Source: Tetragonia tetragonoides (Eukaryota; Streptophyta; Magnoliopsida; Caryophyllales; Aizoaceae). From it: a stretch of DNA of 64,000 nucleotides. The DNA lies in NCBI GenBank assembly GCA_038025085.1, contig CM076139.1, positions 23,887,307 through 23,951,306 on the forward strand, read 5' to 3'. Made by a program: the position numbers and the translations under genes. The notes below the pieces were generated by a model, which worked only from the letters and a program-made list of their open reading frames with translations, was not told the DNA's origin and did not search any database. Below, one piece after another: positions 1 through 64,000 of this stretch; within the stretch, counting starts at the first letter, position 1; each line of letters starts with the position of its first letter.

Positions 1-1687
1 GGCCAGTGGGCTTTTGTCCCATCACTCCCGAGGGTGGCCATTGCGTCAAAGGTCTTTTTCAATTCTTGTTATTTCAGACTGTGCCATGAGCCCATGATCA
101 CGCCATACCTCACTTAAGGATATTCCCCAAACCCCGACCCAAGCATGACTAGAGCCCAAACGACAGGCCACCGCGTTGTCCTGTGCGGCCGTGTCCATGC
201 CCAGCGCCATCCCTAAACATAAGTACCATGCTGGGAAGCACCAGGCAGCATGCCAGCCTGGCCCAGTACCATCCCTAAACAAAAGAAACCCACTGAGGAG
301 GACATTGCTAGCCCAGCCTTCTAAGCCAGGTTAGGGCTAGTGCCACTCGGGGATGAGGGGTTCCCTTGACAGCTCATTCGGCTGCTAAATACCAAAGTCA
401 AAGGCCATGGTATATATGAATTCAACCCCCAACCTTCTGGCTGGGGAAACAGATAGCTTGGAATGTCAGAGGAGCCACTTTTTATGAAGCAATATGGAGC
501 TCAAATGTAGGCACCTGGCTAACAGGCTAAGTTCCTGGTCACATAGAGCAAGCTTGACTCTAACAGATCAAATATGAAATATCTGAGTATGAAGCTTATC
601 ACTGTATCAGGAATCCATTAACTAACAAACAAGCAGGTTAGTTGATCCAGCTCGAGATCATATGCATGCATTTGTTTCTTGTATCTTTTCTCCTTTTCTC
701 ATTCTAGGGGGGAGGTGGTGGAGGTGCAGGAAAGGGGGATGAAATTACACAATAGGAAAAAGAGCATAATGAGAGGAAAGGAGTATCATAGACTAGGATA
801 AACAGGTTTTCTTCAATGCAATGTGGTTTGTGCTATTATTACAGAACTTTGTAACTTTCTAGCAGGAAATTGTCTCATCAGCATGACACGTCCAGTCCTG
901 ACTTACTCGGAGTTTTTGAAGTTCTTTTACCATTCTTTCTAACCCAGTCCCCTCTATCTTCTTTCAGGAAAATCGGCAACAATCATCAAATGTGATACTG
1001 CGACTAACCAGGTCTGGTGCAATCAAGATATTCATTATTAATTTGAAACTAATGGAGAGGACTTTTTGGTCAGGTGCAACATTTGTAATTTTACATCAAG
1101 TTGAGGGAGATGATGAGACCAGTTTGTCATATTAGCAAGTAATTTACATAGACATCCAACAGATTACAGAAGAGTACATAAGGACATGTCTAAATTAAAT
1201 TATCCAGAGAATCATGTTTTCATCAATCATAAACCGTGAGATGAATATATAACAAAATAGAAGATGCTATAGAAGATAACAAGTGTGACTCCAAGGTTTA
1301 AGTGCATTCTTTGACATCAAACATACACAGAATAAAACATACACATGATAGAAGAAAGAGGCAAACAAAGGCAAAGATAGAACAGATATACTGTTCACAA
1401 GGAATTACTAAAAGAGCGAGACATGTGCAACAATTTTCATCACTTTGACATACAACAAAAATTAAAGACAGATTCATACCTAAAAGACATCTGTTGTTCA
1501 ATCCGAAGAATGCTCATAACTCAGAGGCGAATCTACTGTGGAACCATGTCATAGGGACATCAACAGCATCCAGTAGAAGTCTGTTTACAGACATTGAATG
1601 ATGGCCCTTAATTAATCACGCCATATCAGTTTCTCACTGATGCTACATCTTAATAAAACCATTTACTTCCTGCTCCACCCAACAGCC
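1..1687. other. Non-coding stretch downstream of the PPR gene
   Basis: No convincing coding region is visible on either strand. Positions 1-300 are GC-richer than the rest and hold a short imperfect direct repeat (CCATCCCTAAACA near 208-222 and 267-280). The remainder is AT-rich. The part next to 1687 probably contains the 3' UTR of the minus-strand PPR gene. Short open frames here have no recognisable domain and no splice context. Confidence 0.5.
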
Positions 1688-3880
1688 TCATCTTCGACGT
1701 TTTTTCATATATTGAAGCATCATTGCTCGTGTCTTACCATCAGGTATAAGGTTAATATCTCGCATTTTCATGTATAGTTTCTTGGCTGACTCAATTCTTC
1801 CTCTGAGACACATCCCATGAATGGCAGCATTGTAAAGAGAGACATTGGGTGTTGATTCCTGGAAAAAGTAACAGTATTCAATTTGAGTAACAAAGAATTG
1901 AGAAAATAAATGAAGTACAAACATATTCTGAAAGAGAGGACAAGGGAGAGATTTTAACAGGACAAATGATTTGTATATATCTAACCATGGGTTTGACATA
2001 TTTGAACATAGGATACAAGGGGGAAAAATATGCACTGGAGATGTACCATTTTGCAGATGAGTTAAAAGTGCAAGTTACATCCTCCCATAACTTTAAGACT
2101 ATCAAATTCGCTTAAATAACAAAGATGCAGATATTGGAACAGGAGAAGGCAACTTTGCAAGGAACCTGTTCTGATTCAAATGATAACTTCATGCTTTCAG
2201 GGGACTATATAACCCAGACTCCAAATCAAAAGCAGGATAAAATAATCAATTTTAGAACAAAATAGCAAACCAACTTACTTTCAGGACATCTTCCACTTCA
2301 CTCCATAAATCTCCCCAAATGCAGCTTCTTATCAGTGACAAATGAGTGAAGGTATCAGGAGTGCAATTCTGGTGAGCCATGTGCTCATAGACTTGCAAAG
2401 CAACTTTTGGCTTTCTAGCCACTTCACAAGCACTGATAACAATATTATACGTTGAGGTCGGAACTGATATCCCAGAATTTTCCATTTTCCACAGAAATTG
2501 GAGAGCTTTCTCCCAAAATCCGAGCCTCCCGCAGCACATTAAAACAGTGTTGTACAACGGCAAATTTGGTTCAAAGCGCTGATCTTTTTGTAAGCTCTCA
2601 AAGAGTTGAAGAGCATTGGCATATTGATTCGCCCTGTAGAAAGCACCAAGCAGTGCATTCCACGTGTATGAATCAGGTGTATGGCCAAGGGATCTTATAT
2701 GCTTATAAACCTTGAATGCTTCGTTTACCTTCCCAGCTTTACCAAGTGAATTGATCAAGGCATTGCAAGCAATCATGTTTGGCTTCAGCCCACATTTCAA
2801 CATACTGTGGAACACACTTAAAGCCAAATCCCACTTTTCCTCTTTCATACAAGCTCCTATCACAGCTTGCATGGCATCAGCGCCGGGTATTACTCCATCC
2901 TTAAGCATCTCTGTGTAGGCATCAATAGCAATCTCATACTGACCACACCGGACAAACGTACAAACTAATACACGATAAGTAACTGTTGTCCCAACATTCC
3001 CACTTTCCTTCATAGATGTCCATATCCTCTCCATTTCAAACCATCTATTTGCCTTCCCACAAATGGAGATCATAGTGTTATAAACAATAGTGTCAAAATG
3101 TTGCTCCATCTCACTTTCACCTTCCCATTCCAGAAACATTCGCAAGGCTGCATCACTACCACGACGATTTGATAATGCTTTTAAGACTAAGCTACATGAA
3201 TGCCCCAAAACAATCTTGGTACGCTTCATAAATGCAAAGACTTTCAGTAGGTCATCGAGCATACCATTCCTCGAGAGACAAGACAAAAGAGAATTACACG
3301 CGTGTAAATTAGGCTGTAGTCCTGCAAACTCCATGGACCTAAATAATGTCAAAGCACTTTCCTTTCTGTTGGTTCGGCTTAGAGCCAAAACCCGTCTCGA
3401 CAAAGCCTCTTCATCCCTTTCCTCAAGGTAATATAACTTCCCCTCACCCGAATTCGAAACCACAGGTGGATTATCACAACTTCCAACACCACTATACTCA
3501 TCTCGGCATAATGTCCAGTTATCCCACAAGGGTTCCTCTTCTTCATCCTCACTAGATAGAGTCTCTCCTTGTTCACAAACTAACCCATGTTCAATACTAG
3601 CAACCATCACCCTAAAATTGCCAAATTTTCTCAATTTTATGGACCCATTAAGATAACTAATGCCACATGAACTTACCCCATGACCTTCAAAAACAGTAGT
3701 AGTACATGGAATTCCGCTATTATTTTCAAGTAATTGGGTCTGCTTTTCGAATTTTAAAGAACCCAAATTTACACACACAGAGAACTTAACTCTACTGCCC
3801 TGATTTCTAGAACAACCATGGCAACGAAACCCATTTGATGTTACAATTCTTGCAGGTGAGCTGGTAAATATCTCGTACAT
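1688..3880 (-). CDS. EMB2076: P-type pentatricopeptide repeat protein (EMB2076-like)
   Basis: Two exons: 3880-2279 and 1858-1688. The donor is AAA|GTAAGT at 2278 and the acceptor TTTTTCCAG ends at 1859; the junction is phase 0. The spliced protein is about 590 residues. After a 130-residue N-terminal region with an acidic patch (SSEDEEEEPLWDNW) come about twelve 35-residue PPR motifs, for example those starting DTIVYNTMISICGKANRW and SYTWNALLGAFYRANQY. No E or DYW tail follows; the protein ends KTRAMMLQYMKKRRR. P-type PPR proteins bind organellar RNA and act in its processing, stability or translation. The C-terminal block matches, from memory, Arabidopsis EMB2076 (At3g29290), an embryo-defective locus. 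I start at the ATG at 3880. The frame stays open 60 nt upstream but begins with TTG there. An N-terminal organelle transit peptide is likely but not proven. Confidence 0.88.
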
Positions 3881-4040
3881 TATAGCAAATGGCCAATTGC
3901 CCACAAAATAATTTTCCCAAAAATTTCTAAAAACAAACAAATTAAGAAGGTAATACTAAATTACTCACCTTTGAAGCTTGCCCACAGTTTTTTTTGGGTG
4001 AAGGAGCTGGGAATTGATACTGACTACTAATTAGACCCAC

Positions 4041-4043
<3 letters not shown>

Positions 4044-4082
<39 letters not shown>
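4044..4082. repeat. (GA)n microsatellite
   Basis: About 19 uninterrupted GA units just upstream of the PPR coding region. On the PPR-sense strand it reads (TC)n, a common feature of plant 5' UTRs, so it may lie in the PPR leader. Confidence 0.95.
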
Positions 4083-4085
<3 letters not shown>

Positions 4086-4573
4086 GGATATGGGTACTAA
4101 CAAGAACAAACCGCGGGTAATAATGAAGACAAAATGAAACGATGATATCATTCAAAGTCTAGGCACCAAGCCACCAACTGACCCAAGTGGCCAGGTCCCA
4201 AGTCACTTCTCTAACTAGATCTTGTAAACCTGAACAAAATCCAAATACCTGACCCGAATGATATAAAAAAAAAATGACCCCAAAATCTTGACCAGAAACC
4301 CAAAACAGTATACTAGATTTTAACCACAGGTGACCTGAAGTTAGCATATGACCCGATGATATTTCATGTGCGAATTTGACTCAACTCAAATTAAACATTA
4401 CTAATATTGATTGGGGTTGCATTTTGAACTATATGAGAGATTGACCCGAATTTAACACAATCCAAATCAATCACGATAACTTGAACCTCAGTTGAAGTCA
4501 ATCTAACACCAATTGAAATAGATCATCAACATCAAGTAACCCTAAGTTTTGTTTCTTTTCACTTCCATTTTTA

Positions 4574-4885
4574 GGAAAATCTCAAAACCGATACCTGAGG
4601 TTCGAGCTAATTGCAAAAATGGTATCAGCGTTTTCACTAATCTCAATTAAGCTACCTGTAATTTCAAACCTATATCATTAACAATATTTTGGCAGACAGA
4701 GATAACTTTTCCATCCAAATTCTCACGTATGTTTTGAGATTTTTGGATGGAAAAGTTAACTCCTTCTGCCAAATGACTATTAATGAGACATTTGAAATTA
4801 CATGTACCTTATTGAGATTAGTGAAAACACATGTACTCTTTTTACAATTAGCTCAAACCTTATGTACCCTTTTTGAAAATTTTCC
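4574..4885. repeat. 312-bp foldback (hairpin) element, MITE-like
   Basis: Arm 4574-4725 pairs with arm 4735-4885 along its whole length; I estimate roughly 80 percent complementarity by eye, with a loop of about 9 nt. Matching blocks include AACTTTTCCATCCAAA / TTTGGATGGAAAAGTT next to the loop, TTTTCACTAATCTCAAT / ATTGAGATTAGTGAAAA mid-arm, and GAGCTAATTG / CAATTAGCTC further out. T-rich tracts flank both ends (TTTTTA), a possible target duplication. It has no coding capacity and looks like a foldback MITE; a transcript would form a long hairpin. Confidence 0.85.
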
Positions 4886-5847
4886 TTTTTTTATTGTTTT
4901 TTTTTTTCCAATTGAAAGTTCCATTTTATGGATCATTAATTTGTAATATCATTATGTTATTATTTCTATATCATAACACCTGATCATTGATAGTTTTTGT
5001 AGTTCATCATTCATGTTATTTATATTGTTTAACTCTTCTCAATGGCTATTTGATCTAATATGTATGTTGGTGTTGATTTGTTACTATGCTCTATATCTGA
5101 ATCGATTAAAAGAAATACATACCTAAATATACCCAGATGCAAAAGCACGAAGATTCATATATAAATTAATCCAGATATTGATTTGACTAGCTAAATTTAC
5201 CCAATCCAATATGCTACATAGGAATGCAAATCCTAATATAACCCGAACTCAAAGTTAATTTGAACTGAACCCTAATAATCAATTAATTGGCTCAAAAATT
5301 GACCCATTTGATCGATCTAAGATAAACTATGCCCGAATTTAACTCGTTTGACGCGTATTCCAAGTAAGTCCTAAATCCTTTCAATATATGGTCTTTGTTA
5401 TAATGATCAAAGTCTTGTTGTGTTTGGCACAATCTGGAGCAAAATTCAAATCATCTTACCTTTACTCAGACGCTCCATACATAATACTTTCTAACACAAT
5501 GACAAATATGCTAATTAATAGCGGATCATCAAATACAATAGCATGCAACACTTTGGCTTGGGAATTCCGTCTTCCAAATCCGACATGATAGCACCCACAT
5601 CAAAAATTTTAAAAATTAGATACTCAAGATTCAAAAGTAGTTTGCATCTATTATAAATAGTGTGAGCGAAAGCGGGTATTCATGGGTTATTGCAATATCG
5701 AGAATTAGATTTGGATTTGGATGCATCGATTCCTAATTTCTGAAAATTAAAATTAAAATTGATTGGTACTAATTAATGAATAGTCAAGTCTATATTAAAA
5801 TTCAAAATTATTTTTTTGAAAGTTATTATTAAAAATACAGTTACAAT

Positions 5848-5865
5848 AATTAAATCATTAATATT
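5848..5865. repeat. Target-site duplication of LINE, left copy
   Basis: AATTAAATCATTAATATT, identical over 18 bp to 11089-11106. It directly abuts the T-rich (poly-A on the element strand) end of the LINE. Confidence 0.93.
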
Positions 5866-6069
5866 TTTTATTTATTTGGAAAGTAAGGAGATTTTATTAC
5901 TTCCAAAAAGGATATAACAATGAGATACAAGGCAGCTAGCTGCACCCAGACAACACCCTAAAACTCATCTACCATCCAATTTCCACCAGTAAACAGTACT
6001 GTAGAAATCAGAGAGACAACAAAAAAGACTTACACAATAAAACACAACTACACAACTACACATAAAACA

Positions 6070-9000
6070 TTAAGGTAAATAGTTCAGCTGCTGTAAAAAG
6101 TAATCTCTGGTTTTTTGCTTTCTGTCAGCAGTGCTTCTTGCATACACAGCATAGACAATTTGACGAGCAATGCATGTGATGGTCTGTGTTTGCTCTTGAA
6201 ATAATCTGCCATACCTTTCTCTCCAGATGAAGTAAACCACAGCTGAGAACATAGCAGCATAAGCTCTAGCACTGGCCTGTCTCCCTTTAGCAGTAGAGCA
6301 TGACTGGTTACACAGCTCCTCCCAACTAGATGCAGACATAGGTCTGTGCAGCCAGTTCAACATCTTTCCCCACAATTGCTGAGCAAAATGACAGTAAAAA
6401 AACAGATGTGAGAAGCTTTCCTCTCTTGTCTTGCACAGGACACAGATACTAGGTCCTTGAATGCCAATTTTCTGGAGATTCTGCCAAAGAGGTAACCTGT
6501 TCTGTAAACAGAGCCACATGATAAATTTCCATTTAGGAAATGCCAATGAGCACCAGACTAAATGTGACCAGTTCTTCTTATCAGCAGTAGGGAGCAGATT
6601 TTTGTAAACAAGCCCCATTTTGTATTTGGTAGATTGCTGACTTAACACACTAGTAGCAAGCTCATCTCTCAAGTCAAACATCTTTTGCACTAACCACGAA
6701 GCTTGTGTAGGTTTAGAAACAGTCCACAAAGTCCCCTGTTTCATATAGTAAGCATTAATCCACCTTACCCACAGCTTCTCCTTATGATGTTGCATATCCC
6801 ATAATAGCTTCCCAAGGGCAGCTTTGTTCCAGATTGTCAGATTAAAAACACCAAGCCCTCCCTTGCTAGCAGGTGTGCAGACAATATGCCATGCAACAAG
6901 AGCTCTACTACTAGGATCAGCTAAACTTGTCCATAAGATTCTCCTACACAGTTGTTCTATTTTATGAATGACAGAGACAGGGATGTTAAAGAACTGAACC
7001 CAGTAGCTATTCATTGCAAATAAAACAGATTTTATCAACTGAAGTCTTCCTGCATAAGAGAGAAATTTAGAGGCCCATCATTGAATTCTACCTGTGATTT
7101 TCTGCACAAGAGGATCATAATAACTGGCTTGAAGTCCATTTGATGTAAGAGGTATGCCAAGGTATCTGAAGGGGAGCTCACCAACTCGCATCCCCAACAA
7201 ATCAAGGATATCATTCTGATCACTCTCCACAACACCACCAAAATAGACCTTAGATTTATTATTATTTGCAGACAACCCAGAGCACTCAGAGAACAATTGA
7301 AACTGCTTGGACAATAACTGAACAGACCTGACATCACCTCTAGAAAAGAGTAATAAATCATCTGCAAAGATACTATGCACCAGTTCAAATTTTTTGCACC
7401 TAGGATGGAATCTGAATCCATCTTGGTTTCTCAGATCTTTTAGACATCTGGACAAGTATTCCATGACTATCACAAAGAGATAAGGGAAAATGGGATCCCC
7501 TTGTCTTAATCCTCTCTTGGCTGTGAAGGGCTGTAGTGGAGTACCATTGAATAACACAGAGTAACTAACAGTGCAGATACACATCTTAACCCAGTTCACA
7601 AACTTTACAGGGAAATGCAGGCCAATAAGAACTTGCTCAAGAAAACACCACTCCACTGAGTCGTGTGCTTTTCTCAAATCCACCTTTAGGATGCATCTAG
7701 GAGACAAGTTTTTCCTTCCATAAAACTTTATCGACTCATGAGCAAGAATAATGTTATCTCCAATAAATCTATTCTTGATAAATGCAGACTGTTCATGACT
7801 CACCAAGCTATCTAAGACACTACACAATCTGTTAGCCAAGGCTTTAGATAATATTTTGTATAGTATGTTGCAACATGCAATAGGACGGTAGTCACTTACC
7901 AGTATGGGGTTCTCCTTTTTGGGTACCAAAGTAACAGATGCACAATTAAGTGCTTTGAGTAACTTTCCTGAATGAAAAGTACTCTGTATGGCTCTTGTCA
8001 CTTCCTGACCAATAATATGCCAAGATACTTTGTAAAACCCTGTTGTAAATCCATCAGGTCCAGGGGCTTTATCCACATCCATCTCCCAAAGAGCTCCTTT
8101 GATTTCTTGCTCAGTAAAAGGGGCACATAAACTGATTTATTGTTCCACAGATAACACGTTCCCATTAGCCAAGATGCTAGGATCAATTGCTGGGATCTCC
8201 TCAGCTGCAGAACCCATAAGGTTGAGGAAGAATTGCTGGAATTCCTCCTGAATATTATGCATATCAGTAAGCCTGTCTCCATATGAGTTATGAATAGAAA
8301 TAATTTTGTTGTGAGCTCTTTTGGATTTTACACAAGCATGGAAGTAACTGGTATTGGAGTCACCAGTTTTCATCCAGTTGATTCTGGATTTTTGCTTCAA
8401 TAAATTCTCCTCCATTTGTAACAAATGCTCATAATTTGCACTAGCAGACTTCTCTTCATTAATAAGGGCAGGATCAAACACCTTGCTGGTCAATTCAGTC
8501 TGAATTTGTTCAAGTTTGGCTCTATCATCACTTATCCTGTGCTCCACATTGTTGCAATAAAGTATAGAATTCTTCAAGTGCTTTCTCAGATTCTTATGTT
8601 TTTGGAGAACTTTAAACATTAAAGAACTTGTACCCTCATAGTGCCAACCTTCCTTTACAATAGACTCAAAAGCTTCATTTTGAGTCCACAAATTGAAGAA
8701 TCTAAAAGGTTTCTTTCCAGTGTTGTCCTCATGCTTGAAATGGACAATACTTGGAGAATGATCAGAGATACAAGAGACCAAGAACTCAACTTCAATAGCA
8801 GGATAGGCAGAGAACCAGTCACCATTTCCAAGAACCCGATCTAATCTGCTATATACCCTGTCAGTCTCATTCTGTTTGTTACACCAAGTGAACTCAGAAC
8901 CAGTGCTTCTAATATCCTCCAACCCAAGAGTAGAACAAAGTAATTGCAGCTCATCATTGCCAGAAGAAATATTCCCAGCTTGAATTCTCTCACTCATATG

Positions 9001-9432
9001 CAGTGTAGAGTTATAATCTCCCCCAAGGATCCAAGGAATATTTATAGAACTTCCTAATTGCATAATATCCTTCCAACAAATATCTCTAGCAAGAACACAG
9101 TTTTTGGCATATACAGCAGTAACAAAGAAACATTCACCAGAGAGAAGACTCATTTTAAGATGGATAAACTGATCAGAAGTCTGCTCTATAGTAATGTCAA
9201 GCACAGAGGGGTCCCATATAAGCATGATTCTACCATTAACAGCTTTATCATGATTGCAGTAAGAGGACCATGAATTAGGAAGTTGTGCAACTACCCTATT
9301 CATTTTTGCAAGCTTTACTCTAGTTTCAATCAAAGCAACAAAAGAGATATTGTGTTTAAAAATGAATTTTTTTACCTCCTTTTATTTGTGGGGTTTATTA
9401 AACCCTCTCGCATTCCAGAAGAGTAACTTCAT
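6070..9432 (-). pseudogene. LINE ORF2: endonuclease-reverse transcriptase (three in-frame stops)
   Basis: One continuous frame of 1121 codons from the ATG at 9432. The N-terminus carries the APE-type endonuclease signature LLFWNARGFNKP, followed by LGGDYNSTL, RVYSRLDRVLGNG and CISDHSPSIV. The reverse transcriptase follows, with DKAPGPDGF, VDLRKAHDSVEW, RGLRQGDP and the catalytic FADDLL. The C-terminal zf-RVT domain reads CVLCKTREESFSHLFFYCHF. Stops interrupt it at 9382-9384 (TAA), 8137-8139 (TAA) and 7078-7080 (TGA); no frameshift was seen. The protein would nick DNA and prime cDNA synthesis at the target, but these stops block it. Confidence 0.92.
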
Positions 9433-9613
9433 TGAGCACTTGAAGGATCTGGAGGCTTATACACAGGTGCCTCCACCCCCTTATGTTTTCCACTGAGCAA
9501 AGACATACCAGTATTGCTCCCAAAATTGATAACACTACTAAGATGCCTTGCCCTTCTCTGATTTCAGCTAAAGCTTCAGAATCATGATCCTGCAGCATTG
9601 CAAAAGAATTGCC

Positions 9614-10995
9614 CTAAAGCACTGAAGCTTGTGTTTGTTGAACTGTGTGTTGCTGTTGTTCCCATCTCAGTTCCTCAACTGATTTAGAAATATCAGTTAA
9701 TTGGAATTGGGCTTGCTCATTAATATCATCACAGGTTGCTGAAGGTGAAGACATATTTGCTTCAGCATTACCAGATGGGTCTCCTGCTGGTTGTCTAGGT
9801 CTCCAAGTAGGATTGTTCTTTCTTCTTCTCATTGTCTTGAACTGGGCAGGTTGGTTACCCTGCTCACCAGATGTAACTGTACCAGTTGGAGCATTGTTTT
9901 TGTTACACTTGACTTCCAAATGCCCAAATTTCCTACAAGTCTGACAATAAGCTGGTTTCCATTCAAATTGCACAGATTGTGTCATCATAAAGCCATCATC
10001 TACTTGGAATAACACCTCCTTAGGGTAAGGAACAATGATATTCACATCAATGAGTAGACAAGCAAATGATATCCTCTCTTGCTCAGCAGTAACCCTATCA
10101 ACATGTAAAGGTTTTCCTACACATGAACTCCCCAATCGCTGAGAGAGTCCATTGACCAGCATTGCAGAGGTAGATTTGGGAAGATAACCCAAAGAGGCAC
10201 AATACGATAGGATGAAGGATCCATCTTAAAATTGCTATCCCATTCGATTAAGATAAGGGGTTTAGAATTGAAAGCATAGGGACCTCTAGCTAGGACATCA
10301 CTCATATCCTCATCAGATGCAAACTTGAAAATAAAATATCCTTCCTCATGCGAATAACATTTAGGGCTAGCCACAAAATTCCAGTGAGTATTAACAAAGT
10401 TTTCCATCTGACTAAAATACGGAGCATCACCCAATACAAATCCAATAAGAGAAGTTGCCCATTTCTTCTCTTCCTTTTCAATCTCAGATTTAAGCAATTT
10501 AGCTACTGGTTTGCCTTCTTTCATAACAGGTGGGATATATTTTAGTTTCGTGGATTCAGTAGCAATGCGATTAGCAACAATGTTCACATAATTTTCAGTT
10601 TCAGAAGTAGAAATTACCTCTGGAATTGAATCATTCCTCGAAGTGGAATGTGGGACCGGGGCTGTAGAAGGAGATGGTGTTGGTCTAGGTTGCAGGATCT
10701 CAACCTGAGGTTGAATCGGAGCAGTAGACGGTGTATTCAGACCAGTAGAGGAAGTAGCACCACCAGAGGGAGGGGTGGGTACCATAATCAGACGTCGCGA
10801 AGCACGAGGGTAAGGATTAGCCCCTGAATCCTCAAGCCCTGGAATTCCCTTCGACAATGAACTGAGATTACCCAAATCCTCGTTATCTCCTTCCGAGGTC
10901 TCAGAAACGTCAGATTCAGCAATAGGGTCGAGAGTAGTCGCACCCAAGAAGTCACGCAGAGGCACAGAAACTCGTTTGCCCGCATATTTCCCCAT
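9614..10995 (-). pseudogene. LINE ORF1: DUF4283 / zinc-knuckle RNA-binding protein (frameshifted)
   Basis: Starts at the ATG at 10995 (MGKYAGKRVSVPL). A Pro/Ser/Thr-rich N-terminus is followed by a DUF4283-type domain (KWATSLIGFVLGDAPYFSQM and SYRIVPLWVIFPNLPLQCW). A CCHC zinc knuckle (CQTCRKFGHLEVKC) and a basic, Gln-rich tail complete it. A single-nucleotide indel near 10131 shifts the frame between SMDSLS and LGSSCVGKPLHVD. ORF1 proteins of plant L1 elements coat the element RNA. It ends about 180 nt before ORF2. Confidence 0.88.
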
Positions 10996-11088
10996 TAATG
11001 GCGGTGGTGGAGCACAATAGCAGGTTCAGCTTATCGTGCGCCCTCAGAGCATTTCTAGAGAGAGAAACGCGAACCAATCATTAAAGAG

Positions 11089-11106
11089 AATTAAATCATT
11101 AATATT
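11089..11106. repeat. Target-site duplication of LINE, right copy
   Basis: Exact 18-bp copy of 5848-5865, at the 5' end of the LINE. Confidence 0.93.
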
Positions 11107-11778
11107 ACAAGTTACAATGATCAAATCACTAAAATTTCGCAAAATGTTTTTTCAATTAACTAATAATGCTAGAAAATCACCATTATTTATTTAGAATAAT
11201 GAAAAAAAGTATTGCATTTTTTTTTTTACATTGGGACCCAACCGGTTTCGAAAAGTCAGGAACCGGAATTGGAATTGATTAATATCGATTTCTATTTTTG
11301 AAAATCGAAATGAGATCCGTCAAACAGTTCCAATTTCAATATTGGGTACCCGGTATTTCTACTCACCCCTGATTTTATATGAATCGCTTAAACAAGTAAC
11401 TCAATAACATTGTACAGAATTACTTAAACGTAAATCTAAAATTACTAAACACAAATATTTTTGTTCCAATAGTTCCCAAAGTACCCCTTTTACTTGAGAA
11501 GCAATTTCCTTGTTCTTATTATACTTCTCCCAAAAAAGATCGCCGCCGGTTGCCGTAAATCACCTGTCCACAAGACTAATTGGTTGTTCAGATTGATTAT
11601 CTTTGCTTCAGTTCCCTTTTCTCTCTAGTCTTTGTACTGCCTTCCACTATCTTTCTTTCTCTTTTCTCTTTTGCTTTACTCTATGCAGTTTCTCCATCCA
11701 CTTTATAGACATCAAATAATGTTGTTCTTTATCCCATCTTTTTGAAATTTTACTCAGTTAATCAAATACTCTATAATC
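11107..11778. other. Non-coding spacer between LINE and copia element
   Basis: AT-rich, with a T-run near 11218 and the CCGGTTCC/GGGTACCCGG low-complexity segment (11240-11371) assigned tentatively to a hAT relic. After that there is C/T-rich sequence without ORFs. Nothing else recognised. Confidence 0.5.
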
Positions 11779-12334
11779 TGTGAGATAGATTGTAATATTT
11801 GAAGTGGGAACATTGTCCCACATTGGAAGGGTGACAAACATTTTAGAGACACTTAGTATTTGGACGGTTGACGGCTAATGGTTGAAGATAAAAATAATAA
11901 TAGTAATATCATTATTATTATTTGTTGGTGGTTATTGATAATTAATTAATGAAATTAATTTATTATTGTTAACCAACATGTCTCTTCATAATTAATTAAT
12001 TAATTAATTGATTATTGTCAACCAACATGCCTTTTCATAATTTGCTCAACCAACATGTCTTTTGGAGTTTAGTCCAAACAACATGTGTTTTGGAGTTTTT
12101 CAAGCAACGTGTCTTTTCATGATTTGTCTATAAATAGGTGACTTATGCCACATTTCGTATTATCCCTTCAGTTGCCTTATTCCTATCACTTATCTCTCTA
12201 AAGTTTATTTTTGCGTTGTTTAATCCTGGGGTAACTTGTCCTACGAATCCATAGTAGGGCAATATTACCTTAAGGACAGTGTTCAATCACAATTCAAGGT
12301 AATAGATTATTATCCTTCAACTTCAAATCTAACA
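11779..12334 (+). repeat. Copia 5' LTR
   Basis: Starts TGTGAGATAG and ends ATCTAACA. It contains a TATA box at 12129 and a repeated phrase, variants of CAACATGTCTTTTGGAGTTT, around 12050-12110. It carries one more ATTA unit than the 3' LTR in an AATTAATTAATT run near 11995. Confidence 0.95.
12129..12136 (+). promoter_or_regulatory. LTR TATA box
   Basis: TATAAATA in the 5' LTR, also present in the 3' LTR. It predicts a transcript start near 12160 and an R/U5 region of roughly 170 nt. Confidence 0.7.
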
Positions 12335-12350
12335 ATCTTAAGGTAATATT
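12261..12350 (+). other. 14-nt inverted repeat spanning the LTR/internal junction
   Basis: AATATTACCTTAAG (12261-12274, inside the LTR) is perfectly complementary to CTTAAGGTAATATT (12337-12350). The second arm starts 2 nt after the LTR and ends one base before the gag ATG. It occupies the place where a tRNA primer site is expected. The 3' LTR copy of the first arm has one change. Confidence 0.8.
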
Positions 12351-15300
12351 ATGGAAGGAGAATCATCTGCGGCTATAACAATGATGAACCAGGACTTTAT
12401 CAAATTGGATCGTTTTGATGGTACTAATTTCACGAGATGGAAAGACAAATTGGCTTTCCTACTCACTGCACTGAAGGTTTACTATGTTCTCGATCCAGAC
12501 TTGCCACCAATTTCCGAGACGAAGAAAGAGGACAATGATACTGTTAAGGCACTAAGGAAGAAGTGTGAAGAAGATGAAATAGTTTGTAGGGGACACATAC
12601 TGAATTCCCTGACAGATCGCTTTTATGATTTGTTTTCCAACTTTGAAGACTCCAAAGAAAATTTGGCGGGCACTTGAGACTAAGTATAAGAACGAGAAGA
12701 AAGGTACGGATAAATTTCTTGGAATGAAACTTTTTGAATATAAAATGTCCAATGACTTACCTATAATGGATCAAATTCATGAGTTACAAATAATGGTGTC
12801 AAAACTTTCTGATTTGGATGTTAAGGTTCCTGATGCACTTCAAGTGGGGGCAATTTTAGCAAAATTACCTTCCTCTTGGAATGACTATAGCAAGAAAGTG
12901 TTACAAATGACAGAAAGTTTGACAATGGACCGATTTCAAACACATCTCCAAATCGAGGCAGAAACTCGGGCAAGAGATGTGTCTGTGAGAATTGGTACAA
13001 AAGTGAATGTTGTAACTGAAAATCAATCTGGAAAATCTCATAACTTGGGAGTCCAGAAGAAGGCTTTTAAAAAGTCTGGTAATTCTAAAAAGAACGTTCG
13101 TTGTCATGGTTGCAACAAGAAAGGGCACTTCATCAAAGATTGTTGGATAGTGCATCCACAATTGAAGAAAAATGCTACTGGCAACAAGAACAAAGCCAAT
13201 CTAGTTGAAATTGAAATCAAGGAACTAATAGCAATGTTTTCTGAAATGAAAGTTGACATGGTCACTGAGTTGCACATGGCTGATGTGTGCAACAAATCAA
13301 CAGATTGGTGGTTGGATTCAGGAGCAACGATCCATGTGTGCAACAATAAATCAATGTTCAAGACTTATGAAGAATTGGCTGGGCATGAAGATGTTCTTAT
13401 GGGCAATCATGTCGCTGCCAAGGTCCATGGAAAGGGTTCTGTAGAACTGAATTTCACATCTAGACAGAAACTTACATTAATAAATGTTTTTCATGTGCCT
13501 GAAATTATGAAGAATCTTATGTCTGCGAATTGTTTATGTAAGAAGGGTTTTAAGATAGTTTTAGAATCAGACAAAGTTATTGTAACTAGGAATGGAGTTT
13601 TTGTGGGAAAGGGTTTTTCATGTGATGGTATGTTTAAACTCAGTATTAATGAAATAAATGTTATATTTGCCTATGTTGTTGATTTCGATCCTTACTTGTG
13701 GCATGCTAGATTGGGACACTTGAATTTTAGTTCTCTGAAATACATGTCAAAGAAGGAATATATTGCTTGTAATTTTAATAATTGTGATAAATGTGAAATC
13801 TGTATTCAAGCAAAAATGACTAAAACTCCATTTCCGAGAGTTGATCGTGACACTCAATTACTAGATCTTGTACACTCTGATATTTGTGAACTTAATGGTA
13901 TATTAACTAGAGGAGGAAAACGTTATTTCATAACTTTTATAGACGACTTTTCTAGATACACTTATGTTTATTTATTAAGAACAAAGGATGAAGCCTTTGA
14001 AAAGTTCAGAGAATACAAAGCTTTAGTAGAAAATCAGAAAGGCAAAACCATAAAAATTTTGAGGAGTGATAGAGGGGGTGAATACTTTCCAACTGAATTT
14101 ACTCAATATTGTGAAGATAATGGGTTAATTCATCAAAGAACCGCCCCTCGTTGTCCTCAACATAATGGTTTGGCTGAAAGGAAGAATAGGACATTAAATG
14201 ACATGACTAATGCCATGTTACTTCATGCCAAACTTCCTAATAATCTATGGGGAGAAGCCCTTCTCACAGCTTGTCATATTCATAATAGAATTCCATCAAA
14301 GAAAACTCATACTTCACCATATGAGGCTTGGAATGGAAGAAGACCCAATATTAATTATTTTAAAGTGTGGGGGTGTATTGCTAATTATCAAATTTCTGAT
14401 CCACAAAGGACAAAATTAGGTCCAATAGGAATCAAAAGTGTATTCGTAGGATATGCTAAAGATTCAAAAGCCTACAGGCTATTGGACTTAAATTCTAATG
14501 TCATAGTAGAATTAATCCATGTACAATTTATAGAAAACAAATTTGCAAATGATAATGTGGATAATGGTTCTATTGAAAGTGGACATACAAATGATGTTGT
14601 AATAAGTGAAAATACATCCTCAAACAAAAGGGTAATTGATAATAATGAGAGTGTTGAACCCCGTAGAAGCCAAAGGGTAAGAAAAGAAAAGTTTAGGTCC
14701 TGATTTTATATCGCCAGACTCTTTGTCTTTCCTTGTAGAAGGAAGTAGAAATAAGGTATTAAATAAAATACCTATTCTTTTAAATGTTGAAAGTGAACCA
14801 AAGACTTTCAGTGAGGCAATGTCATCTAGGGATGCTGTATTCTGGAGAGAAGCGGTGGATGACGAGATGAACTCAATTATGGCGAATAATACTTGGGTCC
14901 TAGTTGATTTACTCCCAGGTTCTAAACCCATAGGTTGTAAATGGGTATTCAGGATTAAATACAATACGGATGGTTCTATTCAAACGTTCAAAGCAAGATT
15001 AGTTGCTAAAGGGTTTACACAAAGAGAAGGAATAGACTATTTTGACACTTATGCTCCAGTTGCTAGAATAACATCTATTAGAGTACTTTTTGCATTAGCA
15101 TCTATTTTTAATTTACATGTTCATCAAATGGATGTTAAAACTGCATTTTTAGATGGCGATTTAACTGAAGAAGTGTATATGGAGCAATCAGAAGGTTTTG
15201 TCCTTCCAGGTAATGAAAAGAAAGTATGCAAACTTGTGAAATCATTATACGAACTAAAGCAAGCACCCAAGCAATGGCATGAAAAATTTGACTCTGCAAT

Positions 15301-16368
15301 TTTGTCTAATGGTTTTAGACATAATAGTGCAGATAAATGTATTTATTCTAAATTTACTAAAGATTATGGAGTAATTATTTGTCTTTATGTAGATGATATG
15401 TTAATCTTTGGTACAAATATGCTTGGTATTGCAGAAACCAAGAAGTTTCTTACTTCAGTTTTCAAGATGAAAGATCTTAACGAAGTAGATACTATCTTAG
15501 GGATTAAAGTTAAAAAACATAATGGAGGTTTCACTTTGAGTCAATCTCATTACATAGAGAAATTGATCAATAAATTCCAACATCTTGGAATCAAAGAAAC
15601 GAGTTGTCCATATGATTCTTGTGTCAAGTTGGTTGAAAACACTGGTAGAGTTGTATCTCAAATTGAATATGCTAGTGCAATTGGCAGTCTCACATACGCT
15701 ATGCATTGCACAAGATCAGATGTTGCATTTGCAGTTTGCAAACTTTCTAGATTCACTAGTAAACCCGAAAATGACCATTGGAGAGCTATTGCTAGAATCC
15801 TTGGTTATTTGAAAAGAACTATCAAATTAAATCTTGTATATAATGGTTATCCGACAGTATTGGAAGGATATTCTGATGCTAGTTGGATAACAAGTGCAAA
15901 TGATAATAAATCCACAACAGGTTGGATATTTACATTAGGTGGAGGTGCTATTAGTTGGGCTTCCAAGAAGCAAACTGTAATCACACACTCCACCATGGAA
16001 TCAAAATTTGTTGCTTTATCCGCGGCAGGCAAAGAGGCTGAATGACTGAGAGATATGTTGTTAGATATAGAGTTGTGGCCCAACCAATGACAGCCATCTC
16101 TTTGTACTGTGATAGCCAAGCAACCATGTCTAGAGCCTATAGCAATGTCTACAATGGGAAGTCGAGACATATAGGCCTAAGACATGAATATATTAGAGAG
16201 TTGATCACTAGAGGAGTGATTACTATTGTGTATGTCAAATCTGCAAAGAATTTGGCCGATCCTTTAACAAAAGGACTCCCGAAAGAAATGGTGAAGTCGA
16301 CAACCATGGGAATGAGACTTTTGCAATCAATAGAAGATACCAATGATGGTAACCCGACTTTAAATTAG
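12351..16368 (+). pseudogene. Copia gag-pol polyprotein (disrupted)
   Basis: Starts at the ATG at 12351. GAG (FDGTNFTRWKDKLAFLL) is followed by a CCHC knuckle (CHGCNKKGHFIKDC), a protease with WWLDSGATIHVC, and an integrase with an HHCC zinc site (HARLGHLNFSSL to CDKCEICIQAK) and a catalytic core (DRGGEYF, HNGLAERKN). Reverse transcriptase has CLYVDDMLIFG, and RNase H has YSDASW and the C-terminal YNGKSRHIGLRHEYIREL. Breaks are a frameshift near 12655 (gag), a frameshift near 14695 between integrase and RT, a TGG-to-TGA stop at 16043 and a frameshift near 16085 in RNase H. The protease, integrase and RT active-site motifs themselves are preserved. Confidence 0.93.
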
Positions 16369-16857
16369 TTTTCTAATTTTAAAGTTTAATGGGTAAAAAC
16401 AAGTTATTGTTGTATTTTCAATATTTTGAGAGCACTATAATATATTGGAAAGTCCTACTAGCATAAGTGCTCATATGAGTTTGAAATAGAACTCGAGTTC
16501 AAGTATAAGTCATATCTAAGAGATATAGATTGTGGAACTCACCATAAATATAGGAGTGGTGCCGCTTCTAGTAAGAGTATAATAAAACTTTTATAAATAT
16601 TTATGGAACCAGGAAGGAGCGTAGGGCCATAAAATGTGCTCAAAAGTTGTTTAAACTTATGGAGATATTAAAATAACTTTATGTGTATTGAACTTTCAAT
16701 TCTAATATAAGGAGTTTTGGTTTAATCCTCGGACACCAATAACTTCATTTGAATCTTAAAATTTTGAAATACTAACTAAAGGTTTAATCCTAGAGATACC
16801 TTTAGTATGCATACTATTATTGATTGATAAGGCCAATCTTACAATCTAGTGGGAGAT
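16369..16857 (+). other. Copia 3' untranslated segment and polypurine tract
   Basis: AT-rich and non-coding between the RNase H stop and the 3' LTR. It ends with the purine-rich AGTGGGAGAT (16848-16857) directly before the LTR, the expected plus-strand primer. Confidence 0.8.
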
Positions 16858-17412
16858 TGTGAGATAGATTGTAATATTTGAAGTGGGAACATTGTCCCAC
16901 ATTGGAAGGGTGACAAACATTTTAGACACACTTAGTATTTGGACGGTTGACGGCTAATGGTTGAAGATAAAAATAATAATAGTAATATCATTATTATTAT
17001 TTGTTGGTGGTTATTGATAATTAATTAATGAAATTAATTTATTATTGTTTAACCAACATGTCTCTTCATAATTAATTAATTAATTGATTATTGTCAACCA
17101 ACATGCCTTTTCATAATTTTCTCAACCAACATGTCTTTTGGAGTTTAGTCCAAACAACATGTCTTTTGGAGTTTTTCCAAGCAACGTGTATTTTCATGAT
17201 TTGTCTATAAATAGGTGGCTTATGCCACATTTCGTATTATCCCTTCAATTGCCTTATTCCTATCACTTATCTCTCTAAAGTTTGTTTTTGCCTTGTTTAA
17301 TCCTGGGGGTAACTTGTCCTACGAACCCATAGTAGGGCAATATTACCTTAAAGACAGTGTTCAATCACGATTCAAGGCCATAGATTATTATCCTTCAACT
17401 TCAAATCTAACA
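16858..17412 (+). repeat. Copia 3' LTR
   Basis: 555 bp, starting TGTGAGATAG and ending ATCTAACA, about 98 percent identical to the 5' LTR by eye. Confidence 0.95.
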
Positions 17413-18262
17413 TAATGAAATGCAAGTTCGTTTTGTGGATTCAGCACCAGTGTGTTCATTAATCTGCTATGGTAGCATCGATCTACAGAAGGTCTTTAAA
17501 TTTGAATATTTATGGTTGTTTTGGATAGAAAGTTTTGGTGTATTAATTACAGAATTGATAATAAATACATCAGTAAAAATAATAATTCGACATTTGATAG
17601 TGTTTTTCTTTTTATTTTCATTTTTGGTGTATTGATGATGAAGGTGTAGGCCTATTGTCGACGTGAGGATTCTGAATAAGCAACGGAATAGGGAAAGACA
17701 TACTTGATTCAGAGAGAAAAAAAGGAGTGAGAAAGTTGGAGGATGAAAATGTCAAGGGTATTGTAGGAAAGAGTGATTTACGTTTAGCAATCCCCATATT
17801 GTATTAGGAAACTTTATTATATTCAATTTTTTTCATTTTTTATTTTTTGAATGGTCAAGTGACTCACTTAAACAAGTGAATTGAAACTCGAAAGCAATTG
17901 TCCTCAAGAAAGATATATTTTTTTTCCTTTAACACATGCCCATATTTGCTCCTGTATCTGTAATAAAAGGCAAAAGAAATTGAAAAAAACAATTTCTCAC
18001 TGTTACAATCTCACAATGTTCCCTTTACAAGTGCATTCTCTCAGCACTTGTGAAACCTCTGGAATAGTTCAGCAACTCTCAGAAAATATGGGTATCCAGA
18101 CCCTTTGTAAAGTTTCAACAAATTGGGCCAATAGATGAACAAAATTGTTGTTGGTTAAATGCAAGCAAATATAGCTGATACTAACAACTTTCCTCATGTG
18201 GCTAAATTTTTGTTTGTGGGTTTTGGTTTTTTGCAGAAGAAGGAGATTCAAAGGACATTAAA
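17413..18262. other. Upstream region of the unknown-function gene
   Basis: AT-rich, with no supported ORF. It should hold the promoter and leader of the gene starting at 18263, so the copia element sits about 850 bp upstream of that start codon. Confidence 0.45.
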
Positions 18263-18372
18263 ATGAAGGAAATGGTGGGAGTAGCTTCAATAGCACTATT
18301 GCCATGTGGGTCCATTTCTGGGCACTTTATTCATCTTCCTCATTCTACCTGTTATGGTCTTCATGCCACTGG

Positions 18373-18413
<41 letters not shown>

Positions 18414-21400
18414 GTTCACATTGCCTTTGCTGCATATATCAATTTGTAAACTTTAATATCGAAGGGTGTTAGTGATATGTTGTTATTTATTTTTTAGTTA
18501 ATAATTTGGGTTGCAATTCAATAAATAAATAAAAAAAGAATTTTGGGTTTCAATTGTAATTGTTATGTAAGTTAGGGGTGACTGAAATTGGCTGCTTTTT
18601 CCCATCTGAGAAACCAGGTTGGTTTGGGGATGTCAGGGGCATTGGTTGATTTGTCCCCCCATATGCAAATATGCAATATCCCATGGAAGCATAGCAAGTC
18701 TTAGCATTTTCTTGGGTTTGGCCGCTACACAGGTGTGGGCTCACAGGGCTAGGGCTCATAAACCGAAGTAGGAGCCTAAATGAAAGGATCTTAGAAACAG
18801 GAACGTCACTGGATTTTCGGTGTTTGTATTCTCCTTTGGAATCTTATTCAGACAATGTGTATATTTCAACAGAACAACATGCTTGTCGAATTACCACAAA
18901 CTTGCATGATGACAAACTTGCACTGAGAAGATGTATATGTTCTTAGGCCTTAATAGACAGGTTTCTGCGAGAAAGAATATGTTGATGTGTTTTTTCTGAG
19001 TTGATATATGCATTGTCATGTCTTAGATGACAGTTCTACCATTTCTTAGACCACCAAGTTGATGAGAAGGTTGCACTCAGCTTGATTAGACTTCCCCACA
19101 AGTACTGGGTGGAGTTCAATGAATACGGCTACTATCTTAGGAGCGGGTTTGGCTGGAGTGTTAATGTAGCTTTTCTTGATTTCTTCAGAGTTCTCTTGCT
19201 TTAAACAATTAAGTATTATGTATAGAGAGAAGCACAAATGGTTGCTTGAAAATAGATTCAACTTGTAGTTAGTTATGAAACTAGAGAATGGTCAACAAAT
19301 TGTAATGCAATTTCTCGATTGAGTTATAATCAACCATTGGAAACCTGTAAGATCAACTATATCTGGATAAAGCTGCTAAGGAGTTTTAATACTGATTGAT
19401 ACTTTGATTGCATCAATTTAGAGAATTTTGTTTGCCAATGGGCATTGGTAGAGATAAATGTTGCACACAAGTTCAGAAGACATGCTTTATACAATTCTGA
19501 TCAGCAGAGGCACACATGCACATACAGCCACACAGGCATACTCTGTCACAAAATCATGCACGCATACAAACAACAGAACCCAATGTAAATCCGCCTCCAG
19601 CAGGATCTAGAGAAGTCAATAAGTACACAGGCTTACCTCTAAGTAGTGAGGGTTAGCTAAGAGCCTAAGAGACTGTTGTTGAAAGACCCACTCTCTCACA
19701 TAACTACATAAGCAACATGAACACTGCATATTTTTTTTTCTCATTTGTGAAACATTACAATGCGAATGCTATAGTTTGTGCTCTTGGCACTTATTCTATT
19801 TGGGGTGACTATCATCTTTTCTTAGCCCCTGTTTTTCTGTTGGACATTAAGAAGAGTTAAATCAATTGATGTACATGGTTTGTTTATGAAAAGCATATCA
19901 AAGGCTAAATGGTATATCGGGTTCTATTTTTGGCATGACACTAATATGCCTGTTTTTCCATTGGAAGTGGTATATGAGCTGTCTAAAATGCAAATATTCT
20001 TATGTCTCTTGCTACACTGATTGTATGTTCTGGCTTTAATGTGATGAAGAGATAACATGTGAACAGGAGTGCAGCAGGGGTGAGGATTACCGCTTGCTGA
20101 AGCTCAGTATTATTGATTTCAATGTAATCGTTGCAACATTCTCTTTTTCAACAGTTGCAAATTTTTTCTTCTTTTATGTCAAGTGATTTTCTGACCCTGA
20201 AGTACTGTTTACTTCTTAATCTACTTTGATGACTCTTTTCATGACAGAATAAAAGAGAAGAATCTGTGGTTGTGGAATGCAAAGGACATGATGCTGCTAG
20301 GTTTCACAATGTTGAACATGCTCATGGGTAAGCTTGTCTGCATTGACCCTATGCTTTATGCCTCTTGACAGTTATATTTGTTTTCACTCAGTAATTTGAA
20401 GTTAGAGTGCTTAAAAAATTATGGTCTTGCCAAAGGGGTAGATATTTTCATAGTTGTATATATGTAATTTTTTGCTGTGGTCGTCCTACAAACCCTCCTC
20501 CATCCCCTGGGGTTCCTCCACCCTCTAAATCTAATTCAGTTATCTGAGCGCGCATTCCAGAGAATAAACATACCATGAACTGGGTGCTATTGATATTTTC
20601 TCTTCCTATTTCCTGGCGTTGTTTTCACCCTCTTCGTGCTGAAGTGACAGGATAACAAATATGTTCCACTTTTGGTAAACAGTTGGGAGAAGGACATAGT
20701 CAATGAAGTTGAACAAAAGCAAACAGAAAACAAGATCTTAGTGTCCTTTGAATGTGAAGCACTCAAAGCTGATAAAGCGGCAGAAGATCACATCAGACAA
20801 TTCATGCCCAAGTTGGCAGGCATGGATGCAGTTGGTAAGTGGTTTTCTACAAGTTCTTAGACATTTAAGAGTGAAACACAAGCCAAAGGCCCAAAAATGC
20901 ATGATTGGAGCTGCTATGGTCTGACACCCCTGCTCTCGCTGAGACTGCCATTTGAGATGTTTTTACCCTCATATTTTCTCGGATGTGGTTGCCTGGTTGG
21001 TGGATTATCAATAGTTCAATACCACACATCTTCATGAAGTTTTTTTTTTTTATTGGGGGGAGGGGTTAATTTTATGTTAACTTCTGGTCCACGCCAAATT
21101 CTTCATTTCCGGCCATTGTTGCGGAAACTCTCATGAAGATTACGCTTCCTATTCCAGGAATTTGGAAACCCTGAAACCTGAAGAAGCTGGGAGAAAAACT
21201 ATTCTTTATATGACTGGCTAGTTTATCCATTACATAACCCCTAAAACCCCTCTTATTTCCTATTAATCTCTCAAAGTCTAGTACAAGCTAACTCTACTAG
21301 CTAATTTAAGTACATCATCAATATGATCGAAAGAATTTTAGGCTTTGTGGGAAAGATCCATCTCTTTTCTCTTTTGTCTCCAGGATTCCTGATTTTGTTT

Positions 21401-22706
21401 TTGAAAATAGAATTTTTCGCATTTCCCCATTTCTGTGTTTCCGTATCCTGTTGTCGTTGCTGTTGCTGCTGCTGTTTCCGTTTACGTACAACATAGCATG
21501 GTTTAGGAATCAACTCCAACAATGTCGCTTTCATCTTCTGTTACCATTGCGAGCTTGCTGATGTCCTTGGCTGTTGACTGTCTCCTTTTTCTCCCTTTCT
21601 TACATACGAAACATAGTTGCTTTCCTCTCTTTCTTTTCCCCCGACTTGGCATTCTTTTTGTTTCCTTTACCACCCACAACCTGTTTTGGAAGTCACTTTG
21701 CAGGGCAAGACCTGAGGAACAGGGAAGAACATGGGAAAGACTACCTTTAAACGGATTGGTACCCTCTCTCGAGTACACAAACTAACTGGCTTCTATCTTT
21801 TAATCAACCCTTTCATCAAGTCATGTTCCAGCAAGTTCGTCCATTTCATAGACCTCTAAAATCCATCTTCTTTTCTTTTTTGAATGTCATCTTCTTTTCT
21901 ATTAATCTCTTAAACCTTGTCCAAGCTTAACTCTAATAGCTACTTACATTATTATTAGTACCATCAAAAAATTTATTTTTCGGGAAAGATAATCCTTTAT
22001 TTTCACACTGACCTTTTACCAAAAAAAAAAATCCTTTATTTTCACTTCTTTGTCACTGGGATTCTTTATTTTGTAGATACTGGTGTTTCCATGTTTCCCC
22101 ATTGCTGTTCTTCTATCTTCTGATTCTGTTTCTGTTTCCACTTCCGAGCAACATAGTTTCATGTTGTAGGATTCAAATGTCACTCCTATCTGCTTTTACC
22201 ATGTGAGCTTGTTGATGTCCGTGTCTGTTGATTGCCCCCTTCTCTTCCCTTTCCCTTTTCTTAACGAGATCATATATAATCTCTGGGTGATTCTGTAAAT
22301 ACACTGCAATCGTATTCACTGGTGGAGCACTTTTTCCTGATTAAACCACCCAAAGAAGAAGAGGAAGAAGGGCCATGAGAAATGTAAAACAGTTTAGACC
22401 CAAATCCTTAATTTAACATTTTTTTCTCATGACTATACTGTTTGAAGTAGCCTAATGTACATATTGCTGCTTTTTGTGTCAGTTAACATTGGGAAGATGA
22501 CCATCTCTGGGTTGGACTTCGAAGAAGAACAAGAACAAGACGTCCAGGAACAAGAACAAGAACAAGAAGTCCAGGAACAAGAACAAGAACAAGACGTCCT
22601 GGGACAAGAACAAAAACAAGAAGTTCAGGAACAAGAACAAGAAACAAAACATGAACAAGACGAAAAACAACCACCGCAACAAGAAGAAACTGATGACGAC
22701 TTTTGA
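18263..22706 (+). CDS. Conserved plant protein of unknown function with Glu/Gln-repeat tail (five exons)
   Basis: Model: 18263-18371, 20050-20123, 20248-20327, 20683-20834, 22483-22706, giving 212 residues. Every junction has GT and AG, and the frame closes exactly. Exon 1 starts MKEMVGVASIALLPCGSISG. Exon 2 gives CEQECSRGEDYRLLKL, exon 3 SVVVECKGHDAARFHNV, exon 4 KADKAAEDHIRQFMPKLAGM, exon 5 VNIGKMTISGLDFEEE and then the tail. The core of about 145 residues resembles, from memory, an uncharacterised land-plant family; I know of no assigned activity. No signal peptide or membrane segment is evident. The last 60 residues are tandem EQEQEQ(D/E)VQ units ending in acidic ETDDDF and look intrinsically disordered. 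Intron 1 opens with an unusual donor GTATCT beside a CT microsatellite. Introns 1 and 4 are each about 1.65 kb. Confidence 0.82.
18375..18411 (+). repeat. (CT)n microsatellite adjoining a splice donor
   Basis: About 18 CT units that begin three bases after the intron 1 donor GT. Length variation here could affect splice-site recognition. Confidence 0.93.
21220..22260 (+). repeat. Diverged tandem duplication inside intron 4
   Basis: Segment 21220-21600 is echoed by about 21830-22260. Shared landmarks in the same order include CTATTAATCTCT, GGGAAAGAT, TTTCCCCAT, CAACATAG and GAGCTTG(C/T)TGATGTCC. Spacing is about 0.6-0.7 kb. The second copy has gained and lost small pieces. It has no coding potential; both copies are C/T-rich on the gene strand. 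Confidence 0.7.
22523..22660 (+). repeat. In-frame coding minisatellite (Glu/Gln tail)
   Basis: Repeated CAAGAACAAGAACAAGA(A/C)GT units inside exon 5 encode EQEQEQ(D/E)V(Q/L). The copies are nearly identical at DNA level, implying recent expansion by slippage. Both strands read open here, so antisense ORFs are by-products. Confidence 0.9.
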
Positions 22707-23869
22707 CTTGTCTGTACTAGAAGATTTCTATCTATCAGTAATCTAAACCACACATTTGCAATGAGAAAATGATGTAAATAACAACATGCAGTTTTTGGTG
22801 AAATCAATGTTATTGCTACTTCAAAACTTGGTGGTAGTTAATACAGCAAAGCTCGTGTATGGTAATCGAGATTCCTGGAATGATTGACCTTAGCTAGTAT
22901 ATAGTTCTGGTGACTTGGTAAAGAAGTTAGTAGATGTTCTTATATGCAAAGCACTTTAGTCTATGCTCATTTATTCGTCCGATAATATATACCAATCTAA
23001 TTTCTGTATGACTGGGACACATGTTTACTGATCCATGTGTGTGTAATGCTTGTGAGATGAAGGCAAACAACTGCTACATCGTTGATTACAACATTTACAA
23101 GTGCTAGTACTACTTGAACTCTAACGACTTGTCACACGATTATCAAATGCAAGCAGAAAGATGGGGGTTGCGGCATCTATTGATCAATATGGCAATGTGC
23201 AAACGAAACAGAAGGAATTGAAAAGCTGTTGGGACAAGCGGGAGTTGTGGCATTGGTCTACTACGCTACGCTACCCGCCTTAAGCTCTTGAGAAATTAGG
23301 TAAAACTCGAACAGATCAACGGTTGCTTTGGCACTCATCTTTGTGCTTGTCATGAACAGGAGAAAATAAATTAAGAAAACATGCAGTCAGGGTTTTGATT
23401 GAAATAAGAAAGACAACTTTTACTATTTAGAAGCCACAACGTGAGTGATATGCTCCTTAATAAATGCAGTTTTCTGTCCTCAAAAAAAAAAAAAAAAAAA
23501 AAAGTGCGGGTAATTCAAGTAGTACTAGCACTTGTAAATATTGATTGTTTCAAATTTTGGTAAGATATAATTATATTCTTCAAATTTATCTTAGTGTTGT
23601 TATTGTTTTTTGTGCAAGTGTTATTACTTATTAATTATGAGTAATAAGTAGTATCGGTAGTGTTATCGAAACACTAGAATTTCTCTTAATGGTATATAAG
23701 ACTGACTATATATATTGATGAAGTTTATTTTTAATGAATTTATGAAGAACAAGCCACTAGTAAGTCTATTATGGCCAATCAAAGTCGATTGTGAAGCTGA
23801 AGTGAACCCTCATCCCCCAACCCCTTAATAAACCCGTCCAGACTTACGGGTACGTTTCAAAATATGTAC
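22707..23869. other. 3' flank of the unknown-function gene
   Basis: Non-coding, including the likely 3' UTR of the preceding gene. An A-run of about 24 bases at 23480-23503 may be the remains of a retroposed tail. Nothing else recognised. Confidence 0.45.
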
Positions 23870-24110
23870 ACCTCGAATCTCTTGCTACCACCACGTCGAA
23901 ACAGCCGCTATCAACAGCTTTTATCATGCCAAATTTGATCGCAAGAGCTTTTGCAATACCTCTGAGATAAAGGGTAGGAATATGTCGTACACCCCAGGGT
24001 AGTAACTAGTATGTCACCTTGCTCATCACGTACTACCATACCCAAGCCAACACCCAAGTGCAGCGTCGCAACTCAGTTCAAAACCAGCCTGGTGCGCTTG
24101 GCATTTGCCC
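23870..24110 (-). pseudogene. Retroelement RNase H (RVT_3) relic
   Basis: Minus-strand reading with frame changes gives LSCDAAL, then LGVGLGMVVRDEQGDILVTT, then AKALAIKFGMIKAVDSGCF. This matches the order of a plant LINE-type RNase H domain: VDAA, then VVRDxxGxxL, then the EALAxxxGLxxA helix. At least two frameshifts are needed. No tail or target duplication is visible, so it is an isolated old fragment. Confidence 0.65.
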
Positions 24111-25150
24111 GCTGTGGGGTATTGGTTGCTAGATTTATGTGGGTGCTCCGTGCACACATGCAGCCTCCGAGACCCCAATGTATTGCGAATTAAAAGAAGA
24201 GGCGCCGTAGCTTAAATTCCCATAAAATAGCCAACACACAACCAACTCTTCACCTGTGTCCTGTGGTATTTGGCATTGTTTGAGGTACCGTAAACTACCA
24301 TACAATATGGATGTCTGCTTTTATTACAATTTGTGAAAATCTCCATAATAGTTCACTGGGACGATCATAGCCAATTAGCCATGGATGATTCTGGTAATTG
24401 TTTCGTTAGCAAAGTTCAGTACTGTTCTTCTAATAGGGACCCTGTAAACATAAAGTACCCTGTAAGCGTAATGTTTGTGTTTAGTTGCTTATACTAGTTT
24501 CAAAATGTGATCAAGTTAACAAGTATCTGCGGTATCACTACAGATCAGTCGCTACTTGGGACGAGGCCACAGTCGTCGATATGTCACATTCAGTGCACTA
24601 ATTACATCAATAAAATTCACGCATCTGTGGTACAGAAAGAAAACTAGAATATAAGTAGAAATGATGGCAGATTGTATCATCTGCCACTTAGATACATTAT
24701 GAACCATATATATAACATACAAACAAATACATGACTTTTTTTTTTTATGCGAACAAATACATGATTGTTAATATACAAGATTTCGTCTCTTCTGTTAGTT
24801 GATAAAAAACCAATGAAGAACACCCACTTTATGGTTTGTTCCCGGCGCAATCCTCAAGGAATGGTGCAAGGTGCACACAGATTCTGGATGTTCGAACAGA
24901 TTGGATGCAATTGATTATTCTGGGATTCTGGATAGAGATGCAGAACCAAGTCTATCAAACTCAGGAGTGTGGCAATGAAACATGCCTGCATGTCATTCAA
25001 GACAACGATTCTGTCAAAAATATTTCTGAGCATGGAAGGCAGGAACTTTTCAAACAAAGGCGAGGCTAGTCAGCAAAGAAATCATAACGTGAGTAAAAGA
25101 ACTGCATACTTAGACTCCAGTTGTTACAAGTGAACTTTATAGAAGGATTA
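24111..25150. other. Intergenic, nothing recognised
   Basis: AT-rich. Short ORFs around 24836-25069 on both strands have no recognised domain or splice context. Confidence 0.4.
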
Positions 25151-25510
25151 GATCTTTTTTTAGATAACAGAAAACTGTATTAATAAAGCTGCTGTAAACG
25201 CAGCAAAGAACAAGTTGTGCCCCTGAAGTAGTTACAACAAGGTAATCCATTTCCTTCGAAGCTCAGTTATAGAATTTTAAAGGGCCGCGCAGCAAAGAAC
25301 AAGGTAATACAACAAGGTAATCCATTTGCCTTAGTCCCACATAGAGGCTAAGTCACTCTATGAATCACACAATATTTCAGGTAGAAGTGAACCCCTAGAG
25401 AATATTCTGGGATTTCTCTCCACCCACAAACACCAAAGAATAGCGAAGACAGCATTAAACCACAATATCTTCATAGTTCAATCCAAGGTCATCACTCATC
25501 ATCAAGATAG
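25151..25510 (-). mobile_element. 5'-truncated LINE fragment (ORF2 C-terminus)
   Basis: The minus strand encodes LWFNAVFAILWCLWVERNPR followed by IFSRG, the typical extreme C-terminus of plant LINE ORF2. It then runs to a T-run (poly-A on the element strand) at 25155. Two copies of a GCAGCAAAGAACAAG...CAACAAGGTAATCCATTT segment lie within the 3' untranslated part (about 25200 and 25289). Confidence 0.65.
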
Positions 25511-26240
25511 AGAACACCTTTTTGCTACACAAAAAGCGGGTGCAAGTGAATGGCGACCGAGGCACCCCCTGCTACGTCATGTTCGGACTCTCGTGTTCAA
25601 TAGCGAACATATCAGACTAGCTGAACAGCCAGCGCAAGCATTGGCCCCGTCAACATAGCACCAAGAAGAACATAAACTATAACACCACACGGCACAGCAA
25701 TCAAGAAGAATTGTGGCAGTCAAAGACTCAAAAGGGCCTGAGAAGTAAGAACACATTGAATAGAAGACATCACCATGAACAAGAGGAATGGGGCAATACC
25801 CCATTATCTCTTTGTCCTCTGTGGCAGAGGAAGTCCTACGGTGTAGCCAAGCACAGTGTTCATTCTCACTGTTCAGGCAAGGACAATGGACGGTTTTCCA
25901 TTTTTGGTTGACCAACAGCCCTGCTAAGCTCCCTTGGCCAAACGCTATATTCTCATGACATCTGTCTTTGAAAGTGATTTCTAGGAGTTCAATTGAGATC
26001 TCAATAGGCCAGTCTTTTATGAAAACATATACTAGAAAATTGTCATGTCCACCAAAAAAAAAAACTATCATAAACAGTTCTAGAGCACATCTCCACGTAC
26101 CAGGTTCAAGAAAATCACAGATTCCACAAGGTTTTAGTATTTACTAGCAAATTGTCATGCAACAAAATCAATACGGTATAACCAGACATGTATATGATGC
26201 TTAAAATAAATATATATAATACCTGAATTCCATTTTACCA
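25511..26240. other. Downstream flank of the F-box gene
   Basis: Probable 3' UTR side of the minus-strand F-box gene plus unrecognised sequence. One minus-strand reading near 25620-25705 gives a hydrophobic stretch (FLIAVPCGVIVYVLLGAM); I could not connect it to a gene. Confidence 0.35.
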
Positions 26241-26987
26241 TCACTCAATCTCTGATGTCTCTTCTGTATCAGATAAAGGTAAAAGTGTGCAGACCCCAAT
26301 CATATGGCCATTAAGGCAAACGTAATATTCAATGCAATCCTCATAAGCTCCCAATCTGCAACTGGCACTTAGTGGTATCATTTTTGCTTCCACCATACTC
26401 CATAGTTTTGCCTTACAATAAGGGCACGCCTCTGTTGGGTGAAGCTGAGCATTTTTTTTTATCAGCATCTTCCGGACCTTTGACATTGAAAAGGACTTGA
26501 AGATGCCCCGAAAAAAACCTATGTCCCCATCATCCCCTTGATCAAGATGTTCACAAGGATCAGAGACATATAAAACATCAGTTCGGCATTGTGGCAAAAG
26601 AAAACTCTTCCCTGATGTTCTAGAGAACCGAGTCCTGTAGACAAAATGCCCAGGGATATGGATGTTATTGAACAAGCCACCCTTGCTACATCCTGAACAA
26701 TGAATAAGCAACTTGCCAAGTGCCCTCCAGTTCCCATCAACACTATGACTGCCACAAGATTGCAGATCAATCATCATCTTTGGTGCTCTTGTCCGACAGA
26801 ACTCTTTCCACAACACTCTCTTAGCAAGATCATCAAACCATTTACAAACGCAGGAAAGAGCTGCGATCAACTTGGGGTTCCAATTCAGATGATGAAAAAC
26901 AAGAAAAATTGCGTCTTCACTTAGATGTCCTTTGGTGCATGCACAGCTTGCTGAGTGTATACAGCGATACTGCTTTGATAAAATCAT
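26241..26987 (-). CDS. EID1-like F-box protein (EDL1/EDL2 type)
   Basis: 248 residues from the ATG at 26987 (MILSKQYRCIHSASCACTKG). The F-box lies at about residues 20-65 (LSEDAIFLVFHHLNWNPKLI, then SCVCKWFDDLAKRVLWKEFC) and would bind the Skp1/ASK subunit of an SCF ubiquitin ligase. The remainder is the conserved EID1-like region, with SHSVDGNWRALGKLL, VYRTRFSRTSGKSFLLPQC, a CPYCKAKLW motif and the C-terminal CIEYYVCLNGHMIGVCTLLP. Arabidopsis relatives act in light, clock and ABA signalling; the target here is unknown. Length matches the family, so it looks intact. A CTTTTTTGCGTGTAG acceptor 14 nt before the ATG indicates an intron in the 5' UTR. The frame is open to a TTG at 26996, but that stretch is leader. 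Confidence 0.92.
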   Translation of the reverse strand: MILSKQYRCIHSASCACTKGHLSEDAIFLVFHHLNWNPKLIAALSCVCKWFDDLAKRVLWKEFCRTRAPKMMIDLQSCGSHSVDGNWRALGKLLIHCSGCSKGGLFNNIHIPGHFVYRTRFSRTSGKSFLLPQCRTDVLYVSDPCEHLDQGDDGDIGFFRGIFKSFSMSKVRKMLIKKNAQLHPTEACPYCKAKLWSMVEAKMIPLSASCRLGAYEDCIEYYVCLNGHMIGVCTLLPLSDTEETSEIE

Positions 26988-27628
26988 TCTAAACAACCTA
27001 CACGCAAAAAAGATAAATATTAAAATAACTGCATTTGTACCAAAATACTAAGGGGCAAAAGGAAAAGAAAAAACAAAAGGAATAATTATCACAACCCTAC
27101 CAGAAAAATAAATGCACTTGCACAAACAGATACTAGGGAGCGGAAAGAAAACAAATTAGAAGAAGGAAAATTTTCATGTCATATTCCTTTCTCTCTTTAA
27201 ACGCCTATTAGATTTAAGGAACATTAAGCTCGGTACGAAAAAATCAACAGCAACTCTTACAATTTGCAATTTAAAAAGTTTGCAGATGCTTAGGGAGTAG
27301 GGACAATGCCACCAAGTAAAACAATCTTCACATCACGGCGGGATAGCACTAAGTATCAACTCAGTAAGCAGTTGATGAACGGATGTTGCTATGAAACATC
27401 ATAGCGAAAAAACTATGCCCAATACTGCTTCAAGCACTCTTGAGAAAATAATTAATCCAGGAGAAAGTGGGATTACCTAAAATCCTCTCCGTGATAAGAA
27501 TGCGAAAACATACTCGCAAAGACGCTATTGCCAATGCTTTATATGAGAGTCGAACATATGCAGCAGACTTAAAAAAAAAAAAAAAAAAAAAAGACAAATA
27601 TGCCTCATAAAAGAAAGGCTGAAGTATC
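26988..27628 (-). other. Leader intron and upstream region of the F-box gene
   Basis: Non-coding. The splice acceptor at about 27001 implies a leader intron. A GTAATC donor-like site at 27471-27476 on the minus strand is one candidate for its start. An A-run of about 22 bases lies at 27571-27592. Confidence 0.4.
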
Positions 27629-28530
27629 TTTTTTTTAGATAAAGGGAAAGATATTATTAATGAAATGTTGACAAGATGTCCTACAAGGAGAAGCTAATTA
27701 CAATTAGCCCAGTTACACTGGACTCTACTAATAGATCTCTAAATGCCCCTGAGACCCTAGCCCATAAAGATGCTAGATAAGTGACTCTATCCCAAAGTAT
27801 ATTCACCGAAGATGACCACCCCATCGAAGACCTTGGCATTTCTTTCCAACCAAAGACACCAGAAAATCGCAAACACACCATTACACCACAGTAACCTCAT
27901 CAACTCCTTCCACCTCCCAAACTCCGGACTCTCAGCTGGAGGAACTCCGCTACACTAGAAGGGAATACCCACTCCTCCCTAGAGATACCAAACAATCTAC
28001 ATATGCGACCGGCAAAATCACAAGTAAGAAACAGATGTGAAGCTGTCTCACTACTTGCCTGACAAAGGAGACATAAATCCGGCAAAAGAACCAACCATGG
28101 CCTCCTTCTTTGACGCAGATCATTAGTATTCACCGTTCATTAGTATTCACCGTATCTAGTATCTAGTGCTAGAGTCCATACAAATGCTCGCACCTTATGG
28201 GGCACCTTAGCCTTTCCAATGAGGTCGGCTATGGGAAACTGAGGAAGAGCCACTCCCAAATGCTGAAAGAAGGATTTGCAAGAAATCTCCCACGAAGCAT
28301 CGCCAATCCATCTCCTGGAATCACCACATTCTGAAAACTAGACTTTCTCTCACAAGGCAAGTAAGGTCGTAAACTCATTCATCTCCCAATCATGGAGGGC
28401 CCTCCGTAAATGAAGGTTCCAATAACCCAACTGCTCAGAATAGAACTCTGCCACAGTAGCATCATGTAAATCAGAGAGCTGGAACAACCAATGTTCTACC
28501 ATATTAGCATCCACTATGGTGAAGCTCACT
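27629..28530 (-). mobile_element. 5'-truncated LINE fragment (zf-RVT end of ORF2)
   Basis: Minus-strand readings show IADLIGKAKVPHKVRAFVWT, CLLCQASSETASHLFLTCDF and NILWDRVTYLASLW, the C-terminal third of a plant LINE ORF2, in more than one frame. The 3' end is marked by TTTTTTTTAGATAA at 27629, similar to the fragment at 25151, so both may belong to one family. Several frameshifts and stops. Confidence 0.8.
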
Positions 28531-28639
28531 ACAAGTTGGCCATTTCCTCTAGACCGAGCGAAATAGAATACTCGCTCCGTCCCACATTGATCTTGTATTT
28601 TTTTTTGGTATGCCCAAGTTCATCCTAACATTTACCTGT

Positions 28640-29070
28640 AAATTGTTAGCATTACCCTTATTCTTTCTTTCTCTTTCATCTCCCACCCTTTTTCTCTTCT
28701 CACCCTTGCGTCCTCCTTGCCCCCTCAATCCACCCCACCCCACCCTACCCCACCCCCCCCCCACCCCTAAGGCCCTAACCCCACCACACCAAGTCACCAA
28801 CCACCACTCAACCCCCAATTTTCTCTCTTCTCTCTACTTTCTTTCTCCTCTATTCTAAACTTACGAACCTGTAAAATCGCATTTTCTCTTGTTGATTTCG
28901 CGGTCTACAATCCTCTACATTCTGGAGATAGTTGCTTTGCCCCATTCCCCATCTCCCCCCCCCCCTCACCTCCAAAACACCTCACCCCATTGCTCACTCA
29001 GTCCTCCCTACCAACCACCACCTCCACCACACCAGACCCATAATTATAAATTAGACATCCCAGTAGCTCC
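28640..29070. repeat. Strongly strand-asymmetric C/CT-rich tract
   Basis: About 430 bp of C, CT and CCACC runs, with dense C-runs at 28731-28768 (repeated CCCCACCC followed by a run of about eleven C) and again near 28954-28964. The G-rich complement has closely spaced G-runs suitable for a quadruplex. The open frames here only reflect low complexity. Confidence 0.8.
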
Positions 29071-29943
29071 ATAACCCCCATACCCACTCAAACTCTTGTC
29101 AAAATAACTTGACCCATACTTGAAATAACCCATTGACCCTAAGTGAAATAAGAGCATTACCAAGTTTAGTACATCTCAATATAAATTACCATAAGTTCTT
29201 ATCTAAATGAAATTCTAGGTACTACAAACCCTCTAAATAAGTGCTTTCATTTCTTCTTTGCAATACAACATTCCCTCCATCCATTACTTATAAAATGGAA
29301 ACAGCAGAGACAATTGCTTCCAAATCATACATTTGTTATTTATGCATGCTTTGCTTCCCCACATACATTATTCATTGAAAACTACAATTCCCCTCATACA
29401 TTTATTACATTTGCATGCTTCCACCTCCTATGCAATATTGACTATTTTTGGGACATCTAAATTTGGGCAATCCTATGCTGCGTTTTGTTGTATAAAGTGT
29501 GTTTGAGTACCCCATCTCCAATTTTATGGTATACCCTTTTCATATCTACAAGAAATCAACACAAATTTGACAAATTATGCTCAAATAACAGAACCCTAGC
29601 TCCAAAAAAATAATAATAAATAAATAAAAAATATCCCATGAAGTTGAATCAAAGGGGTAAAATGAACAATAACAAATTTAGTGAAAAAGAACATACCTTT
29701 CACAGAAAATAGTAGAAATCTCCTCACCCCACCAACAATAAAGGATCCAAAACGCTATACAATGAAATGGGTTGTTTTGGTTTTGATTTCCAAAAACCCA
29801 GAAATTTGCAACAATGGCAAATTAAAAGGAGCAGCAAAGAAATGCCATTTACACACTCTCACTATCTGTTTCTTTTATTTCAAAGATTTACAAAAATGAG
29901 GGATTTGAGAGGATGAACGTTGAAGCCTTGGAAGGTAGAGAGT

Positions 29944-29986
<43 letters not shown>

Positions 29987-30293
29987 TGAACAACTTTGAT
30001 CCTAGTCGTCCTTGGCGATTTACACAGAGAGAGACTTTTCTTTTTCTCCTTTCTTTACGGGCTGCCCATATAAACTGTCCCCAAAGCCCCAATCCATCAC
30101 GGGCCAAGCCTAGCAGCTTATACCAGGCTCTTTAACCCGCCAAAGACTTCATTTTTTTTTTTGTTTTGAAAAGGCAAGAAAACCATGAGAATCTTTAGAA
30201 AAGGATTATCGATGTACGTCATCAATAATTGGTGAGGGACTGGACGAACAACGTTGATTAAAGGAGTAATTTAGGACAAAAGTGACCGAAATT
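29071..30293. other. Intergenic, with one GA microsatellite
   Basis: AT-rich and non-coding. Apart from the GA run listed separately, nothing is recognised up to the hAT-like element at 30294. The part nearest 30294 may be the tail of the interrupted LINE. Confidence 0.4.
29946..29983. repeat. (GA)n microsatellite
   Basis: About 19 GA units, uninterrupted. Confidence 0.95.
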
Positions 30294-30786
30294 CAGAGCC
30301 ATACCTGGTATTTTGAAGGTCCTGGGCGAGATTTAAACATTAGGCCCTAAAAAACTTAAAATAAATTTTTAGGGATAATTTTCAACCCCAATTTGAAAAA
30401 CATGAAAAACATTTTGAGTGGTAGCTGGGGGAGGAAAAATAAAGGAATAAAATTACCCAAAATCTTAAATTTGCGTGGAATGACCCAAAAACTACAAAGT
30501 GTGGGAGTCGACACCGACTAGCGCCCTATTTGTGCCAAATTTTGCAAGTTACGTACCAGCTGAGCTCTAAACCTTTAATTAATCATCAAATATGATATTA
30601 TATCTATATAACACTTATGTGCATAATTGCCCCCCTTGTACGATGGGTCCTGGGCGATCGCCCTCCCTACCCTCCCCTCTGAGTCGGCTCTGCCGAATTA
30701 TATCTATATAACACTTATGCGCATAATTGGCCCCCCTTGTACGATGGGCCCTGGGCGGTCGTGCCCTCCCCTCTGAGCCGGCTCTG
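30294..30786. mobile_element. hAT-type MITE inserted in a LINE
   Basis: The left end reads CAGAGCCATACCTGG and the right end, on the minus strand, CAGAGCCG(A/G)CTCAGAGG. Both continue into GGTCCTGGGCGA-like sequence. Flanking octamers are CCGAAATT (left) and CCGAATTA or CCGAATTG (right), an imperfect 8-bp duplication. The right end is tandemly duplicated (30597-30692 and 30693-30786). The LINE reading VADFMANS stops exactly at the right edge, which shows where it inserted. Confidence 0.7.
30597..30786. repeat. Tandem duplication of the MITE end (about 95 bp x 2)
   Basis: Both copies contain TATATCTATATAACACTTAT, CATAATTG, CCCCCCTTGTACGATGGG and end CGGCTCTG followed by CCGAATT. The second copy lacks an internal CCCTCCCTA segment. 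Confidence 0.85.
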
Positions 30787-32620
30787 CCGAATTGGCCATA
30801 AAATCAGCCACTCCATTGGCTTTCTTAAAGCAATGGAGAACTTCAACATTGTCAAAAAAAAAATGTAGGTCTTTTTAGTATCTATCATTATGTTTTTTAT
30901 CTCGCATGGAATATGTCACTCCCCTCTTAGTGCTTTAATAACTGATAAATTATCTCCTTCAATAATTATGTTTTTAAACCTCGTTTTCGAACTCCACGAA
31001 CACATTCCCTTAAGCCAATAGTTTCTACTAACAAAAAAGAACTATCCCTACATTGTCTTGCGTCTAGAGAAATTACATCACATCGCAGCTGATTAACATT
31101 AACCTTTTTGAACCATCAAAATTAAGTTTAGCATAATTACTTCTAGGAGTAGACCACTGGACATTTGTTCAAATCTCTTTCTTAGTTTTTTTTCTTTGCA
31201 AATTCTCCTCGTGCATCAAAGTCAAATTTTTGGTTTGCTAGTAAATTCCATTATGTGAAATTACTTCTAACAGCATGGGCTATCTGTGTCAGTGTTGTGG
31301 ACATACCATCAAACACGATTTTGTTGCGAGCAAACCAAAACAATCACCAAGTGAATATTATTTGAATAAAGTCCCACTCTGAAAGCTTGTTACAGAGAGC
31401 ACTTAGCCTTTCTACGAAGGAAAGGGAATCATGAACTAGAGTATTCAGTCTTTTAGACAATAAGGTTTGGACTTCATCCAAACTTGGAAAAAGTGAGGGC
31501 AGTCAAAGAATAAATGAAATTTGTCTTCAGAGTGATGATCACAAGAAACGCATTCTTGAGGAATAGAAACATGACTTTGCTGGAGCCTATATTTAGTGGT
31601 TAAACCGTCGCGGCATAATTTCCAAAGAAAGATTTAAATTTTATTTGGGAGATTAAGTTCCCAAATCCGACTAAAATCACTTTTTTTTTTCTTATAACTT
31701 ATCTTGAAGACCTTATGCCAACCAAGTAGCTAATTTAGAGCAAAACGTTCCATCGCTAGAGAAACCCAAATAATATTTGTGTAGTACCACATTATAAGGG
31801 ATGTGAATACCTTTAATAACTCTAATAATATATTGTGGGATAACTCTAGACAAAATACTATCATCCCAAGTACCTTCATTAGTGATGAACAAACTCACAA
31901 GAATATCCAAATCAAAAAGAGGATCATTCACATTCGACACATGAAACTTTTTTGCAAGAGGAAAGTGACAAGCCAAATTGTCCTTCCAAAAACTAATATT
32001 CTCTCCATTACCAACTTGTGCCAACGAAAACCTTGTTGAAATAAAGAACGAACTTCAAGAAGATTATTCCATTGCCAAGACGTCTTTCGCCCCTTAACAT
32101 AAAAGAAAATTTCTTGTCCACGAAGGTACTTATGATTAATTAATCTAACCCACCTATAATTTGGTTCAAAAAGAATTTCCAAATAAGATTTATTTGCATA
32201 TAGCTATGTTAACTGCTTCAGATTTACGCAGGCCAAGACCTACCAAAGTTTTAGGTATGCAAACTTTATCTCAATCAATAAGACTAGGCGCTTTACTATC
32301 CGGTTTATTCCAAAGCAAATTTATGTAAATTTTATCCAAATTAGAGAGTGTGGAAGTCGGCAAAGTAAAACTTTGTATTGTATAAACTGGAGTTGTTGCA
32401 AGGTTTGCTTGGATTAGGGTAGCTCTGCCAGCTTTAGACAGTGAGTTTGCTTTCCATTTGGAAAGGTGGGTGCTAGTGCGGTCAATAATATCATTAAAAG
32501 TACTCGCAATGCGCCGCTACTATTTTTATTTTTTTTGATAAATAATGCGTTGCTACTAATAATAGGGAAACCAATGTGTTTGTCTAGACAAGAAGAGTGA
32601 CTCATCTCGAGAATACCTTT
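30787..32620 (-). mobile_element. Decayed LINE fragment: RT tail, zf-RVT and RNase H
   Basis: Minus-strand order: HLSKWKANSLSKAGRATLIQ (RT thumb region, about 32460), then YRWVRLINHKYLRGQEIFF, VGNGENISFWKDNLACHFPL, CVSCDHHSEDKFHLFFDC (zf-RVT, about 31540). An RNase H domain follows (AKLNFDGS, CVRGVRKRG, FKKANGVADFMANS, about 31130 to 30790). Many stops and frameshifts; a short AT-rich insertion interrupts it near 32520. It is cut at its 3' end by the MITE at 30786. Confidence 0.8.
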
Positions 32621-32679
32621 AAAAGCACCAATACTATGTCTACTACGTTGTCTAGTGACTCATCTCGAGAATAGCATAA

Positions 32680-33600
32680 AAAACACACTTGCAACCGTGG
32701 ATAATCTTTATAAACAAGGTTCTGCTATGGTAAATAGATTTACCCTATGTGAAGTGGATGTTGAATCTTGACATCATATTTTCTTTGACATTATTTCAGC
32801 AAGCAGGTTTGGCAACACCTTCTTGCTTGGATGGATTTTGGTAGGAGAGCTATGGATCTCAATCGGGAGCTTAGATGGTTTCAACGACTCAACAGGCCGA
32901 GGTAAACAATGGGAAAAGAGAAAACGGAGATGCACTTTTGTTGCTCTCATTTATGAGTTGTGGCAGAAGCGAAATTACAGAACTTTCAGAGATAAGAAAC
33001 GAAGTGTTCAGCATATAGTCAAGGCAATTCAATACATGGTTAGTGTGAGGATGTTGATGATCAAAAACATCTCATTCTGCAGATGATATAACTATACGTC
33101 TATACTGGACAAACACTTAGGATACATGTAAATTGTAATTTGCTATACCTTTACTTGATATATTGTCTTTAGCTCTTTAGTGGCCACTCTCCTGGATGTA
33201 GTTTGGGTTATCACACTGATATACTCTAATGTTCTTTTTTGATCCAAGGTTACTACACTGGAATACCTTTGGAAGCTTGAATGAGAAGCTTACCATTTTT
33301 CTGGGAAAAAAAAAACACACACAAGCTGATATAGTTCAATAGAGTTTGGCTCATTTTGGCTCGACTCAACTCACTCCATGTTTCTTACAAATTTGAGAAA
33401 AGTCCTCAATAGAAAGGTGTGTTAGTCAGTTCAATTAAGAGGGATGATTTTACCATCCCATTCATTAAAATTAATATCATCATCCGTGAGATAGATTTAT
33501 GGGCTGAAAGTTGTGATTGTTTAGGTCTTGGGGGGAGGGGGGTGTTTAATGTGGTTGCTCATGGCTCAGCTAGGCTCCAAACTTGTCATTTAAATGTATT
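32680..33600 (+). mobile_element. Decayed LINE fragment, plus strand
   Basis: The plus strand reads MVNRFTLCEVDVES then HHIFFDIISASRFGNTFLLG, a zf-RVT motif with a lost cysteine. YELWQKRNYRTFRDKKRS, the usual C-terminal WxxRNxxxF block, follows. A possible RNase H end (NVVAHGSARL) lies at 33548-33577. It faces the opposite way to the LINE fragment on its left. Confidence 0.65.
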
Positions 33601-33769
33601 TGGTTGGAGGGTTGATCATAGACGAGATTGATATATGTCATTATCTAGCTAATATATAAAATTTCACCCATATCCTCTCCAAAAAAAAGTGAAAAATACC
33701 AATGGCTAATTGCTTTAAACTCTAGTCATTTCACTCATCCCCCTTTATCTTTTAGTTTCATCTTTCAAA
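33601..33769. other. Short spacer before Helitron end
   Basis: AT-rich, non-coding. Confidence 0.4.
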
Positions 33770-35585
33770 CTAGGTGTACAACCCGTGCGATGCACGGGCT
33801 TGTAGTTTATCATTAGAAAAAACTACTTTGAATGCTATCAAGAAAATAGGGTAATGTAAAATCACTTATGTGTCATGTAATGTGTTTTGGCAACCGTTGT
33901 TTTGATACATGTAGATAAATTAGTTTCTTATCTTTTTTTATACTTAAAGAAATTTATCGAAAAAATTAGTGTTTAAACCTACATTATTTATATTATTTTA
34001 CCAGTTTACCATATTGCTCCATCTCCATGAATCATATATTTTTGTTAGGGTATGGAATCACTTTGAAGTTTGAGATGCATAATATGTAAATTTACACGTT
34101 AGTTTTAAATTATTTATGCATTTATTACTTGTGACTATTTTCCCTTATTAAATTCGTTTTATCTAATTTCTGTTGCATTTAATGTTTTGACCCAAATGAC
34201 ATGACAACCAATGTGACGCTTATTTGGATGTCACGTGTCGGTGCAGCAGTTGTCCTGTGCGATGCACATGCTTGTAGTTTATCATTAGAAATTTTATTTT
34301 CGAAAACGACACTTAATGGGAGTATCATTGAACTTGAAAACATTATTATATAAGCATTAAAAAGTTAATAAATATTGCATTTAATGTTTTGACCCAAATG
34401 ATATGACAACCAATATGGCGTTTATGTGGATGACACGTGTACCATGCACGGGCTTGTAGTTTATCATTAGAAATTTTATTTTAGATTATTTCTACTTCAT
34501 TAGAGATTAATGATTTATCAATATATAAAATATATAGTAAACAATATTAAGTAATACAAAATCAAAGTTGTGTGTGCTATTTAAAGTAGCTTACATGACA
34601 TGCTCAATTGATGGGATTCGAATGGATAATAAATAAATCTCATACTGTAAAACTAATTTCAAGAAATAGCTAAGTGACAGGTTTATAACTACCATCTTTA
34701 CACGCTCTACCAATCGTTATTTTAAAACCTCCATATGCTTTTGTATTCCATAACTTTATACCCTCTCATAATCAATCTCCATTAGTAATGGTTCTTGTCC
34801 CTCTTGATTTACATTGTATTATGCGTAAAATTATTTATGTTTTATGTCTGCCTTATGCAACGGTTATTTGGATTCACATGGACAACTCAATTAATGTCCG
34901 ATTTAATTAAAAAAATTATTGATAAAATAGTTATGTTTACAGCTACCTTATGGTTACATGTACCTTACTTAAATATTATAATAATCCACTATATTTCTTT
35001 GGTATTTATGTCTCTGGCCGTATATTTTGCTTGGATTCTATGGGTGTATGAGCTACGACTCCCATGAGTGTATGAGCTACGACTCTAATGGATGTTTGAG
35101 TTTCTGCTTAATAAAATGGACTAATAAGCATTAAAAAAAACTACTATATTTCTCCATTTCATGGAGGATCACTTAGAAATTTTAAATATCTAAATTTACC
35201 GATACGTGGATTTTATCTGTTAGCTTTGTAGTCTTTATGCAAAAATTTTTCCTTACTAATTAAATTCGTTGTACTTAGTTTAATTATTATTTATTTTAAG
35301 TCCATGTACCATATTTATGAAATTAATCTTCATGTATCAAAATAATTAAATTCGATATACCTTATTTTAAATTTTATTTTAAGTTCATGTATCATAGTTA
35401 TGAAATTAATGTTCATGTATACTAATTTAATTAGACAAAATAATTTATGTATCCTAATTTAATTTAATTTAATTTAATTGATGACATGGCATTGACTTTT
35501 TATAAAATGATGACTGGACAGGGTGATGTGGTATGACACATGTCGATGCAGTGACTATCATGATCCAATATATATATATATATAG
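33770..35585 (-). mobile_element. Non-autonomous Helitron (3' end clear, 5' end uncertain)
   Basis: Read on the minus strand, 33770 is the end of a Helitron: hairpin CCCGTGCATCGCACGGG (stem 7, loop 3), eight bases, then CTAG followed by T outside. Partial copies of the same terminal block (CTTGTAGTTTATCATTAGAA on the plus strand) recur at about 34273 and 34452. A preceding phrase (TTTAATGTTTTGACCCAAAT on the plus strand) also recurs at about 34178 and 34379. The 5' end is guessed at the TA-rich run near 35570-35585. No Rep/helicase ORF. Confidence 0.6.
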
Positions 35586-35677
35586 GTTAGCGAAGGATGT
35601 TTATGAATGTTCATTGTTTAGATTTTTTTTAAGGGCAAAAAATGATTCGGATTCAATCATTTTTGCAAGCGTTTGAT
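35586..35677. other. Left flank of the Tat element
   Basis: Short AT-rich flank whose last five bases TTGAT (35673-35677) form the target duplication of the LTR element, repeated at 51438-51442. Confidence 0.85.
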
Positions 35678-37195
35678 TGTAAGAGCCCTCGCCTCTTCCC
35701 GGCTCTCCATTAAAATCGTGATTTTATTCGATTGGGATTAATGGTTCTTAATAATACGTCATATGCAATTTAATTTAATTATGGGGAAGAACAATTAGCA
35801 AATAAGAAGCCGCCACCAATTTTTAAGGAAACAATTGGAAACCATCAAAAGTGCACCTAGTTCCTATTGGGAATTGACTCATGCCCATGAGGACTATATA
35901 TTGAGTTCGGGGGAAATAAACAAAACGAATCTCATCTAAATCGCCCGTATAAACGGCCTCAACTAAGCTTATTCATGTCAAATATTTATTTATACTATAT
36001 GGTTCCATACAAGTCCGGTCGTCCAAGATCCTAAATTAAGTAGGCGGGTTAAAGACAACCAAATTATCTAGGTTATCACTTCGCACAATTTATATCCAAT
36101 TTACATGCATACTATTAACAAGCATAAACAAGATATAAAGCATTAAACGCTCCAACCTACCGCACTTTACTAAACGCGCCAAGCATTGTATATGCACATC
36201 AATAAAATTGTTAGTAACTTCAAAAGAAAAACAATGCAAAGATATTAACTTTATGCTAAAATAAACCTAGGAGGCTACTATATGCACGCAAAAACTACAA
36301 AAAGATGCAAACTTGCATAACTAATAAAAAAGATGCTAACTTTATAAACTAAACATGCATAATTATATACAGAACCCAAAGCATGCAAATTTATTCATCC
36401 ATAATCAAAAGCTAAATAAAACATGATTGATAAATAGTAAACAAGAGATTTAATAAATAGTTTAGGCCCTCAGGATGGTTAACCTGGACGTTCTATTCGA
36501 TCGGGACTAGTAGAATTGGAATTGCTCTTTGATCTTGGGTGCTAGGCTAGGTGTAATGCTTGCTTGGATCTTCAGATTTTTGAATTCTTTTTGATTTGGG
36601 GAAATATGTGCTCTCAATGCTCTCAAAATTATGAACTGACTGACCTCCTTAAAAAGAGGATGAAGATGAGTATTTATAGAGTTGGGGGACGGATTTTGAG
36701 GCTTAGGGTAAGAAACCCGGCGCCACAACTCGGCCCAGCCAAAAAACCGGCCCAGCGGCCACACGGAGGACAGATGGGGCCCGCGGCTGGGCCGCTGGGG
36801 CTCAGCGGCTGGCCAGAAGGCCCTCGCTGTCACGCGCTGGCCGCCGGGCAGGTAGCGATTGCCGCTGGACCTGACGGCGCGCGTGTGACTAGGGTTTTTG
36901 ACTTTTTGTGCTCATTAAATTACGAAATTGCCCTTGGGCTGACCCAGGGGGTCGGGATTGAGCGGTTTCGACCCAAATCTTCGAGACGCGATATCTCTTG
37001 ATCCGGGAACCTGATTGAGGCAAGGTCAAAGGCGTTGGAATCCTTATAACAAGGGCTATCCAAAGACTGAGGTTTCTAGGAGTTTGGTCTAGATTTTTGA
37101 GCAATGTCCTTTTCTACTTACGTCCATGTTAATCCATTACCATCAACATCGGGCGTTGCGGTGCCAGGGGATAGGAACCGATTAGGGTGTCTACA
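35678..37195 (-). repeat. Tat 3' LTR (left)
   Basis: 1518 bp. It lacks an 11-12-base segment present near 50143-50155 of the other LTR. It contains a GC-rich palindromic block at 36720-36890 and a TATAAATA box on the minus strand near 36672-36679. Confidence 0.95.
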
Positions 37196-37210
37196 GAAGC
37201 CCCCACTTTG
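37196..37210 (-). promoter_or_regulatory. Tat polypurine tract
   Basis: On the element strand AAAGTGGGGGCTTC lies directly before the 3' LTR, the expected plus-strand primer. Confidence 0.8.
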
Positions 37211-37344
37211 GCCGAGCTTGTAAAAACGAAGGTCAAAGTATTTGCTTAAAATGTCTGCAATGTTTTTGAAAATGCTTTATGTTAGAAAGAAAGGAAAGAT
37301 AGACTCATGACCGCCTGTGGTCAGGGTTACCTGCTTTGTTTTTG

Positions 37345-37608
37345 CCAACGCGATGCTAATTTTAATAGCTTCGTCGTCAAAGAGTGTTGCGTTGCTCTGC
37401 TTTGCGGGTGCTAACGTGACGCTAATTTTAATAGCCTCAACGTCAAAGAGCGTTGTATTGCTCTGCTTCAAGGGTGCCAACGTGACGCTAATTTTAATAG
37501 CCTCATCGTCAAAGAGCGTTGTGTTGCTCTGCTTCAAGGGTGCCAACGTGACGCTAATTTTAATAGCCTCAACGTCAAAGAGTGTTGTGTTGCTCTGCTT
37601 TAGTGATG
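37345..37608. repeat. 66-bp x 4 minisatellite in the element's 3' region
   Basis: Units start at 37345, 37411, 37477 and 37543. Each contains GCTAATTTTAATAGC and GTTGCTCTGCTT. The unit is 22 codons, so it stays open on both strands; on the minus strand it reads LKQSNTTLFD(D/V)EAIKISVTL per unit. The last three units are nearly identical. Tandem arrays in the 3' region are known for Tat/Ogre elements. Confidence 0.95.
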
Positions 37609-37960
37609 CCTGTGTTTTTGGAAAATTGTACCTGCAAAATATAATAAAGTGCCTGTGCCTGTTAAAGATTAGATGTAAGGCTTGCGCCTGTAAAAATAGA
37701 TAACACCGAGTCCCTAGGATAGGAAACCAAGCTGTGGGGGTGAAAGAGTCATTGTGGGTGAGATGCCCGAACCTCCCGGGCTTCCAACGGTCGAGAAATG
37801 CAATCCCGCGCGGAAATTGAATTTGTGGGCCCGCCCAGTGAGGGGCAAACGAAAAAACTGGTTCGGCGGCCACGCACAGGGCCGTCGAGCGCTGGGCGGC
37901 CTTTACGGGCTCGCTCGGCGGCTCTTATGGCCGTGCGAAGTCTGCTAGAGGGGCCGCCCG

Positions 37961-38046
37961 GCCGCTGGGCCAGTTCAGAGGCGAAAATCGGGTATTTTGT
38001 GGGGCCGCTGGCCCGGTTCAGAGGCGAAAATCGGGTATTTTGTGGG
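37961..38046 (+). repeat. 43-bp tandem duplication upstream of antisense PMD gene 1
   Basis: GCCGCTGG(G/C)CC(A/G)GTTCAGAGG, continuing CGAAAATCGGGTATTTTGTG, occurs at 37961 and again at 38004 with only two differences. It lies in the putative promoter/leader, about 280 bp before the ATG. Confidence 0.9.
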
Positions 38047-38322
38047 GGAGCCAAATTTTTGGGTCATTTCTTCCTCAAAAATTCGATACTCTCTCTCTCT
38101 CTACCTCCATTGTTGCCCAACCTTCATTTCTTGCTCAAATTTGCTTCTTTTGTTTGCATTTGCTTGATTTTGCATAATCTTTACACAAATTGAAGTTTAT
38201 TTGTGATATCTCACAAATTTGGGGTGAATTTGAGAGTGGGTTTTTGAAACCCTTGGAGAGAGAAAAATCCCAATTTCTCCATTTTGCTTGTTTGCTTTTG
38301 CTTGCTTTGCTAATACTTCTCC

Positions 38323-41082
38323 ATGGCTCCTAAATTGGCAAGGAAGAGGAGTAGGAGGACCGAGGTCCGGGAGGAGGTTGAAGAAATTGATATCTTCACC
38401 AAGGCTTTTCCTTCCCATATGAGGCCTTCAAAGAGGAAGCCTAATGTGGCTTTTCCTCAAGATAGATACACGCGATCGAATAGGATGCCTGACATCATTT
38501 GGGATCGATCGGAGTTGCTTTTCCGACCAGAGACTCACTTGAGCTACCGTGCTTCCAAGTTTGTGGTAAGCCTCAAACTTTGAATTCATAGTTTTATGTA
38601 TTGAATTTTAGTTTATATGCTTTGCCTTGAGTAGAATTTGCGTAGGAAATGTATGCAATTGTCAAGTTTGTAGCGCATGTGATCTTGCGCGGCTTGACGA
38701 ACTTAGAAACATGCTTAGTATTGAACATTTGTGTGAAATGTGAACCTAAGGGGGTTGCAATTTTGATCATAGGAACCCATTGGGAATTTGAAGCCCCATG
38801 GTAATTATGGCTCTTCGGTGAGACTTTTTAAGGTCTTGCCTAAAGAGGTGCAGAGTGCGGTTTTGGGTGCGGGGGTTGGACCCCTTTTGAAAGCGGCGGA
38901 CTCGGTTGAGTGAGTCAAGAGGTGCATTTTCTGCTTGTCTTTGGAGCGTTTTTGGGATACTACCAACACATTCCATTTCCCTAATTGGGAGATGATGATC
39001 ACTCCATTGGAGTTTGCTATGCTGACTGGGGTACCTTGCGTGGGTACGCCCATTGTCTATGACGTTTCCATCTGGAAACGTAAGACAGAGATGGTGGAGT
39101 TGTTTGGCCCTTGGGGGAACACCTGGGGTCACCATTATCGTCCCTATAGCGAGCTCTATGCCGCTTTGACTGACGCGAGGTACAAAAGAAACACCTCGGT
39201 GGAGCAGAAGGCGAGGATGTTCATCGCCTACCTCCTTGCCACTACTATCTTTGGTGACAAGGGGGAGCGTATCCATGCTATTTACCTCCCTAGCTTGTTG
39301 GATTGGGAGAGGGTGAGAGAGTACAACTGGGGGTTGCCGGGCTACGCCAACCTCTTGAGGTGCATGCGGTTTGCTTGCCGCGTGAATGATGAGGGATACA
39401 AGCAATCGACTCTTCCTCCCGTGAGCTTGTGCGGTTTCTGGAAGGCCTTGCAGGTACGTTTTGCTTTTTGTATCCGTTTTGGCAATTTGCATGATTTAAG
39501 TGTGTGGTGCTTAATTTCATGTTTCGATGTAGCCTTGGTTTTTCGAGCATTTCCCGGACATGGCGCCTACGGGCTCGGAGTTAGACTTCCTGGTTTGCAG
39601 GACGTGGCGTCATAGGGGTCCTGCGCCCTTCCAGACTCTTCAGCAGTATAGGGAGGCCCTCCTGCGCCTAGACTGGCACAAGGTAACGCAATTTTGCTTT
39701 TCATTGCATGGGTTGTATTTCTTGGTATGGAAATATCTTATATTTCATGTTTGTGTAGATTGACTACTTCCCATGGGCGAAGTATCATGGGTTGGCTTCG
39801 GATGCTGTCCTTTCATCTAGGGCGATAGACCGCCAGAGGATCCTGATTGCGGGTCTGGTAGTGGTATTTGGGAGAGCGGATCTTCCGTCAAGTTTATCCT
39901 GATGTAGTGGGACCAAGGATTCCTTTGGATCCTCCCTCGACCATGTTTTTGGTGAGGTGCTTGTCTCGCGAGCAAGTTACGGAGGCCATGGTGGGCTCGG
40001 ATGCTATGCGGTATTTGAGGGAGCCTGCGGAGGACCTTGCGGGGCACTACGAGCAGTTCCGTCGTGATCGCCTCATGCCTTCATTTGTGGGTTTGAAGGT
40101 AAGAACTTCATATTTGTCATTCTATGCCTTTCTTGTTTGTTGGTTGCTAACCTTCTTTGCTTTGTAGGAGCCTCGGGTTGATGACGTTGATGTGGATATC
40201 CCGGATATGCGGGTCCGAGGTCGGGACTATGGCGGGAAGGAGTGCTGGGGAGATGTCCCCATGACGGAGGACCTTGATAAGGACATTCAGGGCCTTCCTC
40301 TTCCAGTTGGGCATCCGGGGGTAAATTCGTAATTTTACATGTTGTATGTGATTTTTACCGTTTTCAGGCTTGTACTGACTTTTCTTTGCGCAGCTTGACC
40401 GTGAGCAGACCGGGAAGGTTTTCAGGATGATGCATACCATGAACTCCTAGATATCTCGAGCTCTCTCGAAGGGCACTTGCTCGAGGGCTGACTTGGATAA
40501 GGTAAGCTTGATTTTGCATTTCCAAAGTTGTATGCTTTGAGAAATGTATCTTATATGTTTAGTGGGTTGCAGGTTGAGTATCGTCGACCCCTTCCTCGTC
40601 GGTCACGACACGTGGTATTGTCGGATGATGAGGTTGTGAGCTCGCCTGAGCGCATTCCTTCTCGTGAGAGGAGCCCTCGGAGGGAGAGTCCTAGGAGAGA
40701 GAGGGAGCCTGTTCATCGGACGAAGCGTCCTGGTGGGAGTAGGATGGCTCCGTTTGTAGAGCCTACTCCTATGCCTATGCCGATGTATCCTTTTTATCCC
40801 AGGTATGCGGGGTATGCTCCTTATGGCGGTCTTTACTACCAGCCCCCTGTCCCTGCTCCTGTGATGCCTACCATGCCTCCTCGTTCTTCGTGGGGGTATG
40901 ATTCGAGTTATGTTGGAGAGGGGTGCTCGTATCGGGAGCCTACCCGTCATTTTTCCTTTGACCCTGGCCAGTTGGCGGCGTCGATCTTTGGCGATGAGCC
41001 ACGGAGGTCGGAGGATCACATTGAGGTGCTCCCCACGGATGCTGATGCGAGTGATGATTTTTATGATAATGTATTTGTATGA
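38323..41082 (+). pseudogene. Antisense gene 1 of the Tat element: seven-exon plant mobile domain (PMD, MAIN-like) protein
   Basis: Exons 38323-38565, 38773-39453, 39533-39682, 39759-40098, 40168-40320, 40394-40501, 40573-41082. All six introns (69-207 bp) have GT-AG ends and are phase 0. Product about 727 residues. The basic N-terminus looks like a nuclear signal (KLARKRSRRTE, RPSKRKPN). The PMD core is ERFWDTTNTFHFPNWEMMIT, then EFAMLTGVPCVGTP, as in the plant mobile domain family that includes MAIN/MAIL proteins. The C-terminus is Arg/Ser-rich, then Pro/Tyr-rich. Lesions: TGA at 38911-38913, a one-base frameshift near 39862, TAG at 40448-40450. PMD proteins act in gene and transposon silencing in Arabidopsis; a role here is inferred only. 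Orientation is opposite to gag-pol. Confidence 0.82.
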
Positions 41083-41534
41083 AATACATTTTTTGACCAT
41101 TTGAACATTTGATCATTTTGTATTTGAACAAAAATTCTTATGGAATATTGCTCCTTTATTGGTCCCTGCATATAATTAGGCTAATGCAAATGCACAGGTA
41201 GTCAAGCAGAAAGCGCAAGTAATAGCCATGTAGCAAAAATGGTACAGCCAAAAAGTTAAAATTGGGTGTACCCTATCCCCCCTAAAAAAAATGAAAAAAG
41301 AAAGAGATGCAAAAAATGAAATAAGATTAATAAGTATAAAAAGGATTAATAAAAGAAAAGATGATAATCATCCAAAAAAGAAATAAGAAAATTGTGGAGT
41401 TCCCATAAATAATTAAGAAAATAAAAGAAAATAGTAATAATAGAAGAAATAGGAAACTGAGCCAAATTGGAGTCCAAAACGGTTAAGGAAAGTGTCCAAA
41501 ATCGGGTAGAAGAGGGCTGTTTCGAAAAAACAGC
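41083..41534 (+). other. Spacer between the two antisense PMD genes
   Basis: A-rich, non-coding sequence after the gene 1 stop; an A/AAG-rich part lies at 41285-41460. It probably holds the gene 1 terminator and gene 2 distal promoter. Confidence 0.5.
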
Positions 41535-41715
41535 TCGGCGGCCAAAGGGAGGTACTCAGCGGCTGACGCGAAGGAGTGGGGGTCAAAAGAGGGGCCGCCA
41601 GACTCAGCGGCTGGGCCGCTGGAGCTCAGCGGCTGGCCGTTGTGGTTCAGCGGCTGGGCCGCTGCTGCTTTATCGTGGCCGCCGAGCCTTCAACGGCTGT
41701 CCCAAGGGCCGCTGA
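41535..41715 (+). promoter_or_regulatory. GC-rich palindromic block upstream of antisense PMD gene 2
   Basis: CTCAGCGGCTGGGCCGCTGG and variants (CAGCGGCTG, GGGCCGCTG) recur at least five times. The same words are found in both LTRs (about 36775-36850 and 51015-51110), and related ones upstream of gene 1 (37865-38015). They look like a shared regulatory or structural module. Confidence 0.6.
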
Positions 41716-41766
41716 AGCCCTTTTTTCGACGGGTTGCCTTATTTTCGTCTTTTTTCGTGTGAGCCC

Positions 41767-41773
41767 TATATAA
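41767..41773 (+). promoter_or_regulatory. TATA box of antisense PMD gene 2
   Basis: TATATAA lies about 100 nt before the ATG at 41873 and directly after the GC-rich block, giving a predicted leader of about 70 nt. Confidence 0.65.
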
Positions 41774-41872
41774 GCCTTGGGTTAGTCCGGTTTTGGGACA
41801 TCACCTTCATAATTTACTAGCAATAGAGAGCTTTTTACAGAGAGAAACCCCCAATTAATTTAGATTTCAGCC

Positions 41873-43418
41873 ATGACGAGTTTTGAGGTTAAGTTTGATA
41901 AGTGGTTGCAATCTATGACCCCTGAAGAGAGGATGAGACTTGTGCCCTTCCACTTGAATGCTCTCTTCCACTTGAAGCAAGTTCAAATTGTTTGGAACCT
42001 TCTCGAGGCTGCCGTTGAATTTTGGGATGACAAACTCCATGTTTTTAGGTTCGGGTATAATGAATTATGTCCTTTTCCCGAAGAATTTGCTGCCATACTT
42101 GGGTTCCCTCATGATCAAGCTCCTGCTACTCCATGGCTCGGGGCCAACCTTGAAGGCTACTATAAAAGGAATCTTGGCCTATCACCAACACAAGCCTCCT
42201 CCGTGGCTAGAACCGGCGAGCTAGACCTCAATGGTGTGATTGATATCTTTTTCCCCAAGGTAAGGGATGATCACAATGAGACATATTATAGACGTGCTTT
42301 TATCTTATGTCTCTTACATAGGTACCTCTTTGTTGCTGGAGGTAATAATGGTAAAACTTGTATGCTTAGAATTGTTGAACAAATTCAAAACGATTTTACC
42401 CCTATGTCTCTTGTTCTTGGTGAAACTTTAATTTGCTTGGACCGCAAGAAACAAGAACCATCGCCTGGTGGATGGACGGGAAGTCCTCTTCTCCTTCAAG
42501 TGAGTGCTTGAATAATTTTATAAAATCTGAATATTTAATGGATACCTAACTTTATATGTTTTTTTTTGTATTTGTTTTCTTCATTGTAGATATGGCTCTT
42601 GAAGCATATGTGCTTCATTGAGAGGCCGGTTAATGCGCTCAAGTATCAACCAAAGCAATTTTCCGCTCGCCGAAGGCTTTATATATGAATCCACCATTGA
42701 TGAATGGCGTGGATACCTTAAAGCTTGCCCTTTGCTAAGATGGACTATTAAGTGGTGGGGCCTAAAATCCGCAACCGGATGCAGCAAGGAGACGGGATAT
42801 TATCAAATCCTTGGTCTTCAAAACTTGACTTACATATTTCCTAGCCGTATCATGCGACAATATGGGAAACGCCAGATTATCACACAGAAGGATAGTGTTG
42901 CTCCCGCTACTCGGGCTTTGACTATTAGTATGGTGAGATCTTGGGAGTGTGCATGGGATCGTCGCCCTAAGTGGACTATTCCTCATATCAAAGCCCCAAC
43001 GGCCATATCTTCGGCTTATGAAGCGTGGATGGATTGTAAGACTGCGGAAGTTCGTCGTGCATGCAGGAAATCCGAACAAGACGATCTTAAGGCCCAATCG
43101 GTCAAGGCTACCCTGAGGCTTTCTAACCCTAATGATCCTAAAGGGAAGGGTAAGCAAAAGGGAATTAAGCATGTGAAAAGTGTCCTCAACCCGAAGGCCA
43201 AGAAAGCTTTAGCCAAGATTACTACTAAACCGGAGGAGAAGCCCCAAATTCGGGCCAATGATCATGAAGCCTCTTCGAGTGTTCCTCTAGTGGAGGTTGA
43301 AAAAGAAGAAGAGCCTTTGGTTCGAGAGAGATGGGCTCCCAAGGAACGTGAAGTGGAAGACCCGAAGGTTGATGAGCCCATGGAGGATACAGTCCCTACT
43401 ACCGAAGCTACGGAGTAG
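41873..43418 (+). pseudogene. Antisense gene 2 of the Tat element: PMD/DUF7745-type protein
   Basis: Exons 41873-42499 and 42590-43418; donor CAA|GTGAGT, acceptor TTCATTGTAG, phase 0. About 485 residues. The N-terminal domain has VWNLLEAAVEFWDDKLHVFR, then FGYNELCPFPEEFAAILGFP, the pattern of the aminotransferase-like/DUF7745 branch of plant mobile domain proteins. After the intron come IWLLKHMCFIERPVNALKY and STIDEWRGYLKACPLLRWTI. The C-terminus is Lys-rich, then Glu-rich, likely disordered and nuclear. One single-base frameshift near 42686 separates RRRLY from ESTIDEW; the rest of the frame is open, so decay is slight. The gene ends head-to-head (convergent) with the element's integrase about 0.4 kb away. 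Confidence 0.82.
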
Positions 43419-43829
43419 TCTATTAGGAAATACTCTTTTGGAGCATGTCTAGCTTAGGATTGCCTTTTACTTGCTTTAAATTCAATAAGGGTGATGTGCC
43501 CCTTAGATTTAAACTTAGTTTAGTTTTTATTGTTATTTAGGAATTGCCAAGTCTTGTAATGGACTTTATTATTATTTATAGAGACATGCTCATTTTAATA
43601 TTGCAACCTTGTGTTTATTTTGTGCACAACTTTTAACAACTTTTGAATGCGAATTTGATGAAGGGACCGGGCCCAATTGCAATTGGGTTGTCCTATGTAT
43701 CCTTTTAGGGGAATCAGGCCGCTCGTAGTTCTTATCCGTTTTTTGTTTAACATTAAATCCCTTTTTTTTTTTCGGGATTCGTTAGCCTTATATAGGCCTC
43801 TCGCCAGCGCTATGTTGGGTGTCTTGCCT
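43419..43829. other. Convergent intergenic segment inside the Tat element
   Basis: Lies between the stop of plus-strand PMD gene 2 and the end of minus-strand pol. Transcripts from both strands would end or overlap here. T-rich with AATAAG-type signals; no ORF supported. Confidence 0.5.
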
Positions 43830-46800
43830 AAGCATAGAACCTCTTTAATTGATCCATGTTTATCCATTGACTGAATTCAATCCCGTCTAAATCCGCTAAT
43901 CTTGCGGCGCCACCCGTTAACATCTTTGTGATGATGAATGGGCCTGACCAGTTGGGTTGAAATTTGCCTCTTGGGTCAGTGACATTGGCTCTTACTTCTT
44001 TAAGTACTAAATCTCCAACTTAAGGTCCCTCATTTTGAGCCTTTGGTTAAAGTGCCTAGTTAGTCTCTTTTGATAGACTCTTACGTTGTGCAAGGCTTGC
44101 AACCTTTTCTCATCTAGCAAGACTAATTGGTCATAGCGGGCTTGGACCCAGTCCACTTCTGAAATTTGACTTTCTAAAATGATCCGTAGAGATGGGACCT
44201 CTAACTCAATCGACAATACGGCTTCCATTCCGTACACCAGGGAGTATGGTGTTGCTCCCGTCGATGCGCGGACCGATGTCCTATAACCCCAAAGTGCGAA
44301 TGGGAACTTATCACGCCAGTCATGATAATTTTCGGTCATCCTTTCAATGATTTTCTTGATGTTCTTGTTAGCTGCCTCCACTGCGCCGTTTGTTTGCGGT
44401 CTGTAGGGAGACGACTTTCGATGCTGGATCTTAAACTGGGTTAAAAGCTCAATTACCTCTTTCATGAAGTGTGACCTATTATCACTAATGATTTCTTGGG
44501 GAACTCCATATCTAGCTATTATGTTATTCTTAATGAACTTAACCACATGCTTTGCTTTGAGCTTTGCATACGATTGTGCTTCGACCCATTTGGTGAAATA
44601 GTCGATTGCGACCAGGATATATTCGTGGCCCCCTTTTCCTGTTGGGGTTATTTTGCCGATGATGTCGATTTCCCAAGCCGAGAAAGGCCAAGGTGAGGTG
44701 AAGGTATATAGTGGGTTTGGTGGTAATATGTTGTAGATTTGCATGTGTTTGACATTGTATGCACCTTTTGACAAATTCAAAACAATCCTTCTCCATCGTT
44801 GTCCAATAATACCCAAGCTTTATTATTTTCCTAGATAGCATCATAACGTTCATGTGCGGTCCACAAACTCCTGCGTGTACTTCCCTTAAGACCTTATGGG
44901 CCGTTTCAGTGCCTAGGCTCAGGAGATTGACTCCGTTTGGGCTTTTCTTGTATATTTGACCTTGTACCTCTACGAATTGGGCTACAAGTCTTCTGAGTGC
45001 CTTTTGGGCTCTAGGGCTAGAATCAGGAGGGTAGAGCTGGTAAATGAGTAGATTCTTTATATCGGTGTACCACTCATCTTCTTCATCGTGGAACACTTCC
45101 AAGATGTCGCAATATGAAGGCTCGGATCTTCTTTGTACACAGATGAGCATCATCCAAATAGTTTCGGGTATGTTGATCATGCTTGCTAATTTAGCAAAGG
45201 CGTCTGCAAATTGGTTATCTTCTCGTGGAAGGTATGTAAAGTGTATTTAATTGAAATACACTATGATCTTGTCTAAGTATTCTTGGTAGAGTGCCAAGGA
45301 TTCACTTTTAACCTTCCATACTTTGGAAATTTGGTTAATTATGAGTGACGAGTCCCCATAGACTCGAAGTGTCTTAATGCCAAGGCTTATGGCGGATTGC
45401 AGTCCTATTATGCAAGCTTCATATTCTGCGCCATTGTTAGTGACTTCGTGGTCCAATTTGACTGAAATAGGTGTATGTGCACCCTCAGGGGATACTATCA
45501 GTACTCCTACTCCAACTTTGGTTGGATGCTCCATCGAAATATAGTTGCCAAGTCTCAGTATCTAAGGTCATAACCCCTTCGTCTGGGAAGTGATACTCAT
45601 CCTTGAGATCAGGTTCGTTTATAACTTGGTCAGCCAGGTATTCCGAGATAGCATGCCCTTTTATGGCTTTTTGATGTTCAAATTTAAGGTCGAATTCTGA
45701 GAAGAGAGTGGTCCACCGTGCTATTCTACTATTTAGTATGGGCTTTTCGAATATGTATTTCAAAAGATTTTCTCTCGATCTTATGTGGATCGTGTGCTGG
45801 AGCATGTAATGTCGCAGCTTTTTAGTAGTTGCTACCAAAGCTAGGCATGTCTTTTCTAGGGACAAATAGCGGGTTTCGTACTCCAGAAACTTCTTGCTCA
45901 CATAGTATATAGCTTTCTCTTCCTTGTCTATTTCTTGCAGCATGGCTCCCATTGACGTTTCTGTGACTGTAAGGTAGAGGATTAGAGGCATGCCTGGAAT
46001 GGGCGGCACTAGAACAGGTGGTTCGGATAAGTAGGCCTTAATTTTGTCAAAGGCCTTTTGGCATTACTCTCCCATTCCGTCTTTACCTCTTTTTTGAGTT
46101 TCTTGAATATGGGCTCACAAGTGATAGTTAATTTGGAGATGAACCTGCTAATGTATTGGATCCTCCCTAAAAAGCCTTTTATTTCCTTTTCTGTTTTTGG
46201 AGGTGGCATGTCTATTATGGCTTTGATCTTGGATGGATCAATTTCTATTCCTCTGGTGCTTATGACAAATCCTAGAAGTTTGCCGGATGTGACTCCGAAT
46301 GCGCACTTCTTGGGATTAAGCCTCATATTGTACTTCCTAAGCCTATCAAAGAACTTCTGAAGTGAGGGTACATGCCCTTCTCTGTCTTTGGATTTTATGA
46401 TCATATCATCTACATAAACTTCAGCCTCCTTATGTATCATATCGTGGAGCAAGGTTGTAGCGGTTCTTTGATATGTGGCTCCTGCATTCTTAAGCCCAAA
46501 TGGCATTACTGTATAGCAATAAGTACCCCATTGTGTGATGAAAGTGGTTTTCTCTTCATCCTCTTTGATCATCAAGACCTGGTTATATCCTGCGTACCCG
46601 TCTATAAATGATAGGAGGGCGTGTCCGGCAGTATTATCTACTAGGAGGTCTATGTGGGGTAAGGGAAAGTCATCTTTTGGGCTTGCTTTGTTCAAGTCCC
46701 TAAAATCTACACACATTCGTACCCGTCTGTCCTTTTTTGGGACTGGGACGATGTTGGCTACCCAATCGGGGTAATTGGCCACTCTTATGAAGCCTGCATC

Positions 46801-48897
46801 TAGCTATTTTTGGACCTCCTCTTTGATCTTAAGGGCCCATTCTGGTTTCATTCTTCTCAACTTTTATTTGACTGGTTTGCAGTCGGGCTTTAGTGGAATG
46901 GTATGCTGGGCAATGTTGCGGTCTATGCCTGGCATGTCCTTGTAGGACAAGGCGAAAACATCCGTATAATTCTTTAGGAGTGTTACGAATTGTTCGCGTT
47001 CATTAGATGTTAAAGACAAGCCTATTTGCACGTGGCGAGGCTCGTCATTAGCTGCAATATTTATTGTCTCTGTTTCTTCGACTATTGAAGTCTTTTGTTC
47101 ATGTTCGATTAATGCTTTGATGACTTCTTTTGGCAATTCCGTTGTATCCTCTGAATTATTAGCAATGAGGCAATCCGAGTAAGCAAAATCGACACTCATA
47201 ATATTAATAGAAGCGGACAATACATCAATGAGGCCATCACTAAGGACCTTAGTAATAGCAGGAATAGACTGGGGTGGACTACCCGACTCTTCTAGGATAA
47301 CAGACTCAGAATCAGACTCGGACTCGGAATCAGACTCAGAATCAGAAATGGGCCCCTCTGTAGGACCGTTGCGAATCGTGAACTTGTACTTGGCTCCCTT
47401 GACTGGAGTCCACTTTGTCTCGTGCTTCCAGGTGGTGCGGTTGGGCCCGATTGGAGTGATCAGATAGGAGGGATCGAACCCTTCTTCTATGTCAATGGCA
47501 AAAGAATTCCCGAGGGGATTATTGTTGTTGCTGGGTGGCGGCGCATCTTTAGGCAATGGTATAGTGCCATTATCGAACAAATCCTGGATTTTATCCTTGA
47601 GAGTGTAACATTTTTCAGTATCATGTTCATGCCCCTTATGGTATTTGCAGAATGCAGACTCGTTCCAATACGGTGATCTTTTCTCTACAGGTGGATCGGG
47701 AGTAGGCCCAATCGGATGTAGATAGTCTCCTTTGATCAATTTGTCTAAGGCCTTGACATAAGGCATTCCGAGGGGAGTATACCTTCTTGGACGCCTGTCA
47801 GCAATGGCGTTCACCTCATTTCCTCTACTTGTGGAGGCATCGTTGGTATTAATGTACTTCTTATCCTTATACCCACTTGTATTGTTGTTGTAAGTGACCT
47901 TGTTCTTTCCTCTTTGGAGTTGGTCATCTTCAATGGCCATGCCTACTTCAGTTAGTTGGGCATAGGTGGTTATGGGTTGAAACTTCATGTGTTCGTGGTA
48001 CTCAGATGCCAAATTTTGGACTAGCATTCTAATTTGATCCCTTTCAGATGGGCGATCAATCATTTCAGCAACCTTAGTTCTCCACCTTCTCACGAAATTG
48101 GTGAACCCTTCTTTGTCACCTTGTTTGGTGCTATCCAATTCTCTCAATGTCATGGGAGGCAAGACATTGTCGGCATACCTTTAGAGGAACAAAGTAGATA
48201 AATCCTCCCATTTTTGCAACTTTTGGGTGGGCAATTTGAAGAACCAGGCCCTGACAGCAGGATCCAAAGTTTGGGGAAAGAGGTGAACATACAGCTCTTG
48301 TTCAATGCCTCTAAGGCCCAATGCAGTAGTGAAAGCTCTAATATGATCTTGTGGATCATCGGTTCCTTTGAAAGTGGGAACTTCAGGCATGGAAAACTTA
48401 GTGGGTAGTTTTCCCTTGATGTGGGGAGCATAGCCTTCAGAATTGAGGATCATGTCGTTAAAGACACGACTTTTGCTAAGGACATATTCAAGCCTGTTCA
48501 GTTTCGCTTGGAGTTCTTGGACCTCTTTAGTGGAGGGTTCAGCCTTTTCCTCATCGGGCTCGGGCTCATCATCATCCCTAGTAGGGGGATCCAACTTAGC
48601 GACACGGGCTTCCATATCAGTGAATCTAGAATTCATAACGACCATTTGGGCTAAAAGGTCGTCCATCTTTTGGTCAGCGGTTTTCTCAGCGTCTCCAGAC
48701 ATATCGGACTTAGGTGAACTAGGTGGTGAGGCTCGAGGTGACAATGGCGGTGTGCGAAGGTAATCGAGCCAAATGGGGCCCACGAACTGTGCTTGTGGTG
48801 AAGGTTCGAACGACAAGTTGCGGACTAACCTCTTGCTGGACTCGTCCCTCTCCCACTCCCTAGGACCGGGATCTTTACTCCTACCAATTCTGGACAT
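43830..48897 (-). pseudogene. Tat gag-pol (RT, RNase H, aRNase H, integrase; no protease seen)
   Basis: Start ATG at 48897. Gag: VPTFKGTDDPQDHIRAFTTA and the zinc-finger-like CKYHKGHEHDTEKC. An acidic SDSESDSESESDSES linker comes next, then DVFALSYKDMPGID directly leading into RT (VPVPKKDRRVRMCVDFRDLN, YVDDMIIKS). RNase H (LEYETRYLSLEKTCLALVAT) follows, then archaeal-type RNase H (WQLYFDGASNQ, NNGAEYEACIIGL, VYGDSSLIINQI). Integrase has a CIQC zinc site, the acidic residues in WEIDIIG and ISDNRSHF (Gly lost), and NGAVEAANKNIKKIIERM, ending GPFIITKMLTGGAARLAD. Lesions: stops at 48181, 46864, about 46806 and 45247; frameshifts near 46062, 45515, 44730 and 44025. No DTG/DSG/DNG protease motif lies between gag and RT. 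Confidence 0.92.
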
Positions 48898-49887
48898 AAA
48901 AAGGCCCGTTTAAAAAATGGAAAACTCCACAGAATAAAGATTTTTATTTTAAAACAAATGTGGGAAGAGAATCTAGCACTAATCCTCAACATGGTGATCT
49001 TTTGTGAAAGACGCGATTTTATGTAAATAGCATATTCTAGTCAATGATCTTTCGACTTTATTAGGATTATAAATACTCTTAACTTGCATATGGGATGAAA
49101 TTCCCTAATTTAAGGAAAGGAGATGTACTATTGACTTGCATATGGAATAAAATTGGACTCTCTTTTTTTATTTGGTGAAAGATCATTGACGGGAATATAT
49201 TATTTGCATGCAATCTAATTCTTAGGGAAAGGAACATCTTCCTAACATGATCACTAGCGTCATCGGAGTCATACAGGGATTCTACTTCCTAAAAAGAAAA
49301 GGATCCTAGACTCTATTTGTAAACTTGACAAAACGCAAAAGCAAACAAAAAGGAAAACCTTCGCTAACCAGGACTCAAAAAAGGAATCCTAAGGGGGATC
49401 TAATCCTAATATTCTATGGAAACTAATCACATAGCAAAGAAACAATCAATCATAATATATTAAGTAAATCAATTAGCACCTTCACATGGACTATGGGACA
49501 TAATGCAATAGTTGACACAATCTATGGTTGGATATGGTAACTCACGACCGGATGCATTTCGTCATCTATGGGGTGCATAGTAAGACTAGACATACAGTTT
49601 TACACATCTCGAATGGAAACATGTAAATGCCATGGGGTGGAACACGACTATGTGCAAAGGTAATTCGGACCGAGTGGGTCACCGGCCTAAGTCATAGACA
49701 ATGTTCCAAAGGGTAATTCCTGTTTATGGAGAGGTGATGTCTTTCGACATCTTGCAATGATAACGCATGCAATATGAATGATATGGATGCAAGAGCAAAG
49801 AAAATAAACACATACGGTAATTGAACCAAATAGCTAAAATAAATTATTGACATGGATAAGTGTTCGAATTACACTCTCTTGTTATTT
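48898..49887 (-). other. Tat 5' untranslated leader
   Basis: About 1 kb between the primer site and the gag ATG on the element strand. A-rich; no coding frame. It presumably contains the packaging region. Confidence 0.65.
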
Positions 49888-49907
49888 GTCCCCAGTTGAG
49901 TCGCCAC
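49888..49907 (-). promoter_or_regulatory. Tat primer-binding site
   Basis: GTGGCGACTCAACTGGGGAC on the element strand, directly next to the 5' LTR. TGGCGACTC...TGGGGA is the primer site form I know from Tat/Ogre elements (assigned there to tRNA-Arg, from memory). Confidence 0.82.
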
Positions 49908-51437
49908 TGTAAGAACCCTCGCCTCTTCCCAGCTCTCCATTAAAATCGTGATTTTATTCGATTGGGATTAATGGTTCTTAATAATACGTCATATGCAATT
50001 TAATTTAATTATGGCGAATAACAATTTGCAAATAAGAAGCCGCCACCAATTTTTAAGGAAACAATTGGAAATCATCAAAAGTGCGCCCAATTCCTATTGG
50101 GAATTGACTCATACCCATGGGGACTAAATATTGAATTCGGGGGTGTAGGTACGAAATAAACAAAACGAATCTCATCTAAATCGCCCGTATAAACGGCCTC
50201 TACTAAGTTTATCCATGTCAAATATTTATTTATACTATATGGTTCCATACAAGTCCGGTCGTCCAAGATCCTAAATTAACTAGGCGGGTTAAAGACAACC
50301 AAATTACCTATGTTCTCACTTCGCACAATTTATATCCAATTTACATGCATACTATTAACAAGCATAAACAAGATATAAAGCATTAAATTAACGCTCCAAC
50401 CTACCGCACTTTGCTAAACGCGCCAAGCATTGTATATGCACATCAATAAAATTGTTAGTAACTTCAAAAGAAGAACAATGCAAAGATATTAACTTTATGC
50501 TAAAATAAACCTAGGAGGCTACTATATGCACGCAAAAACTACAAAAAGATGCAAACTTGCATAACTAATAAAAAATATGCTAACTTTATAAACTAAACAT
50601 GCATAATTATATACAGAACCCAAAGCATGCAAATTTATTCATCCATAATCAAAAGCTAAATAAAACATGATTGATAAATAGTAAACAAGAGATTTAATAA
50701 AGAGTTTAGGCACTCAGGATGGTTAACCTGGACGTTCTATTCGAACGGGAGTAGTAGAATTGCAGTTGCTCTTCGATCTTGGGTGCTACGCTAGGTGTAA
50801 TGCTTGCTTGAATCTTCATATTTCTGAATTCTCTTTGATTTGGGGAAATATGTGCTCTCAATGCTCTCAAAATTATAAATTGACTGACCTCCTGCAAAAG
50901 AGGGTGAAGAGGAGTATTTATAGAGTTGGGAGACAGATTTTGGGGCTTAGGGTAAGAAACCCGGCGCCACAACTCGGCCCAGCCAAAAAATCGGCCCAGC
51001 AGCCACACGGAGGGCAGCTGGGGCCCGCGGCTGCCGCTGGGGCTCAGCGGCTTGCCAGAAGGCCCCCGCTGTCACGCGCTGGCCATCGGGCAGGTAGCGA
51101 TAGCCGCTGGACCTGACGGCGCGCGTGTGACTAGGGTTTTTGACTTTTTGTGCTCAGTAAATTACGAAATTGCCCTTGGGCTGACCCAGGGGGTCGGGAT
51201 TGAGCGGTTTTGACTCAAATCTTCGAGACGCGATTTCTCTTGATCCGGGAACCTGATTGAGGCAAGGCCAAAGACGTTGGAATCCTTATAATAAGGGTTA
51301 TCCAAAGACTGAGGTTTCAAGGAATTTGGTCTAGATTTTCGAACAATGTCCTTTTCTACTTACATCCATGTTAATCCATTACCATCATCATCGGACGTTG
51401 CGGTGCCAGGAGATGAGAACCGATTAGGGTGTCTACA
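49908..51437 (-). repeat. Tat 5' LTR (right)
   Basis: 1530 bp. A TATAAATA box on the minus strand at 50915-50922 puts the transcript start near 50885. It carries the GC-rich palindromic block at 50955-51125. Confidence 0.95.
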
Positions 51438-51775
51438 TTGATGTTGTGCAATCATCGTCCATCGTGGTTCTTTCATATTTGTGTATATTACTTGATAATT
51501 ATTTTTACTCATACTAATATATATCTTTCTTTGTTTTTTTTTTGTCACTTGACATGAGGGATATTTAAGACAGAGAATGAAATATAAGGAAATTTATTTG
51601 GCAACAAACTAGCTATTTATCCCATGGTACATGTACATAAAGTACACACAAACACAACAAATCACAATTCTTATTCAATGTCATTCCTAGGCAATAATCT
51701 TATTCAACCATTTTTATGATCTCTTCTATAAGAGTCATACTTAAGAAGAGACTAGAAGGAAACTTGCAAAGATTC
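51438..51775. other. Right flank of the Tat element
   Basis: Begins with the TTGAT target duplication. AT-rich; the portion near 51775 is the likely 3' flank of the Bet v 1 relic. Confidence 0.5.
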
Positions 51776-52081
51776 TTAAGCATAGATTTGAGGATGGTTA
51801 TGAAGGCACTCTTCAACTTGTTCGTATGTGTTCTTCATGTCTTGTATGTAGGTTAAGCTTAACGTCCTCTCTTGTCAGTGCAACATCTTCCTTTGTGTGG
51901 TAATGGGTTGTTGATCGACTTGTAACAACCACCTATACCCGATGGTTCAACTTTCGTTTCGTAAACAACAATACATTTGAATTTCTCATCAAAACCATAA
52001 CATTCAAAAGTTGTGTACTTGGCATGACATTTGTCTACATCAAGCTCATCTACCTTCCGTTTCACATATTTGAATGGAACA
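51776..52081 (-). pseudogene. Bet v 1/PR-10-like pseudogene, second exon only
   Basis: An acceptor (TTTTTCAG) at 52082 opens an exon reading VPFKYVKRKVDELDVDKCHA, then YETKVEPSGIGGCYKSI. In shifted frames YHTKEDVALTREDV and YEQVEECLHNHPQIYA follow to a stop at 51776. The phase-1 intron splitting a Gly codon just before PFKYVK is the conserved PR-10 intron position. The GG and C-terminal helix positions fit the Bet v 1 fold (small hydrophobic ligand binding). At least two frameshifts are present, and no first exon was found upstream, so I call a relic. MLP or norcoclaurine-synthase-like relatives cannot be excluded. Confidence 0.72.
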
Positions 52082-53559
52082 CCTGAAAAATCATCATCTC
52101 ATATTGTTAGATTGGTATCATCTATAACAATGACTTTTTTCAAAATTTATGATCTCGTATTTACTTCTTATGTACGAATATCATTATTACTGCCCATGTC
52201 CTACTGAAAATTTTTATACTGGTAGATGATTCCTCAACCGAAACAAATGAATATGGTCACAAAAGTGTCAATAATGCCTTTGTGAATGATAAGAGTGCAG
52301 CACATGCGCTTCTTGTTTTGAGGAGAGAAAATATGAGAGAGTGAAAAACGAGAGAATTATCTAATCACCTTGGTGCGTGGTTGGGGTATCAAATTTTAAG
52401 AGAATGATGTCTCTTGACAAAAATATTGATACTACTTGAGGTAATGTAAACATTTTTATGGGATGAACTGATCAGAAAAATGTAAATATTTCCTTGGGAT
52501 GGAGGGTGTATAATATAAGCATACTAACAGAACATCTCTAATGTAATGTGATTATTAGGGATGATAGGGGAATATAGGCATTAGAGATTATAGGTAAAAG
52601 GATAGCATGGGAGAGACACATGACGTACAGACGTATTAGCACAAGTGTAAATAACAACAAGAAGAAATCAAAATTGTGATCAAAACAAATGCAGATTTCG
52701 CTTCCATGCTGCTTCTGATTACAAGTCATCATGCTGAACTTAAGCATCTAATTCACTTTGTAGTTAATGGCAGGAGGAAATATTGTATCCTTTTTCACCA
52801 TGAACATGTAGTTTAATTTAAAAAAAGCTTTAAAAAGTTTTGTTTTGGGGTCAAAACTCAAAAGTGACATAGTTAATTATAACAGTATGCATGTGCAGAA
52901 TATAATGATATTAAAGATATTTAAGATATGTCTATGATCAATATACTCTCTTTGATGAAAAAAAAATTCTGGCACATAATATACGTACTTAGTTACATAT
53001 ATTTAGGTGCTTAAATAATAATGCTCTTTCATTTTGTTGAAGGTCAAATTAAATGATATAATACCTATGATCAGTAGCTGGTCTATAAAACTAATTATAT
53101 GGGCTGAAATAAAATTAATAATGATATGTAGCAAAAGTTCTTTCAAAAAGTAGGGTATTTTTAGCAAAAACAAATAAAAAAAGGAGGGGCCATGACCCTA
53201 ACAGCCCCCCTCTAGATATGCCCCTAACTATGATGATAATACCTTCAACAAAGTTGAGTTGCAAGACACATCCAACACTAAAAGAGTCCCCTTCGGTGAA
53301 CTTTATACTTTTAATGCTTTGTTTAGGAACCTTGGATATGAAATTATGGCTGTCAAGGCACATAGCATTGAACAACCGGGCAGGGGCAAGTATACTAGTG
53401 TGGTCTACAATGGTGAAAGTGTAGAGACCTATTATATTATTGATATGACAATTAAAGGTTTTAGAAACTAAAAGATGTATAACACTTTAGTAAGCAATTT
53501 GAGAACTGAGGGTGTATATGGATAAGATGTATGTCATAATGTTGGGTTTTTATAATGCA
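52082..53559. other. Intergenic, nothing firmly recognised
   Basis: AT-rich. A plus-strand open stretch at 53224-53471 (FGELYTFNALFRNLGYEIMA) is not a family I recognise; no start or splice support. Confidence 0.4.
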
Positions 53560-54371
53560 AGAATCTGCATAGAATGTCTTAGTGTGGGCCATGTTTGGCA
53601 AATTGCTAAGGAAAAAAATTGGTTGGAGGTTGACCCGCCACAATGTAATGTTAGAGGATGGATTCATAACGGAAAATTGAATGGTGACTTATCTAATGAA
53701 GATGTCATCAAATGCGCATTTCTTTTGTACGGTATTTGGCGTTCTCAAAATCTCAAGATCTTTCAAGATCAAATTTTTAACTCAGTTGCTACTTTTTTTA
53801 GATCACGAGCCTGCCATAAAGAATGGCTTGCTAGAACTTTTGTGGATAGGGATAGCCAATCTTCCAATTGTCAATTTAATAGTAAAAAACTTGTATCTTG
53901 ATTTTTGGTTAGGTGGGAATCACCAAATGCCAATTATGTAAAGGTAAAATTTGATAGTTCTTTAAATGATGGGAAAGCTGCTCCGAGTTTTGCTATTCGT
54001 AATCAAGGTGGGGCTTTGCTTATATTAGGAGCACGAAATTTAGGCCATGCATACATCTATAATGGTAATGGAGGCAACGACAATGCGTGATGGAGTTCAA
54101 AAAGCACTTGATCGTGGATCTAGAAATATTCATGTTGTCGAAGGGGATAATAAGATTGTCATTCAAGCTGTAAAAGGGGAGCTCATCGTGTTGTGGAAAT
54201 TCACAATGTCATTATAGACGCTCGCAAAATGCTAGATATATGTAACTTGGTTATTATCAATCATGTTTTTCGTGAAGGTAATAGGGTGGTAGCAGATTGG
54301 ATGACCAATAAAGACCATCAATCTAGCTCTCCTTTAATTTTTACTGGACCACTTCGCCGTCTTCAGAGTTA
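53560..54371 (+). mobile_element. LINE fragment: zf-RVT tail and RNase H, plus strand
   Basis: The plus strand gives CAFLLYGIWRSQNLKIFQDQ (end of zf-RVT region), then YVKVKFDSSLNDGKAAPSFA and RNQGGALLILGARNLG (RNase H first Asp and beta strands). RDGVQKALDRGSRNIHVVEG then DNKIVIQAV follow, and finally FREGNRVVADWMTN. It is split by a frameshift near 54080 and again near 54185. No 5' end or target duplication identified. Confidence 0.78.
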
Positions 54372-54464
54372 GACTACCTTCTTCATGTGGATAGGTTAGG
54401 AGCAACCCTCGAGAGGATCGAGGAGCTCCTAACTTAATTATTTTTCTTAGCATTTTAATAATAA

Positions 54465-54507
<43 letters not shown>
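54465..54507. repeat. (AAT)n microsatellite
   Basis: About 14 AAT units directly after an ATTTTAATAATAAA stretch; it may have grown from the A-rich tail of the neighbouring LINE fragment. Confidence 0.95.
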
Positions 54508-54929
54508 TGTAAAACATGCATGTAGTACGTACTGTTGTGTGTGCGTGATTATTCTTCTTCCTTTACTCCACAAAATTAGTAGGGTCCTGATCAAGCTTGG
54601 AATTTTGTGGAAGTATGAGCAGACATCAGTTTGGTGTGTTGTGGAAAAAAATTTAGGGGGGCGTTTCTTTCAACAAAAGAGAATGGAATAACTAGAATTT
54701 GTGAATACGATGAGAAAAAAAAAAAAAAAAAAACCAAATAAAAAAACCAGAATTTGTCACTAGAATTGAATTTTCTTTCTTGTTGTGGAATCTACGAGAC
54801 CATCCACGACTTGTTTGGGTTACTAACGTTGACTATGACTATTATTACAACTTCCAAATTTAGTCACTAGTAATAGTAATTAGTTGTAACTTCAGGTGAA
54901 AGTTAGTATAAATAGCTGCAAGTAGATCT

Positions 54930-55170
54930 GGTAAACGGGTCGGGCGGGTCAGGGTCGGATCGAACACAATCGGGTTAAATACGGGTCAAAATACTTGGGT
55001 CAAATACGGGTTACCTAACGAGTTTGACAAATATTGTCTCACAACTTTCGGATTCAGTTCGGGTCGGGTAATTTCATTCTTGGGTCAAAATGGGTCAGGT
55101 CATTTTGGGTTTGAACATTTTCGGGTCGGATACGGTCGGGGTCTGTAGCGGGTCGGTTTCGGATCGGCTG
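54930..55170. repeat. Degenerate GGGTC/CGGGTCGG low-complexity repeat
   Basis: Many irregular copies of GGGTCGGGT, GGGTCAAAA and TCGGGTC over about 240 bp. Similar, sometimes inverted, words occur at 4160-5350 and 62310-62450, so this is a dispersed family rather than a local array. Confidence 0.75.
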
Positions 55171-55449
55171 TAATATCCAGTATTTTCATAGCATTTATAA
55201 AATAAAATAAAAAAATAGCAGTGTCTTTGAATCCTAGTATATCTATAAGTTTTTTTGTTTTATTAGATGGTAATGTTAGTACAAATGTCTTATGATCAAG
55301 TGTAATTATTATTTGAGGAATGCCAATATTAGCTAGAAAAGCATGCCTACTAATATGAAATTTAGATTTATTGGGCAAGGAAATTACTACTTTTGTTATC
55401 TAGAAATTATAATGTTAAGATGACCAGAATCTTATAAGTTAAGTCAAGC
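55171..55449. other. AT-rich spacer
   Basis: No coding region recognised. Confidence 0.4.
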
Positions 55450-55457
55450 CCACTATG

Positions 55458-55642
55458 CAGAGCCGGTCCAGATGGGAGGGCAAGAAGGGCGACCGCCCAG
55501 GGTCCAAAGAAAAAGAGGGGCAAAAAGGGCCCAAAAAAAAATGTCTCCCTTTGGTTATAAAAAAAAAAGGGTCTATTGCCATCTTAAGGGTCTATTTTCT
55601 TTGCTTTGCCCTGAGGCCCATGAAGAGTTAGGATCTCCGCTG
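55458..55642. mobile_element. 185-bp hAT-type MITE
   Basis: Starts CAGAGCCGGTCC and ends GGATCTCCGCTG (CAGCGGAGATCC on the other strand). A perfect 8-bp target duplication CCACTATG lies at 55450-55457 and 55643-55650. It shares its GGGCGACCGCCCAGGGTCC terminal block with the MITE at 30294-30786. Non-coding. Confidence 0.85.
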
Positions 55643-55650
55643 CCACTATG

Positions 55651-55822
55651 CTATCCCACACAATCACATACGTATGAGCTTGGTACCCACTTTATTTTTT
55701 TTAGAATCAAAAGCAAATCCACCTTGGAAGGAAATATACATAGCTTTCTAGATGAGTTCCAATGACTATTAGCCAAAACCATTCAAGATTTTAACAAGGA
55801 AAGACCCACTCTTAAATCTTCA
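55651..55822. other. Spacer between MITE and LINE copy 2
   Basis: Non-coding; ends at the LINE target duplication. Confidence 0.5.
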
Positions 55823-55875
55823 CCGACATTCTTCTTCTTTTTTTTTTTTTGCTCAGCCAAAGTAACCTGCTTTCA

Positions 55876-58800
55876 TTACTCATCAGTAGCATCTGTTACA
55901 TTCAGCCCTTGCCAACCTAATTTGGTAAAGTCCAATTCAAAGCGACCAACAAAGTCGTGAGAGGCTGCCCAATTAGCAAGAAAATGAGCTAACGCATTAA
56001 ACTTCCTAGGAATAAAATTGATAGAGACTTTATATACATTACAAAAAGAGACTATTTCTTCAAAACTTCTTCTGTTCTCCCAAGGTAGTTGATTACCCTT
56101 CTTCAAGTAATCTGCACACGCTTTTGCATCAGTGAGGATTCTTCTGTTTTTCATTTCTTCAGCACTGTTATCCTTAAAAATCTTGAGAATTGCTTTCGTT
56201 TCTGCTTCAAAGGGCACATTTGTTTTCACTTTTGTTGCAGCCGCTCTCACTACCTCTTTTTTGTCGTCAAAGAGAACCCAAGCAATGAAGCTCTCCTCCT
56301 TTCTAACTGCAGCATCCGAGCAGTAGTGATATTCTCCCTCTACCTAGTTTCCAACGGATTCAGAGTCCTTGGTTCTGTCATCTTCCACTTTCTCAGTATC
56401 CCACACCACTTGGATGTCTTTCCAACTTCTCTTCACATTCTCAATAATTTTCTCCGGGCTTGCATCCCTATTCTCATGAAAACTGTAGTTTCTTTCCTTC
56501 CATATGCAATCAAGAATCACCAAACTCTTCCTACTAACCTCTTCCACAAATTCTTCAGGGATGTTTAGTAACTTTGCAGGCCTTATACAAGCTTCTAGCC
56601 ATTGTTTTCCTGTCCATGAAGCTAGTAATTCAGTTCTGATTCCCAGCACCTGGAACCATACCAATTTTGAGCAAGCACACAAGAAGAAGAGATGTTCAGT
56701 AGTTTCTGCCTCACCCTTGCAAAGAGTGCAATCCTTATCTGTAATGTGGACTCTTTTTTGAATTTGTTCCTTGGTTGGTAGGCATTTTACTGCCAGTCTC
56801 CATACCATCATCCTGATTCTGTGAGGGATTTTAGTTTTCCAAAGAGACTTCCAAAACCAGCCCTCGAAGAGGCTATCTGGTTGTTGCTGTTTTTCCTTCA
56901 GGCTCTTGTAAGCCGACTTGACAGTAAAATTACCATCTTTGCTTTTTGTCCATATCTTGCTATCTGGGCATCCATGCCTGGGGAGCTTAATTCTAAGAAT
57001 AGCCTTTGCAGACTCCTCATCAAAAATCTCAGTAATGAGCTCATAATTCAAGCAGTTATCAGAGATCAGTTCCTTCACCATTGTTATGTAAGGAATTTCT
57101 TCAAGTTTAGTGGTAGGAATAAAACCATCAATATATGGGACCCAGGGTTCAGTCCATATATTGATGTTTTGGCCATCCCCAACCATAAAGCAGTACCCCT
57201 CTTTGATAATATCCCTACCCTGAATCTGAGGATTGTGGTTCCACAAAAGATGGCCCATATCTACCACTGTACTTCCTCTTACACTGATTCACCCACAGTT
57301 TGTCCTCCCCACTCATGAGTTGCCATGTAACTTTAGCTTGCAAAGCTAATTTCACATCTTCCATAAGCCTGAAGTTGAGCCCCCCTTTAGCCACAGGTTG
57401 ACACATATTTTTCCAGGCTTTATAGTAGATGCCTCTTCTAGACTTGTCATAACCCACAAAAAGTCTCGCACAGCTGCATCCAGTTCATGGCAAGTGCTCT
57501 TTGGTAGAATATTGCAAGACATAGCATATGTAGGCAGAGAAGCAACCACTGCTTGTATAAGAGTTGCACGTTTTGCATATGAGAGAAGTTTAGCTTTCCA
57601 GCTTTGGATTTTATTTCGCATTCTTTCTATTTAGAACTGGAATCTTTTCTTCTTTCCTTGATTTCTGAAAAAAAGGTAATCCTAGGTAAACAGGTGACCT
57701 ATCCATTTTTTTAAGCTTTAGGACTCTGTTCACACTCAAGATATTTTGTTTTCTGGTTTTTTTACTAAAGTAAATACCAGACTTCTGCAAATTTGCTCCT
57801 AGACCTGAGTAGGTAGCCATATCATTCAGAGTTTGATTTATGGCTCTAGCATTAGCTTCATTTGCTCGGCCAAAAACCACAAGATCATCAGCATATAAGA
57901 GATGACTTATAGGGTCACATCTCCTATCAATTGCATTACCCTTCCAAGTCCCTTTCTCCTGTTCTCTCAAGATTAGTCTAGGCAGTAGATCCATTACCAT
58001 AACAAAGAGAAAAGGGGACAGTGGGTCCCCTTGTCTAAGGCCTCTCTGGGGTCTGAAAAAACCTTTAGGTCTGCCACTCTTTAAAACAGAGAAGGACGAG
58101 GTAGTTACACATTGCATAATCAGCTGGATAAAGTGTGCAGAGAAGCCCAAAGCCCCCAAAATCCCTTCGATGCACTGCCATTCGACCTTGTCATAGGCCT
58201 TGGCCATATCAATTTTCAAGGCCATCAAACCTCCACAAGAGTTTGACTTGTTCATAGTATGCATGATTTCATTGATCATAAGAGTGTTGTCAGAGATCAG
58301 TCTCCCCAGCACAAAGGCTGATTGGGAGGGACTAATTATTCTGTTCAAATGTTTTTTTAGCCTGCCAGCAAGAATTTTTAAGACAATTTTGTAGGAGACA
58401 TTACACAAGAAGATGGGTCTGTAGTCCCTAACAGTAGCAGCTTTTTGGGTTTTGGGGATGAGGGCTATGTGATCAGTGTGATTCATCTCTTTGAGGAGGA
58501 AACCTTCTCTAAAGAAGGCTTGGACCATTCCAACAACATTGTCTTTAATAATAGGCCAAGAATTTTGAAAAAAACATGGCCGAGAAGCCATCCGGGCCAG
58601 GTGACTTGGAAGGATGCATAATCTCAATAACATATTGAATATCAGAGGGGGAGGGAATTTTGCATAACTCTCTATTATCATCATCACTGATCATGTTAGG
58701 AAACAAGTCAGCAATATTATCAATTGTACCTGGATGATCAGAGTGGAAAAGATCTTCAAAATACTTCAAGAATGAGTGAGTGATTTCATTGAGGTTGTTT

Positions 58801-59950
58801 GTCCACACTCCATCTTCCTTTCTGATCGCCTCTATAGCATTCCTTCTCCTTTTACTAACAGTCATCATGTGATAATACTTGGTGTTCAAGTCCCCATCTT
58901 TCATGTGAAGCACTCTCGACCTCTGCTTGTTCATAATAGCTTCCCTGACATACAGTTCAGCTAACTCAACTTGAAGTTCACTTTCTGTTTCTTCATTAGA
59001 GCTACTTCCATGCCTTCTTTGTTGCTTCTCAATGTTCCCAACAGTTTCAATGATTTTTTCATTGACATTTCCAAACTTTTCCTTATTCCACTTCTTCAAA
59101 GCATTTCTGGTACCCTCAGCTTTTCCTTTAACCTGTAACTCCAGGATCATGCAGGTTCACTCTCCCAAGCTTCCATGATTACACTGAGGCAATTACTATA
59201 ACGCAGCCACATCTCCTCAAACTTAAAAGGCTTAGGTCCCAGATCCACCTCCCCTACAGTGTTCAGGATGATAGGAGCATGGTCTGAGACAAGGGCTGTC
59301 TCGTGCTTGACAGAAGCCTTTTTGAACAGGTCTCTCCACTCAGTGTTGCACAAAACCCTATCTAGTCTTTCCTTCAGATAAATCCTCCCAGCTCTCTTCT
59401 TAAACCACGTATAGATGTTCCCACTGTACCCCATATCCATCAAACTTAAGCTAGCTATGAAAGTGTTTAGCTCAGGTTTGATTGTAACATTATCAGCACC
59501 TCCCCATCTCTCTTCTGCGCTTGTGATTGCATTGAAATCACTAGCAATACACAAAAGCAAGTTGAAAAAAAGAGAGATCACCTCTAGTCCTTCCCAGAAA
59601 GCTTCCTTGTCACAGTGATTAGGAGCCCTATACACCATAGCCAGAAGCCATTTTTTGTCTGCCTCTTTATCTGTGAATTGTAACACACAGACTTGGTAGT
59701 TCTTAATAATCAGTTTACCACCACTATCTTTGTTCCAGAGAATTGCTAAGCCACCAAATTTCCCAGCAGAAGAAACTGCTTCCACATTATCAAAGCCTAA
59801 GAACCTCAAACACCCTATTGCCTTCTGTTCCGCGATCATGGTCTCGGAGAGGAACAACACATCAGGATTATACCTCCGAGCTAGGGCCTTTATACGGAAA
59901 GCTGTCGCGGGACGCCCCAATCCCCGACAATTCCAGAGGATGGCTAACAT
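55876..59950 (-). pseudogene. LINE copy 2 ORF2: endonuclease, RT, zf-RVT, RNase H (several frameshifts)
   Basis: Starts MLAILWNCRGLGRPATAFRI at 59950. Endonuclease: LSETMI, IASDFNAIT, RLDRVLCNTEW, LVSDHAPI. RT: SPGPDGFSAMFF, LKIDMAKAYDKVEW, RGLRQGDPLSPFLF, LLYADDLVVFG. zf-RVT: CTLCKGEAETTEHLFFLC. RNase H: YHYCSDAAV, ETKAILKIF, LTDAKACADYL, FNALAHFLANWA, to the stop at 55876. Frame changes near 59150, 58570, 57650, 57455 and 57260 and an in-frame TAG at 56344. The active-site residues of all four domains remain. Confidence 0.9.
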
Positions 59951-60129
59951 TGGGGGGTTGGGGGCAAGGTCTGGCTCGCCTCCTCAGCCTTCTTGTTAGC
60001 TTGGTCAAACTGATCCAGCAAATCTTGGTAAACATCAAACTTCCCAGCAAGTCTCTCTTCTATCTTTTTTGCAATAACTCTTCTCTTGCCCTTCATTCTT
60101 GCCCTATTATCTTTCTTGGACATAATCCC

Positions 60130-61824
60130 CTAAACCTCTCCCCATGGGTCTGGTTCCACTGTTGTTTCCTCATCTGGTGGCAATAATGGAAGCTCTACCA
60201 GACTTTTGAGAGCCTTTAAGTGCCTAGGGTTGGTACGTTTCCCCTCATCTTCTCCTTTTCTTTTCACTGTCATCCTATCAAGAGCTGAGGCTATCTGGGG
60301 GTTTACAATCAGTGAATCTTCCACAATTTGGTTTGGAGGAACCACATTCATCTTGAGAATTTCAAAGGGACAAGTATTGGGTTGGCTGGCTGGCATTTTG
60401 TTGGCGTTTGGTCTGGGTTGGGTGGTAAGGTAGTTGGGTGAAGTTGGATGTTTTGTTGGTTGGCTAGAAGAGGAGGATGCTACCATCCCAGGATAATTTT
60501 TCAAGCTTGTTGAGGGGATTCTTGATGGTATCTGTGAATTTGTTGTCTTGGTTGGGTTTTTTGAGGAAAGGGAGATTTTAGGTTGTGAAGTTGCCTGTAT
60601 AGCAAAGGCACTTGGATTTCCTTGTTCTGGTTCCTTGATCACCAGACTAGGGTGGGGAATCTTTGCTGCAGTACCTTCTCTTCCCTTAAATTTCCTCGGT
60701 TTCCACATGTCTTCATACCCAGAGAGGTTCAATACTTCAGCCCTGCTACTGCTGCTAATTTGTGTCACCTTGACACACTCAAAAGTTTCCACAGTAATAC
60801 TTTCTTGGGTTCCCACCTTCTTTTTAATACTGAAGTTTTAGTCTCCAAGTACCACCCTGTTACCATATTTATTCATGGAAGGATGTATTGGAGGGGGGCT
60901 TGGGTCAAAAACAGGAATGGATTCATGGTCTCTAATCGGAGGAAACACTATTAATCCACTCTTGTTCGTTAACTCAGGGTTCAAGGATTCTGTTTCCAGC
61001 TGTGCTTCTTCTGAAATTATGCTCTCCGTAGGGATTAAGGGGGAGTTCCAGTCCCTTAGGTCTACTACTCTCATATTAGTCATATACCCAGGGTCTGGGC
61101 TTCTAAACACCGGAGCAACTTCAAGCTTACATTCACCCATATCATGGCCTAGCCGACCACAACTGTAGCAGTAGTCCGATATCCTCTCAAACTTGAAGCT
61201 AACCCAGTTCTTCCTCCCGTCATTACTAGTGAAATTAAATCCCCTAGGGAGAGGTTTGAGCAGGTCTAGTACCACTTTAACCCTTAAAAAACCTCTCGAT
61301 AACATCCTGTCCTCCGAGACTGAATCAGTACCCAGTGGTACCCCATATCTCCTTCCAATCAATATTGCATTTTTGGGGGAGTATTTCGCCCAAGGAAGGT
61401 CATGAATCTGTATCCAAAAGGGCATTTTGCTAAAATCTAGCTGAGTAATCTGCTGATTTTGTTCCCACTCCTTCAAAACAACTTGTCTACCCAGCACACC
61501 CCAATTTCCATCTAAAAACTTATCTCTGTCTAATTTTCCTTTAAACGAGAAAAGGAAATGAAAATCATTAATCACAGAAATTGAAGGTTTACCTCTTATG
61601 TTCCAGCTTTTCTCCATAATAGACCACGCAAGCCTCATTTTGATGGGGTTTTCAGTGATAACTTTTCCTACAACACACAAGTTCTTGACTCTGTCAGTGA
61701 GAACCTCATTATCTGGAAGATGTGGTTCTTCATTGGAGGTATCGAAAGGATCCCCATACTTTTTCTTATATTCCTCACTCCTCTGTTGTTCCTCATAATA
61801 GTCTGAGTGTTCGATATTTGCCAT
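60130..61824 (-). pseudogene. LINE copy 2 ORF1: DUF4283 and zinc knuckle (one in-frame stop)
   Basis: 564 codons from MANIEHSDYYEEQQRSEEYK at 61824. DUF4283-like domain (RDKFLDGNWGVLGRQVVLKE, MPFWIQIHDLPWAKYSPKNA), then a CCHC knuckle (CYSCGRLGHDMGEC). The Ser/Pro/Thr-rich tail has a basic end (MTVKRKGEDEGKRTNPRHLK). The only visible break is TAA at 60838-60840. The ORF ends about 180 nt before ORF2. Confidence 0.88.
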
Positions 61825-62309
61825 GAAAGTGGATCTATTTTTTGATTTTTATGGTGTTTTGTTTTTATATTGTGAAAGAAAAGATTTTTGGGCGAGAAAA
61901 AGGAATAAGGACACAAGAGCACAATGAAAGAACACAGGTAAGAAGGAAATTGTATTCTCTGTAATAAGGCTACAATCCCAATAAGGCAAGGGGATGAGGA
62001 AAGATAGGATTTTTAGGTAGAAAGGAAATAAAGGAGACTCCTTTAGAGATCCAAGAAAAGATACAGCAAAGAGGAAAGCGGCGGTCCACAAGGGAAAATT
62101 AGGTTATCACAGAGGAAAAGGAGAGCATCCTACTCACGAGGAAATTTTTTTACCGACTTTCTTCTTCTGTTAATTCCCTACAGCACCCCAACTACCTCTA
62201 TCTCACACCCAACTAACTCTATCTCACAATTTTGGTTCCTCAATCGACACAAGAGAACACAGTACACATCCATCTACCCCATCAAACCATCACCCACCAC
62301 CACCATGGT

Positions 62310-62600
62310 AGAGCTGGGCAAGTGCGCGGGGACCCGCATGACAGCCCGACCCGAAGTGGGTACGTGCCATTTAATTTGGTACTTGGGCGGGTCAATATGG
62401 GACAAACCCACTTAAAAAATAAAGCGGGTCAGCGCGGGTCAAAAGAAAAAACATGTGAATAACCGCTAGTTTTCCTGTCAGTCTCTCTCTCATCTCAAAC
62501 TCTCAGTCTCTCACTCTCTCTCCTAGTCTCCTCTCAGTCTCTCACTCTATCTCTCTCTCCTCTCAAGTCTCACCCTCTCTCTAAAAACTCATTAGTTGCA
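62310..62600. repeat. Low-complexity GGGTC words followed by CT-rich repeat
   Basis: 62320-62450 holds CGGGTCAGCGCGGGTCAAAA-type words related to 54930-55170. 62478-62582 is an irregular CTCTCAGTCTCTCACTCTCT repeat. Non-coding. Confidence 0.75.
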
Positions 62601-62696
62601 AGCTTGCGGTAATCAAGAGATAATATGTTCAGTAAATGCTATCAAGACTATCTAGCCTAGATAAGAATAAGGTAATTAATATATAATTTTGCTCGA

Positions 62697-64000
62697 TTTT
62701 TTTTTTTGGCAATTAAAATGATATTTTCATTAATTACCGAATGAAGCATTACAAACTTGGGTTCTAAACGAACCTCTCATGATAGACTCCCTACCACACA
62801 GAATACAATGACCCTACTAAAAGCATCCTTCATAACCCTTTAGATATGACCTCACCTTCTAGGAAGGGTATCTCATACCCAAGGGCAGTTTACAATTAGT
62901 AGAAACACTTACACAATGATTCACCTAGGACTTAAAACCATCCAAATCATACAAGAACTTTTGCAGCTTCACATGGCCTTGGACACGCACATAAACCTAG
63001 TTTTCCAGCTGTCTACAATAATACCTTGATCACACTTCTTCCCTTGAAAGACTCTAATATTCCTCTCAGTCCAGATTGCATATACTGCATCTAGAAAACA
63101 CATTTTCACAACAGCAGCTCGAGCATTCTTCTCTCTGGATATTCTGATAACCCAATCACATTCCTGTTGCCAAGAAAGAATGTTCCTGGTAAAACCCAAC
63201 CATCTCAGAACATTCTGCCAGACACTCTGAGAGAACCTGCAAGCAAACAGCAGATGCTGCAATGTTTCCTGTTGATCTCCACATAAAGGGCACATAAGAT
63301 CACATTGGATCCCCCAGCTTGCAATAACATCTTTTGTCCTCAGTTTTCCATGCAAGCTAAGCCACAGAATAAAGACTGATTTTGGTCTTGCAGCATTAGA
63401 GCATATAAGATTTTTCCAGAGGACTGCATCACATACTCCCCGCAACAAAGAATAACATTTACCAATAGAAAATTTACCTCCCTTCAGTACACAGTTCCAC
63501 TCCCCAATAACAGGCTGAAATTTCCTCATATGGACAATTTTCTGCACCATCCAAGAGGCCTGTTTAGGGATATCCATATTCCACACATCCTTCCCTTTAA
63601 TATAGTACATATGGACCCATTTAATCCATAGGGTATCCTTCTTAGAGCTAAGAGCCCACAAAAGTTTACTGACAGCTGCATTGTTCCATAGCTTCAGGTT
63701 CAAAATATTACAGCCCCCAGCTCTCTTAGGAAGGCATACCTTATCCCATGCAAGTAAAACTCTTTTTGTTACTTGAGCTTCACCTGACCAAAGAAAACTC
63801 CTGCATGTAGCTTCAAGTAGTTTCATGATTTTTTGAGGAAGAATGAAGAGTTGTGACCAATATGCCTGAATTCCAAAAAGCACTGCCTTGATTAATTGCA
63901 ATCTACCTGCATAAGAGACAAACCTAGCTGCCCAATGTCTCAACTTACTAGTCATCTTCTCTTTGTGGAAAGGGGGACCCCAAGGTACTTTACAGGTATA
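62697..64000 (-). mobile_element. LINE copy 3, 3' part; runs off the window
   Basis: The T-run at 62697-62707 is the poly-A end. The 3' UTR is about 260 nt. Only the ORF2 C-terminal part lies in the window. It is closest in arrangement to LINE copy 1: SYAGRLQLIKAVLFGIQAYW compares with SYAGRLQLIKSVLFAMNSYW there. Confidence 0.85.
62969..64000 (-). pseudogene. LINE copy 3 ORF2, C-terminal part (partial at window edge)
   Basis: Open for 328 codons from 63955 to the stop at 62969: KLRHWAARFVSYAGRLQLIK, LPKRAGGCNILNLKLWNNAA, and zf-RVT CPLCGDQQETLQHLLFACRF, ending AVYAIWTERNIRVFQGKKC. At the edge, KYLGVPLSTKR is in another frame and the segment that normally separates it from MTSKLRHW is missing. 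A small deletion or frameshift therefore lies near 63955. The rest of the reverse transcriptase lies beyond position 64000. Confidence 0.85.

Follow-up and report, generated by a model that had tools for sequence, protein, structure and literature searches.

Ogre retrotransposons were reportedly described by Steinbauerova and colleagues in 2011, as related through other papers, to carry extra open reading frames (ORFs) encoding the plant mobile domain (PMD). According to Neumann et al. (2019, PMC6317226), Ogre elements belong to the Tat lineage of gypsy elements, have a second RNase H between RNase H (RH) and integrase (INT) together with extra ORFs, and contain PMD (pfam10536) ORFs in 57% of cases. 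Angiosperm Gypsy elements have been described to encode PMD proteins of two clades (2017, PMC5418596), and anti-silencing by an element-borne PMD protein is already in print as a suggestion (PMC8616336). Antisense accessory genes, accompanied by a long region between pol and the 3' LTR with tandem repeats, are known from Retand with TRP28 (Vicient 2025, PMC11963269) and from maize Grande with gene 23 (PMC7264820). The PMD-C proteins MAIN and MAIL1 are host genes' products that maintain silencing and have been linked to the promoter motif 'DOWN' (PMC7156037, PMC9899485). In Arabidopsis, the DNA transposon VANDAL21 encodes VANC21 (domains DUF1985 and DUF287, DUF1985 being a VANC domain), whose motif YAGTATTAY occurs in one orientation (Hosaka et al. 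2017, PMC5735166).

We analyzed a stretch of 64,000 nt from Tetragonia tetragonoides (GCA_038025085.1, contig CM076139.1, 23,887,307-23,951,306, forward strand), hereafter the window, by whose positions all features are given. Positions 35678-51437 were found to be a single inserted Tat-lineage Ty3/gypsy element lying on the minus strand, with two plus-strand genes between integrase and the 3' LTR, antisense to gag-pol. The features of the element itself were as follows.

35673-35677, unstranded, target site duplication TTGAT, left copy (sequence)
35678-37195, minus, 3' LTR of 1518 bp, the left LTR of the window
36672-36678, minus, TATA-like box TATAAAT in the LTR (motif scan)
37196-37213, minus, purine-rich tract adjoining the 3' LTR (sequence)
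37343-37600, unstranded, 66-bp tandem array of 3.9 copies (repeat search)
44007-45180, minus, integrase split over two frames, with H2C2 and the rve core (ORFs and domain matches)
45250-45561, minus, second RNase H at the aRH position, RVT_3 (domain match)
45488-46063, minus, RNase H of reverse transcriptase, RT_RNaseH (domain match)
46012-46782, minus, reverse transcriptase (domain match)
46864-48897, minus, gag-like region with a stop between ORFs and a weak Gag_p24_C match below cut-off
49888-49906, minus, PBS-like sequence TGGCGACTCAACTGGGGAC adjoining the 5' LTR (sequence)
49908-51437, minus, 5' LTR of 1530 bp, the right LTR of the window
51438-51442, unstranded, target site duplication TTGAT, right copy (sequence)

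The minus-strand domain order (RT, RNase H, second RNase H of the RVT_3 type, H2C2, integrase core) places the aRH between RH and INT as in the Tat clade, and the LTRs, 5-bp target site duplication, PBS (PBS-like by sequence) and PPT of that clade were all located, in accordance with the preliminary description of one inserted unit holding both genes. Alignment of the left and right LTRs gave 1445 matches and 71 mismatches (K2P 0.0485). Scans for Rfam families, tRNAs and bacterial-type promoters returned nothing useful. The element resembles Ogre in its lineage, second RNase H and extra ORFs, and resembles Retand and Grande in its antisense accessory genes, long pol-3' LTR region and tandem repeats. 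The presence of a PMD ORF points toward Ogre rather than Retand only by frequency (PMC6317226): Table 1 of the Retand study names TRP28 (97% of clusters), Smc and other accessory ORFs with no PMD, and the Retand LTRs given there measure 315-1194 bp versus about 1520 bp here (PMC11963269). Compared with Ogre, the element holds two distinct PMD-superfamily genes with seven and two exons, an arrangement that figures or supplements of the Ogre studies may already show.

38323-38565, plus, gene 1 exon 1
38773-39453, plus, gene 1 exon 2; PMD; here with a single in-frame stop
39533-39682, plus, gene 1 exon 3
39759-40098, plus, gene 1 exon 4; here with a frame change
40168-40320, plus, gene 1 exon 5
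40394-40501, plus, gene 1 exon 6; here with a single in-frame stop
40573-41082, plus, gene 1 exon 7; by eye, rich in Arg/Ser and in Pro
41767-41773, plus, TATA box TATATAA of gene 2 (motif scan)
41873-42499, plus, gene 2 exon 1; DUF7745/PMD-like
42500-42589, plus, GT-AG intron of gene 2 in phase 0, at a position common to read-through homologues
42590-43418, plus, gene 2 exon 2; here with a frame change; later part Lys-rich by eye

Gene 1 consists of seven plus-strand exons separated by six GT-AG introns, all of which fall between whole codons of the flanking open frames; the running phase count shifts by one past exon 4, which measures 340 bases with the frame change of this copy. With its two in-frame stops and one frame change the gene is broken here, as are gene 2 and gag-pol. 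When exon pieces were joined at the splice sites, exon 2 after its stop, exon 3 and the first part of exon 4 matched PF10536 at E 7.3e-22 and 78.4 bits, over the cut-off of 34.9, and exon 2 after its stop alone still scored 54.1 bits.

Gene 2 comprises two plus-strand exons with a GT-AG intron and is preceded by the TATA box previously proposed for it. Its best match was DUF7745 (PF24924; E about 1e-4, 22.0 bits versus a cut-off of 26), and its exon pieces in the window gave no match to PF10536. It is called PMD-like on account of its relatives: a homologue 45% identical, P0002, scored 44.2 bits for DUF7745 and 41.2 bits for PF10536 (cut-off 34.9) over overlapping residues, and the DUF7745 and PMD family profiles align with each other at a probability of 92.6%. 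DUF7745 was matched at E <=1 by 50 of 55 aligned proteins (51 of the gene 2 family and four Papaver PMD proteins). Scanning of IMG/VR and GTDB contigs for relatives yielded a few pattern matches, none of them confirmed. The earlier reading of two intron-bearing PMD genes thus holds for the introns and for gene 1 as a PF10536 protein, while gene 2 is nearest to DUF7745, a divergent PMD relative.

Other copies were retrieved from the host genome. Among 20 fetched with gene 2 (taken from ranks 2-80 of 150 scored), 19 showed the LTR and both genes in unchanged order and strand, including one (L012) that had no gene 2 exon 2; the remaining copy (L017) had no gene 1 and was left out of the dN/dS, retention, open-frame and distance counts. 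Both genes were also present, whole or partial, in all eight copies fetched with integrase (from ranks 2-139 of 143 scored). The sharing of LTR, integrase and both genes in order, the kind of support that the preliminary description had asked for, was borne out in 19/20 and 8/8 copies. Although the introns differ in length among copies, each keeps GT-AG in 16-19 of the 19-20 copies. The same description had named a nested insertion as the refuting outcome; the copies keep the genes, and a search of 37196-44010 for a MULE with terminal inverted repeats and its own target duplication around the PMD block revealed just five short imperfect inverted pairs (15-24 nt, 75-93%). The sole pair enclosing both genes (37627-37650 with 43563-43586; 24 nt, 75%) has 9-bp flanks that mismatch by eye. 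These observations showed the window element to be a decayed member of a high-copy Tat-lineage family, in which the two antisense, intron-bearing PMD-superfamily genes are regular parts.

Selection was assessed over the two genes except for exon 4 of gene 1 and the initial part of exon 2 of gene 2. The median dN/dS values were 0.15 and 0.23 for gene 1 and 0.12 and 0.15 for gene 2 (20 sequences), versus 1.21-1.67 when these four gene blocks were shifted out of frame by one base, which sets the ORFs beyond chance. Integrase gave a median of 0.17 over the 167 of 190 pairs retained after those with too few sites or undefined values were removed. Purifying selection comparable in strength to that on integrase was thus shown for both genes during the spread of the family, and the antisense spliced genes were accordingly functional components of a high-copy retrotransposon family. 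Elements of this type were already known to carry PMD genes and antisense ORFs; what would be new is two distinct PMD-superfamily genes with measured selection and splice sites. Of the unusualness once claimed for a two-PMD element, the co-occurrence of two distinct genes may stand, but PMD ORFs in Ogre and Gypsy elements had been published; the passages on the two Gypsy clades do not place both in one element (PMC5418596).

The possible relation to VANC21 came from structure prediction. The model of P0002 (pLDDT 79, pTM 0.81), compared with the PDB by Foldseek, had as the best of 23 matches 9lnj, VANC21 with its target DNA, at a probability of 0.98 (E 0.078, TM 0.42-0.45); the remaining 22 stood at <=0.08. 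Searches of the PDB by sequence or profile gave no match even at E 10. As the model of the PMD type to which gene 1 belongs (five sequences) reached a pLDDT of only 37, too poor for use, the fold link depends on the family of gene 2. Gene 1 exon 2 matched DUF1985 weakly (E 9.1e-6, 26.1 bits), below the curated cut-off of 35.1. The predicted likeness to VANC21 is accompanied by differences, namely a retrotransposon instead of a DNA transposon, other domains than DUF1985 and DUF287, another motif than YAGTATTAY, and motif copies in both orientations instead of one (PMC5735166).

The motif in question, CAGCGGC, is concentrated in three blocks.

36753-36867, unstranded, LTR cluster with four CAGCGGC/GCCGCTG, 75-189 bp upstream of TATAAAT in the LTR
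37961-38010, unstranded, gene 1 upstream block with two CAGCGGC/GCCGCTG, inside a 43-bp duplication
41557-41714, unstranded, gene 2 promoter cluster with seven CAGCGGC/GCCGCTG, four of them in two dyads CAGCGGCTGGGCCGCTG

All 16 copies of CAGCGGC in the window lie in the LTR or in the blocks upstream of gene 1 or gene 2, and the 13 that remain without the right LTR exceed the maximum of 8 across 200 local shuffles. Across 20 copies, 185 of 193 occurrences in the LTR-to-integrase part fell inside the three promoter blocks. Meanwhile, CAGCGGC was retained no better than other GC-rich 7-mers (0.68 versus a median of 0.63; rank 71 of 158), and the LTR GC block was no better preserved between the two LTRs than their remaining length (of 87 differing columns, 13 fall in its 211 bp); since neither has extra conservation, the promoter blocks may be repeat-prone GC-rich DNA. 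The block upstream of gene 1 resembled the other two weakly (best 32 versus a maximum of 28 in 300 shuffles, and elsewhere not above). The known VANC21, VANC6 and DOWN motifs formed no cluster inside the element, and DOWN (CATGCAGTTT), the motif tied to MAIN and MAIL1, occurs once in the window, at 22785, outside the element. The CpG observed/expected ratio was highest in the three promoter blocks (0.82-1.11), intermediate across gag-pol, gene 1 and gene 2 (0.60-0.75) and lowest outside the element (0.32-0.41); low methylation could account for this pattern, but so could youth and composition alone.

Based on the fold match and the repeats common to the promoter blocks, we consider that the two proteins most likely would be nuclear, sequence-specific DNA-binding factors acting on the promoters of the element, and that they may keep the LTR and the antisense promoters unmethylated or active, by analogy with VANC21 of VANDAL21. 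The introns can outlast retrotransposition because the genes are antisense to the genomic RNA, which would not be spliced at them, as judged from the anatomy and known retrotransposon biology. We put the probability of the joint account, in which regular and constrained PMD genes act in a VANC21-like manner on their own promoters, at about one half. The anti-silencing idea of the preliminary description gains support through the predicted VANC21 resemblance, not through MAIN/MAIL. A broader proposition is more tentative, and we regard it as rather doubtful: that PMD and DUF7745 belong to the VANC DNA-binding fold family, and that Tat retrotransposons possess a two-protein, sequence-specific means of anti-silencing that targets the repeats of the LTR, gene 1 and gene 2 promoters. 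If true, retrotransposons and DNA transposons would each have a lineage using this one fold against silencing, and MAIN and MAIL1 would be domesticated versions reading a promoter motif directly.

Among the other explanations, the one that best survives is that the antisense proteins serve the replication cycle itself, by bringing the pre-integration complex into the nucleus, by targeting integration or by handling RNA. Constraint similar in degree to that on integrase is consistent with it, such a role has been proposed for other antisense accessory proteins of the Tat lineage, and the Grande gene 23 protein is described as nuclear with its own promoter (PMC7264820); we nonetheless consider it unlikely, as it leaves unexplained both the VANC21 fold match and the recurrence of the repeats in all three promoter blocks. 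Somewhat less probable still is interference with the host MAIN/MAIL1-PP7L complex, in which the proteins would act as decoys or dominant negatives: gene 1 encodes a PF10536 protein, and MAIN and MAIL1, with which it shares the PMD domain, are PMD proteins required for transposon silencing (PMC7156037, PMC5418596), but the four gene 1 homologues found, all from Papaver, are just 24-43% identical, gene 2 is nearest to DUF7745, further from the MAIN type, and no phosphatase domain was detected in the exon pieces scanned, which came from gene 2 and from exons 2, 3, 4 and 7 of gene 1. We give slightly less weight again to the view that the proteins are self-limiting repressors, or that the effect lies in the antisense RNA (dsRNA, copy-number control), the proteins being secondary. 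Antisense transcription as a siRNA source has been discussed for such elements (PMC7264820), and the common promoter repeats are also compatible with a repressor; the median dN/dS of 0.12-0.23 indicates selection on protein, which argues against an RNA-only role and has no bearing against a repressor protein. Lastly, although MULE transposons are likewise carriers of PMD genes (PMC5418596), a one-off nested insertion or chance ORFs in an ordinary Tat element were rejected as vanishingly improbable by the 19/20 and 8/8 copies, the purifying selection and the lack of convincing terminal repeats around the block.

Pairwise distances among the copies, which are decayed and in several cases locally gapped, correlated for neighboring parts (LTR with gene 1, 0.49; gene 2 with INT, 0.53) and to a lesser degree for the other combinations (gene 1 with gene 2, 0.19; LTR with INT, 0.13; LTR with gene 2, 0.07; gene 1 with INT, -0.08). 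Recombination among subfamilies of the element is possible.

The element was delimited as one inserted unit of the Tat lineage of Ty3/gypsy retrotransposons, in which two genes lie antisense to gag-pol between the integrase region and the 3′ LTR:

35678-51437, minus strand: retroelement with LTRs, target site duplication, and PBS- and PPT-like tracts
38323-41082, plus strand: gene 1, seven exons
41873-43418, plus strand: gene 2, two exons

The preliminary description had taken this stretch for a single insertion, and all the expected marks were indeed located, namely LTRs of 1518 and 1530 bp, adjoining PBS-like and PPT-like tracts, and TTGAT directly at either end. Aligned over 1516 sites, the two LTRs showed 71 differences (K2P 0.0485); assuming 1.3e-8 substitutions per site and year, this would mean an insertion about 1.9 million years ago. 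Read along the minus strand, the element codes for a gag-like product, reverse transcriptase (RT), RNase H, a further RNase H (RVT_3 type) and integrase, which is the domain order published for Tat elements of the angiosperm Ogre and Retand clades (PMC6317226).

Gene 1 proved to be what had been claimed, a plant mobile domain (PMD, PF10536) gene with introns of its own. All six introns are bounded by GT and AG, each separating whole codons of the open frames beside it, and six of the seven exons have lengths that are multiples of three, the exception being exon 4, which carries the frame change of the window copy. The part matching PMD (E 7.3e-22) spans exons 2-4, bounded by the exon 2 stop on one side and the exon 4 frame change on the other. 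Exon 2 also gave a weak match to DUF1985, a domain of the anti-silencing VANC proteins (PMC5735166); among 55 aligned proteins, the same was seen in three, all Papaver PMD proteins. The patterns used to look for TATA boxes gave none upstream of gene 1.

For gene 2, described as an intron-bearing PMD-type gene with a TATA box, the intron and the box (TATATAA, 106 bp ahead of the ATG) were confirmed and the family assignment was revised: its best family was not PF10536 but DUF7745 (PF24924), a divergent relative, at an E of about 1e-4, below the cut-off. Its PMD likeness comes through relatives. In P0002, a homologue 45% identical to gene 2, DUF7745 and PMD matches occupied overlapping residues; at E 1 or better, PMD was matched in 43 and DUF7745 in 50 of the 55 aligned proteins, and the two profiles aligned with each other at a probability of 92.6% (E 4.5e-7). 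The intron position recurs in the family: among 51 homologues, 16 continue straight across it, 15 switch there to a V-initial stretch, many of these resembling unspliced intron by eye, one is otherwise arranged, and 19 were not assessable at this position.

The host genome (752.8 million bases) was searched with gene 2 exon 1 plus three intron codons, giving 150 scored matches, the window included, among 5678 candidates, at 91-100% identity. In 20 other copies sampled from ranks 2-80, LTR sequence (partial in several) and gene 2 exon 1 were found in all, gene 1 in 19 (absent from copy L017), exon 2 in 19 (absent from L012), and integrase in 18 (absent from L011 and L012); the 19 copies with both genes shared identical order and orientation. 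Since this sample had been picked by gene 2, the reverse search was made with integrase, yielding 143 scored matches among 12267 candidates. Eight loci (ranks 2, 20, 40, 61, 80, 100, 120 and 139), none on the gene 2 list, all carried antisense gene 1 and gene 2 sequence; the stretch of L029 covers just the end of gene 1 and its gene 2 exon 1 is interrupted, and that of L032 showed none of exons 1-3 of gene 1. The check proposed earlier, a search for the full arrangement elsewhere in the host, was thus positive, with both genes, whole or partial, in 19/20 and 8/8 loci of the respective samples. As side observations, a 66-bp tandem array (37343-37600) adjoining the 3′ LTR ranged from about 1.9 to 4.1 units across the gene 2-selected copies, no period-66 array being called in L024, L026 and L027, and in L017 the LTR-side sequence was apparently doubled, with the 66-bp array and a GC-rich array at two places each.

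In the window, gene 1 bears two in-frame stops and one frame change, gene 2 one frame change, and gag-pol several of both. From the LTR divergence about 1.8 and 1.5 nonsense changes were expected in genes 1 and 2 (observed, 2 and 0), and about 2.2 and 1.4 frame-changing indels, a rate based on just three LTR events (observed, 1 and 1). Because the lesions are near expectation, they agree with the insertion of an element in which both genes were still intact. Decay is also seen in the 19 sampled copies that carry both genes, gene 1 being open in 0/19 and gene 2 in 1/19.

Selection was assessed from dN/dS in 190 pairs formed by the window and 19 copies, with the same DNA read in a one-base-shifted frame, as summarized in the table.

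Table. Pairwise dN/dS of the antisense genes
Region; median; upper 95%; pairs below 1; shifted-frame median
Gene 1 exons 1-3; 0.15; 0.33; 190/190; 1.67
Gene 1 exons 5-7; 0.23; 0.84; 182/190; 1.46
Gene 2 exon 1; 0.12; 0.33; 189/190; 1.46
Gene 2 exon 2 (most of it); 0.15; 0.74; 188/190; 1.21

The corresponding value for integrase was 0.17 (167 pairs). Despite variable intron length, GT-AG was kept per intron in 16-19 of 19-20 copies, denominators that include L017, which lacks gene 1. From these dN/dS values and the splice-site retention we conclude that both genes gave rise to useful proteins as the family spread, and we put the structural and selection claims at far more than even odds.

As to what they did, counter-silencing had been proposed because the host PMD proteins MAIN and MAIL1 act in silencing. 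VANC21, from Arabidopsis VANDAL21, binds a short motif that recurs in its transposon's non-coding stretches and causes these to lose methylation (PMC5735166 and PMC10398659), and a comparable system was looked for. All 16 occurrences of CAGCGGC/GCCGCTG in the 64-kb window lie in three kinds of block in the element, the LTRs (4 + 3) and the regions upstream of gene 1 (2) and gene 2 (7). With the right LTR excluded, 13 occurrences remain; across 200 local dinucleotide shuffles, no exclusive 7-mer reached more than 8. Between the LTR block and the gene 2 block 31 of 32 bases are identical (score 59, the highest among 300 shuffles being 35), and the gene 1 block resembles both weakly. The clusters precede the TATA-like box of the LTR by 75-189 bp and the TATA box of gene 2 by 53-210 bp. 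Across the part of the 20 copies that runs from the 3′ LTR to integrase, 185 of 193 motifs fell in these blocks, seven of the eight others coming from L017, where the alignment is unsafe; 18 copies had the motif in all three blocks. Retention across copies was not above that of other GC-rich 7-mers of these blocks. Of the 87 columns at which the two LTRs differ, 13 fall in the GC block, which makes up 211 of the 1518 bp, so that it has diverged as much as the remaining LTR. These blocks could be GC-rich DNA prone to forming repeats.

The structure search came after the VANC idea. A model of P0002 (pLDDT 79, pTM 0.81, built from 15 sequences) had a single notable match among solved structures, 9lnj, VANC21 with its target DNA, at a Foldseek E of 0.078 and TM below 0.5. 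The DUF1985 match of gene 1 exon 2 was taken as a further pointer to VANC. The model of the PMD-type protein was too poor to use, which was counted against the VANC-like reading, and PDB sequence searches returned no match. Given the Foldseek E and TM values, the failed model, the lack of PDB sequence matches and the unexceptional motif and GC block, we give about even odds that the element proteins would act in the manner of VANC on motif repeats in the element's own promoter blocks.

Parts of this picture are in print: PMD ORFs in Ogre (PMC6317226), PMD clades encoded by Gypsy elements (PMC5418596), antisense accessory ORFs (PMC7264820), and the suggestion that PMD proteins serve transposons against silencing (PMC8616336). 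In the open-literature searches and the passages covered, no paper described a single element with two spliced genes of the PMD superfamily together with a measure of selection, none named DUF7745, and none linked PMD to VANC by fold; earlier mention elsewhere is possible.

The host genome gave 129 PF10536 matches (117 of 8472 candidates scored). Long PMD genes, for the most part stop-free, were clustered near 42.07-42.32 Mb (C9) and 4.41-4.61 Mb (C15). Eight of their loci, in stretches of about 4 kb, gave no tblastn match (E 1e-3) to the element's RT, its integrase or the pieces of its two antisense genes, and therefore look like a different PMD branch by sequence. Roughly 70 scattered, near-uniform copies cover profile positions about 9-346, usually with one in-frame TAG, perhaps the read-through intron of another PMD-carrying family. 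The other features of the window were:

2252-3940: PPR protein ORF, host-type
6070-10995, minus strand: LINE-like reverse transcriptase and endonuclease ORFs (by eye, ORF list)
11779-17412: Ty1/copia element
11779-12334 and 16858-17412: its flanking direct repeats, 96% identical
12625-14703: its gag, protease and integrase ORF (Pfam)
14723-16045: its RT-like ORF (by eye)
26241-26996: weak F-box-like ORF, host-type
56344-63955, minus strand: LINE-like reverse transcriptase and endonuclease ORFs (by eye, ORF list)

Just outside the element, at 33784-34485, three dispersed 48-bp copies containing GCTTGTAGTTTATCATTAGAAA, 77-100% identical to the reference copy, are perhaps a small non-autonomous repeat.
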